From: a virus
IMG/VR virus record: IMGVR_UViG_3300027754_004232
Location: 28,194-92,193 of that record
Strand: one strand, 5' to 3'
DNA length: 64,000 nt
The position numbers and the translations under genes were made by a program. The notes under the pieces were generated by a model, which did not search any database, was not told where the DNA came from, and saw only the letters and a list, made by a program, of their open reading frames with translations. Of the stretch, positions 1 to 64,000 are shown in pieces (position 1 is the stretch's first letter; each line of letters begins with the position of its first letter).

Positions 1-2
1 CA

Positions 3-83
3 AGAAGAGAACAAAGTGTTTGTATTTCAGTTAGAGATAAAAGCGGTTTGTATTTAACAGACAATTTTGTTGTAACTCATAAT
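3..83 (+). other. C-terminal end of an intein (partial)
   Basis: The translated frame ends in LYLTDNFVVTHN followed by Thr. This is the typical intein block F/G: a hydrophobic strand, a short turn, then His-Asn and a Thr, Ser or Cys as first extein residue. Asn (81-83) would cyclise and Thr (84-86) would be the +1 nucleophile. The residues after the junction match those following the Walker A lysine of RecA, so the insertion lies between Lys and Thr of the nucleotide-binding loop. Whether the intein carries a homing endonuclease domain cannot be seen. Confidence 0.85.
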
Positions 84-944
84 ACGCTTACATCACTATC
101 TTTTGCTGCCCAATGTCAAAAACCAGAGAATGGTTCTAGACATGTGTACTATCTAAACATTGAGGGTAGATTAAAGCCTATGAATCTAAGGGGCATAGCT
201 GGCTTAGATTTGAATAAGATGACAATCTATAGATCTACTCAAGATAAGATTCTTACAGCAAAGGACTACCTAAATCTGGCCTTTAAAGCTATCAATACAC
301 ACCCAGGAAGTTTGATCATTATAGATAGTGTTTCTGCTCTATGTGATGAGAAGGAGATGGATCAAGGTATTGGCTATGAGAATAGAGGGGCTGGCAATAA
401 GCTTTTTGCTGGATTTTGTAGGCAAGCAGCAAATATAGTGCCTGTTCAAAACTGTATGGTTTGGGCAATTATGCATTTAACACAATCTCAAGGTATGTAT
501 GGTGGTTATACAGAAAAGGGTTCTAGAACATTGCAATACCAAGCAGATGTTCAAATGAGAGTAAAGTCTGATAAGCCTTGGACTGTTGGTGGGGAAGGAA
601 AAGACAAGCAGATTGGCCAGCAAGTACATTGGCTAATTGAATCTTGTTCTTTGGGATCGCCAGGAATGGAAGTAGATAGTTATATAAGATATGGTATTGG
701 AATAGATAATACATACGAGGCAATCAACTTAGGTTGTCAGCTTGGACTTATAAACAAAGCTGGTGCTTGGATGACATTAGATTTTATGGAAAGACATTTA
801 AAGCTATTAAAGGCTGAAGCTTGGGATGATGCCACTATAAAATTAGTTAAAACTCAAGGGGCAGAAAAAATGTATAAATTATTGTTGGAAAATCCTAAGT
901 GGATTGCTGCATTAGAAAAAGAAATTAAGGCTATTATATCGTGA
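3..944 (+). CDS. RecA/UvsX-family recombinase, C-terminal extein, with intein tail (5' partial)
   Basis: This is a RecA-like strand-exchange ATPase for phage recombination and replication restart. The reading frame is open from the window edge. Codons 3-83 are the end of an intein and the extein resumes at Thr (84-86) with TLTSLSFAAQ, which matches the residues after the Walker A GK in RecA. Downstream are a Glu-containing strand (YLNIEGR), Walker B (LIIIDSVSAL at about 312-341), a loop with QGIGYENRGAG, and a strand ending in MHLTQS equivalent to the RecA motif that ends in NQ. The N-terminal extein and most of the intein lie outside the window. A TTG at 48 could be misread as a start but falls inside the intein tail. 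The stop overlaps the GTG of the next gene. RecA-superfamily membership is confident; RecA versus UvsX cannot be settled here. Confidence 0.88.
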   Translation, partial: RREQSVCISVRDKSGLYLTDNFVVTHNTLTSLSFAAQCQKPENGSRHVYYLNIEGRLKPMNLRGIAGLDLNKMTIYRSTQDKILTAKDYLNLAFKAINTHPGSLIIIDSVSALCDEKEMDQGIGYENRGAGNKLFAGFCRQAANIVPVQNCMVWAIMHLTQSQGMYGGYTEKGSRTLQYQADVQMRVKSDKPWTVGGEGKDKQIGQQVHWLIESCSLGSPGMEVDSYIRYGIGIDNTYEAINLGCQLGLINKAGAWMTLDFMERHLKLLKAEAWDDATIKLVKTQGAEKMYKLLLENPKWIAALEKEIKAIIS

Positions 945-1339
945 AAGTAATAGGACTTGATGGTAAAACTTACTCTTGGACTTCTGGTAATGTTCCAGAT
1001 CATGATGATTCTAAACCTAGATCTTCATTGCATTTATTAGCTAGATCTATACTTAAAGCAATGTATCCAATGGACAGAATCTTAGAAGAAGCAACTTTGC
1101 CGGGTTCTGGAGGTTTAGCAGCAGATTTTTGGTTGCCATTGAGAAAAACAATAATTGAAGTTCATGGAGAACAACACTACAAATTTATACCGTTTTTTCA
1201 TAATACGATGTTAAACTTTTATCATTCCAAAAAAAATGATAAGAATAAAATAGAGTGGTGTGAAAAAAATAACATTTACCTTATAGAGTTACCATTCAAT
1301 GAATCAGAACAACAATGGCGAAAAAGAATTGAAGGTTAG
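941..1339 (+). CDS. small DUF559/Vsr-like nuclease-fold protein
   Basis: A 132-residue protein starting at a GTG that overlaps the recombinase stop (GTGA). The centre contains AADFWLPLRKTIIEVHGEQHY, an Asp on one strand followed by a strand ending in Glu-x-His, with a later strand IYLIELPF. This is the core pattern of DUF559/Vsr-type PD-(D/E)XK nucleases. The N-terminal third has no recognised motif. Position directly behind a recombinase suggests a recombination or repair nuclease. An alternative is a homing-type endonuclease associated with the intein-bearing gene, since EDxHD endonucleases of this fold occur in recA-like genes of some phages. Fold moderately likely, role unknown. Confidence 0.55.
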   Translation: MKVIGLDGKTYSWTSGNVPDHDDSKPRSSLHLLARSILKAMYPMDRILEEATLPGSGGLAADFWLPLRKTIIEVHGEQHYKFIPFFHNTMLNFYHSKKNDKNKIEWCEKNNIYLIELPFNESEQQWRKRIEG

Positions 1340-1811
1340 TGAAGAGGAAAAATTTGATTCTCTTTTAGATAGCTATGAAAATTCAATAGGGTTATCCTCA
1401 ATCCCTAAAGATTTAGAATTTACTTGTATAAAATACTTATATCTTTCTCAAGAAGAATTAAAAAAAATGTCTTCTGAAGATTGTGCAGAAGCGTGTGTTC
1501 TATTAAATAGTTTTTCTTTTCACTTATCTAGAGTGCTTAACAGAGAAAAAGCAAAATTAAGATGGTGCAACGAGAAGATTCTAAAGGCTATTTCTTCTAA
1601 GCTTACAGACTATAGATACTTTTCTCCAGATGAAAGAATGGCATTATCAGTCAAAGATGATGACTATGCACAAAAAGTAAAAATGCTTGCAGTAAAGATA
1701 CAAGCAAGGATAGACAGGACAGAATATTTACCTATAAGAGTAGAGAAGGTTTCTGATACATTTTCTAATCTTTCTTATAACAAAAGGAAAAACAATGAGC
1801 GTAATATCTAA
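1299..1811 (+). CDS. hypothetical helical protein
   Basis: A 170-residue, charged and largely alpha-helical-looking protein with no family recognised. The ATG at 1299 gives a 41-base overlap with the preceding nuclease-like gene. No other in-frame ATG or GTG appears soon after, so this start is kept with some doubt. The C-terminus is basic and Asn-rich and overlaps the next gene by 17 bases. Position between a recombinase and the replicative helicase suggests a replication or recombination accessory protein such as a mediator or loader, but no sequence motif supports that. Confidence 0.6.
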   Translation: MNQNNNGEKELKVSEEEKFDSLLDSYENSIGLSSIPKDLEFTCIKYLYLSQEELKKMSSEDCAEACVLLNSFSFHLSRVLNREKAKLRWCNEKILKAISSKLTDYRYFSPDERMALSVKDDDYAQKVKMLAVKIQARIDRTEYLPIRVEKVSDTFSNLSYNKRKNNERNI

Positions 1812-2280
1812 GTTAAAAGAAGCAATACTTAAAAATGATTGGGTATTAGTGGATGAGGTATTGCAAGATTTGGCTGGTGTTGTAGCACTTAACAATAAAA
1901 AAGAAAAAGTAGTTGAAGAAAAAAAACAGGTTCTTGTTGAAACAATTAAAAATGACGATATTGAATTGAATAAATTCATGGTGAATACGAATAATACTAC
2001 AGCAAAGACAAAAGAATCAGTTGCTAGGCCAGTATTTCAAAACAAATTTGTAGACGATCAAACTTTAGAGTGTTCTTTTATTGAAGAGCAATCTAAAGAG
2101 TTACAACCTAAGAAATACAGAAGGCCAGTAGATGAATCTTCTGGATTTCAAAGCGTTAATTGTACAAAATGTTCCAATTCTATGGAAATAACTTCAGAGG
2201 AATATGCTTTTAAATCTAGAGATAGTGAATCTTCTGGATTTATATGTGTTCCTTGCATGAAGAAAGCGGTGAGAAGATGA
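1795..2280 (+). CDS. hypothetical protein with C-terminal zinc ribbon
   Basis: A 161-residue protein. The N-terminal ~40 residues form a likely helical segment, the middle is low-complexity and charged, and the last ~40 residues hold two CxxC pairs (NCTKCSNSM and CVPCMKK) about 31 residues apart. They look like a treble-clef or zinc-ribbon metal site. The start has a good purine-rich site (AAAGGAAAAACAATG). The stop overlaps the helicase start as ATGA, which implies translational coupling. A helicase- or primase-partner role is inferred from position only. Confidence 0.62.
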   Translation: MSVISKLKEAILKNDWVLVDEVLQDLAGVVALNNKKEKVVEEKKQVLVETIKNDDIELNKFMVNTNNTTAKTKESVARPVFQNKFVDDQTLECSFIEEQSKELQPKKYRRPVDESSGFQSVNCTKCSNSMEITSEEYAFKSRDSESSGFICVPCMKKAVRR

Positions 2281-3737
2281 TAGATGTTGGTGCAGAAAGG
2301 GTAGTCTTAGCTGGACTTTTTCAGAAAGGCTATGACTGTTTTATTGAAGTTGCAGATATTATCGATGAAAACTGTTTTTCTAGTGATGACAATGCTGCTA
2401 TATTTAAATGTTTTTCAAAAATTATTACTGATAAGAGTTCAAGAGTAGATATACCAACAGTTATTTCTACTGCCGAATCTTTAAACCTGTCACAGTTTTT
2501 TAAGACATCAGAACAAGCAAAGTATTTAAGATCGCTAACTAGTTTTCCAGTTGAGTTAGTTAATGCTAGAAAAAGTGCAGCAAAACTTAAGAAATTGAGC
2601 ATTGCAAAAAACCTATCTTTAAATCTAATCAATGGTGCAAACACACTTGAAAATATTACTGGTGATGAGCCTATAAGCCATATAATTTCTATTGCAGAAT
2701 CATGTGTTTTAGATGCAACATTTAAGATTTCAAATTCTGAAGATCCTAACCCAAAACTAATGAGCGATGGTATAGAAGAATATGTTGAGTATTTAGAGTC
2801 AAATCCAATTTCGCAATTGGGTATTTCCTCTGGATTCAAAGCATATGATATGGCTATTGGGGGTGGGTTTAGGCCAGGAACAGTCAATCTAATCGGTGCT
2901 AGAATGAAAACTGGCAAAAGCTTTTTTGCTGACAATGTAGGTATTAGCGTATCATCAAATAACATTCCAGTCTTAATGCTTGATACAGAAATGACAGAGA
3001 AAGATCATTGGCATAGAATATTAGCTTGTATATCTGGAGTCAAAATAGAAGAAATTGAAAGCGGATTGTTTTCAAAAGATACTTCAAAAAGAAACAACAT
3101 TAAAAAGGCTATTGAAAAAATCAAATTGATGCCATTTCAATACAAATCTATTGCAGGAAAAAGCTTTGATGAAGTTATAAGTATGGCTAGAAGATGGGTG
3201 ATTAAAGATGTTGGACTTGATGATTCTGGAAAAGCAAACCCATGTTTAATCATATATGACTATATAAAGTTGATGGATGATTCTGCTATTGGTAAAAATA
3301 TGGCAGAATATCAAGCACTTGGCTTTTTAATGACAAACCTACATAACTTCATGGTTCAATATAATGCTTCATGTTTAGCGTTTACTCAGCTAAATAGGGA
3401 TGGGATCAATCGTGAAGATACTGATGTAGCATCTGGTTCTGATAGAATACTTTGGCTTTGTTCAAACTTTTCAATCTACAAAAGGAAAAGTGAAGAGGAA
3501 ATGGCAGATGAAGGATTTTCACAAGACAAGATTAGATATAACTTGAAATTAGTTCCTGTTGTTGCAAGACATGGCAAAGGAATGGATCAGGGGGATTATA
3601 TAAATATAATTGCTAATTATGAATTTGGAAAAATAGAAGAAGGTCCAACTAGAAGTCAAATTTTTAAATCTCAGTCTACAAGGCAGAATAGTGGTTTTGT
3701 AGTGGAAGGATTACCAGATGAAATCGAAGTCAACTGA
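2277..3737 (+). CDS. DnaB-like replicative DNA helicase
   Basis: A 486-residue helicase of the DnaB/RecA-like SF4 type, the ring motor that unwinds the fork. Residues ~1-110 resemble the helical DnaB N-terminal domain (an ERVVLAGLF start, then a cysteine and the IFKCFSKI helix). The ATPase domain follows a GFKAYDMAIGGG entry motif, with Walker A GARMKTGKS at about residues 206-214 and Walker B LIIYDYIKL near 324. A Gln-containing sensor strand (AFTQLNRDG) and a late VARHGKG motif complete the fold. The ATG at 2277 is preferred over an upstream in-frame ATG because it gives the ATGA overlap. It overlaps the primase gene by 20 bases. Confidence 0.88.
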   Translation: MIDVGAERVVLAGLFQKGYDCFIEVADIIDENCFSSDDNAAIFKCFSKIITDKSSRVDIPTVISTAESLNLSQFFKTSEQAKYLRSLTSFPVELVNARKSAAKLKKLSIAKNLSLNLINGANTLENITGDEPISHIISIAESCVLDATFKISNSEDPNPKLMSDGIEEYVEYLESNPISQLGISSGFKAYDMAIGGGFRPGTVNLIGARMKTGKSFFADNVGISVSSNNIPVLMLDTEMTEKDHWHRILACISGVKIEEIESGLFSKDTSKRNNIKKAIEKIKLMPFQYKSIAGKSFDEVISMARRWVIKDVGLDDSGKANPCLIIYDYIKLMDDSAIGKNMAEYQALGFLMTNLHNFMVQYNASCLAFTQLNRDGINREDTDVASGSDRILWLCSNFSIYKRKSEEEMADEGFSQDKIRYNLKLVPVVARHGKGMDQGDYINIIANYEFGKIEEGPTRSQIFKSQSTRQNSGFVVEGLPDEIEVN

Positions 3738-4845
3738 ACTAAGTAAGAATGAATATTTAAATGCTGTAATATGCGAAAGAATAGAATTTCTTATGGATTA
3801 TTTTAATATTCAATATAAAACAGTTTCAGATTCAATAATTTGTGCTTGTCCAGTTCATGGTGGAGACAATAGAACAGCAGTAAATCTTTTTATGTCTGGA
3901 CACACAAGAGTTGGCAATTGGGTTTGTTATACACATCATTGCGAAAATACATTTATAAATACATCTATAGGATTTTTTCGTGGAGTAATGAGTAATAAAA
4001 AATATGGTTGGTCAAAAATTGGAGATAAAACAGTTAGTTTTTCAGATACAATTGCTTCTCTTTGCGGATTATTAAAATTGGATCTTTCTGACATAAAAGA
4101 TACTGTTAGTTCTCATGCTTTTGATAAACACGCACATTTATTTACTCCTTCTAAAAAAGGGAAAGAATTCTTATACACTAAAAAAGTTGTAAGAGAAAGA
4201 CTTGATATACCATCAAAATACTTTGTATCTAGAGGCTATTCTGCACATATATTAGATATGTATGACATTGGGGAATCAAAATCAGACAATAGATTCTTTA
4301 GGAAAAGAGCAGTAGTTCCAGTATATGATTCAGACAATAAAACAATTGTAGGTTTTACTGGAAGAACAATACTTGATAAATGCATTAAATGTAATGACTA
4401 TCATGAAAATGAAAGCTGTGATCCACAAAATGTTATTAGTAAATGGATTCACAATAAAGGATTCTCAAAAAAGAACTACCTTTATAATTTTGGCAATGCT
4501 AAAGATGAGATTAAAAAAACTGGAATAGTTATATTGGTCGAAGGTCCAGCAGATGTGTGGAAATTTGTCGAGAACGGAATACATAATGTTGTTGCTGTTT
4601 TTGGATCTTCGCTTACAGATACACAACAAGTTTTACTTGAATCATCTGGTGCTACTACATTAATATTGCTTTTTGACTCAGATAAAGCTGGCAATAATGC
4701 TTCTAATAAATTAAATTCATCTCTTTCCAGAATGTTTAAAATAATAATTCCATCTTTGCCAGATGGGATTAAAGACCCAGGCGATCTTAGCAGCGAGCAA
4801 ATAAATATGATAATTAAACCCTTGATTGAAAAGAACTCGTATTAA
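3718..4845 (+). CDS. DnaG-like DNA primase
   Basis: A 375-residue primase that would make RNA primers with the neighbouring helicase. The N-terminus has a zinc site: CPVHGG at about residues 44-49, then CYTHHC at about 70-75, a C-x4-C variant of the usual CHC2 arrangement. The central catalytic region includes RFFRKRAVVPVYD and GFTGR. TOPRIM motifs are VILVEGPADVW near residue 270 (catalytic Glu) and LLFDSDKAG near 317 (DxD). It is shorter than bacterial DnaG and lacks an obvious helicase-binding C-terminal domain, as is usual in phages. The stop TAA shares its last base with the ATG of the kinase gene. Confidence 0.88.
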   Translation: MKSKSTELSKNEYLNAVICERIEFLMDYFNIQYKTVSDSIICACPVHGGDNRTAVNLFMSGHTRVGNWVCYTHHCENTFINTSIGFFRGVMSNKKYGWSKIGDKTVSFSDTIASLCGLLKLDLSDIKDTVSSHAFDKHAHLFTPSKKGKEFLYTKKVVRERLDIPSKYFVSRGYSAHILDMYDIGESKSDNRFFRKRAVVPVYDSDNKTIVGFTGRTILDKCIKCNDYHENESCDPQNVISKWIHNKGFSKKNYLYNFGNAKDEIKKTGIVILVEGPADVWKFVENGIHNVVAVFGSSLTDTQQVLLESSGATTLILLFDSDKAGNNASNKLNSSLSRMFKIIIPSLPDGIKDPGDLSSEQINMIIKPLIEKNSY

Positions 4846-5498
4846 TGACAATTCAAAGACTAATAGGTTTTTCTGGAAGAAAAGGTTCTGGTAAGGATAC
4901 CTTGGCTGGATTTCTTTCATTTAATTCCGTTGATCTTTTTGGTTGTAATTCATGCATATTTTCTTTTGCTCAAACAATGAAATCATTAGCAATTAACTTT
5001 TTTGGATTAAAGCACAAACAGGTCTTCGGATCTTTAGAAGACAAAAACTCACTTACAAGTTATTTATGGGAAGACTTGCCTCATTATAGTGAAATAAAAT
5101 CTAGTCGTTTAAATCCACCAATAGGACAAATGACAGCTAGAGAATTTCTACAAGAGTTTGGAACTGGAATAGCCAGAAAAATGAATAAATCAATACATAT
5201 TAACGCTTGTTTTAATATGATAAGCAAAGAAAACTGCCCATTAAATTTTATTACTGATGCAAGGTTTGAAAATGAAATTGATAGCATTAAAGATGCTGGT
5301 GGCATAGTTATTAGGCTAACAAGAAGCACAGATAATGATAGCCACATAAGTGAAAACGAAATAGATAAATGTGCAAGCAAATTTGACATTATTTTAAATA
5401 ATGAAAATATGTCTAAAGAAGAACAGCAATTTGAACTTATCAGAAAACTAAAACAAATAAACTGGATTAAAAATGATCATAACTTATCTAAGGTCTAG
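4845..5498 (+). CDS. deoxynucleoside monophosphate kinase
   Basis: A 217-residue P-loop kinase with GFSGRKGSGKDTLAGFL at residues ~8-24, the signature of T4 gp1-like dNMP kinases. These phosphorylate dNMPs from host DNA breakdown to dNDPs. Later features that fit are MTAREFLQEFGT (substrate-binding region), FITDARFENEID (DARF motif near residue 140) and a C-terminal strand DIILNN. It is translationally coupled to the primase (TAATG) and overlaps the next gene by 26 bases. Its place among replication genes suits nucleotide supply. Confidence 0.85.
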   Translation: MTIQRLIGFSGRKGSGKDTLAGFLSFNSVDLFGCNSCIFSFAQTMKSLAINFFGLKHKQVFGSLEDKNSLTSYLWEDLPHYSEIKSSRLNPPIGQMTAREFLQEFGTGIARKMNKSIHINACFNMISKENCPLNFITDARFENEIDSIKDAGGIVIRLTRSTDNDSHISENEIDKCASKFDIILNNENMSKEEQQFELIRKLKQINWIKNDHNLSKV

Positions 5499-6504
5499 TT
5501 CTGTAAGTTCTTACGCATGGTGTCAACATAAGTACTGGCTAACTTACAACTTAGGCTTTCAAGATGATTCCAATAAAAAAGCGGAAAAGGGCAATGTTGT
5601 TCATAAAGCATTAGAATTGTTGGCAAATAAAAAGCTTTGCCTACAAAACGAAACATCTACATTTACAGATAGTGAATTAAAAGAAACTTTTTCCACAATA
5701 GATATTTCTCCAGAAAGTGCCATACTGTCTGCTTTTAATCATTATAAAAACAAAAGCATTCATGAGTGGGATGATAAGGATCTAAAGGAATGCTCTAAAT
5801 GGACTTGGGATACACTATTATTTAACAATGGTATGTTTTCACCTTTATCTAGAAAGATTGAGCAACCAGAGCAGTATTTTGATATAGAGATTGAAGAACC
5901 TTGGGCTAAATACGAATACTATTTAGATGATGGTACTGTTATGTCTGGAAATCTTAGAATTAAAGGAACAATGGACTTAATAACTAGAGTAGACAAAAAA
6001 ACAATAGAGTACATAGACTGGAAAACAGGAGAAAGAAAAAACTGGGCAACTGGAAAGGAAAAAAACTATGATGACTTTTATAAAGACTTTCAATTAAGAC
6101 TTTATCATTACGCATTAAACAAACTTTATCCAGATGAAGAAAATATAATTATTACTATTTTTTTTAATAAAGCTGGTGGTCCTTTTACATTGTGTTTTCA
6201 TAAAGAAGATATAAAAACAACAATTGAAATGATTAGGTATGAATTTGAAAAAATAAAGTCTTGTCATTTTCCATCGAGAATTATAGATTATGGTAAAGAT
6301 AGATGGAAATGTGAGAAGCTTTGTAGGTTTCATAAAGAAAAATATGAAGATACAGATATTTCTGTCTGTGACTTTATGAATAAAGAACTTATACAATTGG
6401 GCATGAATGTTGCGTATACTAAATATGCCAATAAAAAAACAGTTGTTTCTTATGGCGATGGTGGTGGTCAATCTAACAGGGAGAATAATGATGTCAAAAA
6501 GTAA
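5473..6504 (+). CDS. RecB/Cas4-like PD-(D/E)XK nuclease with Fe-S-type cysteines
   Basis: A 343-residue exonuclease-like protein. The N-terminus SSSVSSYAWCQHKYWL and GNVVHKALE are typical of the RecB/AddB/Cas4 nuclease family. The active site is IKGTMDLI (Asp) followed by TIEYIDWKTGE (Asp-x-Lys) near residues 163-186, then a Gln/Tyr motif FQLRLYHYAL. One Cys at residue 17 and three near the C-terminus (CEKLC at ~279-283 and Cys ~298) match the arrangement that binds a 4Fe-4S cluster in Cas4/AddB-type nucleases. The likely role is DNA end processing with the recombinase; there is no sign of a CRISPR locus. The start at 5473 overlaps the kinase gene. Confidence 0.82.
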   Translation: MIITYLRSSSVSSYAWCQHKYWLTYNLGFQDDSNKKAEKGNVVHKALELLANKKLCLQNETSTFTDSELKETFSTIDISPESAILSAFNHYKNKSIHEWDDKDLKECSKWTWDTLLFNNGMFSPLSRKIEQPEQYFDIEIEEPWAKYEYYLDDGTVMSGNLRIKGTMDLITRVDKKTIEYIDWKTGERKNWATGKEKNYDDFYKDFQLRLYHYALNKLYPDEENIIITIFFNKAGGPFTLCFHKEDIKTTIEMIRYEFEKIKSCHFPSRIIDYGKDRWKCEKLCRFHKEKYEDTDISVCDFMNKELIQLGMNVAYTKYANKKTVVSYGDGGGQSNRENNDVKK

Positions 6505-7255
6505 AAAGTGGATAGAAGCTATTTTTGAAAAATCAAAACAGACAACGACTTCTACAACATTTAGTCCAGAAAATTCTCCTACAGACCAAGATTATCCAAA
6601 TTATAATGAGGAAGGGGAATTAATTGTTTCAAAAGAACCAGAGTATCTTCCAAAGTACAATGGTGAGAAAGTTTTGGTCTTTAGAAAAGAATTGTTAACT
6701 GAAGACTTATCGTTTCAAGGAATGCTAACTGGAGAAAAAGCTTCTAGCATTAAAAATAAGATCCTTGCTCCAGAAAATTTATTTTATATAGACAGAGATA
6801 TTGCAGAAAATAACCAGAATTATAAACAAGTAATTCCTTATTGTATTTTTACAAAAAATGATCAATTGTTTATGTATCAAAGATCAAAGCATGGTTCTGA
6901 AAATAGGCTTCATGATCTATGGTCTGTTGGCGTTGGTGGACATGTTAATCCTTGCGATGGGAACAACATTGAAACAATAGGCAATGCTTGCAAAAGAGAA
7001 ATAGAAGAAGAAGTTCAGTTTTCAGATCCTCATTCTGTAAGATTGGTTGGTGTTATAAATGACGATTCGTCTACAGTTAATGCTGTTCATTTTGGTGTTG
7101 TTTTTCATGTTCATTTAAAAGATGGAACTTCGCTTAATCCAATTGATAAAGCTCTTGCAAATGGCGAATTTAGACACACAAAAACAACAGTAATATCAGA
7201 TATAAACTGGGAAGATTGGTCAGTGCATGTAATTAGGAACTACTTAAGAAATTAA
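6491..7255 (+). CDS. Nudix hydrolase
   Basis: A protein of about 254 residues. A Nudix domain starts near residue 110 (VIPYCIFTKN), and the Nudix box runs from about residue 149: a GGHVNP turn, then a Glu and KREIEEEVQF, matching G-x5-E-x7-RE-x2-EE with one or two extra loop residues. Nudix enzymes cleave nucleoside diphosphates linked to another group; the substrate is not predictable here. The first ~100 residues are unusual, with a Ser/Thr-rich stretch followed by a YLPKYNGEKVLVFRKE segment. The ATG at 6491 is chosen for the spacing from GGGAG; ATG 6488 is possible. It overlaps the previous gene slightly. Confidence 0.8.
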   Translation: MSKSKKWIEAIFEKSKQTTTSTTFSPENSPTDQDYPNYNEEGELIVSKEPEYLPKYNGEKVLVFRKELLTEDLSFQGMLTGEKASSIKNKILAPENLFYIDRDIAENNQNYKQVIPYCIFTKNDQLFMYQRSKHGSENRLHDLWSVGVGGHVNPCDGNNIETIGNACKREIEEEVQFSDPHSVRLVGVINDDSSTVNAVHFGVVFHVHLKDGTSLNPIDKALANGEFRHTKTTVISDINWEDWSVHVIRNYLRN

Positions 7256-7283
7256 TTAATTGAAAAAAATTTAAGGATTGAAC

Positions 7284-9200
7284 ATGAATTGGATACCATT
7301 GCATTGTCATACTCATTATAGTTTATTGGATGGATTAAGTAAGCCAGATCTTTTAGCAAAAAGATGCAAAGAGCTTGGATATACTTCATGTGCTATAACT
7401 GATCATGGAACTATATCTGGTGCTATTTCTTTTTCTAAAGCTTGTATTTCACAAGGTATAAAGCCAATTATTGGTTGTGAATTTTATATTTGTAAAAAAC
7501 CAGCGATAGAACAAAATAAAGAAAACTCAAGTTTGACCCATCTATGCGTTATTGCTAAGAATTTAAATGGATGGAAAAACTTAATTAATCTATCTTCTTT
7601 AGCCAATTCTTTAGATTATTTTTATTATAAACCAAGATTAAACTTAAATGACTTTAAAGGAGTTTGCGGTGATCTAATTGCTTTCTCTGGTCACCCAGGA
7701 ACCGATTTGGCAAACTGCTTATTTGAGGATTATAAAGAAGCATACAAAAGAACCGATTATGATGAAATAAAAGAAATGCTTAAGCCTAATTGGTTGAATG
7801 AAGCTGGAAACATTTGTTCGGAGTATACAGACATATTTGGGGCAGACAATTTTTTTGTAGAAATACAATTGTTTGATAGTTCTAATTTAGTTGCATCAAA
7901 AGTTATTGCGGAATGCTTGAGAGAACTTTGTGCTAAAACTGGAATTAAAAAAATAGCAACTCCAGATGTTCATTATGTTATGCCAGAAGATGCCCCTGAT
8001 CAAAGGGTTTTGTTGTGTTCTTCAATGGAAACAACTTTAAAAAATGTAAATAGCAAATTAGAAAATAACGAAGAATTTGGACTTTCCGTATTCTTTAAAT
8101 CAAATAGATACTATCTTCCAACAATTGAAGAGATATCTAGCTTTCATGAAGAAGATGAAATAAGTAATTGCTGTTTAATTGATAGTTTATGTGAAAGTTA
8201 TTCACTTATAAAACAACCAGCCATACCAAACTTTGCTTGTCCAGATGGGCTTTCTCAGATCCTTTATTTGAGGAAGTTATGCAGAGATGGGTGGAATAGG
8301 CGTTTTTCTGAAATAAAGCCAAAAACAGATGAATACAAGGAATATACAGAGAGAATAAAGCATGAGCTTGAAGTTATAGATACTTCGGGTTTAGCTGGAT
8401 ACTTTTTAATTGTGCAGGACTATTGCAATTGGGCAAAGTCTAAGGGTTGGATTATGGGTAGAGGTAGGGGTTCTGGTGCTGGATGCATGATATCCTACCT
8501 TTTAGGAATAACAGAAGTAGATCCAATTAAACATTCTCTTATATTTGAAAGATTTTATAATGCAGGAAGAAACTCTGCTGGTCGTATAAGTTTGCCAGAT
8601 ATTGACTGTGACTTTCCAATTACAAAGCGTGATAAGGTAATAGAATATATAAAGCAAAAGTATGGAAGTACCAATGTTTGTCAAATGATAACATTTAGTC
8701 GTATGCAGGGTCGTGGATCACTCAAAGATGTTCTTAGAGTTCACGGCTTTTCTTTTGAGGAAAGCAACAATGTAACAAAATATATTCCAGATGAATCAGA
8801 GATATCTGAACAGCTACAAGATATGAAAGATGAAGATGGAGATTCTTCAATAATAAGGTGGGCGTTAGAGAATATTCCTGATAGATTATCTGAGTATTGC
8901 AAGATTGAAAAGGATGGAACTTACTCTGGAAGATTAGCAAAGGAATTTGCACAAGCAATAAGATTAGAAGGAACAAAAAGGAGTCAAGGTAAACATGCTG
9001 CTGGTATAGTTATTAGCAATATTCCATTATCAGAAGTATGCCCAATGACATTTGATAAAAAAACAAAACAAATGATAGCTGGTCTGGAAATGTCAGATTT
9101 AGAATCAATTGGTATGGTTAAGTTTGACATACTTGGAGTTGCAGTTTTAGATAAGATAATGGGTTGTATAAATATTTTAAAGGGGAAACCAAATGAATGA
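7284..9200 (+). CDS. dnaE: DNA polymerase III alpha, N-terminal half (PHP and palm)
   Basis: A 638-residue first half of a C-family replicative polymerase. The PHP domain opens with PLHCHTHYSLLDG and contains AITDHGT. The palm has GRGRGSGAG near residue 394, the two catalytic Asp in LPDIDCDF near 438, and the third in MVKFDILGV near 613. The protein stops about 20 residues later, exactly where bacterial DnaE continues into the fingers. The missing part is encoded at 10107. No intein sequence is visible at the break, so this is a split by gene fission. AAGGA six bases before ATG 7284 makes it a better start than the in-frame TTG at 7278. Confidence 0.92.
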   Translation: MNWIPLHCHTHYSLLDGLSKPDLLAKRCKELGYTSCAITDHGTISGAISFSKACISQGIKPIIGCEFYICKKPAIEQNKENSSLTHLCVIAKNLNGWKNLINLSSLANSLDYFYYKPRLNLNDFKGVCGDLIAFSGHPGTDLANCLFEDYKEAYKRTDYDEIKEMLKPNWLNEAGNICSEYTDIFGADNFFVEIQLFDSSNLVASKVIAECLRELCAKTGIKKIATPDVHYVMPEDAPDQRVLLCSSMETTLKNVNSKLENNEEFGLSVFFKSNRYYLPTIEEISSFHEEDEISNCCLIDSLCESYSLIKQPAIPNFACPDGLSQILYLRKLCRDGWNRRFSEIKPKTDEYKEYTERIKHELEVIDTSGLAGYFLIVQDYCNWAKSKGWIMGRGRGSGAGCMISYLLGITEVDPIKHSLIFERFYNAGRNSAGRISLPDIDCDFPITKRDKVIEYIKQKYGSTNVCQMITFSRMQGRGSLKDVLRVHGFSFEESNNVTKYIPDESEISEQLQDMKDEDGDSSIIRWALENIPDRLSEYCKIEKDGTYSGRLAKEFAQAIRLEGTKRSQGKHAAGIVISNIPLSEVCPMTFDKKTKQMIAGLEMSDLESIGMVKFDILGVAVLDKIMGCINILKGKPNE

Positions 9201-9474
9201 CAACTCTCTTGAAATATCTATAATAAGCAAATTAGTAGTTCAGCAAACAGCCTTGTTGGATGCTTTATCTGATTGTTCTTCTTTAAAGAAAGACCTTGTT
9301 AAACAGGCTAATAAACTATTAAAAGCGATAACAATTCAAAATGGAGGAATATTATTTATAGATAAGGATTTTTTAGATTCAGCAGAAGATGCGGAAGTTG
9401 AACTTAAAATACAGCAAAATGATGATGGATCAATAGAACTAACTATTAAAGGAGAAGAAGACGATGAAGAGTAA
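9193..9474 (+). CDS. small acidic protein between polymerase halves
   Basis: A 93-residue protein with no family recognised. It begins with a helical segment (residues 1-45) and ends in a strongly acidic tail (GEEDDEE). It overlaps the polymerase N-half by 8 bases and the exonuclease gene by 11, so it belongs to the same translational unit. By position it could be a polymerase accessory or a protein bridging the halves, but nothing in the sequence proves this. Confidence 0.6.
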   Translation: MNDNSLEISIISKLVVQQTALLDALSDCSSLKKDLVKQANKLLKAITIQNGGILFIDKDFLDSAEDAEVELKIQQNDDGSIELTIKGEEDDEE

Positions 9475-10102
9475 TACGATTATTGTTTTTGATTTTGAAA
9501 CAGGATCTTTAGATACAAATACTTGTGAAGTTATTCAAATTGCTGCAAAGGCAATAAATAGGAAAACTCTTCAACCAATAGAAGGTGCGGTATTTAATAG
9601 TCTTGTAAAACCTAGAGACTTTAATAACTTACAAGAAGCAGCACTAGCAGTAAACAAAAAGACAAGAGAAGAACTTCAGCTTGCACCTAATCTTGATGTT
9701 GTTTGGAGTAGATTTATTGATTTTATATCTACTTTTGCAGTTGGTAAAAGTAATATATTAGCCCCTGTTCCAGCAGGAAAAAACATTAGATTTTTTGATA
9801 TGCCGATTTTTCAAAGAGTCTGTATTGAATTAGGATATGTTCAGCCAAATGCCACACAATCTTTCTTTAATAAAAGAAGCATGTTTGATCTAGATGAAAT
9901 GATGCTGCTTTGGTTTGAAAATTCAGATGATATGCCTAATATGAAAATGGATACCATTAGAGATCATTTTGGAATGTCAAAGGCTAATGCTCATGATGCA
10001 CTAGTTGATGTTGAGCAAACAGCAGACTTAATCACATACTTCTTAAAACTACATAGATCAATATACCCAAAAGTTAAATTTAAAGACTCATTTAAGAAAT
10101 AA
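9464..10102 (+). CDS. DnaQ-like 3'-5' proofreading exonuclease
   Basis: A 212-residue DEDDh exonuclease. ExoI is IIVFDFETGSLD (Asp11 and Glu13), a mid-protein GKNIRFFDMPIF carries the second-motif Asp, and ExoIII is NAHDALVDVEQT near residues 176-187, with the His and Asp of the DEDDh type. It would proofread for the split polymerase whose two halves flank it, equivalent to bacterial epsilon. It overlaps the acidic small gene by 11 bases, and the polymerase C-half starts 4 bases after its stop. Confidence 0.88.
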   Translation: MKSNTIIVFDFETGSLDTNTCEVIQIAAKAINRKTLQPIEGAVFNSLVKPRDFNNLQEAALAVNKKTREELQLAPNLDVVWSRFIDFISTFAVGKSNILAPVPAGKNIRFFDMPIFQRVCIELGYVQPNATQSFFNKRSMFDLDEMMLLWFENSDDMPNMKMDTIRDHFGMSKANAHDALVDVEQTADLITYFLKLHRSIYPKVKFKDSFKK

Positions 10103-10106
10103 TAAT

Positions 10107-11732
10107 ATGACAAAAACATACAAGTTTTCATGCGGTTGTAGTTTTCCAATAATTGGAGATCCTTTAACCAAAAATTCTTTGCCTCTAATGGAAGTAGACC
10201 CAACCAATCTACCTTCTTGCGATATTGCTTGGGATATATTTTCTAGAGGCGATACAAAAGGAATTTTTCAATTAGAGTCAGATCTTGGAAAACAGTGGTC
10301 TAAGAAATTAAGACCAAAGACTGTTGAACATTTAACTGCTCTTGGAGCACTGATAAGGCCAGGAGCTTTGCGTTCTGTTGACGATAAGGGCGTTAGTATG
10401 ACCGCACATTATTGTCGTATTGTAAATGGAGAAGAACAGATTTCATCTTATCATCCTATTGTTGATGAAGCACTTAAATCAACATACGGATCGCTTGTTT
10501 TCCAAGAACAGGCAATGGAACTTTCTAGGGTTATCGCTGGATTCACTTTACAAGAGGCAGATATGCTTCGTAAAGCAATGGGAAAGAAATCATCTAGCGA
10601 AATGGCAAAATGTAAAAAGATGTTTATTGAGGGTGCTAAAAAAATAGAGGTTGTTTCAGAAGATCAAGCCGAAGAAATATTTGGATGGATTGAACAGAGT
10701 CAAAAATATTCCTTTAATCGCAGTCACAGTTGTTGTTATGGTTTAATTGGATATGATACCGCTTATTTAAAGAGTCACTTTCCAGTTCAATTCTTTACTA
10801 GCTGGCTTTATTTTGCTAAAGACAAGGCAGATAGCCAACTTGAAATATCAGATCTAATTGAAGATGCAAAAAAATTTAACATAATTGTTGAGCCTCCAGA
10901 TTTAATGATGCTAAATAGCAATTTCTATACTGATGGAATATCAATTTGGTTTGGTATTACTGATGTAAAAGGAATTGGCCAATCTCAATTTGAAAAAATT
11001 AAGCTCGCTATAAATAATTATGGCAAAAGCATAGATTCTTGGGAAGAATTTGTTGTTAAATGTTCTGATGAAATGCCAAAATCAAGTATTGAAAAATTAA
11101 TTGCTGTTAATGGACTAAGAAAATTTGGAAGCAAAAGGAAGGTTCTTCTTGCAGAATTTAATGCTTGGTGTGAATTAACAGATAAAGAAAGAGAATGGAT
11201 AAAAGCCAATGCTGAAATCACTAACATATCAGATATGATTTTAAACTCAGCAAACACAAAAAAAGAAGGTGGTTGTTGTTCCTCAGTCAAAAGAGTTGAG
11301 GTTTTAAAAAGCATTGCCTCTATGATTAAAAATCCTCCTTCTCCATTAATAGATATTCCAAGTTGGGTTTGTTGGATTGAAAAGGACTCTTTAGGGATTT
11401 CTTTAACATATAATGCTACAGATTCCTGCGATACAAGTAGTTCAAATACTACATGCAAAGAATACTTAGATGGAAAGAATGGTTATATGGTTTTTGGTGT
11501 TGAAGTAAGAAGGTCTAAAGAAGTACTTACAAAAGCTGGAAAAACACCGGGATCTAGAATGGCATTTTTATCAATATCTGATGCTACTGGAAAAATAGAT
11601 GATGTTATCTGTTTTCCAAACTCGTACAAAGATTTTGCTTCTTTGTTAAAAGAGGGTAATACAGTCTTGATTCAAGGTGAACGAGACAAAAAAAGTGACT
11701 CTCTTTTAGTTAAAACTGTTGTTCAAATTTAG
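10107..11732 (+). CDS. dnaE: DNA polymerase III alpha, C-terminal half (fingers, HhH, OB)
   Basis: A 541-residue second half of the polymerase. From residue ~35 it follows bacterial DnaE: DIFSRGDTKGIFQLES, then LGALIRPGAL, a YGSLVFQEQ motif, ADMLRKAMGKK and YSFNRSHS (fingers). The tandem helix-hairpin-helix is near residue 284 (GITDVKGIGQ) and an OB fold lies at ~483-540 (SRMAFLSISDATGKIDD). A ~27-residue N-terminal extension with KFSCGCSFPI has no match in DnaE and may be a docking or metal site for the other half. It ends TAG, showing that TAG is a stop here. The SSB gene follows after 9 bases. Confidence 0.92.
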   Translation: MTKTYKFSCGCSFPIIGDPLTKNSLPLMEVDPTNLPSCDIAWDIFSRGDTKGIFQLESDLGKQWSKKLRPKTVEHLTALGALIRPGALRSVDDKGVSMTAHYCRIVNGEEQISSYHPIVDEALKSTYGSLVFQEQAMELSRVIAGFTLQEADMLRKAMGKKSSSEMAKCKKMFIEGAKKIEVVSEDQAEEIFGWIEQSQKYSFNRSHSCCYGLIGYDTAYLKSHFPVQFFTSWLYFAKDKADSQLEISDLIEDAKKFNIIVEPPDLMMLNSNFYTDGISIWFGITDVKGIGQSQFEKIKLAINNYGKSIDSWEEFVVKCSDEMPKSSIEKLIAVNGLRKFGSKRKVLLAEFNAWCELTDKEREWIKANAEITNISDMILNSANTKKEGGCCSSVKRVEVLKSIASMIKNPPSPLIDIPSWVCWIEKDSLGISLTYNATDSCDTSSSNTTCKEYLDGKNGYMVFGVEVRRSKEVLTKAGKTPGSRMAFLSISDATGKIDDVICFPNSYKDFASLLKEGNTVLIQGERDKKSDSLLVKTVVQI

Positions 11733-11741
11733 GAGATAGAA

Positions 11742-12125
11742 ATGAATATTTGTTCTTTCCTTGGCAAGCTAACTAGAGAACCAGAACTTATAAAATTAAA
11801 CAACGGAAAATCTGTTGTTAACTTTTGTATTTCGGTTAGAAACCCATCTAAAAATCAAGAAAAACCAGAAATGACTTTTATTGATTGTGTTGCTTGGGAA
11901 AAAACTGCTGATTTGATTGGTAAGTATTTTAAAAAAGGTTCTAGAATTTTGGTGCATACTTCTGCTAAAACAGAAAGTTGGGTAGATAAAGAAAATGGCA
12001 AAAACAGGCATAAAATTAAATTTATAGTTCAAAAATTTTGGTATGTAGATCAGAAATCAAACGATGAAGAAGAACAAACGGAAGTATTTGTAGAAGAAGA
12101 AGATTTTGGCAATCAAATACTATAG
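11742..12125 (+). CDS. ssb: single-stranded DNA-binding protein
   Basis: A 127-residue bacterial-type SSB. The OB fold starts with ICSFLGKLTREPELIK and includes NFCISVRNP and FIDCVAWEKTADLIGKYFKKGSRILV, the usual strands and the A(D/E)..KY.KKG motif. The C-terminal tail is acidic (DEEEQTEVFVEEEDFGNQIL) and ends in hydrophobic residues, though without the exact DDDIPF tip, so its protein-docking tail may have its own partner. AGGAGA lies 5 bases before the ATG. It ends the replisome block. Confidence 0.9.
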   Translation: MNICSFLGKLTREPELIKLNNGKSVVNFCISVRNPSKNQEKPEMTFIDCVAWEKTADLIGKYFKKGSRILVHTSAKTESWVDKENGKNRHKIKFIVQKFWYVDQKSNDEEEQTEVFVEEEDFGNQIL

Positions 12126-12133
12126 GAATTAAA

Positions 12134-13633
12134 ATGTCAAAAAAACGAATACTCCTGTGCGGTGAAGCTACATTTATAAACTCTGGATATGCCAACTATG
12201 GTTGCCAGATTATGAATAGGCTTTATCAAACAGGAGAATTTGAATTGGCAGAAATAGGGTGTTTTGGTAAAGATCATTCATCAGTTCCAAAACCACCTTG
12301 GAAAATATACTATCCAAAGGAAGATAATGGGGCTGGAAGATTCGGATCTTCTATTTTTGAAGATGTTCTTCTGGAATTTAAACCAGATGTAGTATGGTCT
12401 TTTAGAGATCCTTGGATTGATGATTTTATTGGAGATTCGCCTTACAAGAGACATTTTCATTGGGCTTATATGCCAACCATTGATTCTATTCCACTAGATC
12501 CAGAATGGATATACACATTAACTAAGGCAGATTCCATATTTACATATTCAGATTGGGCATTAGATATACTTAAAGAAAATTACCCAAATTTAAATTTAAT
12601 TTCTTCTGCATCTCCAGCAGCAGACGAAGTATTTACAATGATTAAAGACAAGAAAGAATTTAAAAAATCTCATGGCTTAGATCCAGACTGTTTAATAATC
12701 GGTTCTGTTATGAGAAATCAAAAAAGAAAACTTATTCCAGATCTTTTTGATGCATTTGAAATGTTGTTGGATCAAGCACCAAAAGAGATATCTTCAAAAT
12801 TAATTCTATATATGCACACTACTTATCCAGATGTTGGTTGGGATATACCAAAATTAATAGCAGAAAGACCAAAAATATCAAAAAAATTATTCTTTACATA
12901 TAGTTGTAGAGTTTGTTTTAACATATCAATATCAAATTTTAATGGTGCAATTATACAATGCAATCATTGCAAAAAAACATCTTCTTTGTTTCCTAATACA
13001 AGTTCTGGTGCAAAAAGAGACTCTATGGCAATGGTGTATAATCTAATGGATCTATATGTTCAGTATTCTTGTGCAGAAGGGTTTGGAATGCCATTAGTTG
13101 AAGCAGCTTCTTGTGGAGTTCCTATTTGTGCTACAGATTATAGTGCCATGTACGATATAGTTAGAAAACTTGATGGTTTTCCAATAAAGGTACAGAGAAT
13201 GCATTATGAGGTTGAAACACATAGAAAGTTTGCACTACCAGACAATCAAAATTTTGTAGATATTTGTATTAAATATTTTAAACAGCCAGAATCAGTAAGA
13301 AAGTTTAAGTCTAATAAAACATTAAATTTAGCAAAAGAAAAATATAGTTATGATGCTGTTTCAGAAAAGTTAAAAAATCACTTTTTATCTATACCAAGCT
13401 CAAATACATGGAATGAACCAAAAAGGTATATGAGTATATCTTCACAAATATTATTTGAAAATAATTCAGATTTTTTAAAACAGTTGCTAAAATGTTTTAA
13501 TGATGATTTTTCTCTTTTGTTTTCAAAGTTTTTAAAAAAAATGAATTACAACATGTCTTCTAAAGAAGATGTATGCAAGGAAGTAGAAAAAATAGTATCT
13601 AAATATAACCATTATGAATCTATAAGGAACTAG
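12134..13633 (+). CDS. GT-B (GT4-like) glycosyltransferase with zinc-ribbon insert
   Basis: A 499-residue GT-B glycosyltransferase. The N-terminal domain starts RILLCGEATFINSGYANYG. The donor-binding domain has IIGSVMRNQKRK and the EGFGMPLVEAASCGVP motif typical of GT4 enzymes (the Glu contacts the nucleotide sugar). Between these, around residues 256-283, is an inserted CRVCF...CNHCKK pair of CxxC motifs, a zinc ribbon inside the Rossmann fold, which is unusual. The C-terminal ~100 residues are helical and unrecognised. It opens the glycan gene cluster; sugar and acceptor are unknown. Confidence 0.82.
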   Translation: MSKKRILLCGEATFINSGYANYGCQIMNRLYQTGEFELAEIGCFGKDHSSVPKPPWKIYYPKEDNGAGRFGSSIFEDVLLEFKPDVVWSFRDPWIDDFIGDSPYKRHFHWAYMPTIDSIPLDPEWIYTLTKADSIFTYSDWALDILKENYPNLNLISSASPAADEVFTMIKDKKEFKKSHGLDPDCLIIGSVMRNQKRKLIPDLFDAFEMLLDQAPKEISSKLILYMHTTYPDVGWDIPKLIAERPKISKKLFFTYSCRVCFNISISNFNGAIIQCNHCKKTSSLFPNTSSGAKRDSMAMVYNLMDLYVQYSCAEGFGMPLVEAASCGVPICATDYSAMYDIVRKLDGFPIKVQRMHYEVETHRKFALPDNQNFVDICIKYFKQPESVRKFKSNKTLNLAKEKYSYDAVSEKLKNHFLSIPSSNTWNEPKRYMSISSQILFENNSDFLKQLLKCFNDDFSLLFSKFLKKMNYNMSSKEDVCKEVEKIVSKYNHYESIRN

Positions 13634-13634
13634 A

Positions 13635-14774
13635 ATGAAAGTTCTTTACATTGGAAATTACAGAGATGGAACTGGATATGGTCAAGCTGCTGAAGATTAT
13701 ATATTATCTTTAGATTCAGTTGGCGTAAATGTTGTTTGTAGACCATTGAAGTTCAATGAATTAAATCACACGCCACACAAAAGAGTAGAAGAGTTAGAAA
13801 AAAAATCGATAGATAATTGTAATGTTGTTATTCAACACACTCTTCCAACTCATATGCAATATGATTCAAATTTTGATTTAAATATAGCACTTTTTGCTCA
13901 TGAAACATCTTCATTTAGAATGGCTGGCTGGCAAAACCATTTAAATAATATGGATTGTTGTGTTGTTATAAATAATGAAATGATTGAATCATGCAGAAAT
14001 AGTGGAGTAAAAGTTCCAATATATGTTGTTCCTCATGCTAGAGATTTTTCTATTTATACTGAAAAATTTGAAAAGTTAAAACAGATAGAAGACAATACTT
14101 TTAAAAATGATTTTATCTTTTATACTATTGGAGAACAGAAAAGAAGAAAGAATTTATCGTCATTATTAAAAGCATATTTTTTAGAGTTTTCAAGAGATGA
14201 AAATGTTTGCTTAATAGTAAAAACAAATCACGATGACAAAGAAGACTTTGTTAAATACTGCAATTCTATTTCCTCTGGACTTAATGTCAAAAGACCACCT
14301 AGAGTATTTTGTATAAAAGAAAGATTATCAAATAACGCTATATATAAACTGCATAATTCATGCGATGCTTTTGTACAAGCATCTTATGGTGAAGCTTGGA
14401 GTATACCAGCATTTGATGCAATGGGTTTTGGAAAGACACCTATTGTAACTAATTGCTCTGGTTACAAAGACTATTTGAATGACAATGTTGGATGGATGGT
14501 TGATTGCCATAAGGAATTTGTTTTCGGTCAAGAAAGGATTCTTAATGGCATTTACGATGGTTCTGAATATTGGTGGTCAATTGATATTCATGACTTAAGA
14601 AGGAAGATGAGAGATTGTTATTCGATGGAGGATATCAGAAAATCTAAGGCTACTTCTGCTTTAGATCGTGCCTACGAATTCTCCCACGAAAAAGTGGGTT
14701 TAAAATTTTTAAAGGTGATCAAACATGCCTCCAAAAAAGAAAAAACAAACTTGGGTAGACATTGCAAACTATAA
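13635..14774 (+). CDS. GT4-like glycosyltransferase
   Basis: A 379-residue GT-B glycosyltransferase. It begins MKVLYIGNYRDGTGYGQAA, the loop that binds the donor or acceptor in GT4 enzymes. It continues with VVPHARDFSIY, then TIGEQKRRKNLSSLLKAY and ASYGEAWSIPAFDAMGFGKTPIVT, the E-x7-E-like donor site. It directly follows the previous GT gene and overlaps the PhoH gene by 50 bases. The two adjacent GT4 enzymes are not close copies. The C-terminal tail beyond the GT domain is basic and may be only a by-product of the long overlap. Confidence 0.82.
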   Translation: MKVLYIGNYRDGTGYGQAAEDYILSLDSVGVNVVCRPLKFNELNHTPHKRVEELEKKSIDNCNVVIQHTLPTHMQYDSNFDLNIALFAHETSSFRMAGWQNHLNNMDCCVVINNEMIESCRNSGVKVPIYVVPHARDFSIYTEKFEKLKQIEDNTFKNDFIFYTIGEQKRRKNLSSLLKAYFLEFSRDENVCLIVKTNHDDKEDFVKYCNSISSGLNVKRPPRVFCIKERLSNNAIYKLHNSCDAFVQASYGEAWSIPAFDAMGFGKTPIVTNCSGYKDYLNDNVGWMVDCHKEFVFGQERILNGIYDGSEYWWSIDIHDLRRKMRDCYSMEDIRKSKATSALDRAYEFSHEKVGLKFLKVIKHASKKEKTNLGRHCKL

Positions 14775-15459
14775 AGAAGAACCAACAGAACTTTCTTGGA
14801 AGGAAGAAAGAGATAAGTCAGTTGAAGAAGAAAAGACGAATCAAATAAAAGGAAAAACAAAAAATCAAGATATTTATATAGAAGCAATTGAAAAACACAC
14901 GCTTACAATATGTTCTGGTCCTGCTGGTGCAGGGAAAACATTTATAGCTTGTGGTGTTGCTGCTGGATTGTTGATGCAGAAAAAAATAGAAAAAATTATT
15001 ATAGCTAGACCATTAATTGAATGCGGGCAAAAGATTGGTGCTTTTCCAGGCGATTTAAAAGAAAAAACTGAACCTTTTATGGTTGCCATGCTTGAGGCAA
15101 TCGGTAATTTTGTAACAAAAACAAAAATGAAAGCAATAAGAAATGATCAGATATTAGAAATATGTCCTCTTGAATTAATGAGAGGAAGAACATTTAATGA
15201 CTCTATGATTATTTTAGATGAAGCACAAAATGCCACAAGACGGCAATTAAAAATGTTTTTAACTAGGTTTGGTCAAAATTCAAAAGTTGTTGTTTGTGGT
15301 GATCACACACAAACAGACTTGCCTCACTACGAAGGAAATACTATGGAGTGGATTTTAGAAAAACTTAATCATAAAGATATTGCTAAAGTGTTCCTGACTG
15401 GTGATGATATACAAAGGCATGGGCTTATTAAATATATCGTTGAGCAGTTAGGGGAATAA
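14725..15459 (+). CDS. phoH: PhoH-like ATPase
   Basis: A 244-residue PhoH-family P-loop ATPase. After a ~55-residue charged N-terminal extension come NQDIYIEAIEKHTLTICSGPAGAGKT (Walker A at ~66-73), IIIARPLIECGQKIGAFPGD, MIILDEAQNATRRQLKMFLTR (Walker B near 163) and VVVCGDHTQTDLP, all classic PhoH motifs. PhoH genes are common in large phages; their role is unsettled, with RNA-related ATPase or helicase activity likely. AGGTGA precedes the ATG despite the 50-base overlap with the GT gene. Its presence inside a glycosyltransferase run is odd. Confidence 0.9.
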   Translation: MPPKKKKQTWVDIANYKEEPTELSWKEERDKSVEEEKTNQIKGKTKNQDIYIEAIEKHTLTICSGPAGAGKTFIACGVAAGLLMQKKIEKIIIARPLIECGQKIGAFPGDLKEKTEPFMVAMLEAIGNFVTKTKMKAIRNDQILEICPLELMRGRTFNDSMIILDEAQNATRRQLKMFLTRFGQNSKVVVCGDHTQTDLPHYEGNTMEWILEKLNHKDIAKVFLTGDDIQRHGLIKYIVEQLGE

Positions 15460-16455
15460 ATGCATTCTGCATTAAGTAATATAATAAGGTCATCCACTAG
15501 AAAAAGTGGGGATAGACTTAAGATACTTACATTTTCAACGCATGAAAGATATCAGTCTAATATGGCTGATATCAATGCTGATTTTTGGGTCATAAACAAT
15601 CCAAAAATTAAAGCTTGGAATACTCAATATGCAGAAGTTCCAAAAAACCATAAGCTATTAAATAATATAGATAAAATATCTGATATTCCAAACTATCTAG
15701 TTTTTGATGCTATTTTAAGCCATGAAAAATTTATGCAATTTAATATAGCATCGATTATATCTAAACATTTACACATACCATTAATATGCCTAGAACATGT
15801 ATGCATGACAGAAACAAGAACTTCATTAAAGAAAAAACTTGGCAATACAAATATATTTATTTCTGAATATTCTGTAAAATCTTGGGATTTTAAGGAAGAA
15901 CATGAAGTTATTAATCATGGGGTTGACACTAAGGTTTTTAACAATAAAAAAATAAAAAGAGAAAACAACATTTTGAGTGTCGTTAATGATTGGCAAAATA
16001 GAGATTATGAATGTGGATTTACATTGTGGCAGACAATAACCAAGGATATGCCAGTAGTTGTAATTGGCAATAATCCTGATCTTTCTGAACCAGCTAAAAA
16101 TATCGATGATTTAGTTAATGGCTATAATAGATCTAGTATATTTTTAAACACATCAATATTTAGTCCGCTACCAACTACTTTAATAGAAGCTATGGCATGT
16201 GGTTGTTGTGTTGTTACTACTGCAAATGGTATGTGTCCAGAGATAATTAAAAATGGCGTAAATGGATTTATTTCAAATGATGAAGAAGAACTTAAATTGT
16301 TTTTGAATAATTGTTTGGAAGATCCTTCTTTGTGCAGAAAAATGGGAGAAGAAGCAAGAAAAACAATAGTTGAAAATTTTTCTTTAAAATCTTTTACGAA
16401 TAGATGGAATGAAGTTTTACAGAAGGCAGTAACCAAAAACTGGTGGGAACTATGA
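15460..16455 (+). CDS. GT4-like glycosyltransferase
   Basis: A 331-residue GT-B protein. The C-terminal domain is clear: ILSVVNDWQNRDYECGF, FSPLPTTLIEAMACGCCVVTT (donor-site Glu) and then the NGFISNDEEEL and ARKTIVENFS segments usual in GT4 enzymes. The N-terminal domain is shortened and includes LICLEHVCMTE and VINHGVDTKVF. Its ATG follows the PhoH stop without a gap (TAA-ATG) and GGGGAATAA serves as ribosome site. It is probably part of the glycan pathway; substrate unknown. Confidence 0.8.
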   Translation: MHSALSNIIRSSTRKSGDRLKILTFSTHERYQSNMADINADFWVINNPKIKAWNTQYAEVPKNHKLLNNIDKISDIPNYLVFDAILSHEKFMQFNIASIISKHLHIPLICLEHVCMTETRTSLKKKLGNTNIFISEYSVKSWDFKEEHEVINHGVDTKVFNNKKIKRENNILSVVNDWQNRDYECGFTLWQTITKDMPVVVIGNNPDLSEPAKNIDDLVNGYNRSSIFLNTSIFSPLPTTLIEAMACGCCVVTTANGMCPEIIKNGVNGFISNDEEELKLFLNNCLEDPSLCRKMGEEARKTIVENFSLKSFTNRWNEVLQKAVTKNWWEL

Positions 16456-16931
16456 AAATAAATATAGGAATACCATTCTTTATAGAAGATGTTGAAGATA
16501 GTGAGTTTACATATATAAGCCCATTTCCAACATCGTCTAATAGTGTTTTGTATTGTCATTATCAAGATTTAAGTAAAATTGCAGATGATGGTGAGTTAGA
16601 TGCTATCTCTTGCAAAAGAGTTTTAAATTTTATAAGTCATTTAGAAATAAAAGACACTATTAAACATTGGTGCAAAAAATTAAAGCATGAAGGAAAATTA
16701 TTTCTATTTTTTGAAGATATTATTGAATTATGTAGATTGGTAACAATTGGAACTATTAAAGAAGAAGATATTTCACAATATATTTATGGCGGTCAAGAAG
16801 AAGGATGGAATTTTAAAAAATCTGGATTTACAATACCTTTTATAAAAAATATACTTGTAGAAAATGATATGATAATAGAGAATGTCAAGCTTGACTCATT
16901 TTATTGCTATATAGAATCAAGGAGAAAATAA
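16452..16931 (+). CDS. truncated SAM-methyltransferase-like protein
   Basis: A protein of about 159 residues resembling the second half of class I methyltransferases found near glycosyltransferases: a HLEIKDTIKHWCKKLKHEGKL helix-strand, FFEDIIELCR, then IYGGQEEGWNFKKSGFT, which matches the YGGQ...H/K-SGF motif of those enzymes. The N-terminal glycine-rich SAM site is not seen, so it may be catalytically dead or need a partner. The ATG at 16452 overlaps the previous stop (ATGA), preferred over an upstream GTG, and the stop overlaps the next ATG (TAATG). Confidence 0.6.
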   Translation: MKINIGIPFFIEDVEDSEFTYISPFPTSSNSVLYCHYQDLSKIADDGELDAISCKRVLNFISHLEIKDTIKHWCKKLKHEGKLFLFFEDIIELCRLVTIGTIKEEDISQYIYGGQEEGWNFKKSGFTIPFIKNILVENDMIIENVKLDSFYCYIESRRK

Positions 16932-17749
16932 TGCTAGGAAGTGTTCATACATCATGTAAAGATTGTGCGTTTGCCATTTATTCTGATAAAACTCAAACAG
17001 ATTGCTCTTTTGATAAAATAAAAAAGCTTAAAGAAAATGGTGTTGCTGTAGATGAATCGTTTGATGAAGAAAAGGAATTTTTTGTAATTAATAATCATGC
17101 TTGCATGACATATAGACCAATATCTTTTTTAGAAGGAAAAACATTTGAAGAAGCAAAGCAAAGTGCTAGAGAAAGATGTTCAGTTAGAGTCGGCTGTTTA
17201 GTTATGATAAAAGAAAGCGAAGAAAATTTAATTAGAATTATAGATAGTATTTGCAATCAAACCAAACAATTTAGCGAAGTAATTTTTTGTGCTAATCCAG
17301 AAGTTCAACCATCAAAAATAATGAAAGTTCTTAATGATAAAAAAGTAACATTTAAATGGTCTATTAGGCATATAGTTGATGGTGAATATGTTGGTGATGT
17401 TTCTATGAATGTAGCAATGCAAAAAACAAATTGCATATACATGTCTGTTTTCACCTCCGATTTTATTATACCAAATAGATTTGTAGAAGAAATTGATATT
17501 GCCTTGAATGACAACATGCAAAGATTCCTATTGTTAGAACCGATTGATTCTCAGAACAATGGTCTTACTTTTCAATCTTTTATATTTAATTTCTTGCGTG
17601 GAAACGAAGAAGCTGTTGTTGATGATGATTCAGAAAAACCAGCAAACACTATTGTTGAAAAAATAAAATATATTGCAACAACGCAAAACCTTACTTCCAT
17701 GATTAAAAAGTGTGAAGACATATGTCCATGCATAATAAGCCAAGGGTAA
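16931..17749 (+). CDS. GT-A-like protein with N-terminal Cys motif
   Basis: A 272-residue protein. Residues 1-60 hold Cys pairs and singles (SCKDCAFAIY, DCSF, HACMTYRP), perhaps a metal site. From about residue 85, VRVGCLVMIKESEENLIRIIDSICNQT looks like the start of a GT-A (GT2) fold. The later part, with MNVAMQKTNCIYMSVFTSDFIIP, fits a GT-A core with a divergent DxD (TSD). Enzyme activity is uncertain. It is translationally coupled at both ends: TAATG with the methyltransferase-like gene and a 28-base overlap with the GT2 gene after it. Confidence 0.6.
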   Translation: MLGSVHTSCKDCAFAIYSDKTQTDCSFDKIKKLKENGVAVDESFDEEKEFFVINNHACMTYRPISFLEGKTFEEAKQSARERCSVRVGCLVMIKESEENLIRIIDSICNQTKQFSEVIFCANPEVQPSKIMKVLNDKKVTFKWSIRHIVDGEYVGDVSMNVAMQKTNCIYMSVFTSDFIIPNRFVEEIDIALNDNMQRFLLLEPIDSQNNGLTFQSFIFNFLRGNEEAVVDDDSEKPANTIVEKIKYIATTQNLTSMIKKCEDICPCIISQG

Positions 17750-18492
17750 CTGTAGTTGTACCAAATTACAATTATGGTCATTGGATAGAAAGCTGCCTAG
17801 ACAGTGTGGCTAATGATCCGTATGACAGTAAAAGCATTGTAGTTATTGATGATGGATCTACAGATAATTCAGCACAAAACATATACAATTTAATAACTAA
17901 TCCAAAACCCTTTTTAGAAAATGAAGTCTCTGGAATAGTTGGAACATATAAAGATTATGATTTTAAAATAAAATTAATTGCTGCAAATGCATCTAAAGGT
18001 CCATCAGCAGCTAGAAACATTGGAATAAAATCTTGTTTTGATGAAACAGATTTCTTTTCATTTATTGATTCAGATGACATGCACATTGCTGGAAAAATAA
18101 AAAAAACAGTTAAAAAAATGATTGAACATCAAAACTATGTTGGTGTTGTGTATTGTGACTATGAAAATTTATATGTAGACAACAATAGGGTTCATCAACA
18201 ATATAAAGAACCATTCTGCTCAGAAAGATTGCTTTCAGAGTGCATAATTCCACCACATAGTTTGGTTGCTAAGTATGCAATTGAAGACTCTGGTTTTTTT
18301 GACGAAGAAATGCGTGTAGCAGAAGATTACGATTGGTGGATAAGAATAGCTAAGAAATTCGTTTGTTATCATATACCAGAAAAATATGTAATCATGAGAA
18401 CAGGAAAGTACAATTCTTCCAATACAGTAGAAAAAAATGTATGGATTAAAAATTGGGCAAGAATAAGAGACAAAATAAGTAATGGCTCATAA
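17722..18492 (+). CDS. GT2 family glycosyltransferase
   Basis: A 256-residue inverting GT-A enzyme. Motifs in order: VTVVVPNYNYGHWIESCLDSV, IVVIDDGSTDNSA (nucleotide binding), KGPSAARNIGIKS, FSFIDSDDMHI (DxD-type metal site) and ED-YDWWIRIAKKF (the ED base motif). Length is normal for a single-domain GT2. ATG 17722 and ATG 17728 are both possible starts; each overlaps the previous gene. It probably transfers a sugar in the same pathway as the cassette nucleotidyltransferase that follows. Confidence 0.88.
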   Translation: MSMHNKPRVTVVVPNYNYGHWIESCLDSVANDPYDSKSIVVIDDGSTDNSAQNIYNLITNPKPFLENEVSGIVGTYKDYDFKIKLIAANASKGPSAARNIGIKSCFDETDFFSFIDSDDMHIAGKIKKTVKKMIEHQNYVGVVYCDYENLYVDNNRVHQQYKEPFCSERLLSECIIPPHSLVAKYAIEDSGFFDEEMRVAEDYDWWIRIAKKFVCYHIPEKYVIMRTGKYNSSNTVEKNVWIKNWARIRDKISNGS

Positions 18493-19168
18493 ACTTGGGG
18501 TTGTTATATTAGCTGCTGGCCTTGGCAAAAGAATGAAGGCATATGGTCCTAAATCGGCTATTGGTATATCGTCAGATCAAACAGTTATAGGAAGACAAAT
18601 AAGTATAATTCAATCATGTTTTCCAAAATACGAAATAACTGTGATAGTAGGGTTTCAAAAAGATAAAGTATTAGAAAAAATGCCTTCTTTAATTTCATAT
18701 ATAGAAAACAAAAGTTACGAATCTACCAACACATCAATGTCTGTCAATTTAGCTTTAAGCAGGAATAACTACTCAAAACTTTTAATAATTTATGGGGATC
18801 TTGTTTTTACAGACGAGATTTTTAAAGAAACACCAAAAAACAATTCTTGGGTTGCTATAGACAATGAAAAAAATCAAAGGTCTATGGAGGTTGGAGTTAA
18901 TGTAGTTGATAACAATGTTGTTCATTTTTCTTATGGTATAAGTCCAAAGTGGGGCCATATAGCTATGCTCACTGGAAATGAATTGCTTCTTTATAAAAAA
19001 ATAACAAATAATGAAAGATCACATAAGAAATTTTGCTTTGAAATTTTTAATGAAATAATAGATCAGTCTGGTATATTTAAAGCTCATAGGAATAACAACT
19101 GGAAAATGGTTGAGATAGATACTTCCAAAGATATAGATAGAGCAAAGAAACTAGTGAAAAGAGGTTAA
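18482..19168 (+). CDS. LicC/MobA-like nucleotidyltransferase
   Basis: A 228-residue nucleotidyltransferase. The N-terminus GVVILAAGLGKRMK is the NTP-binding signature, and SYESTNTSMSVNLALS and LIIYGDLVF (metal-binding Asp) resemble LicC-type and sugar-1-phosphate nucleotidyltransferases. The end VEIDTSKDIDRAKKL is also typical. It would make the activated sugar or alcohol (NDP- or CDP-linked) used by the neighbouring glycosyltransferases. It overlaps the GT2 gene by 11 bases. The exact substrate is unknown. Confidence 0.83.
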   Translation: MAHKLGVVILAAGLGKRMKAYGPKSAIGISSDQTVIGRQISIIQSCFPKYEITVIVGFQKDKVLEKMPSLISYIENKSYESTNTSMSVNLALSRNNYSKLLIIYGDLVFTDEIFKETPKNNSWVAIDNEKNQRSMEVGVNVVDNNVVHFSYGISPKWGHIAMLTGNELLLYKKITNNERSHKKFCFEIFNEIIDQSGIFKAHRNNNWKMVEIDTSKDIDRAKKLVKRG

Positions 19169-19169
19169 G

Positions 19170-20036
19170 ATGAATATTCTTTGTGTTTATGGGGAACAAT
19201 TAAACATAGAAGAGTTCTCAGGTTGGGGAAAAGCATTTATATCTTGTGGACATGATTTTCTATTCTTTAAGCAAAAAGAAAAATCAATTTTAGATGCATT
19301 TTACGAAAAAAAACCAGATTTATTTATTGCATGTGAATCAGCATTTGATAGAGCTACAAAAAAAGCAATAAATCTTTATCCAAAATGCAAGGTTGTTATA
19401 TTTTATAAAAACGCTTCTTTTTTAGAAAATAAAAATTTTCATGATAATGTTTATTGTTTTAATAATTTTGATCCATCCGTAGATATCTATCCTTTGCTCA
19501 AAGGAAAATCAAAGACAAACTTAATTTCTGACATTAATTATGTTGGTGAATACATAGATGATAATGACAATGTTATTTTAAACACCCTATCTGAAAATGG
19601 TTTTATTGTTAAGGTATGGGGAGATAAGAAGTGGCCATATAGACAGTATTTAGGAAAGGCAAAGGAAAATCTAGTTAAAGATATTATAATGTCTTGCTCC
19701 TTGTCTGTTTCTTCTGATTTATTTTCTGGTGAAATTTGGCCTTTAAAGGTGTTCGCATCTGGAAAACCATGTATACTGTATAGATCGGCTAAGACGAAAA
19801 ATTTGATAAATGCAGATAATTTTAATTATGAAGATGAAGAATCGTTTTTTAAAGCTATTATAGACTTGCTTCAAAATCCAGATTCTTTAAATGACGAAGT
19901 AGAAAGAATAAATAAAGATGTAAGGAATAATCATACATCGCATAATAGAGTAGCAAAACTTTTTAATCTATTGAGTATGGAACAGGAGTCAGATAAATGT
20001 CTATTGGAATTAAAGAAAATTCTAGAGAAGTATTAA
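19170..20036 (+). CDS. CgeB-like GT-B glycosyltransferase
   Basis: A 288-residue protein with the layout of CgeB/YkvP-like GT-B proteins: a short N-terminal Rossmann domain (MNILCVYGEQLN, KPDLFIACES), a linker, ISDINYVGEY at the start of the second domain, GFIVKVWGDKKWP, and a donor-site equivalent SSDLFSGEIWPLKVFASGKPCI, where E-IWPLK-FA-G replaces the usual E-x-G-xP. A C-terminal helical part follows. AGAGG lies before the ATG. It overlaps the next gene by 40 bases. Confidence 0.7.
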   Translation: MNILCVYGEQLNIEEFSGWGKAFISCGHDFLFFKQKEKSILDAFYEKKPDLFIACESAFDRATKKAINLYPKCKVVIFYKNASFLENKNFHDNVYCFNNFDPSVDIYPLLKGKSKTNLISDINYVGEYIDDNDNVILNTLSENGFIVKVWGDKKWPYRQYLGKAKENLVKDIIMSCSLSVSSDLFSGEIWPLKVFASGKPCILYRSAKTKNLINADNFNYEDEESFFKAIIDLLQNPDSLNDEVERINKDVRNNHTSHNRVAKLFNLLSMEQESDKCLLELKKILEKY

Positions 20037-20701
20037 GTGTAAATTTAGGTTTTGTTAAATCTTCAGATCATCTTAGAAAGTGTTTGTGGTGGATAACTAG
20101 AGATCTTACCAACACAACTTTAAAAGTAATTATAGCTATAGATGATAACGAAAAATCTAATGATATAATTGATGTTTTAACAATATATTCGGCAAGATGT
20201 TCTTGGACTGTTATTAAAACAAAACCAGAACATTTAATGGAAACATATAATTTAAAAACATATCAACAATCAAAAAGTCTAGCTCATAAAGTATGCGATA
20301 GGTTTTGCACAAAAAGAAAAATAGTTGCAAGCCCTCAGATTATTTATGGCAATAATTGCTTCAAAGAATTTGCGGATCAAATAGATAATGACTTTGTAAA
20401 TACAATGAACTGTTATTCAATGCCACCATATGTTCAAGTCGGACTTACGGATGCATCTTCTAATCTTTCAAACTTTTTAATGAAAGAATGCTTTAAATTT
20501 CCAATATATAATTTAGAATATCCACCAAAGATAGCTGACTATACGGTTAAGTCTTTCTATGATACTGAAGAAAACAAAGAAGTTAGGTTTTTAGATTTCA
20601 ATTGCTTTTTTCTAGAATCAAGTGATGCTTGCCCACAAATAGATGTTGAACTTAATGAATCTACGATAGACAAAAATAATGTTATGGAGTGGCTATGTTA
20701 G
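19997..20701 (+). CDS. hypothetical GT-A-like cassette protein
   Basis: A 234-residue protein with no firm family. An early strand LKVIIAIDDNEKS followed by a helix and WTVIKTKPEHL resembles the first half of a GT-A fold, but a DxD site is not obvious. It sits between a GT-B gene and a GHMP-kinase-like gene with overlaps on both sides, so it is almost certainly part of the glycan cassette. The start at 19997 has AGGAG about 8 bases upstream. Confidence 0.58.
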   Translation: MSIGIKENSREVLSVNLGFVKSSDHLRKCLWWITRDLTNTTLKVIIAIDDNEKSNDIIDVLTIYSARCSWTVIKTKPEHLMETYNLKTYQQSKSLAHKVCDRFCTKRKIVASPQIIYGNNCFKEFADQIDNDFVNTMNCYSMPPYVQVGLTDASSNLSNFLMKECFKFPIYNLEYPPKIADYTVKSFYDTEENKEVRFLDFNCFFLESSDACPQIDVELNESTIDKNNVMEWLC

Positions 20702-21435
20702 CATTTAAAATACCAAAACCAATAACTGTAATTGGCGATTATACCAATAAGGCTATTACCTTTGCATCATGTAATTTTTGTACATGCATTAACTTTAATA
20801 CTATAATTGAGCAAGAAGAGCCATGTGATTCAACATTAAAAGTATTAAAGTATTTAAATTTACATAGGACTTTTGAGAAAAATATAATCATAGAAGGTCT
20901 TTATCCTAATGATGACTTTGCTAAAATCCAATCCGCTGTATTTGGTGGATTAAACTATTTAACAGTTTCAGATCATCTTTGGTTTTCAATAAAGCTTGAT
21001 TATGAAAAAGAATTTTTTGATCACATTATGCTTTATGAAATAAACAAAGATTTTTTTGAATACGATAAGTCTATAGCGAAATCATTTCATAAAATAGACA
21101 ATCTTGAAAAGATGGTTGCTGATTTTTATGATGCATATCAAGAAAAAAACTGGGTATTTTTAGGCCAATTAATAAATTCTTACTGGAAAATAAAAAGAGA
21201 TATTGATCCAGCATCTAAAAACGCATACATAGAAAAACTTTATTCTGACTGTAGATTAAATGGTGCAATAGGTGGTAAAATGGATGGTTCTTTAATGTTG
21301 TTATTTGTAAATCCAAAAAATCAAGACTCGATAAGATCAATAATGAAAGATCATGTTCAAATAAATGGTAGCTTAGATTTAACTGGCATAATCCATGAGG
21401 AACTATTCAGTGGAAGTAGCAATTGTTGTAAATAA
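20695..21435 (+). CDS. GHMP-kinase-like protein (HddA-like C-terminal part)
   Basis: A protein of about 246 residues. Its C-terminal half fits the end of GHMP sugar kinases of the heptose-7-phosphate kinase type: LINSYWKIKRDIDP, NAYIEKLYSDCRLNGAIGGKMDG and LMLLFVNPKNQ match their helix, GA-GGK-G loop and strand. The N-terminal half lacks a clear ATP-binding PxxxGLxSS motif and is shorter than in full kinases (~340), so the protein may be degenerate or divergent. Together with the nucleotidyltransferase it hints at a phosphosugar activation pathway. ATG 20695 follows GGAG by six bases; an upstream in-frame GTG at 20689 is less likely. Confidence 0.6.
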   Translation: MLAFKIPKPITVIGDYTNKAITFASCNFCTCINFNTIIEQEEPCDSTLKVLKYLNLHRTFEKNIIIEGLYPNDDFAKIQSAVFGGLNYLTVSDHLWFSIKLDYEKEFFDHIMLYEINKDFFEYDKSIAKSFHKIDNLEKMVADFYDAYQEKNWVFLGQLINSYWKIKRDIDPASKNAYIEKLYSDCRLNGAIGGKMDGSLMLLFVNPKNQDSIRSIMKDHVQINGSLDLTGIIHEELFSGSSNCCK

Positions 21436-21868
21436 AATAAGGTTTAGCCAACTTTCATATCTTTTGACTAAACAGTCACAAGACAATGACTTAATTGTAT
21501 TTTCTCAAAATGAATATACTATTAATGCAAACAACGGATTTTCAATCTTTATGATGTATGATTTTTGGAATTATAAGGGCAAGAACATTGTTGCTACAGA
21601 TATAGAATCATGCAAACTTATCTTAAAAAATCCATCCGTAAAAAGTTTTTATTTTTATGTTTGGGATTTAGAATGGATGAGATTAAAATCTTTTGATTAT
21701 GAAGACATTCAGCAAATATATGGTAATAGCAAAATTAAATTGATTGCTAGAAGTGATAGACATGCATTAGCTATTGAACAGGCGTGGAATAAAAAATGTT
21801 TGGTGGTTGAAGACTTTAAATTAAGCGAAATATTTAGGAGCGATAAAAATGAACCAGTTAACGCATGA
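21410..21868 (+). CDS. hypothetical cassette protein
   Basis: A protein of about 152 residues starting MEVAIVVNKIRFSQLSYLL from GTG 21410, which has GAGGAA seven bases upstream. An in-frame ATG at 21395 is the alternative. The fold looks alternating alpha/beta (VVNKI, IVATDIESCKLIL, SFYFYVWDLEW, KLIARSDRHALAIEQAW), like a single Rossmann-type domain or half a GT-B enzyme. It overlaps the GHMP-kinase-like gene and the homing endonuclease gene. Function unknown. Confidence 0.6.
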   Translation: MEVAIVVNKIRFSQLSYLLTKQSQDNDLIVFSQNEYTINANNGFSIFMMYDFWNYKGKNIVATDIESCKLILKNPSVKSFYFYVWDLEWMRLKSFDYEDIQQIYGNSKIKLIARSDRHALAIEQAWNKKCLVVEDFKLSEIFRSDKNEPVNA

Positions 21869-22613
21869 ATACCTAATAGAACATTATGTACAGCAAGTTA
21901 AATCTACATATCAAATAGCAGAAGAATTTGGTACATATCCTAATAAGGTTAGAAGGGCTTTAGTTGAGTTTGGCATACCACTCAGGGATAAATCTCAAGC
22001 ACAAGAAAAAGCCATAGAAACTGGTAGGTGTAAACACCCCACAAAAGGCAAGAAGACATCAGAAGCAACAAAGAACAAGATAAGTGACTCTATTGCCAAT
22101 GTATGGCAGGAAATGGGTGAGGATGAAAAGAAGAGAAGGGCCGAAATGTCTAGACAGCAGTGGGAAGCTAAGTCTGTGCAAAAAGTAGAGGAAATGCAAA
22201 AGGCAGCAGCAATATCAGTTAGGGCAGCAGCAGTATATGGATCTAAGCTAGAAAAGTTCTTAATTACTGGATTGAAAAAAGAAGGCTTTAAAGCAGACTT
22301 CCACAAAGAATTTTGGGCTATTGACAGAAAACAACACATAGATATATTTATATCTGATCTTAATTTGGCAATAGAAATAGATGGGCCAAGTCATTTTAGG
22401 TCTATTTGGGGTGAAGATATACATAAAAAACAAGTGGCTAGTGATAGTAAAAAGACTGGATTTATAATAAATGCTGGAATGAAAATGATTCGTGTAAAAA
22501 ACATAGATGGAAATAGTTCTGGATTTTATATGAGAACGATCTTGAAAAAACTTTTGCATACAATAGACTTAGTTAAGAATGGTACGAAGGAATGTTTTTT
22601 TGAACTGGAGTAA
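21849..22613 (+). CDS. free-standing homing endonuclease-like protein (HTH, NUMOD3, Vsr-like)
   Basis: A 254-residue protein. Residues ~1-50 form a helix-turn-helix-like segment (YQIAEEFGTYPNKVRRALVE). Residues ~60-80 match the NUMOD3 DNA-binding motif (HPTKGKKTSEATKNKISDS), found almost only in homing endonucleases. After a long charged helix comes a PD-(D/E)XK/Vsr-type core from ~150: SKLEKFLITGLKKEGF, HIDIFISDLNLAIEIDGPSH (Asp then Glu-x-Asp, His) and GMKMIRVKN. EDxHD-type phage homing endonucleases have this fold. It is probably a selfish DNA element that invaded the junction between the glycan cassette and the next genes. AGGAG precedes the ATG. Confidence 0.75.
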   Translation: MNQLTHEYLIEHYVQQVKSTYQIAEEFGTYPNKVRRALVEFGIPLRDKSQAQEKAIETGRCKHPTKGKKTSEATKNKISDSIANVWQEMGEDEKKRRAEMSRQQWEAKSVQKVEEMQKAAAISVRAAAVYGSKLEKFLITGLKKEGFKADFHKEFWAIDRKQHIDIFISDLNLAIEIDGPSHFRSIWGEDIHKKQVASDSKKTGFIINAGMKMIRVKNIDGNSSGFYMRTILKKLLHTIDLVKNGTKECFFELE

Positions 22614-22616
22614 TTA

Positions 22617-23282
22617 ATGTTAGATGAACAAGAGAATGAAATTCCTCTTAGGACTAGTAGAGACTGGAATGAGTATGTACTATCCCATTTTGGTCCAGAT
22701 GAATTAGCCGATGGAAATCCAACAGTAGATGGTTTAAGAAGAGTTACAGAACTTCTTCTTGGGCCAATTATCGATGGGAATGCCAAAGTTGTACAATCAC
22801 CAACACCTCAGAATGACAACAGATGTGTTGTTGAATATGAAGTTACAGTTCGTATTGGAGAGGAAGTGGTATCGCAACAAAGCGTAGCTGATTGCTATCC
22901 TGGCAATTGTGACCACCGATTTGCCGTCTATTCTTCTGCAATAGCTGAAACTAGGGCTGAAGGTCGAGCATTGAGGAAATTGCTCAAATTACGCAAAGTA
23001 ATCGCTGCTGAAGAAGCAGGGCTAGTTCCTCTTGAAGAAACTGGGGTTAATGGTAAGATAACTCCTACGCAGATGAATTTCATAGAAACTCTCTGCCAAA
23101 GAAATGATATCAATGTACCAGCTTATTTGGGTGCAGCAAAGGATTTTAACTTTAATGGAAAGCTTGAAGAAATTCCATATAAGTCAGCAGTTGCTGTAAT
23201 ATCACATTTGTCTGAAATGCAAAGAAATCAAGCGTCTATTAATGTTAAGTTCAAAGGCTATAACTCTAACTGGAGGAAGTAA
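22617..23282 (+). CDS. possible single-strand annealing (Rad52/ERF-like) protein
   Basis: A 221-residue protein. NPTVDGLRRVTELLLGPI near residues 35-52, a strand-rich middle (CVVEYEVTVRIGEEVV) and SSAIAETRAEGRALRKLL near 105-122 resemble the layout of phage annealing proteins, where the AETRAEGRALRKLL helix is a recurring feature. A C-terminal part (TPTQMNFIETLCQRNDINV) looks like the small C-terminal domain some of these carry. Family membership is a pattern judgement, not proven. GGAG precedes the ATG. The codon mix looks less AT-rich than that of the glycan genes, as for the next two genes. Confidence 0.5.
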   Translation: MLDEQENEIPLRTSRDWNEYVLSHFGPDELADGNPTVDGLRRVTELLLGPIIDGNAKVVQSPTPQNDNRCVVEYEVTVRIGEEVVSQQSVADCYPGNCDHRFAVYSSAIAETRAEGRALRKLLKLRKVIAAEEAGLVPLEETGVNGKITPTQMNFIETLCQRNDINVPAYLGAAKDFNFNGKLEEIPYKSAVAVISHLSEMQRNQASINVKFKGYNSNWRK

Positions 23283-23284
23283 TT

Positions 23285-23653
23285 ATGAAGGCTATTATCC
23301 CAACAAAGTTTTGCACAATTGAAATAGATTGTGATTCGGTAAAAGATGTGTTTAGAGAAGTAGGAGGCATCTCTGAAATCTTTAATGAAGAAAAATGTGG
23401 GTTGTGTGGCAATACCGCAATTATGCCAAAAACACGATCCGTAGAAAAGAACAAGAAAGTCTACGAATATTTTGAGATGAGTTGCACTAACTCAAAATGT
23501 AGGGCAAGGTTGTCTTATGGGCAGCGACAAGATGGCGGTGGGATTTTCCCAGTACGCAAGCTTGATACTAATGGCAAGCCTGATCGTGAAACTGGTTCTT
23601 ATGGACCACATAATGGTTGGAGCAAATACCGAGGTGAAAACAAAGATGAGTGA
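23285..23653 (+). CDS. hypothetical zinc-finger protein
   Basis: A 122-residue protein with two Cys pairs, CGLCGN near residues 38-43 and SCTNSKCRARLSYGQ near 66-80, forming a likely zinc ribbon. The C-terminus is basic and Gly/Lys-rich (PHNGWSKYRGE). GGAGG lies 9 bases before the ATG. Its position directly after the possible annealing protein suggests a nucleic-acid-linked partner role. No family recognised. Confidence 0.62.
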   Translation: MKAIIPTKFCTIEIDCDSVKDVFREVGGISEIFNEEKCGLCGNTAIMPKTRSVEKNKKVYEYFEMSCTNSKCRARLSYGQRQDGGGIFPVRKLDTNGKPDRETGSYGPHNGWSKYRGENKDE

Positions 23654-23804
23654 TGTTGGCATTGATGTTAGCTCTTTCAAGACTGAAGAGCTTAAAAAAG
23701 AACTCCTTTGGCTAGACGGATATGATACCGAATGGTCAAAGGAGATTTCTAAATTGATTAAAGAAGAACTTAAGCTTAGAGATATTCAAGTTCAATCCAC
23801 ATAG
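23646..23804 (+). CDS. small hypothetical protein, last + strand gene
   Basis: A protein of about 52 residues (MSDVGIDVSSFKTEELKKELL...), helical and charged. The start at 23646 overlaps the end of the zinc-finger gene by 8 bases; a much longer in-frame reading upstream would overlap that gene almost completely and is rejected. The last 29 bases overlap the end of the convergent - strand gene, so the two transcription units meet tail to tail without a gap. Confidence 0.55.
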   Translation: MSDVGIDVSSFKTEELKKELLWLDGYDTEWSKEISKLIKEELKLRDIQVQST

Positions 23805-24390
23805 CATATTGAGTTTTTGAACCAATTGAGTCTGGAGATGCAGACAGGGCAAGATACCAATCGTGCCTATTTGATGTTGTTCCACTTCCACTTGGACTTA
23901 AACCTGACATTCCAGGCGAACTAGCTAATGAAACAATTGATCCAGATCCTGCTGGCGTTTGCCAAGAAGAAGATCCAGAACCATCTAAAGCATTAGTTAA
24001 AGTTGGATGAATAATCTCTGCAACTTTAGTAGTAACACCACTAGCAGCATTATTAATGTTTGATCTATCATAGATCCTTAACTTTACATTTTGTGTTGCT
24101 ACCGCTGTGGCATGGGTAAAACGCACATTTAAACTAGCTTGGGCATTGGTTATTGTTTGAAGGTTTAGACCGCTTGGAGATCCAATTCCATTAACTATTC
24201 CAGAGTTTGGATGAGAGTACTTTACATTGTTTATTGCAGCACCAGCAATAGTGCCATTACTATTAGTTATATAGCTAGAGTCTTGATAGTTTCCTACGGA
24301 AACAGACGATCCAAATCCAGAGCTTCCAAAGAAGCCCACGCCACTTGAACCTATGTCGTTTCCTGCCGAAAAAAAAGCAAATGTAGCCAT
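23776..24390 (-). CDS. probable virion surface protein
   Basis: A 204-residue Gly/Ser/Asn-rich protein with a beta-rich pattern (SLNVRFTHATAVATQNVKLRIYDRSNIN, then HDWYLALSASPDSIGSKTQYAMWIELEYL). This reads like a jelly-roll or fibre-type virion protein with a Gly-Ser N-terminus (VGFFGSSGFGSSVSVG). AGGAGA eight bases before its ATG is a strong ribosome site, and a GGTGTAATA promoter-like motif lies 25 bases upstream. No family recognised. It is the last gene of the - strand structural series. Confidence 0.65.
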   Translation of the reverse strand: MATFAFFSAGNDIGSSGVGFFGSSGFGSSVSVGNYQDSSYITNSNGTIAGAAINNVKYSHPNSGIVNGIGSPSGLNLQTITNAQASLNVRFTHATAVATQNVKLRIYDRSNINNAASGVTTKVAEIIHPTLTNALDGSGSSSWQTPAGSGSIVSLASSPGMSGLSPSGSGTTSNRHDWYLALSASPDSIGSKTQYAMWIELEYL

Positions 24391-24415
24391 GATTTTTCTC
24401 CTATTGTATATAGTA

Positions 24416-24424
24416 TATTACACC
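24416..24424 (-). promoter_or_regulatory. candidate late promoter motif, copy 1 (GGTGTAATA)
   Basis: On the - strand the gap between two structural genes reads GGTGTAATATACTATATAC. The motif lies 25 bases before the ATG at 24390, upstream of its ribosome site. Three other gaps hold GGTGTATTA in the same orientation. It differs from those copies at one base. Confidence 0.5.
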
Positions 24425-24457
24425 GCACAATCAAAATATTACGCACAAGCGTTGATA

Positions 24458-25858
24458 TTATGGTGAACTCGTAAAGGTCGGTGTTCCTGTCGTAGTAGTT
24501 GGTGTTGATGTTGTAGTGGTCGGTGTTCCTGTCGTTGTGGTTGGTGTTCCTGTCGTACTTGTCGAGGTTGAGGTTGAAGTTATAGTATTACAGTATTCAT
24601 CCACATTCATTTGAATATTATTAATATTTCTTATAGTTATACAATCTGATTCGCCAGTTATTGAAGCAAAAAATTCTACTATGTTGTTTATGTAGTTACC
24701 TAAATCAAAACATTGAGTAATGCAGCCATAACATTCAATTAGAAGTAATGCTGTTGCATAAGATTCTCCAACAGGACATATAGTTGTTGATGTGCTAGTA
24801 CTTGTAGATGTTGAGGTTGAGGTACTAGTACTTGTAGAGGTTGTTACAAAATTACAATTTGCATCTATATTATTTATTAAATTTCTTGAATCTCTATCTA
24901 TTATGCATGAACTATTGTCATTATAAAATACTCCAGCATAATATCCAAGTTGATTAACTATAGACATTTCCCAACAATCAGGATTGCATGTATAACAAAT
25001 TCTTGGCGGGGAAGGATAAAAAATCTGAAATAGTGGGCTACCATAAACTTCCCCAGTAGGACATATGGTTGTACTTGTTGATGTACTGGTAGAGGTACTG
25101 GTAGAGGTAGCAGTTGCACAATCAATATTTCCAGTATTTAATTCTTCAGCATTCATTAAACATTCTTCGGGGCTATACGGACCCCCAAGATTATCAGTTG
25201 GATCATAATCACAATAATAACATAAATCTACAGTCTCTTGATGAATGTATTGTGGTTCTGGAGTAGTCGAAGTAGATGTACTAGTACTCGTAGAGGTAGT
25301 CGAAGTAGTTGGCGGTGGTGTTGTACAACTACATTGATAAGTTGTAAATAAAAAGTCTTGTGGAGTTATACAAGGACCACCAGCATTGGGCCAGCCAGCC
25401 CTATCACTTGCCAAACATGGAGAAGTACAAGAAAAGCTAAGATATTGCTGAATTCCATTTTGACAAATTAAATTTGTTGCAATTACTCCAGCACATGGGC
25501 AATAAGTAGTACTTGTAGAGGTTCCTGTGGTACTAGTCGATGTACTCGTAGAAGTGGTACTCGTAGATGTAGTTGTTCCATCGCATTCTGCTCTAGAACT
25601 GCCACATGGCAGACATTCACAATTTGGGCCTGTTGGTGCTAGTCCACTACCGCAACAACAGCAATTAGCCCCACAAGCCGTTCCAGTTTCATCAGGACAA
25701 CAAGGAGGTGAATAGCATGGATTATGGCTAGTACTTGTAGTAGTACAGCAATTACATTCACCAGAGCTAAGTGTAGATATACTATCATTATAAACAACAA
25801 TTTCATTAGGTACTTCTACCCCATATAATCTTAATAGTTCTAAATCTTCATTATTCAT
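24458..25858 (-). CDS. Cys-rich virion protein with Thr-Ser linkers
   Basis: A 466-residue protein made of small Cys-rich modules joined by Thr-Ser (TSTSTSTS-type) linkers. A Cys-dense N-terminal part (CNCCTT, CCPDETGTACGANCCCCG) is followed by at least four modules with CYYC, CYTC, CYGC or CPCAG openings, further Cys, and a closing Cys just before each linker. The end is a Thr/Pro tail (TTTTGTPTTTT). No signal peptide or membrane segment is seen. The modules resemble those at the end of the upstream 1460-residue protein, whose stop overlaps this start by 8 bases, so both probably sit at the tail tip or fibre. Ser/Thr linkers of this kind are classical O-glycosylation targets; that use here is inference. 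Confidence 0.72.
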   Translation of the reverse strand: MNNEDLELLRLYGVEVPNEIVVYNDSISTLSSGECNCCTTTSTSHNPCYSPPCCPDETGTACGANCCCCGSGLAPTGPNCECLPCGSSRAECDGTTTSTSTTSTSTSTSTTGTSTSTTYCPCAGVIATNLICQNGIQQYLSFSCTSPCLASDRAGWPNAGGPCITPQDFLFTTYQCSCTTPPPTTSTTSTSTSTSTSTTPEPQYIHQETVDLCYYCDYDPTDNLGGPYSPEECLMNAEELNTGNIDCATATSTSTSTSTSTSTTICPTGEVYGSPLFQIFYPSPPRICYTCNPDCWEMSIVNQLGYYAGVFYNDNSSCIIDRDSRNLINNIDANCNFVTTSTSTSTSTSTSTSTSTSTTICPVGESYATALLLIECYGCITQCFDLGNYINNIVEFFASITGESDCITIRNINNIQMNVDEYCNTITSTSTSTSTTGTPTTTTGTPTTTTSTPTTTTGTPTFTSSP

Positions 25859-28800
25859 CTGTTTTTATTCCATGTTTTTGCAAAACAGAATAAATATTAG
25901 ATAGCTGTTGTTTTAAAGATTGAATTTCTATTTTCATTAATTGTGTACTAAAGTCAGATAAAAACGGAGATGGCGATGGCGTTGGAGAATCTGTAGATGC
26001 ATATCCACAAGCAAGAACACTTACATAACTTGCTGGTGCTGCACTTATACTACCATCTTCAGCACAGGTTATAGTCCATGAATCAGGAACTTGTACACAA
26101 TAAGGTGGAGGTGTTGTTGGTGCTGGAGTTGTGCAGCTAATTGTATTATGTGTAATTTCTGCTTCTGCACATCTTGCCAAAGAATTATTTCCAACATATG
26201 CCGTTCCACCACAACCTTGATAATATGGAACACATGCTCTACAATCAGGTCCATATGGTGGCATATTTGCTGTATATGTATCTAAACAATATGATTCTGA
26301 ACACATTGGATTATTTGAATTATCAAATTCTACGCCAAGATTACAAGATGCTAAATCATCATATTCAGCACCAAAAATAATTGGTGGTTCAATATAACTA
26401 TAACATTCATAACAACCAACATTGTTTTGTTGTGAGTACCATTTATATGTTGGTGGAGGTGGCGGGGTTGGTGGCGGTGGAGGTGCAGGATTTGGAACAA
26501 CCTTTTTAAGTAATCCATTTCTAAATGTAGCTGTAATAGTAGCACCAGCAACAGATGTCAATGCCGTATGTGTGCCATTAAATCCATTTGTTTCAAGAAA
26601 ATCATGGCATAAAAAGTCTGTACATGTTCCTACATCTCCACTATTATTTTTTGTTATTTTAAAATCAGAGTCACTTTCGTCAGTAATGATATCGCCACAT
26701 TCAGCTTCAGAATATCTAATTCCACAACCTTGTCCTTCAACATACCAATTTCCGTCATAGACAGAGTATTTTGCAACAACAGGAGATCCTACTGGTATAG
26801 CTTTGCCTATATTTTTTACTTGTATAATTGCTGCATTAGTTGATTCGCCTCCAGAAATTGTTTTTAAAGCAACATTTCCAGTCGGATAATTTTCATTTGC
26901 TTGACCTAAATTATATGATTGAATATTGGATGCTGCTTGCCCAAGAAATATATCGTGAGAAGTCCATACGCCTCTTGCACTATCCCACATTAAATCTACT
27001 GGTCCAGCCAAAGCTGCTGCTGTCATATAAGCATTTTGATTTGGAACAATTTGCTTTGTAAATAAATCTGTTCCCCAACCACTAAGCATTATTGGACCAC
27101 GAAGACCAATTGGTTGTCCACCAAGAACTCCATTTTGTGCTCCTATAGCATCATTCATAGCCCATGATCCACCAGAAGAAACCATGTTTGCTATATATGA
27201 TCCAGATCTAAATGGAGTGTATGTAAACGATGTGGGTACATATTGATCTGATTGTTGAAATGCACCAATAGGTTGCAATGTACTTGAAGATAACATTCCA
27301 TTGTAAAAATTATTAAAAGGAGAAAATAAACCATCTAAAGATACTCCACCTTTATTAAAATATTTTCCGCTTTGAGAATGAATTGCAGCATTTGTTTCTC
27401 TGTTACTTAAAGTCGCTCCAAGTATTTTTGTTGGTCCATATCTACCAGCTATTTGTGCCATAATAATATTTGTATGTGGCGTATTTCTATCATTTCTTCT
27501 TCCCAAATAATCTAAAAAGAATGATGATATTGCAAATCCAGTTTTTCTTCTATTTACAGCTTGAATTTTTTTAAGTGAGTCATTATATAATGCCAAAAGA
27601 TTTTTTCTATCAGAGTAAGCTTTTATTGCTGTTTTTTTAAGTCTTTCAGTTAAATATCTTGATGGCAAACCAAATTTTGGCGTAAATGTTCTAAATGAAT
27701 ACTGTGTAGTTACTCCAGAAGATCCATAGCTACACGATAAAGATGTTAGTATTGGCCCATTAGAAACAATTTCGTCACCCAAATTATGTTCTGGTAATCC
27801 AACTTTAGTTAATGTTCCTGTTTCCATATATGGTATTGGAACAATGTCTTTTAATTTTGCTGATGCAGCAGTATTTAAAATAGATGAAGAATTAAATGTC
27901 CAAGGAACTAAAGAATCATCTTTTTGAACAACTGTTTTTCCACCAATAGTATTACCAAAATACCAAGGTCCATAAAAATCATTTCTAGTGGATTTAAAAT
28001 TTACCAATACTCCACTTGGAGAGATTGGCAAAATTCCAGTTTTTACTGTCATAGACTGACCTAAAACACTATTCTTATCTCTTATCCCAAAAAAACAATT
28101 CGTTAAGTTAAAATATCCAACTTCATTAATAATTGATTCATCAAATATAGATACAGAATTTGTTAGTGTTATCGATAAATGTTCTTGATCATCAATTATT
28201 GCGTATTCTGAATTTAAAGAACACTTTACCCATAAAACATCATCAACTAAAAATGTTTCTTCACTATTTTCAAAAATAAAATTTCCAGAATACTTTTTAA
28301 AGGTCATGTAATTATTTGTTTTACCATTTGCATCTAAAACATATCCGTATATATACTCTTTTGGGATAGATCCAATAAGTGCCTCTAATAATGCTGGTTC
28401 TGTCCATCCTGTGTCTGTAGGAACAATATTGTATATTTTTTTTGGTGTTTCAGTTATTGATGCTGATTTTAATACGACTCCAAACGGACTTCCTGCCCCC
28501 GATACGCCAGGAAATGGAACTGTAGAATTAAAAGAAGAATAAGGCAAAGATAAGCTTGTTATTTCTTTTCCTGACGATGTGTAATATGTAAGATAACTTC
28601 CATTATATACCCATGTAGTTGGTCCAGAAAATAATTGATTGTATTGTGTTTTGCTTAATGTGGTTGTGCTTAAGGATAGATTAGATGATCTTATTGAATT
28701 AGTTGATAATTCAAGCCATTTATATGAAACATTAAGATTTACATCATAGTTTATAGATGCAGAAGGAGTTAGTGCATCTGCATCTGTATAGTATTCTAAT

Positions 28801-30233
28801 TTTTGTTTTGTAGCTAAAAGACCGTCTGTTTTTGATAATGGATCTGATGAATTTATATTGTAGTCGCTAATTAATTCCCCATTATAATTTACTGGCAACA
28901 TAAAAGATTTGCCTAAATATGATTCTAATGATTGTTTTAAATAAGAAAAAACTCTTGTTCCCCTTATTACTCCAGCATCATTTTCTTTCTCCCCATAAAC
29001 TCTTGTGACAGGATATTCATCTGATCCACCAAAATGCATAAAATTTGCAACTTGAGCTATACGAAGTCTAGGTGGTTTTAAAAATATTTGCTGATAGTAA
29101 TCGCTTACCCCTTGATCTTGTCTTATTTCTAAGTACAATTCCCAAAGATCTTGTTGCCCACCCAATATTATTGCTACTTGAGCTATATCCAAAGTAATAA
29201 ATAAACCGCCATCTGAAGAAATTACATCTTCAATTCCTTTTATCGGAAAACAAAAATATCCTGGTTGTGCTGGATGAGATTTTTCTGCAAAATCAATAAA
29301 GGTTAAATTAGCACCAATATAAGGACATGTATATGTTGTATTTGTGACATACTTAGTTGAAACCCAATATGGTTTTCCATCAATATCATAACCTAAAAAT
29401 TGTTTCAATCTTCCGTCTTTAAAGCAATCAAATGCAAAAGTATGGTCTTTTTGCCCACCCCATAACATAAAATTAGAATCTATATTATTTGACGATTCAA
29501 CTCCAGCATCCCAAGATATAACATCTTTATTTTTAGCAAGATCTTTAATTACATTATTAACTTTTTGATTGGCTGCATTGTTTGCCAAACTTGCGGTTTT
29601 TATTTTAAAAACATTTCCATCAAGTTCAATTCTATAGAGTAAACCTAAATCATCGCAAACCTTTGATATTAAATCCATTAGATTTATATTTGGAAGATCA
29701 ACTCTGTAATACTGTGGAAGCTGTGAAGAAAAGTTTAATTCAATTGAATAAGCTTTCCCTGCTGAAAAAATTCCGTATTTTCTAGATAAATAATTTACTG
29801 CTTCCTCAAATTTTTGATATGGCATTCCAGTATCATTAGTTTGACTAACTCCAAAACCTTTAGATTCATGATATCTAAAAACATTAAATAAATTTATTAT
29901 TGGAAAGTCTTCTGCTGCATCTGAAGTTCCATATAAAGATGTAACACACTCAACATTTCTAATTAAATCTTTTCCATCATTAAGTTTTATTTCATAAGTA
30001 AATCCACTGCCATTATGTTTTTCAATTACTCTATCTAAAAAACCAGTAAATTTAAAAGGAGATTTTGGATTTAAAGAAAACTCAATTGGCTCCCCTAATT
30101 GATATGGAGCTATAGTTTCGCCATCTTCTGGAGCAAGATTTATAGTTACAGATGATTCTGAATCATTCCATCCAACGGATGAAGAAAAATCTATAACAGT
30201 TAAATTTAAAATCTTTATTCTATCAAAGCTCAT
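25851..30233 (-). CDS. large tail hub/fibre protein
   Basis: A 1460-residue protein. The start region (MSFDRIKILNLTVIDFSSSVG, FKFTGFLDRVIEKHNGSG, KLNDGKDLIRNVECV) has the strand pattern of baseplate hub proteins (gp27/GpD-like). A long middle region is unassigned. Near residue 1244 is a poly-Pro linker (PPPPPTPPPPP), followed by two Cys modules (CYECYSY and CRACVPYY, each ending in a spaced Cys) and a C-terminal coiled coil (LMKIEIQSLKQQLSNIYSVL) that would trimerise. The ATG at 30233 follows AGGTGA, and an upstream in-frame ATG is rejected. Placement after the tape measure and two structural proteins supports a tail-tip role. Confidence 0.72.
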   Translation of the reverse strand: MSFDRIKILNLTVIDFSSSVGWNDSESSVTINLAPEDGETIAPYQLGEPIEFSLNPKSPFKFTGFLDRVIEKHNGSGFTYEIKLNDGKDLIRNVECVTSLYGTSDAAEDFPIINLFNVFRYHESKGFGVSQTNDTGMPYQKFEEAVNYLSRKYGIFSAGKAYSIELNFSSQLPQYYRVDLPNINLMDLISKVCDDLGLLYRIELDGNVFKIKTASLANNAANQKVNNVIKDLAKNKDVISWDAGVESSNNIDSNFMLWGGQKDHTFAFDCFKDGRLKQFLGYDIDGKPYWVSTKYVTNTTYTCPYIGANLTFIDFAEKSHPAQPGYFCFPIKGIEDVISSDGGLFITLDIAQVAIILGGQQDLWELYLEIRQDQGVSDYYQQIFLKPPRLRIAQVANFMHFGGSDEYPVTRVYGEKENDAGVIRGTRVFSYLKQSLESYLGKSFMLPVNYNGELISDYNINSSDPLSKTDGLLATKQKLEYYTDADALTPSASINYDVNLNVSYKWLELSTNSIRSSNLSLSTTTLSKTQYNQLFSGPTTWVYNGSYLTYYTSSGKEITSLSLPYSSFNSTVPFPGVSGAGSPFGVVLKSASITETPKKIYNIVPTDTGWTEPALLEALIGSIPKEYIYGYVLDANGKTNNYMTFKKYSGNFIFENSEETFLVDDVLWVKCSLNSEYAIIDDQEHLSITLTNSVSIFDESIINEVGYFNLTNCFFGIRDKNSVLGQSMTVKTGILPISPSGVLVNFKSTRNDFYGPWYFGNTIGGKTVVQKDDSLVPWTFNSSSILNTAASAKLKDIVPIPYMETGTLTKVGLPEHNLGDEIVSNGPILTSLSCSYGSSGVTTQYSFRTFTPKFGLPSRYLTERLKKTAIKAYSDRKNLLALYNDSLKKIQAVNRRKTGFAISSFFLDYLGRRNDRNTPHTNIIMAQIAGRYGPTKILGATLSNRETNAAIHSQSGKYFNKGGVSLDGLFSPFNNFYNGMLSSSTLQPIGAFQQSDQYVPTSFTYTPFRSGSYIANMVSSGGSWAMNDAIGAQNGVLGGQPIGLRGPIMLSGWGTDLFTKQIVPNQNAYMTAAALAGPVDLMWDSARGVWTSHDIFLGQAASNIQSYNLGQANENYPTGNVALKTISGGESTNAAIIQVKNIGKAIPVGSPVVAKYSVYDGNWYVEGQGCGIRYSEAECGDIITDESDSDFKITKNNSGDVGTCTDFLCHDFLETNGFNGTHTALTSVAGATITATFRNGLLKKVVPNPAPPPPPTPPPPPTYKWYSQQNNVGCYECYSYIEPPIIFGAEYDDLASCNLGVEFDNSNNPMCSESYCLDTYTANMPPYGPDCRACVPYYQGCGGTAYVGNNSLARCAEAEITHNTISCTTPAPTTPPPYCVQVPDSWTITCAEDGSISAAPASYVSVLACGYASTDSPTPSPSPFLSDFSTQLMKIEIQSLKQQLSNIYSVLQKHGIKTDE

Positions 30234-30241
30234 TTTTTCAC

Positions 30242-31600
30242 CTAGTTGTAATTCCAAACTACAGAACGAGTTATTTTACCAGTCTTATAATCATAAGTCA
30301 CATCATCTTTTTCAACAAACATATCCGTTGAATTTGGCGTATAGGTATCAACATCTATTGGAATCTTTATTTTTCCAACAGAATCAAATGGATCATTATA
30401 TAACACCTCTACATTTACAGTTTTAACACCATTTTTTTTCGTTGTTAATCTTTGTATAATTGGCCCTTCTGGTTTACCAATTGCTACAATTGAAACAAAA
30501 TTAATTAAGGGTGGCGTATCTGTCCAAGTAATAGATTTTGTTCTTTCTCCAGTTTCTTCTATGCCTTCAGAAATATCTACAGAAAAGGTTATTACTCCAG
30601 ATATTTTATTTGTTCCTTCAGAAATAGACTTTACTTTACCAGTTATTGCTCCAATAGTGTATGTCTCACCTATTTTCCACCCATTGGCTTGTTTGATTGC
30701 TTTTAATTTATCCTCTGCATTCTTATACTTTGTCTTCCCTTCGCCTTCATATCCAGTTATAGTTCCTTGCAAACTTGCAGATTTATATATAGATTCAGAA
30801 GATTCTTTAGTATTTATTGTTTGTTCTATTACATATGGATTAGTTGATATAATCCAAGACTCATTGCATTCCACGCTATTCTTATAAGTGTTTACTGAAT
30901 AGCTAGTTGTTTTGTTATAAACACCACCTGTTGGAACAGTTAGATATGTAGAAGCATCTACAATTGAAGTAGATGGCTTTAATTTTTTAACTGCTAAATT
31001 ATAATCTTTTTCTGTTAAAACTTCAGTATCTACACTCTTTACTTGTATACTTCTAGTTCTATTTATTTTTACAAATCTTCCGTATTCATCTGCTGGATCT
31101 AATGACCAAGTTTCATCTGGTTCTTGTGTATCTAAAACTATCTGCTCTAAGGATATTGTATAATCGCATATTAAACTTGCTTCGTTAATTTGAAAGTTTT
31201 TTGATTTTAATTTAAATTTTTCATTTAGGTCTGGTAATTGAGATAAATTTGGTCCAACTATTGGTGTTGTTATATTTATATTATTTATGTCATGAACTAA
31301 TACTAATTCTAAATTTGCTATTTTATCTCTAAGTAAAGTCAACTTTTTTTTGTCTATATCTAATGGAGTTACATCAGTTGGCTCTAGCTCTCCTTGCACT
31401 GGATCAACAGCTAAAATTTTTCCTTTCAAATCCACTTGTCTTGTAATTGTTTTTACTTCACCATTCTCTGTAAATTCTGATTGTTGACTAATACTCATTA
31501 ATGGAGTTGGTACTAGTTCTTTTCCATTTAATGTCATGGCCATGTTATTTGGCGTTAATCGTTGTTTAGGAATCGTATAGAATGGTCCATTCGTAGGCAT
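30242..31600 (-). CDS. tail structural protein, paralog A
   Basis: A 452-residue beta-rich protein, paralogous to its upstream neighbour (31610). Shared landmarks occur in the same order: CDYTISLEQI, DETWSLDP, ASLQGTITGY and GPIIQRLTTKK, against CDYTIEMEAD, DESWSTEY, LSIEGTITGL and GPIFQDINTKK. The N-terminal ~120 residues are less alike. Gene position between tape measure and hub protein suits a distal tail or tail-tip ring component. No known family was recognised. Confidence 0.68.
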   Translation of the reverse strand: MPTNGPFYTIPKQRLTPNNMAMTLNGKELVPTPLMSISQQSEFTENGEVKTITRQVDLKGKILAVDPVQGELEPTDVTPLDIDKKKLTLLRDKIANLELVLVHDINNINITTPIVGPNLSQLPDLNEKFKLKSKNFQINEASLICDYTISLEQIVLDTQEPDETWSLDPADEYGRFVKINRTRSIQVKSVDTEVLTEKDYNLAVKKLKPSTSIVDASTYLTVPTGGVYNKTTSYSVNTYKNSVECNESWIISTNPYVIEQTINTKESSESIYKSASLQGTITGYEGEGKTKYKNAEDKLKAIKQANGWKIGETYTIGAITGKVKSISEGTNKISGVITFSVDISEGIEETGERTKSITWTDTPPLINFVSIVAIGKPEGPIIQRLTTKKNGVKTVNVEVLYNDPFDSVGKIKIPIDVDTYTPNSTDMFVEKDDVTYDYKTGKITRSVVWNYN

Positions 31601-31609
31601 ATAGTGTTC

Positions 31610-32989
31610 CTAGTATGGTCTTGGTATTGCGGTTTTTAACACGGCAAAATTAACAGTAGGAGTAGTTGGAAAATCTTTAATTGAATCGTCTGCCCAAATA
31701 AATGTTGTTGTCCTTGATATTTTTTTATTTTGTGCAGTAAAGTTAATAGAGTCTGATTCGATAACACTTCCTGCTGGTTCATATCCAGTTAATGTATCTG
31801 GAGTAGCCTCAGTTCCAATTCTTTCTATTGTTACAGACATAGCCCTTACTTTTTTTGTATTAATATCTTGAAATATTGGTCCAGAAGTTCCGTATATTGT
31901 ATTATGAATAACATAATTTTTAAGTGATTTTGCCTTTGGATTAAAAAGAGTTACGCTTATAGATTCACTTTTAAATGCTGCACCAGTTGGTCTAGTCATA
32001 TTTTCAATTTCATAATTATAATTAATAATTCCCTTTTCTAAATCTTTAGTTTCTGAAAATGATGTTACTGTCAATGTTAAATACTTTTGATCTAATGCTA
32101 ATTTTACAGTTCCCCATAAAACATTAGCAGCAGCATACCTATCACCACTTGATAATGCATTAAGACCAGTTATTGTTCCTTCAATACTCAAACTTTCTCT
32201 TAAGCTTTCAGTTGTTGATTTATCTGTCACTGTTTGCTCATGGTAAGCATAGGCATCTTGATCTAATTCAGAATTAAAAATTGTAGAATTATGATAAACA
32301 AGATTTATTTCGGCAGAAAACTCACCACTGTTTGGATTAACATTATAACTAATTAATTTATTGCAGGGAGTGGCATAAGTAGTTGTATAAGTATCTGTAG
32401 AAGCTATCTTTATGTCTAATGGAATTAAATCATTTATCTTTTTTAAAACTTCTGTTTTTGATATTTCCCAACCTTTTTTTGTGCCAACAGATTTTGATTT
32501 TGCTGAAATTTTATGATTAACTTTAGTTAATCTTAAGTCTTCTTGATTGTATTCAGTACTCCAAGATTCATCTACATCTGCTGGATTAACATTTGAAAGT
32601 GTTTTAGGGTCTGGAATTGTTTGTAATCCAATAGCTATCGAATCAGCTTCCATTTCAATTGTATAATCACAAAAATCAACCCATACATCTTCTTTAAAGC
32701 TAATGCTTTTTACTCTAGGAAGAAACTTAAATGGGAGTGTTGCATCTCTTGGTTGAACTTCAAAATATTGAGTGGATGCATTTGAATATTGTTTAAACTG
32801 ATTTAATATCGCTGTTTGTCTTGCAAGAATGAATGCTTTTTTATTTTCTGTAGATAATGTTTGACTTGCCACAATTTTTGCTGATACAGATATACTAAAT
32901 AAATATAATTTTGCTTTTCCATTTTCGTAGAATTGAACATCTTCTGTAATAGAAAAGGATTGAATCGGATCTGTTAATGTTCCAGCCAT
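31610..32989 (-). CDS. tail structural protein, paralog B
   Basis: A 459-residue beta-rich protein, paralog of the following gene (30242). It begins GTLTDPIQSFSITEDVQFYENGKAK and carries the same ordered landmarks (CDYTIE, DESWS, SIEGTITGL, GPIFQDINTKK). It ends in an IWADDS strand set, as the paralog ends in VVWNYN. The two genes are 9 bases apart and the next upstream gene ends 2 bases before this one, consistent with one transcription unit. A paired structural role, such as hetero-oligomeric rings, is inferred. Confidence 0.68.
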   Translation of the reverse strand: MAGTLTDPIQSFSITEDVQFYENGKAKLYLFSISVSAKIVASQTLSTENKKAFILARQTAILNQFKQYSNASTQYFEVQPRDATLPFKFLPRVKSISFKEDVWVDFCDYTIEMEADSIAIGLQTIPDPKTLSNVNPADVDESWSTEYNQEDLRLTKVNHKISAKSKSVGTKKGWEISKTEVLKKINDLIPLDIKIASTDTYTTTYATPCNKLISYNVNPNSGEFSAEINLVYHNSTIFNSELDQDAYAYHEQTVTDKSTTESLRESLSIEGTITGLNALSSGDRYAAANVLWGTVKLALDQKYLTLTVTSFSETKDLEKGIINYNYEIENMTRPTGAAFKSESISVTLFNPKAKSLKNYVIHNTIYGTSGPIFQDINTKKVRAMSVTIERIGTEATPDTLTGYEPAGSVIESDSINFTAQNKKISRTTTFIWADDSIKDFPTTPTVNFAVLKTAIPRPY

Positions 32990-32991
32990 AT

Positions 32992-34044
32992 TTAATCCTC
33001 AAAACCATGAATGTATAATTCTACATTACCATTGAATGGTTGATTTGTTTCTGGAATTACTAACTCTATTGAATCAAAATAAGTATCTTTTGTATATATA
33101 TTAAAGTCAATACTACTAGTTATTGCAGGAGAAGCACCATAAGCTATTAATGGCACAGAATTCCAAGTTGCCTCAATATCTCTTTGTATAAATAGTTCCA
33201 TAGATGAATTGCTTGGTATTCCATTAAATGTAGTTCCAAGACCAATTATAGTTATGTTTAATGAATTATAAATTGATTTATATTCGTTGCTCAAGTAAAG
33301 ATTTAAACTTTTAAACATTTTTAAATTTTCAAAATTGCCATCAATAAATAAATTAATAAAGTTAGTGCTATTACCTATTTCGCTGACCTTTAAAAACAAT
33401 TCAAAATTTTGTTGTGTGATACTGTTTATGTATAGATCAACAACATTTATTTGTGTGTCTATTGTTGAGCCATAAATATTAAAATCTATATTAGTATTTT
33501 GTAAAGATATAGCTAAACTAGATATGTATAAGTCTTTGCTTGATTCCATAAATGATTTTATGTAAAGATCTTGACTGTCTTGATATTCATACCAATATTT
33601 TATAAATAAGTTAATTGAACTTTGAGGAAAAGATTTTAAATATAAATTTATTTGTTCTTGTGTGTCTGACTGTAAATACAATGCTATTGCACCAACATCT
33701 CCTATAGATGATTTTATATATAAAGAAACGCTATTTTCAAAAGATGACTTTAAGAATAAATTTTTTGTATTAAATATTTTTTTGGGTGGAACCATTGATA
33801 TTGTTGGTGCTGGTGCTGAACCTAATGATGTTAGCCATCCTGTTAGCGGTGGACTTCCTGCACTTGCGGTATTATAGTAATAAATGCTTGAAAAATGACG
33901 AATAGTCCACTGAGATAGTCCTGAGTCATAGGCTAACACATAATTTGAATCTACGCTATTTTGATACAAATAACCGCTGGCAAACACAAATGTGCCATTA
34001 AAGTTTCCACCACTGCCAGCACCAGCAATAATATAATTTGCCAT
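32992..34044 (-). CDS. virion protein with LYIKS beta repeats
   Basis: A 350-residue protein. Residues ~1-75 form a Gly/Tyr-rich module (YIIAGAGSGGNFNGTFVFASG, SQWTIRHFSS, PPLTGW) of the type seen in phage and bacterial surface proteins. The rest is built of short strand repeats, each ending LYIKS, LYLKS, LYLQS, LFIKY or a close variant (for example FENSVSLYIKSS, QEQINLYLKSF, QSSINLFIKY), spaced about 14-20 residues. This suggests a beta-solenoid or stacked-strand fibre. Location directly after the tape measure suggests a tail-tip component. No known family. Confidence 0.66.
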   Translation of the reverse strand: MANYIIAGAGSGGNFNGTFVFASGYLYQNSVDSNYVLAYDSGLSQWTIRHFSSIYYYNTASAGSPPLTGWLTSLGSAPAPTISMVPPKKIFNTKNLFLKSSFENSVSLYIKSSIGDVGAIALYLQSDTQEQINLYLKSFPQSSINLFIKYWYEYQDSQDLYIKSFMESSKDLYISSLAISLQNTNIDFNIYGSTIDTQINVVDLYINSITQQNFELFLKVSEIGNSTNFINLFIDGNFENLKMFKSLNLYLSNEYKSIYNSLNITIIGLGTTFNGIPSNSSMELFIQRDIEATWNSVPLIAYGASPAITSSIDFNIYTKDTYFDSIELVIPETNQPFNGNVELYIHGFED

Positions 34045-34053
34045 ATTTATACC

Positions 34054-37000
34054 TTAACCCATTTCATCTGTTATTTGCCTATCTATTTCACTAGTTATCC
34101 ATCCTTTTAGAGACTCAGTAGCATCTGTTACTGCTGCATAAACACTACTAGTATCAAAATTAACATTTAATGAAGCATTTAAAGTGCCCATTATTTCTAA
34201 ATTTAATGTTCCTGGTATTCTATTTATTGCAGCACTTAATTCATCTACATATGTTTTAAATTTTTCTAATGATGAGCTAAAACCGCTGTTAAATCCTGTT
34301 GAATTTGTACCAAATTGTGTAACTGCATTATTAAATTTATCTATTGGTCCTGATCCTATTTTTATTTCAGTTTTTAGTATTCTTGAAAGTTCTTCAAAAC
34401 TAGACTTTGCTATGTTTATTTGATTGTTATTGTTAGAACCGCCATCTGGCCTGTTCATTCTTGATATAGCAGCATCAAATCTTGATGTTCCATTATTAAA
34501 TGTTATTGCAGCTTGCAAAAGTAAGCCAGATGTTTTGCCTCCACTATTTGTTCTTCCTCCAGCATAATAACCAACAGTACCACCATTTGCAAAACCTTCA
34601 ACATCTTTTCCAGTATTTATTGCATGTAGTAAAGAAGCATTCTTAGATGATTGTCTTGCATTAACAACAAACTCACCTGGAGTTAACATGGCTGGAATAG
34701 TGTCAGAGCTAGATGATGGTATTCCACCTTTAGAAAAATATAATTCTTCATTGGCCATAGCATCTTGTTGTGCTTGTAATGCTTCCATCTTAGCTTTTAA
34801 CTGCTCTATTTCTCCTATGCTTTGTTTAGGATCTGTTTTTACTACTGCGTTTGTATTATCTGGTTTCTTATCTTTTACATCTGGTGGAGTTGTTGTTGGT
34901 TGAGTAGGTGGCAGTAAAGGCATAGTCCTTGTTTGTTTTTGTTTTTGTTGTTCTTGTTTTTGCTCTTGTTCTTTTGCTAATTGTATTGGCTTTGTTTCTA
35001 TTGCATATGAACCAAGCTCCTGTGGTCCTTCAGCATAATTCCCTGCATCTCCAATTCTGCTCACACCAGCTTTTTTATTAGCATCTGGCCCTTTGAAGAA
35101 ATTAAATCCAAGTTGTTTTTCAAAATTTTTGCTAAGAACCTCATTTCTACTATTTCTCTGTGCATCTCCTGCCTTAAGATTCATTTCATATATCTGCTGC
35201 TTATCACCAGATTGAATTGCTTCCATCATTCCTTTTTGAGTAATACCAGCATTTTTTAATCGCTTTTCAAAACTAGTTGAACTATCTCCATAAGCAAGAT
35301 ATTCTATTAAACCACCAGTTGCTGAATAACCAACATCTTGCCCACTATTTATCGCACTTAATAAATCGCCATGTTTAGCAGTAGCACCAGCATTTATTAC
35401 AAACTCACCAGGAGATAGCATAGCAGGTACTGTATCTGTACCTTTAGGCTTAAAGTAAGATGGATTAGGGTTTGGTCTATATGATGGAACATTACCGCCA
35501 GTTGCAAGGTAGTTTACTACTCCACCAACTGACATGCCTGTGGCTCTAGCATCTCGCATTCTCTGATACTTTTGCATAATTCTAATTCGGCCTTCATTAT
35601 CTCCTTGTTCAAGTGCTGCAATTTCATCAGCTTGATTTCTATCATCGATTTGATTAACCAATTGCACTCCACCTTGCTGTGGGGTTATTTCTCCCCTTCT
35701 TGTGCGATTTGCAATACTGTTTGCATCATCTGATGGTAATGGGCCGTTTGATGATTTAACAACATTTGTTTGTGATTTACTATTAGGATCTGATTCTGCT
35801 TTTTTATTTGGTTCTTGTCCATCACCCTTAATTTGTTTTGATATCTCCACTAATCTTTGATATGTATTTTTATTTTCTAATAATGCAATTGTTGCTTGTC
35901 TTTCAAATATTGTTTTTCCTTCATCATCTTGTTTTGGGAAAGAATTTACTCTAAACAAACCACCATCCATTAATCCTTGAACAACATCTTCTTTATTTGC
36001 TGGAAAATTTAAATAACCATAATTACTAATACTTGCTGTAGCATCAAGAGCCTTCAATACATTATTGTCTAATCCACTTTTATATGGATATAAACCTTTT
36101 GCCATTAATACTTCTATTATTTGCTCATTATCCATTTGTGGAACAGCAGTTCTAAAATCAGTCGCACTAAAGTCTATTTCTGTATCTACCTTCTTGCCAA
36201 AATTTACATTTCCTATTCCATTTTCACCTATACCATTACCTGTTAATTTTCCAAATCTTGTAAACGATTGAATATTTTTATCAGACTTTTCTTCTAAAAC
36301 TTCAAGAAAACCTCTTCCTTTTTTTATTTGATTTGTGCTTGCAAATAATTTATTAGCTTTTCCTTCTCTATCTAAAAACATTAATGCTTCAAATATACCT
36401 TGTGCTTGTGCAGTTATAAATTCTGGATCACCACTAATATCAGATCTTTTTGCTTTTTCTTTTATTAATTTTTCAACTAAAACTTGTGGGTCTTTAGTTA
36501 TAGCTTTTCCATATGTTTCTATATATGAAGCCATCTCTGGACCTTTTGAAGTTGCTGCCTTTTCAAAAGAGTTCATGGTTATAAATGAATCAACTATTTT
36601 CTTTTGTCCTGCTGATATATTTGATAACGACTTTTTATCTATAGTTGTTTCCTCTCCTTTTATTAATTTTTGAAGTTCTTGTTGCCCAACTTCAAAAGCA
36701 AACTTTGGCGTTATTCCTGTTGGATCTTCTTCTGGATTATCTTGTATTAATTTCATTTTTCCAATAATTGCCTGTGCCTGTGCCTCTCTTTGCAAATATA
36801 TTTTTGCTATTGCTTCTGGACTTCCTTTTCTTCTAAAGAAATAATTGTCTTCTTTTGCACCCTTTTCTTTAATGAATTTATCTACATTTTGTGATCCTAC
36901 TTCATTAATTAAACCGCTATTTACATAGTCACCTTGAATGCCTGACTCTTTAAGTTTTGCTTTTTGTTTTTCTATATCTTTTGTTTTAGCAATAGCACCT

Positions 37001-40000
37001 TGTTTATCTAAAACATTTGAAGTGTCTAATTTTGCTGCTGTATCTTTTTTAAATTTAGCTTCTTTTTCATTTTTTAATCTTTGCTGTTCATCTGCTATTT
37101 TTTGTTTTTCTTCTGCTATTCTTTTATCAAATTGTTTTTTTGCATCATTAATTTCTTGTGTATAATTCATCTGTCCTTTTTGTTTTATTCCTAATGCAAA
37201 ATCAACATAACCTTTAGATGATTCATTTACTTTTATTTGTTTTTTACCAAGGTTAGTTTCTGGAAAGTATTTATCAAATTCTGCTTTAGAAGGTATTAAA
37301 TTCGACACACCTAAACTTAAAGTTGAAAGAAGACTATTTTGAACAACTGCTGCTCCTTGACCGCTAGATATCTCATCTTTAATCGTTCTATATTCACTTG
37401 AAAAATAATCTATCCCTCTATCTCTTGATTTTTTATCAATTTCTGCTTGTGAATTAAAAAGATTTAACTTAGATTCTTTAGAAAGTCCAACATCATAATT
37501 ATCTAATTCTTTACCAAGTTTTCCTGATTCAACAGTTTTATTTGCTAGTGTAGTGAAATTTTCATTATATAACTTTATTATATTTTGTTTTTCATCGCTT
37601 TTTGTAATAGCTTTATTTATAGTTGAAGGCCAATTTCTAGAAGAACCGAATACTACATTTGATTCCTTTAAATAATCATCATTTCTTTTTTCTTCATTTA
37701 GTTTGTCCGCTTTAGTTTTTAATTCTCCAGAAAAACTAGCTACTTGCAAATATTTTTGTTTAATAGCATTTTTATATTCATCGCTATTCATAAATTCTAA
37801 ATTGGAAGATGCATTATTAATTGTATTATTGATATAACCAGCAATACCACCTCCAGCTAAATAAGATGTTTTTCCACTATTTATAGATTGTAATAATGGT
37901 AGATTTTGTTGTGTCGCACTTCTATTTACTACAAATTCTCCTGGTGTCAACATTGCAGGAACTGTATCTGTACCCCTTGGTTTAAATACTGAACCACCAA
38001 CAGCAAAAGCTGAAACTTGAGGTTTGGCTTCTGCACTTGGCAATTGTTGAATTCCACCAAGTCCATTTATAGCTTCATTTAAAGCTTTTATTCTTGCTTC
38101 AGCATTTGTTGCAGCAGTGGATAATCCTTCACCAACTCCAAGTTGAAGTTCTTTTATACTGGCCAAAGCTCTATCAAATTGATCAAATGATATTTCATTT
38201 CCAGCTAATTTTTGTGCTAAACTATTTAATTTTTCTTCAATTCCAGAACCTTTAAAATCACCTTGTATTTTTGTTTGTTCTGTATTAAGTTCCTTGCCTT
38301 TTTGTTCATGAAATTGATTTCTTGCTAAACGCAATGAATCTTTTCCTTTTCCTTCACTTATCTTTTCTTGAGTAATCTCTCTTATTTTTTGAGCTTCACT
38401 TGCCTTATACCCCCCTTCATTTACTAATGTGTTTTCAATTTCACTAGTATTAGTAATAACACCACCAACTGTTTTTATGTTGGTAGGAACTTTTCGTTCA
38501 CCTTTTTCAGCTAAACTTGTTTGTTCTTGTTTGTTTTTTGCTAAAGCTGTAACTTGTCCTTTATATGTATTCAATTTTTGAAAATCTTCTTTAGTATTAA
38601 ATCCAGATTCACCTAAAAATTTACCTTCTTTTTGAACATCTTTAATCTGTGCTACTTTTTGTTGTTCTTTTCCTTTTTCTGCACTTAAACTATTCTTTTG
38701 CATCTCCTGAGTAAACTTTTGTAGCTCAGAATAAAACTTTTCATTTCTTGAATCTAAATTACTAAAATAATCTTGTTGCAATGATTGCTGATTAGCTATT
38801 ATCTGTCTTTGTGCTTCTTCTTGTTGAGCAAAAATTCTAGCTTGTTCTGCAATAAGAGCCTTCTCTTCTGCTTTATCATCCTTACCAGCACCATATCCAT
38901 TAGCATCAAGTATTTGATCTTGTATTTTCTTTCCCGCAGCACCAAAATTATCTAAAAAATCAAATAAAATAGCATTTTGCTCCGTACTCATCCCTTGAAG
39001 GCTACCGCCACTAGCTTGTACTTGATTAAAAATTGCCTGTCCTTGCAACATTTTTTGCTGTTCTTCTGGACCTTGTGTCAATAGCTTTCTTCCTAAAGAT
39101 CTTTTCTCATCTATGTTTTGTCTAACTTGTGAAAGTTTAGCTTGTGCTGCTTCTAATTTCTTTGATTGATCAGTAAGGCTTTTTAATGCATCATTTAAAT
39201 TAGATGATTGAGATTTTAATTTTGTTAATTCTAATGCTGCACTTCTAAAGTCTGCACCACCATTTGTAGACTTATTTGTATTTAATACTTTCTCTTCTTG
39301 AACTCTTATTTGTTGTTGTGTGCTTTTTAATCTAGAAGCTATGGCAGCAGGGTTTTCTGCTGCACCAGCACCAAAACCAGTTAATCTTTGTTGTTGTTCA
39401 GAAAAGTCATTTCTTGCACCTTGTAAGTTTATACTTTCTGCTGCCCCTTGTTGTACTCCAGGAAGTCTCTGTATTTCATTAGCTGCAAAAGATCTAGATT
39501 TACTTCTTAGTTCAGAAAGTTTACCTATTTGATCCCCAATAGCTTTCTGTCTTTTTGCTAAATCTTCAAGTCCACTTATGTATTTATTTCCAGCATCAGT
39601 TAATTTGCTATCTATTTCATTAAATGCACTTATGAGTGGATCACTAATGTCAGACATTAATTTTTGAGTTGCTTTAGAAACATCTCCACCAGCTTCAGCC
39701 AACAATTTAGTAAAGTCTTCTGACGATACTTTTCCACCAACAGAACTTACTACTTGATCAGCAGCAGCACCTGTTATTCCTCTTGCTTTTAATCCTTCTT
39801 TCAATGCATCAGTTATTTGTGTTGATGTGTCCTTTCCAGATATTGGATTAGCTACAGATTGTGCAAGAATGTCTGGTAAAATTTGACTTGCTGCATTTAC
39901 TGCATTGCCTTGACTCTTAAATTGTTCTCCATAAACACCTAATGCACCAGAAGATTCAGTTATTGCTGCATTAAATTTTGCAAAATCAGGAGTTGAACCA

Positions 40001-43000
40001 CCGCTTTTTTCTGCAAAAGAAGTTAACTTTGTTGATCCAATTGAACCTTCAAATAATGATGAATTTGTATCTAACTTTGATGAGAATGAATCAGCAGATG
40101 CAGCAGCAGCATTAACCGCATTACTAAGTGACTGCATTGAATTTATAGCTCTTGCATTTTCTTGTACTGCTTTAGTAGTTACAGACTTTATTTTTTCTGC
40201 TTGGAAAGACTCTTGTAGTGTTTTTATAAATTGTTTTTCTGCATCTGCAATACTAATATCTTGAGCAGAAGCAATCTTAGCAATTTGTTCTTTTCCAGAC
40301 CCACCACCAGCGGACCTTAAATCTTTAAGTAATCCACCCTTAAGATCTTCAAAATTTGTTGTGGCTATATCTCCACCACCAGATTTTATTTTTAATGCTG
40401 CATCTTTACCTATTTGTTCACTGTATTTATTTAAAACATTAGTCAATGGTCCTATTTGTGCAGCGTTAGTTTCTTTTGAAGATTTAGACAATGTTTCATT
40501 ATACTTTTTTTGATTTACATCAGTTCCAGTAAGCCCAAAACTAATAGTGTTTAAGCCTTTCATAAAACTACTATTGTTGCCACCAGATTCTTCATATGCT
40601 TTTGTGGCGTTTTCTTCAGTCACAACTTTTTGATTTTCGGATATTTTTCGTAATGTGGAATCATTTACTTCAAGTAAACCACTTGAAACTCTTTCAAATA
40701 TATTTTGCAAATTATTTAATGCTTGAGCAATTTTTGCTTCTCTTATTTCAGCTTCTGCTTGTTTTATTCCATTGTGGTATCCTTCTATTGCACCAACTAT
40801 TCCAGCTATTCCAGCACCCACACCAGCAACAACTGGGCCAAATTTAGCTAATGATTGACCAGCAACAGCAGCGTATGTGCTTGCTGAACTTAGTGCTGCA
40901 CCAAAAGCTTGTGCTGATTTAAAACTAGATGCTGCACCTTCATCTACCTTTACAGTATCTCCTTCGCCCTTAGAAACTATTCCCGCTGCTGTTCCACCCG
41001 AAGACTTAATTCTTTCACTTAAAAAACTAGCACCCACAGCAGCAGTAGTTAGTCTGTTAGCTACAGTACTTCCTCTTGATTGTTTAAACTGTTGATCTCC
41101 TTCTGAACCAGTTTCAAAGTCAGTTCTTTTTGCACCAAAAAGTGCCCTTTCTCCAAAATCTTTTAATGCTCCACCTTTTGTTAGTTCTCCAGTTTCCTTA
41201 TATCCACCACCAACAAGTTTTTTACCTAAACCAGTATCTCCAGTTATTTCTCCTTGAGCATTAGTCTGTAGTTTTCTTTGCCCTTTACTGGCCTGATTAA
41301 CATAATTATCTACAACTGATTGTACTTGTATATCATTTACTGGCTTTCCTCTTTTTACTGCATCTGCTCTGACTTGTTTTTCTACTCCAGTTCTATATTC
41401 GCCCAAAGCTTCTTGCTTTAAATTTTTCTTGTCTTCCTTAGTAGCCTTTCGGTTAAATGTTGCCTCAAAATTTGCGGTTTTTTGTTTAACAATATCACTT
41501 ATTGATCCTGGACCCCTAGATGATTGTTCACCAACAACTTTATTGTTTTTTGTTACTTCTCCAGATTTATTTACTTTGTATTGGTCTAAATCTACTTTTG
41601 CTTTTGATTGTTCGTCTTCTGCTGTTTTATATTTTGCTTGATCAGCAGCAACAGTTTTCTGAAGTGGTACAAGCCTAGATTTTTCAGATACAAGTTCCCT
41701 TCTTTTATCTGCCAATTGATTGTTTACGCTGTCTAATTTTTTTTGTGCTCTAGCATCACCTGGGTTTGCTCTAAGAAAAGCTTCTTGTTTTTTTTGTGCT
41801 GCTTCAAGACCCTTAATTCCTTTGGATAAATTTTCAGTTACTGTTTGTTGATCTTCTAATGTTTTTGTTGATCTTTCAAGCTGTTGCTTAAGTCTATTCG
41901 CTTCTGCTGATGTATCTACTAATTTTTGCCCTTTTGTTTTAATATCGTTATAGCTAGTTGCTGCTTTAGTTCTTGCCTGACTTCGAGTTAAATCTGGATT
42001 ATTTTGCATCTGCTGATCAACTAGTTGCTTTGCTAATCTAGCCATTTTTCTAGGGTCTGCTGGATCAAAAGTATTGTCCTCACTTAATGGTGTGCCACCC
42101 TTGCCTAATTTTACTGAGCCACCTCTAGCAAATTTAGCAAACTGATTCATAGCATGTAATTTTGAAGAACCAATCTTGTTTGCTTCTTGTGGACTATATA
42201 TGTATTCACCTGGCATTACTAATGCAGGAACAGTACCACCACTAGCAAATCTTGAGGCTTTTGCTAAATTATCTGCACCTATCTTATTAACTGAAGACTT
42301 TCTAATTACAAAAGAGCCTTCGGGCAAATCCATAGGAACAGTGTCGGAGTTTCCAGTTCCTGGTACTAATCCACCAGTTGCAAACCTACCTTTTTTGGTT
42401 CTAGATGTAGCAGCAATACCAGCTAATAATCTTTGGTATTCAGCTTCTTGTGCATCATAGGAAGCTGTATTGCTTGTATTTTTTGTAGCTCTAGGTTTTC
42501 TTGGCTTTCTTGGTTTTTTTACTTTAGCATAAGGATCATAATTATCTTCTGGAATCTGTGTGTTTGGTAAACTTACAATTGGCTTTGCTGCTTGTGCCTG
42601 TGGTTTTAATTCCGATACGACTGGCTTTGCAATCGCTATTGGTATTGTTGCTTGTGCCTGTGGTTTTGTTTCTGAAACGACTGGCTTTGCAGTCGCTGTA
42701 GATCTCAAGCTCCTTAAGTTTTCTGCCAAATTTTCATTCGCTATTCCTCTTTCTCTTACTCTATTTGATTGTCTTTCATTTAATCTAAGATTTCCTTTAA
42801 TGCGATTTTCTGCTGATGTATCTCTAAGTCGTTTTAAGGCATCAGCATTATCTTTAATCTTCTGTTCTTGTGTTCCATATGAGCCTATTTTGGCAAGTTC
42901 CATTTCATCAAATAAAGTTTTTTCTTGTGCAGGAGCAGACTGCTTTCTTGATATGTTATATCTTTCGGACTCTGTTTTCGGAGTTCTTGGTTCTTTTTTA

Positions 43001-46000
43001 GTTTTCTGACTTCTTGCTATTTTAATATTTAAATTTTCGTTGAAATCCCTTTCTTCTCTTTGCATTCTTAGTCTTTGTGCTTGTGGCGATGTGCCTGGAA
43101 TATCAGAAAAGAATTTAAATCTTTTTGGGTCTACTTGTTGTTGTTCTTGAGGTGCTTTATAATTTTCATTTATACCGATTAAATTTTTTGGTTCTAAACT
43201 TTCTTTTGGATTAGGCAACCCTCTTCCTTCTCTTCGTTGTCTATCTAAAGCCAACTTTTTCTGTAGTTCTTTATATTGATCTGAACCTTCAAATACTTTT
43301 GTGTCTCTAGCTATACCAAATGTTTTATTTTGTTGGTTTTCTTCATCTATTCCAGAAATAATGCTGCTTAAACTTGAAGCATTATCAGTTTTTGCTTTTG
43401 TTGCATCTGCTGTACTTGCTGAAGCAAGATTTCTATTTTTTTCTGCTTTAGCAGTTCTAGCAATATTTTCAGCTTTTTTTCTAGCATTTCTTTCTGTAGC
43501 TACTCTTAATTCTTCAGTGCGTTTTTCTTTTGGCGTTTTTGGTTTCCAAGGGAATGTTCCAATGGTTCCAAATTTTATTACATCTTTATCTAGCTGTATA
43601 TTTAATGGGCCACGCTTATCGCCAAAATCATAATCAAACTTAAGATCTTTGATGTTTTTTGTTTGTGAAAACTTATCTTGTGCTCTATTAAGTTTTGCTC
43701 TTAGTTCTTCTGAATGTTTTGGTGGTAGTTTAGAAAGAAGCTCATCTAAAGATTTAACGCCTTTTAAATCGTATGTTGGTTTTACTTCTGTTGGTTTTGT
43801 AGTGCCCTTGTCTGCAAGATCTTTATTTGCTGTAACATTAAATTTTGTACCAAGAAAATTAAATCCAACAGACTTTAATTTCATTGATCCAGATGTTCTT
43901 GCATTTACTATTATTTCCTTAGCAGTTTTTATTTTTTCTTTAAAATCAGCTAATTGTTTTGGGCTTAACGCATTGGTAAATTCTTCTAAGTTTTTTGGTT
44001 TTACAACTGGCTTTGCAGTTGGTTTTGGCTTAGTCGGGATAGGTGCGGTAGCGGTAGCTGTGGCGGTAGGTTTTGGTACTGGTGCTGAAACGACTGGCTT
44101 TGCAGTCGGGATAGGTGCGGTGGCGGTGGCGGTAGGTTTTGGTACTGGTGCTGAAACGACTGGCTTTGCAGTCGGTGCTGAAACGACTGGCTTTGCAGTC
44201 GGGATAGGTGCGGTGGCGGTGGCGGTAGGTTTTGGTACTGGTGCTGAAACGACTGGCTTTGCAGTCGGTGTTGAAACGACTGGCTTTGCAGTCGGTGCTG
44301 GAACATATGGCTTTCCAGTCTTTCTTATTTCATCTAAAATTCTCCTTGCTTCATTTTTTCTTTCTTCCCAGTTTGGTCCTCTAGCCTTAGCTTTTTCTTC
44401 CTGCAAAATTCTCGATGCCTCATTCTTTCTTTCCAACCAATTTGGTCCTTGAGATTCACTTTTTGCTTTATTTAAATCTGCTCTTGCTTTATTTAATCTT
44501 TCATTAAATTTCGGTCCTTGAGGTTTCTCATCATATATTTTTGTCCAAGCAGCAAGTGCAGACTTTGCTTCTGGACTTGCAATGTCTTCGTTATATATTT
44601 TATCCCAAGCAGCAAGTGCAGACTTTACTTTTGGGTTTTCCATTCCTTCATCATCTATTTTTAACCAAGCAGCAAGTGCTTCTTTTTCTGAAATTCCTGG
44701 CTTTGCAGTCGGTGCGGTAGCTATAGGTTTTGATACTGGTTCTGAAACGACTGGTTTTACAGTCGCCTCATCTTCATCTGGCCTTCTACCCGCTTGATTT
44801 ACATATTCTCTATGCCCTCTTTTTACTTGTCTTTCATACTGAAATTTTTTAAATTCTTTAGTGTCACTAATAAGCTTTCCTGTTTTTGGATCTTTTTTAA
44901 GATTGGGTTTTAATAAGTTAAGGGGGTTTAATTTTGACAATGTGTCTCGCACACCACCAAAAATGCCTTTTGCTTTTTTTATTCCTAAATATTTTTCTGC
45001 AAATTTCTGTTTTCTTCTTTCTCCTTTAAATTCAATGTTTTTTCTAGCATCATATGTGTCACTTTGATTAAAATCTGTTAATAGTCTTCCGCTATCTCCA
45101 CCTCTTGATCCTACCAGTTCTCCTGGATAAACAAAACTTTTTAGTATATTGCTTTCTCCCATATCTCCACCACTAGGAAGAAGAATTGATCTTCTGTCAG
45201 CAATATTTCTTTTTTCGTATTGCTTCCTTATTTTACTTTCTGCTTCAAGTTTTTTTGCTTGTTTTTTTTCTTCTATTTGTTTAGGAGAAGAGAATATTTT
45301 TTTGCCAGCTTTATTTCCAAGTGCCCCAAGTCCAAATCCAGAAGCCATAGATCCAACAACTAAACCAGAAAAATATCCCATAAAAGGACCAATACTTGGA
45401 TCATCACCAAGAATAGAATCACCACCAAGTATTCCAGCAGCAAATGGAACCATCCCACCAACAACACCAAGCGAAACACCAAGCAACATTGACTTATCAC
45501 CAACAGTTAATCTTTCGGGTCCACCCCCCTTGCCAAACTTTTGTCTAGCCACTTGATTTTTTGGAACAACTAGTTCGCCTGGCTCAAGTAATGCACGAAC
45601 CTTATCTCCAGAGCCACTTCCCGGTACTATCCCGCCCTTTTTCATCCTTACAATAGGACCACCTTCAAAGTATCCACCTCTTTTTGCTTTAGCAGCTTTC
45701 TGTCTTTGGCTATATGCAGTAGAAGCATTATCTGTTTTAGCTCTCTCTTTTGCTTCTTCATTTGGGCGAATGCCCCTAGCTGCTTCAAAACTATCAAATC
45801 TATTTGGTTTGGTGAATGTTTCTGGATTTGTACCTTGCCATTGACTTCTTGCTTGAGCTTTAGTTGGAGGATCTTTAAAAATAGATCTAAACATTTCATC
45901 TTCTGATTGAGCATTACTTTTTGGGGGTGGTGTCGTAGTCTTTGGACCAGCTTCAGCCCTTGCTTTTCTAAGACTGTTTCTATCTAATAAAGTCTTAAGA

Positions 46001-48780
46001 GCAGCATTTATTCTTTCCATGTTGCCATTAGGTTTAGCAGTAGGATTCTTGTCTGGATGATTTATTTTTGCAGCAACTCTAAATGCACCCTTTATCACTT
46101 CATCTGTATGAATAACGCCCTTGACCAAATTTAAAATTTCTTCGGGGGAAAAATTTGGTGGAAATGGTTTTGGTCCTACATTATTGCCCTCCATGAATCT
46201 TTGGCGAGAGATTGGTCCACCTAGAGCAGCTTTTCTAAATTTAAATTTGCGAATTTTTTCAAGTTCTTTATTATTGTATGTTGTTTTTATTGAACTTAAT
46301 TCATCAAGAATTCTAGTATCGTAGCTTGTATCTGATTCAGTAGCCGATTGAATATTTTCTTTTCTGTAAGATTTTTTTTCTTTTTTTAAATCATTTATTT
46401 GATTTTGTACATCTGCTTTTTTTAAACTAGAATCTTCTATCCAATCTTTTTGTTTTAATTTTTTAATTATTTCTAATTGAAAAACTTTAGTGCCAACTTC
46501 TTTTCTAAGAATCGAACTAATTGCATCATCACTACCTTTATTTTTTGAATCTATAAATTTATCTTTTGAATCAAAATCAGAACCTTTAATTCCTATCATT
46601 GTTGCTTGTGTTTTATTGAATTTTGGAAAATCAAATCTAGCACCAGAAACTTGAGGTTTTAATCCTGTTTTTTTTGAAATATAAGACTCTAAAAAATACC
46701 CCCTTTTAGAGCCTACTTGTGATGCTAAATATTTTGGATCAACACTAGAATCATTTTTAAATATGCCAGAAACTAATGGTATATTGTTTTTACTTTTTAA
46801 ATTAATGCCCAATTTTTTTTTCTTATTTAAGAATGAATTTAATGTTTTTTGATTGCTTACGAGATTTTTATCTTTTGATATATAATCATCTGGTCCAAAA
46901 TAATAATTTCTAGCACCTTTTGCTCTAAGTATTTCGTTTTGAATTACTTGATATTCTTGAGAAAGCACAGTGTTTTCTATTTTTTTATCTAATGAATTTA
47001 TGTCTTTTTTACCAATAGTATATATATTTATTGATGAATCTTTTATGCTTATTTTTTGTTTTGCTTTTTGTGGTTTATTCCGATATGTAAAAACATCATC
47101 ACCATAAATAAGTGGCGTTCCTTTAGGAAAAGATATTTGATTATTATTTGATTTGGATTGTTTCTTGCTTGGTTCACTTGAAGCTTCTATTATTGCTCCT
47201 TGACCAGGAGTTGCTTGAAAATTATTTATATCTATAGTACCGCCACCAGCATATTTATTTCTTCTTACTTGATTCCTTGGCACAACCATCTCACCTGGCT
47301 CAAGCAAAGCTGGCACTTTATCCCCAGTTCCACTTCCTGGGACTATACCCCCTGTTCTCATCCTAAGAAAACCGCCATATGCCTTTTTATTTGTCCTTGC
47401 AGAAGAATTGTCTGCACCAGCACCTTTTACAAAACCTGTGGCAAAAGAGCCAATTCCTTGACCAATTTTTACAGCAGCAAGGGCAGTAAATAATGGGAGT
47501 AAACCTTTAAGTGAATTAATTAATGACAAAACAGAAGTGGCAGCACCAATGAATGTATCAGCCAAACTTCTAAAGCCAGGGCTATTAACAATACTTCTAC
47601 CAACCTCAAAAAAGCTTTCCTTCAACTTCTGTAGTTTTACAGCAAGAGCATCCTGTGCTTGGCCAGCATTAACGGCTAAAGACACACTACCAGCTTGAGC
47701 TATACCCAATGCCTTCTGTGCAGTAGCAAATTCTTGAATAAGTGGGATAACCTTACTGATCTGCCTATAACCACCTAATTGCTCAACAATGGCACTAAAT
47801 CGGGGGTCTGTTGACCTTAATTCAGAAAGTCCAGCAGATAATCTTTTGACTGCTTCATACGGACCAACAAACTGCTGTTCTAGGCCAGCATCGCCTAAAG
47901 CCCTAGCTTCTTCTGCTGTATACCTAAGATTTATACCAACTTCTTTTAGAGCGTTAGCCGTATCATTTCTTTGTATTCGTGTAAATATAGTTCGCAAACC
48001 AGTACCAATACTTTCGGCACTTTCTCTTGTCGTTTGTCGTACTGATGTAAATAAAGCTATAAGTTCATTTAGTTGACCACCAGCAGCTTTAAATGCACCC
48101 CCTGTCTTTCTAATCGCCTCAATAATGTCTGATGCTTCAACAGCAAACTCACCAGCTACGGCATTAACAGAACCTAAAGCTGCACCAAGATCTTTTGCTT
48201 CGATCTTAAACTGCTTCATAATAGCAATAGCACCTTCAGTCGTATCTTTGAGGTTATCAAAGTTTGGTGCTAAAGCAGCTTGTGCCATTGCTTCTAATGC
48301 ATCTTTAGTTTCAGAAAGAGTTAAGTTAGCTTGTTTTAAAACTACCGCTACGCCAATCAAGTCCTTGCTAGAAACACCTAAATTTTTAGACAAATTTGTT
48401 ACTTGTTGACCTACAGCACCAACATCTTGTACTGTGTCTGAAGAAACTTGTCTCAGCCTAATCATCTCTCTATCAAAATCTACCGCAGCAGAAACAGCTT
48501 CTTTCATTGTGTTGGTAAAAGCAATGATTGATCCAGCAGTAACGGCAAATGCAGCAAACCTTTTGGCAGCAAAGCCAGCTTGTCTACCAAAATTTTCCAT
48601 AGAGTCAGTAGCTTCAGAAATTTGAGACTTTATTTGCCCCAATCCAGAAGCACTACCTCTATCAATACCAAGCTTTACTTGAGTATTAGAATTTAGTGCT
48701 GCATTTAATTGGCTTGAAGCATTCCTCAGAGAAGCACTATTGAGAGCAATATTCAATTGAGCAGTTAAATTAAAAGCCAT
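34054..48780 (-). CDS. giant tail tape measure protein with J-domain and PGE modules
   Basis: A 4908-residue tape measure protein, which sets tail length and guides DNA ejection. The N-terminal ~450 residues carry the classical tape measure domain (AAVDFDREMIRLRQVSSDTV, QANLTLSETKDALEAMAQAA, then ESIGTGLRTIFTRIQR). Further along are seven PGE modules (residues ~473, 1047, 2132, 2190, 3593, 4440 and 4683), a DnaJ-like J-domain at ~870-945 with the HPD motif at 908-910, and hydrophobic spans at ~1093-1150 and ~2647-2670. Pro-Val/Thr-Ala repeats lie at ~1340-1597 and ~2020-2073, and Gln/Lys-rich coiled coils near 2900-3400. It is far longer than typical tape measures. AGG seven bases before the ATG serves as ribosome site, and a terminator lies just upstream. 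Confidence 0.93.
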   Translation of the reverse strand: MAFNLTAQLNIALNSASLRNASSQLNAALNSNTQVKLGIDRGSASGLGQIKSQISEATDSMENFGRQAGFAAKRFAAFAVTAGSIIAFTNTMKEAVSAAVDFDREMIRLRQVSSDTVQDVGAVGQQVTNLSKNLGVSSKDLIGVAVVLKQANLTLSETKDALEAMAQAALAPNFDNLKDTTEGAIAIMKQFKIEAKDLGAALGSVNAVAGEFAVEASDIIEAIRKTGGAFKAAGGQLNELIALFTSVRQTTRESAESIGTGLRTIFTRIQRNDTANALKEVGINLRYTAEEARALGDAGLEQQFVGPYEAVKRLSAGLSELRSTDPRFSAIVEQLGGYRQISKVIPLIQEFATAQKALGIAQAGSVSLAVNAGQAQDALAVKLQKLKESFFEVGRSIVNSPGFRSLADTFIGAATSVLSLINSLKGLLPLFTALAAVKIGQGIGSFATGFVKGAGADNSSARTNKKAYGGFLRMRTGGIVPGSGTGDKVPALLEPGEMVVPRNQVRRNKYAGGGTIDINNFQATPGQGAIIEASSEPSKKQSKSNNNQISFPKGTPLIYGDDVFTYRNKPQKAKQKISIKDSSINIYTIGKKDINSLDKKIENTVLSQEYQVIQNEILRAKGARNYYFGPDDYISKDKNLVSNQKTLNSFLNKKKKLGINLKSKNNIPLVSGIFKNDSSVDPKYLASQVGSKRGYFLESYISKKTGLKPQVSGARFDFPKFNKTQATMIGIKGSDFDSKDKFIDSKNKGSDDAISSILRKEVGTKVFQLEIIKKLKQKDWIEDSSLKKADVQNQINDLKKEKKSYRKENIQSATESDTSYDTRILDELSSIKTTYNNKELEKIRKFKFRKAALGGPISRQRFMEGNNVGPKPFPPNFSPEEILNLVKGVIHTDEVIKGAFRVAAKINHPDKNPTAKPNGNMERINAALKTLLDRNSLRKARAEAGPKTTTPPPKSNAQSEDEMFRSIFKDPPTKAQARSQWQGTNPETFTKPNRFDSFEAARGIRPNEEAKERAKTDNASTAYSQRQKAAKAKRGGYFEGGPIVRMKKGGIVPGSGSGDKVRALLEPGELVVPKNQVARQKFGKGGGPERLTVGDKSMLLGVSLGVVGGMVPFAAGILGGDSILGDDPSIGPFMGYFSGLVVGSMASGFGLGALGNKAGKKIFSSPKQIEEKKQAKKLEAESKIRKQYEKRNIADRRSILLPSGGDMGESNILKSFVYPGELVGSRGGDSGRLLTDFNQSDTYDARKNIEFKGERRKQKFAEKYLGIKKAKGIFGGVRDTLSKLNPLNLLKPNLKKDPKTGKLISDTKEFKKFQYERQVKRGHREYVNQAGRRPDEDEATVKPVVSEPVSKPIATAPTAKPGISEKEALAAWLKIDDEGMENPKVKSALAAWDKIYNEDIASPEAKSALAAWTKIYDEKPQGPKFNERLNKARADLNKAKSESQGPNWLERKNEASRILQEEKAKARGPNWEERKNEARRILDEIRKTGKPYVPAPTAKPVVSTPTAKPVVSAPVPKPTATATAPIPTAKPVVSAPTAKPVVSAPVPKPTATATAPIPTAKPVVSAPVPKPTATATATAPIPTKPKPTAKPVVKPKNLEEFTNALSPKQLADFKEKIKTAKEIIVNARTSGSMKLKSVGFNFLGTKFNVTANKDLADKGTTKPTEVKPTYDLKGVKSLDELLSKLPPKHSEELRAKLNRAQDKFSQTKNIKDLKFDYDFGDKRGPLNIQLDKDVIKFGTIGTFPWKPKTPKEKRTEELRVATERNARKKAENIARTAKAEKNRNLASASTADATKAKTDNASSLSSIISGIDEENQQNKTFGIARDTKVFEGSDQYKELQKKLALDRQRREGRGLPNPKESLEPKNLIGINENYKAPQEQQQVDPKRFKFFSDIPGTSPQAQRLRMQREERDFNENLNIKIARSQKTKKEPRTPKTESERYNISRKQSAPAQEKTLFDEMELAKIGSYGTQEQKIKDNADALKRLRDTSAENRIKGNLRLNERQSNRVRERGIANENLAENLRSLRSTATAKPVVSETKPQAQATIPIAIAKPVVSELKPQAQAAKPIVSLPNTQIPEDNYDPYAKVKKPRKPRKPRATKNTSNTASYDAQEAEYQRLLAGIAATSRTKKGRFATGGLVPGTGNSDTVPMDLPEGSFVIRKSSVNKIGADNLAKASRFASGGTVPALVMPGEYIYSPQEANKIGSSKLHAMNQFAKFARGGSVKLGKGGTPLSEDNTFDPADPRKMARLAKQLVDQQMQNNPDLTRSQARTKAATSYNDIKTKGQKLVDTSAEANRLKQQLERSTKTLEDQQTVTENLSKGIKGLEAAQKKQEAFLRANPGDARAQKKLDSVNNQLADKRRELVSEKSRLVPLQKTVAADQAKYKTAEDEQSKAKVDLDQYKVNKSGEVTKNNKVVGEQSSRGPGSISDIVKQKTANFEATFNRKATKEDKKNLKQEALGEYRTGVEKQVRADAVKRGKPVNDIQVQSVVDNYVNQASKGQRKLQTNAQGEITGDTGLGKKLVGGGYKETGELTKGGALKDFGERALFGAKRTDFETGSEGDQQFKQSRGSTVANRLTTAAVGASFLSERIKSSGGTAAGIVSKGEGDTVKVDEGAASSFKSAQAFGAALSSASTYAAVAGQSLAKFGPVVAGVGAGIAGIVGAIEGYHNGIKQAEAEIREAKIAQALNNLQNIFERVSSGLLEVNDSTLRKISENQKVVTEENATKAYEESGGNNSSFMKGLNTISFGLTGTDVNQKKYNETLSKSSKETNAAQIGPLTNVLNKYSEQIGKDAALKIKSGGGDIATTNFEDLKGGLLKDLRSAGGGSGKEQIAKIASAQDISIADAEKQFIKTLQESFQAEKIKSVTTKAVQENARAINSMQSLSNAVNAAAASADSFSSKLDTNSSLFEGSIGSTKLTSFAEKSGGSTPDFAKFNAAITESSGALGVYGEQFKSQGNAVNAASQILPDILAQSVANPISGKDTSTQITDALKEGLKARGITGAAADQVVSSVGGKVSSEDFTKLLAEAGGDVSKATQKLMSDISDPLISAFNEIDSKLTDAGNKYISGLEDLAKRQKAIGDQIGKLSELRSKSRSFAANEIQRLPGVQQGAAESINLQGARNDFSEQQQRLTGFGAGAAENPAAIASRLKSTQQQIRVQEEKVLNTNKSTNGGADFRSAALELTKLKSQSSNLNDALKSLTDQSKKLEAAQAKLSQVRQNIDEKRSLGRKLLTQGPEEQQKMLQGQAIFNQVQASGGSLQGMSTEQNAILFDFLDNFGAAGKKIQDQILDANGYGAGKDDKAEEKALIAEQARIFAQQEEAQRQIIANQQSLQQDYFSNLDSRNEKFYSELQKFTQEMQKNSLSAEKGKEQQKVAQIKDVQKEGKFLGESGFNTKEDFQKLNTYKGQVTALAKNKQEQTSLAEKGERKVPTNIKTVGGVITNTSEIENTLVNEGGYKASEAQKIREITQEKISEGKGKDSLRLARNQFHEQKGKELNTEQTKIQGDFKGSGIEEKLNSLAQKLAGNEISFDQFDRALASIKELQLGVGEGLSTAATNAEARIKALNEAINGLGGIQQLPSAEAKPQVSAFAVGGSVFKPRGTDTVPAMLTPGEFVVNRSATQQNLPLLQSINSGKTSYLAGGGIAGYINNTINNASSNLEFMNSDEYKNAIKQKYLQVASFSGELKTKADKLNEEKRNDDYLKESNVVFGSSRNWPSTINKAITKSDEKQNIIKLYNENFTTLANKTVESGKLGKELDNYDVGLSKESKLNLFNSQAEIDKKSRDRGIDYFSSEYRTIKDEISSGQGAAVVQNSLLSTLSLGVSNLIPSKAEFDKYFPETNLGKKQIKVNESSKGYVDFALGIKQKGQMNYTQEINDAKKQFDKRIAEEKQKIADEQQRLKNEKEAKFKKDTAAKLDTSNVLDKQGAIAKTKDIEKQKAKLKESGIQGDYVNSGLINEVGSQNVDKFIKEKGAKEDNYFFRRKGSPEAIAKIYLQREAQAQAIIGKMKLIQDNPEEDPTGITPKFAFEVGQQELQKLIKGEETTIDKKSLSNISAGQKKIVDSFITMNSFEKAATSKGPEMASYIETYGKAITKDPQVLVEKLIKEKAKRSDISGDPEFITAQAQGIFEALMFLDREGKANKLFASTNQIKKGRGFLEVLEEKSDKNIQSFTRFGKLTGNGIGENGIGNVNFGKKVDTEIDFSATDFRTAVPQMDNEQIIEVLMAKGLYPYKSGLDNNVLKALDATASISNYGYLNFPANKEDVVQGLMDGGLFRVNSFPKQDDEGKTIFERQATIALLENKNTYQRLVEISKQIKGDGQEPNKKAESDPNSKSQTNVVKSSNGPLPSDDANSIANRTRRGEITPQQGGVQLVNQIDDRNQADEIAALEQGDNEGRIRIMQKYQRMRDARATGMSVGGVVNYLATGGNVPSYRPNPNPSYFKPKGTDTVPAMLSPGEFVINAGATAKHGDLLSAINSGQDVGYSATGGLIEYLAYGDSSTSFEKRLKNAGITQKGMMEAIQSGDKQQIYEMNLKAGDAQRNSRNEVLSKNFEKQLGFNFFKGPDANKKAGVSRIGDAGNYAEGPQELGSYAIETKPIQLAKEQEQKQEQQKQKQTRTMPLLPPTQPTTTPPDVKDKKPDNTNAVVKTDPKQSIGEIEQLKAKMEALQAQQDAMANEELYFSKGGIPSSSSDTIPAMLTPGEFVVNARQSSKNASLLHAINTGKDVEGFANGGTVGYYAGGRTNSGGKTSGLLLQAAITFNNGTSRFDAAISRMNRPDGGSNNNNQINIAKSSFEELSRILKTEIKIGSGPIDKFNNAVTQFGTNSTGFNSGFSSSLEKFKTYVDELSAAINRIPGTLNLEIMGTLNASLNVNFDTSSVYAAVTDATESLKGWITSEIDRQITDEMG
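43990..44760 (-). repeat. Pro-Val-Ser/Ala-Thr repeat tract in the tape measure gene
   Basis: The tract encodes repeats of TAKPVVSAPVPKPTATATAP type. At DNA level a unit close to GAAACGACTGGCTTTGCAG recurs (near 44093, 44153, 44181, 44243 and 44271, with diverged copies near 44742, 42617 and 42675). Near-identical neighbouring copies suggest recent expansion. It would form an extended, flexible segment inside the tape measure. Confidence 0.75.
45946..46170 (-). other. DnaJ-like J-domain inside the tape measure protein
   Basis: Residues ~870-945 read as helix I (FSPEEILNLVKGVI), helix II ending in AFRVAAKINHPDKNP (HPD encoded at 46051-46059), a loop, and helix III MERINAALKTLLD, then a basic helix. 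Order, spacing and the invariant His-Pro-Asp match J-domains that recruit and stimulate Hsp70 (DnaK). No J-domain was noticed elsewhere in the window. Confidence 0.78.
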
Positions 48781-48800
48781 TTTTATACCTCAATAAAAAA

Positions 48801-48844
48801 GGGCAGAGCATAAGCGTAGTTACTTCTACGATTAAACCCTGCCC
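48801..48844 (-). terminator. rho-independent terminator upstream of the tape measure gene
   Basis: In - strand sense a stem of CGTAG and CTACG around a six-base loop sits inside an outer stem GGGCAG/CTGCCC, followed by a run of six T. It lies in the 84-base gap between the chaperone-like gene and the tape measure start and would reduce read-through into the 14.7 kb gene. Confidence 0.68.
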
Positions 48845-48864
48845 ATCTATGCGATACTGTCCGT

Positions 48865-49737
48865 TTAGTTCTCAACGACCTTTGCTGGTTCAACAACAAC
48901 TGCTGGTGCTTCTGTTGTTTTAACAGCTTCAACCTTTTCTTCAATCGGCTTACCTTCGTCATCAAGGAATGGAGAGAAGTCAACAACATAATCTCCTTCC
49001 TCGTTAACTCGATTGCCATTAATATCAATGAGTTCACCAGCCTCACTAATATACCTACCATCCTTATTGACTAGCCTACCCTCAGAATCAACCCTTCGCC
49101 CTGTCTTATCAACTAAATGCAACTCTTCATCCACAAAGTTATATTTAGCTAAAAACTGGTTCTCAGGGAGCTTCTTTTCATAATCTGGATCAAGATTATA
49201 AAGCAACATAGCGAGGCTTCCTGCTGCCTGTCCAGTTGCTGGATCGTCATCTCTATTCAAGTAATCTTCATAATTACCAAAATATGTTTTCCCTGTCTCT
49301 GAATACACCGTACACGAACTAACCCAGTAATTGAATTGGGCATTATCTGCTTGACCTTCAGCAGTATTATTATCTAGAGATGATCGCTCAGAGGTTAAAG
49401 ACCTGAGTTCTGCACGATCTTTCCTCATTTCAAGAGCTAAGTCCTTAGCCTGATTGAGTTTAATACCGCCAGACTTAATCTTTCTTTCTGCCCCATTAAT
49501 TTTTTCCAACAATTTGCGATATTCAGCTTCTTTGTTATCATCCCAAAGATTCTGCTCTCGCATAACATTATTAACTTTACCACGAAGAATTGCACCAGAT
49601 TCAACGGCATCTCGAAATGCCTTATTATAAATCTTTTGCCCTTCCTGCCTTTGTTTAACATTAGGTCGAACAACACAAAGTTCGATTTCTTTGCTATCCA
49701 AAGTCACCTTAAACTGCTTCTTATTTGTGACACTCAT
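48865..49737 (-). CDS. tail assembly chaperone-like protein with turn repeats, paralog 1
   Basis: A 290-residue protein. The N-terminal two thirds (VRPNVKQRQEGQKIYNKAFRDA, QNLWDDNKEAEYRKLLEKI, then a helical region and NYWVSSCTVYSETGKTYFGNY) parallel the product of 50107 (QPDRHIRHIAQEIFIESF, NNVWDDEKEKQIVQMPKDI). Position just before the tape measure is typical of tail assembly chaperones. Around residues 208-255 short turn repeats occur (LVDKTGRRVDSEGRLVNKDG), a ladder of strand-DxxG turns. The tail is acidic then Ala/Val-rich. No convincing slippery site for a frameshifted product was seen. Confidence 0.62.
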   Translation of the reverse strand: MSVTNKKQFKVTLDSKEIELCVVRPNVKQRQEGQKIYNKAFRDAVESGAILRGKVNNVMREQNLWDDNKEAEYRKLLEKINGAERKIKSGGIKLNQAKDLALEMRKDRAELRSLTSERSSLDNNTAEGQADNAQFNYWVSSCTVYSETGKTYFGNYEDYLNRDDDPATGQAAGSLAMLLYNLDPDYEKKLPENQFLAKYNFVDEELHLVDKTGRRVDSEGRLVNKDGRYISEAGELIDINGNRVNEEGDYVVDFSPFLDDEGKPIEEKVEAVKTTEAPAVVVEPAKVVEN

Positions 49738-49739
49738 AA

Positions 49740-50105
49740 CTAATCCTCCTTTTGCTTAAGAATATTCTGGTGTCTGTTCCAATAAACAATATACTGCATT
49801 ATCTCATTTTCACAAGATCTAATTTGATGATTGCCATTATTTAAAACATTTGTTCTACACAAATCCCATAGTTCCCTCCACTTTCTTTGTTTGTCAGTTA
49901 AATCCGCTTCGCTTATTCCATATCCCCAAATCTCTCCAAAGTTTTGCTCAAAAGAAGAAAGAGCACCAATAAATGATGTTCTTAGCTTGGTAGTTATAAT
50001 TTTTTGCAATCTTGATTTTGATTCAGTTTCATACTTTTTTTTGTTTCTATCCTCATCTTTTTTGGAAAAGTTAGAAGCATCTTCCATTTGTGAGTATATA
50101 TCCAT
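49740..50105 (-). CDS. small tail-module protein
   Basis: A protein of about 121 residues, basic and helical (KYETESKSRLQKIITTKLRTSF; WRELWDLCRTNVLNNGNHQIRSCENEIM), with no recognised family. The ATG at 50105 follows GGAGGT by seven bases, a near-perfect ribosome site; an in-frame ATG at 50123 lies upstream of it and is rejected. It sits between two paralogous proteins, all in one run without gaps, so it is probably involved in tail assembly. Confidence 0.6.
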   Translation of the reverse strand: MDIYSQMEDASNFSKKDEDRNKKKYETESKSRLQKIITTKLRTSFIGALSSFEQNFGEIWGYGISEADLTDKQRKWRELWDLCRTNVLNNGNHQIRSCENEIMQYIVYWNRHQNILKQKED

Positions 50106-50106
50106 T

Positions 50107-51153
50107 TTACTTACCTCCAGCATTCATTTGCATTTGAATATCCCTTATGGAGTCGGGCATATTTTCTTCTGCAAGAGTGCCATGTTTTTTTAGAGCTTGT
50201 GTTCTTTCTTTCTTAATCATCCTTGCATTCATGTCATTTAAAGATTCTATCTTCTTAGCATCTTCCTTGCTTTCTGCAATTATAAATATTTCTTTACTAT
50301 TTCTTATTTTATCATTTGATAGTAATCCATCTATTCCAGTTTCTATTCCTTTTTTAACCCTTTTCCTTCTTTGTAGAATTAACCATCCATCAAGCATGTC
50401 ATCGTCTTCTAAAACTTCTTCTGATGGAGATTCTGGATGCTCATATATATTATCATAGAGTGATGACCAAATGATAACGCTTTTTTGTTCTTCTGTTAAA
50501 TCTACAGCAGGAACGCCAAATAGATTATTCTCAGACTTTCTACATGACCATGTAGATCGCCAAGGATCTGTTCTGGCTATTTCTCTAAAATCAGAATCAG
50601 ATATTTTATTTTCAACAAATACTGAAGTGGCATCTTCTAAAAGTGGTTCTGTCTGCTTCCAAAATTCATCGCCTTCCCAAACTCTAGTTCCGTCTTCAAA
50701 CAAAAGCCCTTTACCAACTAAATACCTCATTTTATTCATGGAGGCAGTACCCTCACAGGATAAATGATTGTAGGTACTTTTTTCTCTGTATAATTCAGAG
50801 TATGATTCCTTTGCTATTTTAAGCATTTTTCTAATTAATTTTCGTTCTTCTGTTTTGAATGTGGCTTCAAATAATCTTACTTTTAATTCTTCAATATCCT
50901 TTGGCATTTGAACGATTTGTTTTTCTTTCTCATCATCCCATACATTGTTGCTATACATGAAGAATTCTAATTCTTCTTGATTGTATAGACCTTCTAATGC
51001 TGCTTCTTCAAATGATTCTATGAATATTTCTTGAGCGATGTGGCGAATGTGGCGATCTGGCTGTTTAAGCAAATAGACTTTTCCGTTGATTTTACAACGA
51101 AAAAATCCAGTAATAATTCTACTAATATATAATTCCTTCTTAAACTGTTCCAT
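50107..51153 (-). CDS. tail assembly chaperone-like protein, paralog 2
   Basis: A 348-residue helical protein. The beginning (ISRIITGFFRCKINGKVYLLKQPDRHIRHIAQ, then NNVWDDEKEKQIVQMPKDIEELK and a long helix with ERKLIRKMLKIAK) resembles the 290-residue protein nearer the tape measure. The C-terminal half (CRKSENNLFGVPAVDLTEEQKSVIIWSSLYDNI) is extra. It is preceded by a strong terminator, yet no GGTGTATTA motif was found in that gap, so its promoter or read-through mechanism is unclear. A chaperone or structural role is inferred from position. Confidence 0.58.
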   Translation of the reverse strand: MEQFKKELYISRIITGFFRCKINGKVYLLKQPDRHIRHIAQEIFIESFEEAALEGLYNQEELEFFMYSNNVWDDEKEKQIVQMPKDIEELKVRLFEATFKTEERKLIRKMLKIAKESYSELYREKSTYNHLSCEGTASMNKMRYLVGKGLLFEDGTRVWEGDEFWKQTEPLLEDATSVFVENKISDSDFREIARTDPWRSTWSCRKSENNLFGVPAVDLTEEQKSVIIWSSLYDNIYEHPESPSEEVLEDDDMLDGWLILQRRKRVKKGIETGIDGLLSNDKIRNSKEIFIIAESKEDAKKIESLNDMNARMIKKERTQALKKHGTLAEENMPDSIRDIQMQMNAGGK

Positions 51154-51173
51154 CCTATATTCCTAAAAATAAG

Positions 51174-51197
51174 GGGCAACAGGTTCCCCTGCTGCCC
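51174..51197 (-). terminator. rho-independent terminator downstream of the tail tube gene
   Basis: In - strand sense GGGCAGCAGG pairs with CCTGTTGCCC across the tetraloop GGAA, giving ten base pairs including one G-U wobble, followed by CTTATTTTT. It lies 21 bases after the end of the tail tube-like gene and would limit transcription into the chaperone region. Confidence 0.82.
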
Positions 51198-51217
51198 ACA
51201 TATTTATTTACAAACTA

Positions 51218-52312
51218 TTATAGATCAGCAGTGCTTCGTAAAGCAGATGTAGGATCTACTGGATGCTTAATAGTAAAGTCATTGAAGGTTTTGAATGAGT
51301 AAGTAACAGTTGCGTTATTGCCATCAACACCACCACCTTGGTAATTACAAGATTGCATCTTGTTTTTTGTACCAAGATCAATAACAGTACCTTCGGTAAG
51401 AACTAACTTAATTGTCTGATCTTTCAAGTTGTTACCATTGTAACTGTTAAGTGCAGAACCACTTTCGGTTACTTCAATTTCATCTCCACCCTTTGCCAAT
51501 ACTTCAAATTCAGCAGTAACTTCTACTGGGAATTTGGTATATCGGAAGTAAGGTGCTTTTCGACCCAATTCAAGAATCTGTTCACGACCAAGGGTCGCAG
51601 AAGCAGAAGTAGATTGGAAAGATGTATTAAAGCAATTTAAAGTAGCATTAACAGTATTTTTACCAGAAGCATCAATACCAGGAATCTGAGTTGGGAAAAG
51701 TGATTTGCTCATATTAAGATGCTGTCTTTGAGCAATACCAGAGGCAGACCTTTGAGCACTATAATTAGTTGCTTCATCATATGGGTCAGCATCCCAAGCA
51801 GGACTAACACTATCTGCTGGCTGGAAGTTTGGTGTCCACTTACCAGTAGAACCAGTATTCCAAACTTTATTGTTTGCAACCATAGTTACTGATTCAGTAG
51901 CATTTCCATCAATGCCAATTTTGTAAGAAACTTGACTTACAAAACAACCAGAAACAACGCAAGTAGAACTTGGAACTCCAGAAGCAGCTTCTTGAGTATC
52001 ATCAGTAATAGAAAGAGCAAGAATTGCTTTCTTATTAGATCGACCAACCAAAGTTGCACTAGAAGCACCTTGAGTTCCGAGATGGTACAACAATGGAAAT
52101 CCATCGAGCACCTTTTCAAGTGTAACTTCTACATCTGCAACACCTTCAATGTTTTCATAGATTGAAATCATGCCGATTTCAAAAACTTGTTGAAGATTAA
52201 AAGTGGTGTTAATACCAACAGATTGAAGACCACGAACTTCTTGATAAGAAGAAGATCCATCTGCTGCAATGCCTACTGCTTGACAAGCGTAAAATATTCT
52301 TCGATTTGCCAT
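51218..52312 (-). CDS. probable major tail tube protein
   Basis: A 364-residue protein. The segment GLQSVGINTTFNLQQVFEIG then ISIYENIEGVADVEVTLEKVLDGFPLLYH has the strand layout of tail tube proteins, and the rest is beta-rich with few charged runs. Several traits fit an abundant structural protein: its own GGTGTATTA motif 51 bases upstream of the ATG, a strong terminator behind it, and less AT-biased codons than its neighbours. The start is taken at ATG 52312 with GGGAGA upstream; an in-frame ATG at 52351 lacks such support. A minor structural protein is the alternative. Confidence 0.68.
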   Translation of the reverse strand: MANRRIFYACQAVGIAADGSSSYQEVRGLQSVGINTTFNLQQVFEIGMISIYENIEGVADVEVTLEKVLDGFPLLYHLGTQGASSATLVGRSNKKAILALSITDDTQEAASGVPSSTCVVSGCFVSQVSYKIGIDGNATESVTMVANNKVWNTGSTGKWTPNFQPADSVSPAWDADPYDEATNYSAQRSASGIAQRQHLNMSKSLFPTQIPGIDASGKNTVNATLNCFNTSFQSTSASATLGREQILELGRKAPYFRYTKFPVEVTAEFEVLAKGGDEIEVTESGSALNSYNGNNLKDQTIKLVLTEGTVIDLGTKNKMQSCNYQGGGVDGNNATVTYSFKTFNDFTIKHPVDPTSALRSTADL

Positions 52313-52363
52313 GTTTAAAATCTCCCATATTAAATTCTGTCCAAAAATCAACCCTCATTTAAT

Positions 52364-52372
52364 TAATACACC
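52364..52372 (-). promoter_or_regulatory. candidate late promoter motif, copy 2 (GGTGTATTA)
   Basis: On the - strand the gap reads AAATTGGTGTATTAATTAAAT, directly after the stop of the upstream structural gene and 51 bases before the tail tube start. Same orientation and core as the copies at 54516 and 57407. Confidence 0.55.
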
Positions 52373-52375
52373 AAT

Positions 52376-53332
52376 TTAAAGAGAATCTATTGAGAAAGTA
52401 ACTCTTATACTAGATCTATACATAGGTGGGGCAGCAATCTGCTCTTGAGATCTAATTTTATCAAAAGATATTAACTTCCATTGATAATTAGTTGTTATAT
52501 CCCCATAATTTAATCCAGATGGTGCTATTTGCCCATCATATGTAAGTGGGTATTTTTGATCGGCTAAAAGTTTTGTCTTATCTATGCCCCAAAACCTTTT
52601 TTCCCATTGATTAACAATAATGTCATGAACTTGCCTTCTATCCCAAGGCGTTTCTGCAAAAACATGCATTAATATATCTTGTTTGTGAACCCTATTTATA
52701 GCCCCTATCTCATAAGGTGTCATACTTACAGATGGCAATGTTTCTAAAACTATAGCAGGAAGCTGTATTCTATTTAGCGAAAGAACATCCCAAGCACCAG
52801 ACCCCTTAGACGAAAATTGAACATCGTCAACTCTAAAACTGTCATATTGTATGGTTTGAAACCAAGGTATGTCAGCAGATACAATCTTTACATTCCTATA
52901 AGAATGTTCACATTTAACTATACTGGTTGTAGCTATTGGGGAATTAAAAATAATTTTTCCTTCGGGATAATTTATCTTATATCCAGAAGGTCCAGATGTG
53001 TTTTTAGGTATAAAAGATGTGTTTACATATATACCACTAATGCTTATAGGCTGGTGACTATATTCAACTCCAGACTCCCACACCCAATCTGATCTAGCAC
53101 CTTCCCAAACAGAACCATTTGCATATCTAGGATCTCTAGAAAGCCTCATCTTATAAGATGGCAAAGAATGTGAGCCAACTCCTGTGGGATAAACACCTGT
53201 TGGAACATAAATATTTGTAAAAGCACCAGCACATAAGAATCCATTTTGCATAAACAAATGAACAGATGTTTCAAGAAGATCCGAAAATAATGGGTCACCA
53301 TAATTAGAAACGCCATGAAATTTAATGCTCAT
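52376..53332 (-). CDS. virion structural protein
   Basis: A 318-residue protein of unknown family. It is Tyr/Trp-rich and beta-rich (GVYPTGVGSHSLPSYKM, WEGARSDWVWESGVEY, SYKINYPEGKIIFNSP-like strands), with a helical HDIIVNQWEKRFWGIDK near the C-terminal third. Position between connector-like proteins and the tail tube suggests a neck or tail terminator component. It starts 4 bases inside the end of the preceding gene, so the two are translationally coupled. Confidence 0.6.
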   Translation of the reverse strand: MSIKFHGVSNYGDPLFSDLLETSVHLFMQNGFLCAGAFTNIYVPTGVYPTGVGSHSLPSYKMRLSRDPRYANGSVWEGARSDWVWESGVEYSHQPISISGIYVNTSFIPKNTSGPSGYKINYPEGKIIFNSPIATTSIVKCEHSYRNVKIVSADIPWFQTIQYDSFRVDDVQFSSKGSGAWDVLSLNRIQLPAIVLETLPSVSMTPYEIGAINRVHKQDILMHVFAETPWDRRQVHDIIVNQWEKRFWGIDKTKLLADQKYPLTYDGQIAPSGLNYGDITTNYQWKLISFDKIRSQEQIAAPPMYRSSIRVTFSIDSL

Positions 53333-53985
53333 CTTAATAAATCCTCTAATCCTTTTTGTAACTTTTCGAGCATGTCTATTTCTGTCGCAATCAACGCCCT
53401 AGTTATCCAGTTGTCATCTATTGTTCCAGAATGATTTGGGTCTACTCTAAATCCTTTTGACATTTTTGGCGAAACCATTAGTGCGTAACCGCTTCTTGAA
53501 CCCTTTAAGGGCGTACCCTTTTCTTTCATTACTTGATAATCAGCAATAACTATAGTATCACCAGCAGTTAGTAGCCATCTTAGCCAATCTACAGTATTTC
53601 CATTTGAATCATAAGCCCCAAAACCTTTATCTAATAAAAATTCTATACCACCCTTCAATAATTGTAATCTAATCCCGCCTAAACTTGCTGAAGTTGATCC
53701 AAGTTTTGTAAGCTCAATTGATCCAGATACTGCCTTTACTACTCTCTCTCCAACATTTTCTCCTGCCCTAAAACCAAAATCTCTTCTTAGCTCTCCAATA
53801 TCTAAAGAATAGTAAGTATCATTTGGCCCTTTCCTTAATTTTTCTTCAACATAAGCAACAAGACCTGACCTTATTTTTCTAATTAGCTGGCTTATTGTTC
53901 GATCAAGAATTGCTTTTATTTCTGATGTTGCAGCTATTGAGAATTGTTGTTGATCAAGCTTGACATCGTATTTAAAAGAAGCCAT
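53329..53985 (-). CDS. connector/tail completion-like protein
   Basis: A 218-residue protein. The N-terminal helix (ISQLIRKIRSGLVAYVEEKLRK) is followed by a beta region with DYQVMKEKGTPLKGSRSGYALMV and a C-terminal helix (EIDMLEKLQKGLEDLLR). Basic helix plus beta layout resembles the HK97 gp10-like head-tail joining proteins, but only loosely. It overlaps the next gene by 4 bases. Function is inferred from position. Confidence 0.55.
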   Translation of the reverse strand: MASFKYDVKLDQQQFSIAATSEIKAILDRTISQLIRKIRSGLVAYVEEKLRKGPNDTYYSLDIGELRRDFGFRAGENVGERVVKAVSGSIELTKLGSTSASLGGIRLQLLKGGIEFLLDKGFGAYDSNGNTVDWLRWLLTAGDTIVIADYQVMKEKGTPLKGSRSGYALMVSPKMSKGFRVDPNHSGTIDDNWITRALIATEIDMLEKLQKGLEDLLR

Positions 53986-53987
53986 AT

Positions 53988-54509
53988 TTAAGCTCCTATT
54001 CTATTCCATATAGCAACCCAATATCTGTTTTGCACTATGTTTCCTTGATCAATAGGCTCGCCAGCGAGTTCATATGTATATCTGATCATTGGCTCTAAAC
54101 TTATTTGCATAATCATTTTTCTTGACTGCAAAACATTCGCCAAATCTTTTATATATCCCTTAGTTTGAATTGTTCCCGCTGGATGATGTATATTTGCTGG
54201 AATTTTAACAAACCAATCAGAAGGGCTATTTGATATTAAAAGTTTTATTGGAATTGTTATCTCTGAAAAATGATAGCCCCTACCATCACACAAAGGACAA
54301 ATGCTGCCATTTGGAAAAGGCATAGGGCCACCGCTAGTCCAATGATTTGATGACTTATTTCCAATTGGATCTATAACGCAGTTAACACAAGCACTTGGAA
54401 GTGGAGGATAAACCAATAGGCAATCCTTGCCCAATTGATCTATTAGGTCATCTATAGCATCTTGAGCTATTTTTTTAACATCATCAGATAATGTGAATAA
54501 TTTGCCCAT
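53988..54509 (-). CDS. neck-region protein with zinc-finger Cys pairs
   Basis: A 173-residue protein with CVNC near residues 41-44 and CPLCDGRGYHF near 72-82. The second recalls the CxxCxGxG modules of DnaJ zinc centres. The remainder is beta-rich (ITIPIKLLISNSPSDWFVKIPANIHHP). Position in the connector region suggests a head-tail joining role stabilised by a metal site. A GGTGTATTA motif sits only six bases before its ATG and no ribosome site is seen, so if that motif is a promoter the message may be leaderless. Confidence 0.6.
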   Translation of the reverse strand: MGKLFTLSDDVKKIAQDAIDDLIDQLGKDCLLVYPPLPSACVNCVIDPIGNKSSNHWTSGGPMPFPNGSICPLCDGRGYHFSEITIPIKLLISNSPSDWFVKIPANIHHPAGTIQTKGYIKDLANVLQSRKMIMQISLEPMIRYTYELAGEPIDQGNIVQNRYWVAIWNRIGA

Positions 54510-54515
54510 AATGTA

Positions 54516-54524
54516 TAATACACC
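54516..54524 (-). promoter_or_regulatory. candidate late promoter motif, copy 3 (GGTGTATTA)
   Basis: On the - strand it reads ATCAGTGGTGTATTATACATTATG, with the final ATG being the start of the 53988-54509 gene, six bases after the motif. The gap after the glycosyltransferase gene is only 31 bases, and a TATAAT string lies just upstream. Confidence 0.45.
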
Positions 54525-54540
54525 ACTGATAATTATACAA

Positions 54541-56340
54541 TTAAAGCTTCTTTAAAATTAAATAATCATCTGAAGACTTAATTACACTGAGTTTTTCTGA
54601 TTTTTTATAAATATCTAGAATTTGTTGATCTGCTTTCACTATAATCAAACAATCATTAGACCTTAAAAATGTTTCTTGTTTTATCAATGAGAAATCAATA
54701 AGTTCTTGAGATAGCCCTTTATAATTAATTAATAGAGTTCTAAGATTATCTTCTGGTGCTTGGAAATCATCTTCTTTATCTGTAAGAATAAAGTTTTCAT
54801 AACTAAAATTCTTTATATTTGTTTGCAATTGTTCTTTAGATTGATTTTTATATTCATCTACTCTAACTACCCCAAGACCCTTTTGGCAGAGAGCGAGAGT
54901 GGTTTGTAAACCTTCTGAGCTTATATCTAAACAATATGAGTTGCTTGCTGCCCAAACAATTTCTCTTACTGCTTCAACTGAAAGCCCACCATCAACATTA
55001 GGTAGAGGAACATATTGCATTCTAAGTCTGAGAATATTTTCTTCAAATGTGTAAAGAAAAGGAATAATATTTTCTTTTTCACAAATATAAGAGAACTCTG
55101 CACCTTCTTTATAATCATCTAAAACTTTTTGTGCAAAATCTTTACTTACAAAATATAAAGGTGCATCATCTAGTTCATCAACATCAGCAATTTTATAAGA
55201 AAGTTGAGAATGTTTTGTCTTTAAAGATGATTTGTTTATCTGATCAAATATAGTTATCTTTGCTTGACCTGTTTTAATTAGTGGCCAAAAATCAATCATT
55301 ATATTTATATTTTTTTCTAGTCTTAAATTGCCCTTACATATTAACGCATAGTCATTTCCTTCTGCGATAAATTTTTCTAATACAGATTTTAGATTTGCAC
55401 CCAACATATATTCTTTTTCTTTAGTCCATTTAATTTTTTTAAATGATTCTTCAGTAGTTACACTTTCTCTTCCAATAACATAAGCTTTAACTTTGATGGC
55501 ATTTTTTTCTGAAGAGTTTATTGGGGTAGGATTACCAATAATTTTAGATGAATCAGCAATAGCTTTAAATAGCTCTTCTTGTGTTACTTTGCTAGTAAAA
55601 TAATTAATTACTTCCCTATGATTCCAACCAATTTCTGTCCAACCAACAATATAATTAAAGATTCTATCTACAACAGATAGTGGGTACGGAACACCTTTTG
55701 GTCTGCCAAATCTATGTATCCATTTTAAAAATGTAAGACAAACTGTTTTTCCACCATTCTGTCTAACCTTTTCTTGTATATAGCCTTCTTCGCCACCAAA
55801 TCCACGAAAACTCTTATTGAATCCTGGCCAAGCATCTTTCCTCATGCAAAAAATGCCTAGACCTTGCATTGGAATTTCAAATTCTTCTTCTGAAATAGCT
55901 CTAGGATCATTCCCCCAAGTTCCATACATATGACCTCTCCAGCCTGGGTCAAAATGCGTAGATGTGCTTTTTTGATCATCATAAAGAAGTGGACCTTGAA
56001 TTAAATTCTTTGTGTTTTCATTTTGCTTTAAGTATTCTTTAAGCTTCTGAATAGAGTCTTTTGTAAAAATAATATGGCAATCAATACACATTACAAATTT
56101 GCCAGTTGCCATTTCAAAAACATGATTTCTAGATTGAGATGTTCCAGCTTTTTCTGGAGCGTGTATATACTTAGCACCAACACTTCCACATGTTGCCTTA
56201 GTATCTTCACAAGATTTCGGCTTTGTATCTATTACTAAAAGTTCTACATCTTCTAGATTGTGAAAAGCTTTTAGTGCTTGAAGTGTAAAATAAACACCAT
56301 CGAAATCATCATATGTAGCCATACCAATGGTTAATAACAT
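54541..56340 (-). CDS. GT-A glycosyltransferase with DxH/GGEE motifs, in structural operon
   Basis: A 599-residue protein. Residues ~1-245 form a GT-A domain. ELLVIDTKP is the nucleotide strand, AGTSQSRNHVFEMATG the following helix, and MCIDCHIIF carries a DxH metal site (Asp87, His89) in place of DxD. GFGGEEGYIQEKVRQNGGKT (Glu184-185) and IHRFGRPKGVPYP (His209) follow. DxH plus GGE(E/N) plus a late His-Arg is the pattern of polypeptide O-glycosyltransferases of the GT27/GT60 type, rather than ordinary GT2. Residues ~250-599 are a second, unrecognised domain. AAGGAGG precedes the ATG. It is the only enzyme among virion genes here, suggesting a virion protein substrate (inference). Confidence 0.75.
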   Translation of the reverse strand: MLLTIGMATYDDFDGVYFTLQALKAFHNLEDVELLVIDTKPKSCEDTKATCGSVGAKYIHAPEKAGTSQSRNHVFEMATGKFVMCIDCHIIFTKDSIQKLKEYLKQNENTKNLIQGPLLYDDQKSTSTHFDPGWRGHMYGTWGNDPRAISEEEFEIPMQGLGIFCMRKDAWPGFNKSFRGFGGEEGYIQEKVRQNGGKTVCLTFLKWIHRFGRPKGVPYPLSVVDRIFNYIVGWTEIGWNHREVINYFTSKVTQEELFKAIADSSKIIGNPTPINSSEKNAIKVKAYVIGRESVTTEESFKKIKWTKEKEYMLGANLKSVLEKFIAEGNDYALICKGNLRLEKNINIMIDFWPLIKTGQAKITIFDQINKSSLKTKHSQLSYKIADVDELDDAPLYFVSKDFAQKVLDDYKEGAEFSYICEKENIIPFLYTFEENILRLRMQYVPLPNVDGGLSVEAVREIVWAASNSYCLDISSEGLQTTLALCQKGLGVVRVDEYKNQSKEQLQTNIKNFSYENFILTDKEDDFQAPEDNLRTLLINYKGLSQELIDFSLIKQETFLRSNDCLIIVKADQQILDIYKKSEKLSVIKSSDDYLILKKL

Positions 56341-56370
56341 AAATCCTCCTTTAGCTTCCTAAAACTTAAA

Positions 56371-56829
56371 TTAAGCCTGTTTTGCAACAAACAAACCAGA
56401 TAGCTCAACCGAATAAACATTGACCGCATCCAATGGAACAAACCCATTCTCAAATACTAGTTCTTGACTTGCTGACAAATTATATGATGTAGTTGTATCA
56501 GCAGCTTGACCAAAATTCAAGTGCATAATTCCAGTAGAGTTGTTTTTAAAGTAAAAATAATTTCTTGATGGTTTTGAAGCAAATACTTGTTGGCTAATTC
56601 CTGTTGCAGCAATAGCACTAGAGCCATCTTCAAGACTGTCGCTCATGCTAGTATCTACATTATAATAACCAAAGTTTCTTCCTATATTTATTGATGCAAT
56701 ATCATTGAATGTCCTCACATCAACCCTATTGTAATTAATTACTTCTCCAGTAGGATGACCTTCAGTTGGTTGAATAGTTGAAGATCCAATTTTAATCGTA
56801 CCGCCATTAATTATATGATGAGTTGCCAT
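56371..56829 (-). CDS. decoration-like virion protein
   Basis: A 152-residue beta-rich protein (KPSRNYFYFKNNSTGIMHLNFGQ, YNLSASQELVFENGFVP, VNVYSVELSG). A small beta-sandwich like this is typical of phage head or tail decoration and cement proteins. It starts MATHHIINGGTIKIG, with AAGGAG upstream (the reading between 56830 and 56840). No family recognised. Its place beside a neck protein suggests an exposed virion part. Confidence 0.58.
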   Translation of the reverse strand: MATHHIINGGTIKIGSSTIQPTEGHPTGEVINYNRVDVRTFNDIASINIGRNFGYYNVDTSMSDSLEDGSSAIAATGISQQVFASKPSRNYFYFKNNSTGIMHLNFGQAADTTTSYNLSASQELVFENGFVPLDAVNVYSVELSGLFVAKQA

Positions 56830-56840
56830 CTAACTACTCC

Positions 56841-57371
56841 TTATCTTGAGAAAAATGTTCTGCCTTCGTTGCCATTATAATAAGCCTGATCTCTAGAACC
56901 AGCAAACAGCCTAAACGGACTCATTATAGCAGCACCAGCCGTTAATCCAACTCTTGCTGTTTGATATTCTAGTTTAACTTCTTCGTAAACATAACACCAA
57001 CCTTTTTCTAGCAATTTCATTCTACCATCCATAGTTCCACGCAAGTCAATAGAAGAACTACCATCTCTAATAGCAATTCCTTGACCAACAGCCCTTCTTG
57101 TCTCGCCACGCTCTATTAAACATGCTGATTTTATGGTCACTAAATTTATAAAATTATCATCTCTAGTAGTCGCCCTATCTACTGGACTAGGCTCAATCGT
57201 GAGTGCTTGAATATCAACTTGAAAATTATTTGCAAATCTTAATTCTGAAGTAACTAATTGAGCAGCAACAGCAATTACTTGCGTAAGTCGTTTATCTGTA
57301 TAGAGTTGTGGAGAAACTAAATCGTCTAGTAAAACTCTCAATAATGTTATGAATTCTGCTTGCCAGTACAT
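56841..57371 (-). CDS. head-tail connector-like protein
   Basis: A 176-residue protein. The N-terminal part (FITLLRVLLDDLVSPQLYTDKRLTQVIAVAAQLV) is a helical bundle like that of neck/adaptor proteins. The middle has an IEPSPVDRATTRDDNFINLVTIKSACL segment, and the end is LTAGAAIMSPFRLFAGSRD, beta-rich and basic. This layout fits gp6-type adaptors loosely. AGAGG precedes the ATG, and a GGTGTATTA motif lies 35 bases upstream. Confidence 0.6.
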   Translation of the reverse strand: MYWQAEFITLLRVLLDDLVSPQLYTDKRLTQVIAVAAQLVTSELRFANNFQVDIQALTIEPSPVDRATTRDDNFINLVTIKSACLIERGETRRAVGQGIAIRDGSSSIDLRGTMDGRMKLLEKGWCYVYEEVKLEYQTARVGLTAGAAIMSPFRLFAGSRDQAYYNGNEGRTFFSR

Positions 57372-57406
57372 AATAACCTCTATGGTTAGAGTATTGTTTC
57401 AATTAA

Positions 57407-57415
57407 TAATACACC
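57407..57415 (-). promoter_or_regulatory. candidate late promoter motif, copy 4 (GGTGTATTA)
   Basis: On the - strand the 49-base gap after the propeller gene reads AAAATATGGTGTATTATTAATTG. The motif precedes the connector-like gene by 35 bases, with its ribosome site in between. Confidence 0.55.
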
Positions 57416-57420
57416 ATATT

Positions 57421-59811
57421 TTAATCGGTAAATGGTGGCACTATAACTATATTGCCAACAGACAGTGTAATTATATGGGTATTAGATAAGGTAGATCTAA
57501 ATTCATATGACCACCTTCCTGCCCCAATTTGTGCTAATTCTTCATTGCTAAGTTCAACTCTTAAAGATGTTCCATTAAGTAGTTGTGCTCGTTTAATAAA
57601 TGTTGGTCTAGAATCAATCATAAAGTCTGTAGTAGAACCAGTTAGGTTTGGCCAATCAACAGAAGTTATATCTATCGATCTTGATTCTTGAATTAAATAA
57701 TCATCTGTAAGTCTTAGTTCTATAGGGTCTGCTGGATTAATCGGTATTGGATTTGTTAATGATGGAACTCCTACTCCAGAAGTGGCACATCTTGTGCTTA
57801 CTTTTACATCTACATTTTCATATTCTTCTGAATTAATTGCGGTAACACCTAAAAGTTCAGACCCACAATAAAATTTAATAGCACCTCTAAATGATGTTGG
57901 TATTATTCCAGTAAATAAATAATTGCCATTTGTTAAATTTGCAAATCCTGTTGAGTGTGAAACACCATAATTTGTTCCATCACCATTTATTAATTGTGCA
58001 TACATATAACTACAGTTTTCATATTTTTTGCCCAAAGAAAGACTAACCCCTAAAGTAAATCCTTCTGATGAACTAGGATTTGAATTAGATGTAAATACAG
58101 CTATTTCATAACCAAGGTATTCTATTGCTGTGGTAATAGAAATTTGTTCGCTAACAGATTCTGGAGATCCATGAGAAATAGCCCTAATATAATATGTTGT
58201 TCCTGGATTTAAATTTGAAATAGTAACACTATGACTTGTTACTAAATTAGAATCTTCAACTGTAGAATTTGCATAACCATAATTTGGTTCTGATCCTAAT
58301 GTTGTGCGAGAAGTAGTGTCATAAATAATACGACTGGTTGAAGGAGTATTTGTTTGCCAAGTAATTTGTACTTGACTGTTGTTTATAAAAACATAGTTCA
58401 ATAAAGAAATTGTTGGGCCTACTGGGGTAGGAGTAGGTGTTGGAGTAGGCGTTGGTGTCGGTGTCGGTGTCGGTGTAGGCGTTGGGGTAGGTGTTGGTGT
58501 TGGAGTCGGTGTAGGCGTAGGTGTTGGGGTAGGTGTTGGGGTAGGTGTTGGTGTTGGCGTTGGAGTCGGTGTTGGGGTAGGTGTTGGAGTCGGTGTTGGA
58601 GTCGGTGTTGGGGTTGGAGTAGGAGTAGGGGTTGGAGTAGGCGTTGGAGTAGGCGTTGGAGTCGGTGTTGGGGTTGGAGTTGGAGTAGGGGTTGGAGTTG
58701 GAGTAGGCGTTGGAGTAGGCGTTGGAGTTGGAGTAGGGGTTGGAGTTGGAGTAGGCGTTGGAGTAGGCGTTGGAGTAGGGGTTGGAGTTGGAGTAGGCGT
58801 TGGAGTAGGCGTTGGAGTAGGCGTTGGAGTCGGGGTAGGTGTTGGCGTTGGGGCAGTGTAACAATTTTCTCTATTAAAAACTGTAACATTAGAACTTTCG
58901 TAATTTGTTACATATAAATTTTCTCCATCCAATGGCATTGCAATACCATAAGGATTAATCCCGCCAGTTAATACAGTATCAATTAAATAAATCATTCCAT
59001 CTAAAGAATTTATTGTAAATATAGAAACACTATTGCCAATAAAATTAGTCACATAAAGATTTCTATTGTCTGAAGAAATCAAAATATTTTTTGGTTTTAA
59101 TCCACAGTTTACATCTCTAAAATGAAGCAATGCACCTGTCGATGGATTTCTTGAAAAAATTGAAACTGTATTGTCATATGAGTTAAGGCAATAAAGAACT
59201 CTTCCATCTAATGAAACAACCATTCCTAGCGGTTCATTTCCAGTTGCTATTTTTGTTGAACCAGAAAGAACTCCTGTTGATGACCTTCTAAATATTGAAA
59301 TGCTATTGCTTTTAAAATTTGAAACATAAACATTTTTTTGATCTGAAGAAAAACAAATTTCGTTTGGTTCAAGTTCAGTAGCCGTACTATTTACTATAGT
59401 TAATAAACCAGTAGAAATACTTCTTGTATAAGAAGAAACAGTATTTTGATCTTTATTTACAAGATAAATATTTGTGTCATTTAAAGAAATTATAATTTTA
59501 GTTGGGTTAGATCCTGATGATGGAATTGTTGCTGCTATACTTAAGGAACCATTTAAAGTATTTCTGTCAAAGATTGAAACTGTTCCAGAAGAATAGTTTG
59601 TTGCATAAACATTTTTACCATCATTTGAAATACATACTTCGTAAGGATTGACTTCTGTGGGAATTACTGCATCAGAAGTAAGAACTCCAGAAGTAGTGTT
59701 TCTACTATAGATCGAGAGTGTGTTTGAATTAAAGTTTGCTACATAAGCATTTTTGCCATCACTAGATAAACACAATCCTTTTGGATTTAATTCGCTTGCT
59801 ATAATTATCAT
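57421..59811 (-). CDS. seven-repeat beta-propeller with Pro-Thr linker and FN3 domain
   Basis: A 796-residue protein. Residues ~1-315 hold seven repeats of about 42-45 residues, each with a NP-x-(E/K)-(I/V)-x-(I/F)S-D-(G/x)-x-N-(V/L)Y-(V/A)-N core and S-F-R-N end (for example [20 protein letters not shown]), the YVTN/lactonase-type propeller. Residues ~320-465 are (PT)n, about 145 residues. An FN3-like domain follows ([40 protein letters not shown]) and a C-terminal beta domain. The propeller likely binds a ligand or glycan; the linker is a stalk. The paralogous FN3 lies in the gene cut at the window edge. Confidence 0.8.
58424..58853 (-). repeat. Pro-Thr (PT)n coding tract
   Basis: About 430 bases of ACHCCH-type codons on the - strand (GGWGTW on the + strand) encode roughly 72 Pro-Thr pairs. 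Codon third bases vary (T, A, C), so the tract is not a perfect microsatellite; the amino acid pattern rather than the DNA is conserved. It looks liable to slip in length. Confidence 0.8.
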
Positions 59812-59812
59812 T

Positions 59813-62800
59813 TTAAACTAATCCCCCAATTCTGCAAATAGTTGGATCTGATAAGGATGAACCTTGAATTTCTGCGTATTTACTATCGTAATTAGTTCTG
59901 GTCGTAGAAATTCTAATAGTGTCAAAAGTATTAGCTGGCATTCCAGAAACAGTGACTAATCCAGTATTTGAAATTGTAACTGTATAGTTTCCACCTGATT
60001 GATAACTATAAGTAAAATTAGCATCATAATTAGTAATTTGTACTGTAAATCCATCTAGTGTTGATGTTACTGAACCAAAAACTGGAGTATTAGCTACATT
60101 TGCAATAAAATTTATAGTTACACTTTTTCTAATTATGTCTGGAAACAAACCAGTTTGTTCATTAAGTGGAAGAGTTTGCGTACAGCAAAAAGGACCAGTA
60201 TCAATTTTATAAAAATCAATTACAATACTAAAATCTTCTGCTAAATTATTTTTTACTTTAAAAATAAATGGCGTTAAGGATTGTGTTGGACATACCCAAT
60301 TATAATTAAAATTATTTAATCCAAAATAGGGTATTCCTTGACTACAACTAGGAGAAAGATCAAACTGATATGGAGTAATATTTGTATTTTCGCTTAAGAA
60401 ATTTGATAAATCAACAAGCTTACTGTCAAAAACATTGCAATTTTGAATTGATGAAATTCCAGACTCATAAATTGTAATATTAAGTGCGGTATTAAATTGA
60501 AATTCAAAATATTGATCATATGTTAAGTTAACAGTTAGCGGAAGAGCAGAAATATTCTGCCCATTAAGACCTCCTGTTATTTCACAACAGTATTCACATG
60601 CAGGAATACTTGGTGGTGGAACAATTGGAACATTTGGAAGAGTTGGAACAGGAGAAAATGGAGGACTATCACTTATACATTCTCCATAGAAACAATATTG
60701 TGGTGGAACGCAAATTGTTCCACAATCATTACAATTAAAGCTATCAAATAATACATTTTTACAAATTCCATCACAACATTTAAATGGTGCTGGACAAGAT
60801 GAATTACAGCTTCCACAATTAGTAATGCTGTCAAGAATATCTACACAGCTTCCGTTGCAACAAGCCGTTCCAGTGCCACAAACAGTTTCACAATTTCCAC
60901 AATTTGCTTCATCTGTTAGTTTGTTAACAACAATACCCCCACAACACGATTGACCTGTTTGTAAACGCTGACCACAACCACCACAATTATCTGAATCTGT
61001 ATCTAAATCTACACACGCACCATTGCAGCATGTTAGTCCTGCACCACATGCGTTTCCACATGTTCCACAATTTGCTTCATCTGCCAATAAGTCTTTACAT
61101 ATGCCAGAACAGCATATTGTTCCATATAAACAAGTAACTCCACAAGCCCCACAATTTGATTCGCTTGTATTTAAATTTACACATGTTCCGTTACAGCATG
61201 TTTCTCCTACATCACAAGCATTTGTGCAAGAACCGCAGTGCTGTTCGTCTGAAAAATAATTATAGCACCCTCCATTACAACAAACATCTTGTGGACCACA
61301 AGCATAATTACAAGTGCCACAATTATCTACATCTTGAGAAAGTTCTTTGCATACTCCATCACAACATGTATAACCTACAAGACAAGAATTGTAACAACTA
61401 CCACAATTTGCTTCGTCTGTATTTAAATTTTTACATGCTCCGTTACAACATGTTTCTCCTATAGCACATACATTTCCACATGTTCCGCAATTTGATTCAT
61501 CTTGACTTAAAATAGAACAAACTTTAGGTAAGGCAGGATTTGGATTTGGGCAACAACTGGCTTGTTCGCTTCCGCAACAATAACCATCACAACACATTCC
61601 ATTTGGACAAATAGTTCCACAAGCACCACAGTTATTTCTATCTGTCTTGGTATTTTTACAAACGCCATTACAGCATAGTTCATTTTCCCCACAAACAACT
61701 CCACATGCCCCACAATTTGATTCATCAGAATTATAATTTGTACAAACACCATTACAACATTCATATTGTTGATTACCAATACCAACCATGCCACATTGAT
61801 TTCCACATGTGCCACAATTAGATCTGTCTGTTTGAGTATCTATGCATGAATAAACCCCATCTTTTTCACAGCATGTTTTACCAGCATCACAAACATTCCC
61901 GCAAGCACCACAATTTGAAGAATTCAACTTGCTTACACAGATAGGAGTAAGCCCACCCGCTGGATTCTGGCAACAATTTGATTGGCTATTACAAGCATTA
62001 GAAGGATCTAAACAGCCTGGGTCGTATGACTTTTCTCCTTCTCTTTGAACACAAGAGCCAGCTACACATTCAACCCAAATCCGTTGTACATAACTACCAT
62101 TCTCATCTACATCATATTTAAAGGCTTCTTTTCCAGAGGTTGTAACTCCGTTTATTATAAGAAAACATTCATTAGTACATGATCCGCAATGAGTAAGACT
62201 TGCTTGCAAATCTGTGCAACTACCATCACAACATTGTTTTCCATTGGTGCATGTTTGATAAGGGGTCCAGCCAGGATAATTACAACCACCACATTGAGTG
62301 TTATCAGTCATTAGATCTACGCAAGTACCAAAACAACAATGTGTTCCTGATGGACAAACATTGCCACAAGTATTGCAATTATTATCGTCAGTACCATATT
62401 TGCATACTCCACCACAACACAATGACCCAACTCCAGTTTGATTATCTGTGCAATCATTCCCGCATTCGCCACAACTTAGTGGGTCTATTTGATAATCTCT
62501 GCATACGCCATTACAGCATTGTTCTGGAAATACACACTGATTTCCACATGACCCACAATTATAAAAATTGCTTGATGGATCTATGCATCCTGCTGCTGCA
62601 CCAAAAATTGGATTAGCAGGAGCACAACAAATTTTACCTTGTGGTTCACAAAAACCATACAAGCAATCACATGAGTCAATACTACAACAGTAGCCATCTT
62701 TACAATAACTTCGAGCACCACAATCATTGCCACAATCACCACAGTTTCGAGCATCACGATATATATCTACTGCTACGCCACCGCAACATGTATTAAAAAC

Positions 62801-63436
62801 AGGATCTGAAGTTATATTATTATAACAACTTCCGCAATTGGTTTCATCTATCTGCAAATCTACGCAATGACCACCACAACATTTTTGACCTCCTGTGCAT
62901 GGACCATTACAGTTTTCACATGCATCATCAAGCCACCCAACATTTTTACATGTTCCATTACAACATGTTTCTCCTGCACCACATACTTTTCCGCATGATC
63001 CACAGTTTCTATCATCAGTAGATGTATCAATACAAGAAGAAACGCCATTTGCTACACAACATGTTTTGCCATTACAATTACGACCACACCCACCACAATT
63101 TTGATTTGTGCTTACTAATACTCCCTCACAACAAATTTGATTAAGTCCAGTACGATTTCCACATGCACCACAATTATTATAATCATTATAAAATATACAG
63201 TAACCATTACAACAATTAAATCCAGCAGCACATGCTGGAATACATGGTCTTCCACCACCAGTAGTACCATTTACTGTAAAAACATTTATTTCTTCATTTG
63301 GATCAAAGTACTGCTCTTGCCAAAAAAGAACATTGTCGATATTTACTGCTTGATATATACACACATCTAAACTTAAAATTTCACCTTCATAAGATGGAAT
63401 TATTTGTAAGTTTGATGGTTCAATACAATTAGACAT
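59813..63436 (-). CDS. Stig1-like Cys-repeat virion protein
   Basis: A 1207-residue protein. Residues ~75-960 contain about 25 repeats of ~28-32 residues, consensus (N/H)CG-x-C-x(3)-C-x(4-6)-CC-x-G-x-C-x(7-8)-(N/H)CG, with a few longer insertions. The pattern matches Stig1-like domains known from plants and some bacteria. Each repeat has six or more Cys, so disulfide-rich, and the protein has a fibre-like appearance. A C-terminal ~250 residues are beta-rich, with a [20 protein letters not shown] strand set (Ig-like). The ATG at 63436 follows AGGAG by seven bases, and an upstream in-frame start is rejected. No signal peptide is seen. The likely role is an exposed fibre that needs oxidising surroundings. 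Confidence 0.78.
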
Positions 63437-63446
63437 TTTAAAACTC

Positions 63447-64000
63447 CTATATATGACCAACTGGTCTAAAATAATATATTGTGCTGGGCAAAAGCCCAGT
63501 GACAGTAACAGTATGTGTTGTGGTTAATTGTGTATTTTCTACTGTTGAATTTTGATAACCATAATTTGGATAAGTCGATGGAGATAAAACCTGTGTTGTT
63601 TCATATAAAATACGACTAGTTAAAGGAATTAAACTTTTCCAAATAACTGTTACTGATGTTGTTGTTCTTGCAGAATAAGTGATGTCGTAAATCATTGAGC
63701 TTGGAATAGGCGTTGGAGTAGGAGTCGGGCTTGGGCTAGGTGTAGGCGATGGCGTTGGACTAGGAGTCGGGCTAGGTGTTGGGCTAGGAGTTGGGCTAGG
63801 TGTTGGCGTAGGCGTAGGTGTTGGAGTAGGCGTAGGTGTCGGTGTTGGAGTAGGCGTAGGAGTCGGTGTTGGCGTAGGAGTCGGTGTTGGAGTAGGCGTA
63901 GGAGTCGGTGTAGGAGTCGGTGTTGGCGTTGGTGTAGGAGTAGGCGTAGGTGTCGGTGTAGGAGTCGGTGTTGGCGTTGGTGTCGGTGTTGGCGTAGGTG
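63447..64000 (-). CDS. FN3 protein with Pro-rich linker (5' partial)
   Basis: The end of a protein whose start lies beyond the right edge. The visible ~184 residues are a Pro-Thr/Pro-Ser linker (PTPTPIPSS at its end, PSPSPT-type within) and an FN3-like domain ([41 protein letters not shown]). The FN3 part is clearly paralogous to that of the propeller protein: SRIxYxTT, PNYGY-NSTVE and T-HxVT occur in both. The frame stays open to the window edge. It ends 11 bases before the start of the Stig1-like gene. Confidence 0.75.
63700..64000 (-). repeat. Pro-Thr/Pro-Ser coding tract (partial)
   Basis: About 300 bases of GGWGTN-type sequence on the + strand, encoding alternating Pro-Thr and Pro-Ser, running off the window edge. 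It differs from the tract at 58424 by a Ser-containing part (CCTAGC/CCCGAC-type codons near 63720-63790). It would form a stalk before the FN3 domain. Confidence 0.75.

Follow-up and report, generated by a model that had tools for sequence, protein, structure and literature searches.

Modular surface proteins and disulfide-rich virion proteins have each been described in phages. Gut phages carry modular Ig-like adhesins (PMC13370021), with Ig/Hoc domains acting in mucus adherence (PMC6867891, PMC11853027), and the receptor-binding proteins of Klebsiella phages are modular, with a constant attachment module (PMC8262889). Agrobacterium phage Milano has Cys-rich virion proteins whose disulfides were demonstrated in released particles; its structural proteins contain 2.1 to 2.4% Cys, and the bonds lie within or between core capsid, collar, and sheath proteins (PMC10811340, PMC10491603). 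The Pfam family Stig1 (PF04885) covers the plant stigma-specific protein STIG1 and bacterial arrays, and in our literature search Stig1 and phage were mentioned together only in a study of poplar pollination.

Here we describe a Stig1 ladder protein encoded by an uncultured, long-tailed siphovirus. The window that we analyzed is a stretch of 64,000 nucleotides, bases 28194 to 92193 of a 92,193-base virus record, so that its right end is also the end of the record. The locus is best filed as an unusual variant of known modular phage surface proteins. It is like the Ig-like adhesins in that interchangeable extracellular-type domains occur in varied combinations, but those adhesins have an Ig fold and come from human gut phages, whereas here a Cys ladder in another phage family would do the binding. 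As in the Klebsiella-type receptor-binding proteins, the attachment part is constant and the specificity part is swapped; in contrast to them, the constant part (modules A1 and A2, below) is C terminal and the locus lies on the head side of the tail genes. Compared with Milano, the protein has 14.3% Cys in one repeat array, and the bonds would probably be intrachain. The sequence-only reading of this DNA had called such disulfide-rich ladders rare in virions, which is broadly fair, although Milano provides a precedent.

A Stig1 ladder in the phage late block

The ladder gene lies within a minus-strand late block that runs leftwards from the record end, while the plus strand encodes a DnaB-like helicase, a primase, and a PolIII-type polymerase. 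The features of the late block that concern us are as follows.

63447..64000, minus strand: preceding gene, with a P/T linker and an FN3-like domain, truncated within a P/T repeat, where the record ends
59813..63436, minus strand: Stig1 ladder protein, 1,207 residues, 173 Cys, ATG start (the frame reaches 63460 if a TTG start is used)
63272..63436, minus strand: N-terminal module of the ladder protein, its first ~55 residues, common to otherwise different Cys-rich proteins of relatives
60647..63247, minus strand: Cys ladder, about residues 64 to 930, with 23 starts, from the repeat pattern and Pfam Stig1
60653..61492, minus strand: regular ladder segment in which ten units follow each other at intervals of exactly 28 residues, from the repeat spacing
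59816..60664, minus strand: C-terminal Pro-rich stretch and ~240-residue domain, without Cys ladder
57421..59811, minus strand: propeller gene, directly after the ladder gene (PF10282, E = 9.4e-43; PF16656, E = 1.3e-8)
57424..58062, minus strand: A1 anchor module, 213 residues, the last part of the propeller gene
56841..57371, minus strand: constant late gene, 176 residues, our marker for relatives, called "neck" from position only
34054..48780, minus strand: tail tape-measure protein, 4,908 residues, no Cys (phrog_4211, E = 7.5e-26; PF10145, E = 1.4e-23)

The length of the tape measure sets the length of the tail, and one of 4,908 residues implies a very long noncontractile tail. The 3' end of the preceding gene overlaps the TTG-started ladder frame by 14 bases.

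Cys makes up 14.3% of the ladder protein (173 of 1,207 residues), compared with 1.56% in the other window reading frames counted and 0.61% in the other minus-strand late genes. By profile, the protein belongs to the Stig1 sequence family: PF04885 matches it in 11 stretches with 332.8 bits and E = 2.5e-101 (cut-off, 24.1), and a scan of the phage genome with this profile gave 14 matches, against none in 14 control genomes. The sequence-only reading had described about 25 near-regular Stig1-like repeats with six Cys each, and the profile result bears out the family. Its count was a fair one: the (N/H/S)C(G/N)xC start occurs 23 times, at intervals, from the N to the C terminus, of 25, 31, 56, 31, 62, 28, 32, 63, 92, 32, 34, 28, and 47 residues and then nine times of exactly 28. 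The ladder is thus regular in its C-terminal half and irregular in its N-terminal half, where units are 25 to 92 residues apart. The six Cys per unit were correctly read, the consensus of 19 regular units being NCGxCGxxCxxGxxCCxGxCx(D/N)xxxDxx. A match to the whole six-Cys pattern is seen at 17 places; in 500 composition-preserving shuffles of the protein it came up 2.9 times on average and never more than 6 times. This unit is the same as that of Pfam Stig1, and its CC form is also found in a Stig1 family protein of a Chloroflexi metagenome-assembled genome (L046).

The phage ladder differs from plant and bacterial Stig1 proteins in being a long array between phage-specific modules and in having no apparent signal peptide. 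Plant STIG1 is a secreted signaling protein, but no signal-like hydrophobic core was found at the N terminus of the phage protein; a crude hydropathy maximum of 1.68, compared with 1.85 to 2.98 in four bacterial ladders, is suggestive at most. The N-terminal module aligned with five relatives at pairwise scores of 89 to 138 (shuffle maximum, 47). For the C-terminal ~240-residue domain, our searches returned neither a family match nor a relative, and the whole protein had no close relative among named phages or viral contigs. In the DNA of the window ladder, no tandem repeats rose above threshold except a 9-base array at 60617. The units are therefore old.

The sequence-only reading had also proposed predicting the structure of three to four consecutive repeats. 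For the first four regular units (61142 to 61492) and a 49-row alignment, AlphaFold2 gave a confident model (mean pLDDT, 94.5; pTM, 0.73), a compact repeat with one beta-hairpin per unit; a single-sequence run on ten units was poor (pLDDT, 52.8). Because the modeled repeat is compact, a protease-resistant fiber, as that reading had imagined, is plausible. A fold search against the PDB had its best hit in disulfide-rich TNF-receptor-type ectodomains (E = 0.65) and one against a viral structure library in giant-virus proteins (E = 0.027), neither significant, and a sequence search of the PDB with the ladder found no match.

Stig1 ladders also occur in other viral lineages (G022, G023, G024, and G025), including a 2,654-residue frame with 27 matches in the 136-kb G022 and a 2,203-residue frame in the 189-kb G025. 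In G022, a lactonase-type propeller and 29 TIG stretches also sit in one 3,361-residue protein, so ladder and propeller are paired once more, in a second lineage that appears to be unrelated. The units of the ladder in a second virus lineage are nearly alike, which makes recent duplication likely there. Among bacteria, PF04885 was found in 60 of 77 Myxococcota genomes and, in Chloroflexota, in 2 of 121, a figure that includes the genome used as centre; by inspection, the bacterial ladder proteins have lipoprotein-like or Tat-like leaders. A host origin of the phage ladder, which the sequence-only reading had thought possible, is no more than a possibility.

A cassette site with constant anchors and swapped passengers

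Using the 176-residue late gene, which has no family match, as a query, we found 21 viral contigs with proteins 57 to 100% identical. In these relatives the locus lies between collagen-like or collar fiber genes and the constant late gene. The 141.8-kb relative (L014/G004) gives the longer order: a terminase (phrog_2, 4e-10), portal-like (0.0011) and decoration-like (phrog_563) genes, a weakly matching major-head-like gene (0.005), collagen-like fibers of 1,803 and 741 residues, and collar-like proteins, followed by the variable locus, the 176-residue gene, and the tail genes.

Two modules stay at the locus, A1 (213 residues) and A2 (121 residues), and their relationship shows in a 111-residue alignment with a local score of 266. 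Wherever a relative's contig spans the site, A1 is there, with 41% identity in a distant, GC-richer clade; A2 was recognized in the closer clade and not in the distant one among the loci compared. Neither has a clear family: A1 matched nothing better than E = 0.039 in Pfam or 0.097 in the PDB, and A2 had no Pfam match. They may resemble BppU_N and other domains that attach tail or baseplate proteins, although no profile of that kind matched them. A counterpart of the first half of A1 (39% over 92 residues) is encoded at L181:6995-7519, among structural-looking genes of a 333-kb virus contig.

What is joined to the anchors changes from phage to phage. A1 stands alone beside the marker gene in many relatives and forms the C terminus of varied fusions in others: with a ladder through a long S/P/T linker (L013, L014), with a Cys-rich body other than a Stig1 ladder (L012), or, in the window phage, with a propeller, in the order seven-bladed lactonase-type propeller, (PT)n linker, FN3-like PF16656 domain, and A1. 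A2 carries ladders in L016 and L021 to L026. The passengers thus comprise Stig1 ladders, other Cys-rich bodies, a lactonase-type propeller, FN3-like domains, and P/T or T-rich linkers. A 670-residue protein with a trypsin-like GDSG-type motif, a P/T linker, and an A2 anchor (L013:838-2850) is possibly a protease passenger at the same site, judged from its motif; it has no Pfam protease match. In L017, L020, and L027, A2 is followed by A1 with no passenger. The sequence-only reading would have taken absence of the gene from relatives with the same structural module as a sign against a structural role; such absence does happen, but the anchors stay, which argues for an exchangeable passenger rather than a nonstructural gene.

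The main evidence for passenger exchange is the contrast between similar flanks and divergent or absent ladders: in L012, L013, L014, L015, and L027 the flanking genes are 74 to 98% identical to those of the window, while the ladders are ~33% identical or absent. L013 and L014 also differ by 78 residues of linker in a neighboring protein (1,159 versus 1,081 residues). A diversity-generating retroelement at the site is unlikely because reverse transcriptase (PF00078) is absent from seven records, some of them fragments; the same profile was positive in 3 of 14 control genomes.

Within the ladders, the conserved part, as read from alignments, is the Cys framework. All Cys columns are invariant in an alignment of 49 four-unit ladders taken from phages and bacteria. 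When the window and L013 ladders are aligned, 124 columns pair Cys with Cys and 26 pair it with another residue, and identity at the non-Cys positions is 29.6%. In two ladder segments common to allelic proteins (L016, L024, and L026), all 57 Cys are kept (32 and 25), with synonymous changes in their codons, and dN/dS is 0.22 to 0.46, which shows, at the codon level, purifying selection on the allelic ladders.

A proposed displayed ectodomain and the alternatives

With a probability of roughly 0.6, we read the ladder as an ectodomain that can be exchanged, belongs to a stalk or adhesin displayed on the virion, and becomes oxidized after lysis. The site between the head and fiber genes and the connector and tail genes would serve this long-tailed phage family as a cassette site, with the constant A1 and A2 modules holding passengers on the particle and recombination exchanging them between phages, as for other adhesin modules. 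The ladder would be displayed near the head-proximal part of the particle or on fibers. Since it has no signal peptide, its synthesis in the host cytoplasm would leave it reduced. Once the cell has lysed, the three Cys pairs of each 28-residue unit would oxidize to give a stiff, degradation-resistant rod, which may carry, or itself form, a surface that binds host or particle-surface polymers. That the protein is a phage structural protein, as the sequence-only reading had it, agrees with its position in the late block and with the ladder-A1 fusions in L013 and L014, but this assignment comes from position, and the sequence itself is silent. The weakest step is the attachment of the window ladder, because it lacks both A1 and A2: it is a separate gene between the truncated P/T-FN3 gene and the propeller gene that carries A1, and the N-terminal module is all that it has in common with anchored relatives. 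A more specific version, which we consider doubtful, is a dedicated display site whose constant anchors take whole foreign ectodomains, the Stig1 ladder being a redox-set stalk, reduced and flexible in assembly, stiffened by oxidation on release, and possibly loosened at a reducing host surface.

The ladder could instead be a passive spacer or armor that decorates the virion, giving reach and protease resistance without binding. Its uniform, strongly Cys-conserved repeat beside P/T and T-rich linkers would suit this, as would the mechanical and thermal stability that disulfides give Milano (PMC10491603). However, a spacer would not need to be replaced by a propeller, by other Cys-rich bodies, or by nothing, and the surface residues of the repeat differ widely between the window and L013 alleles, so we regard a purely passive role as unlikely. 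Less likely again is a soluble protein outside the virion, freed at lysis to serve, for example, as a decoy, to inhibit proteases of the host or of predators, or to work as an effector on neighboring cells. The lack of an anchor on the window copy and the secreted-type N termini of the bacterial ladders are what one would expect of such a protein, but ladders or other Cys-rich bodies are fused to anchors in L012 to L014, L016, L018, and L021 to L026, and the phage ladder has no signal peptide of its own.

The two remaining explanations concern the chemistry of the ladder and the integrity of the record. Cys that bind zinc or iron-sulfur, in the manner of metallothionein, rather than forming disulfides would fit a resemblance, in profile searches, to zinc-finger arrays with a 28-residue period, but this similarity is very weak and its E values (0.34 and 0.7) are what chance gives. 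Conserved His is absent, the even number of Cys per unit, including the vicinal CC, is invariant, and the bacterial homologs appear to be exported, all of which makes metal binding very improbable. P/T arrays do break assemblies, since the window record, L011, and L015 all end inside one, and a piece of a bacterial or eukaryotic contig might in principle have been joined to a phage in this way. Such an artifact is hardly credible, as independent records from several samples show ladders with the same gene surroundings and the GC content (0.358) is close to that of the window (0.334).

If the displayed-ectodomain reading holds, an extreme disulfide-ladder fold for which we found no solved relative would join the few domains known to be displayed by phages. 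The near-isogenic phages, with an empty site, a ladder on A2 or on A1, or a propeller on A1, would then form a natural series that could show how a displayed domain affects host range or persistence.

Other features of the phage and its relatives

The Pro-Thr dipeptide linkers at 57421 to 59811 and 63447 to 64000 (minus strand) are very long and uninterrupted, and the P/T linkers are encoded by recent-looking 12-base tandem arrays. Inside the late block, a glycosyltransferase-2 family gene (599 residues; 54541 to 56340, minus strand) is kept in the closer relatives and could modify the T/P-rich linkers. A second Cys-rich protein, of 466 residues with 39 Cys and T/S-rich linkers, is encoded at the tail-tip end of the late block (24458 to 25858, minus strand); it has no Pfam match, and the 141.8-kb relative has a 518-residue, 52-Cys reading frame at about the same place (L039:2-1558). 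The tape measure contains a DnaJ-like stretch at residues 882 to 935 (E = 4.6e-5, below the Pfam cut-off).

Searches of named phages with two structural proteins and the tail-tape DNA found no relative, and the DNA polymerase gave distant matches only, so these searches point to no cultured relative and no host. A DUF1501 protein with a Tat-like leader in the 141.8-kb phage record (L041:14489-15766, minus strand; E = 5e-91) is a possible host clue. The PolIII-alpha-type DNA polymerase is split into two genes (7278 to 11732, plus strand) with an RNase T-type exonuclease gene in between, and in G022 the polymerase body is separate from a 449-residue frame whose start is PHP-like. A 673-residue protein at L010:8116-10137 (record positions 27116 to 29137) appears to be a fusion of two parts, one similar to helicase-loader, terminase, or primase-type ATPase families and the other to RecA/UvsX.
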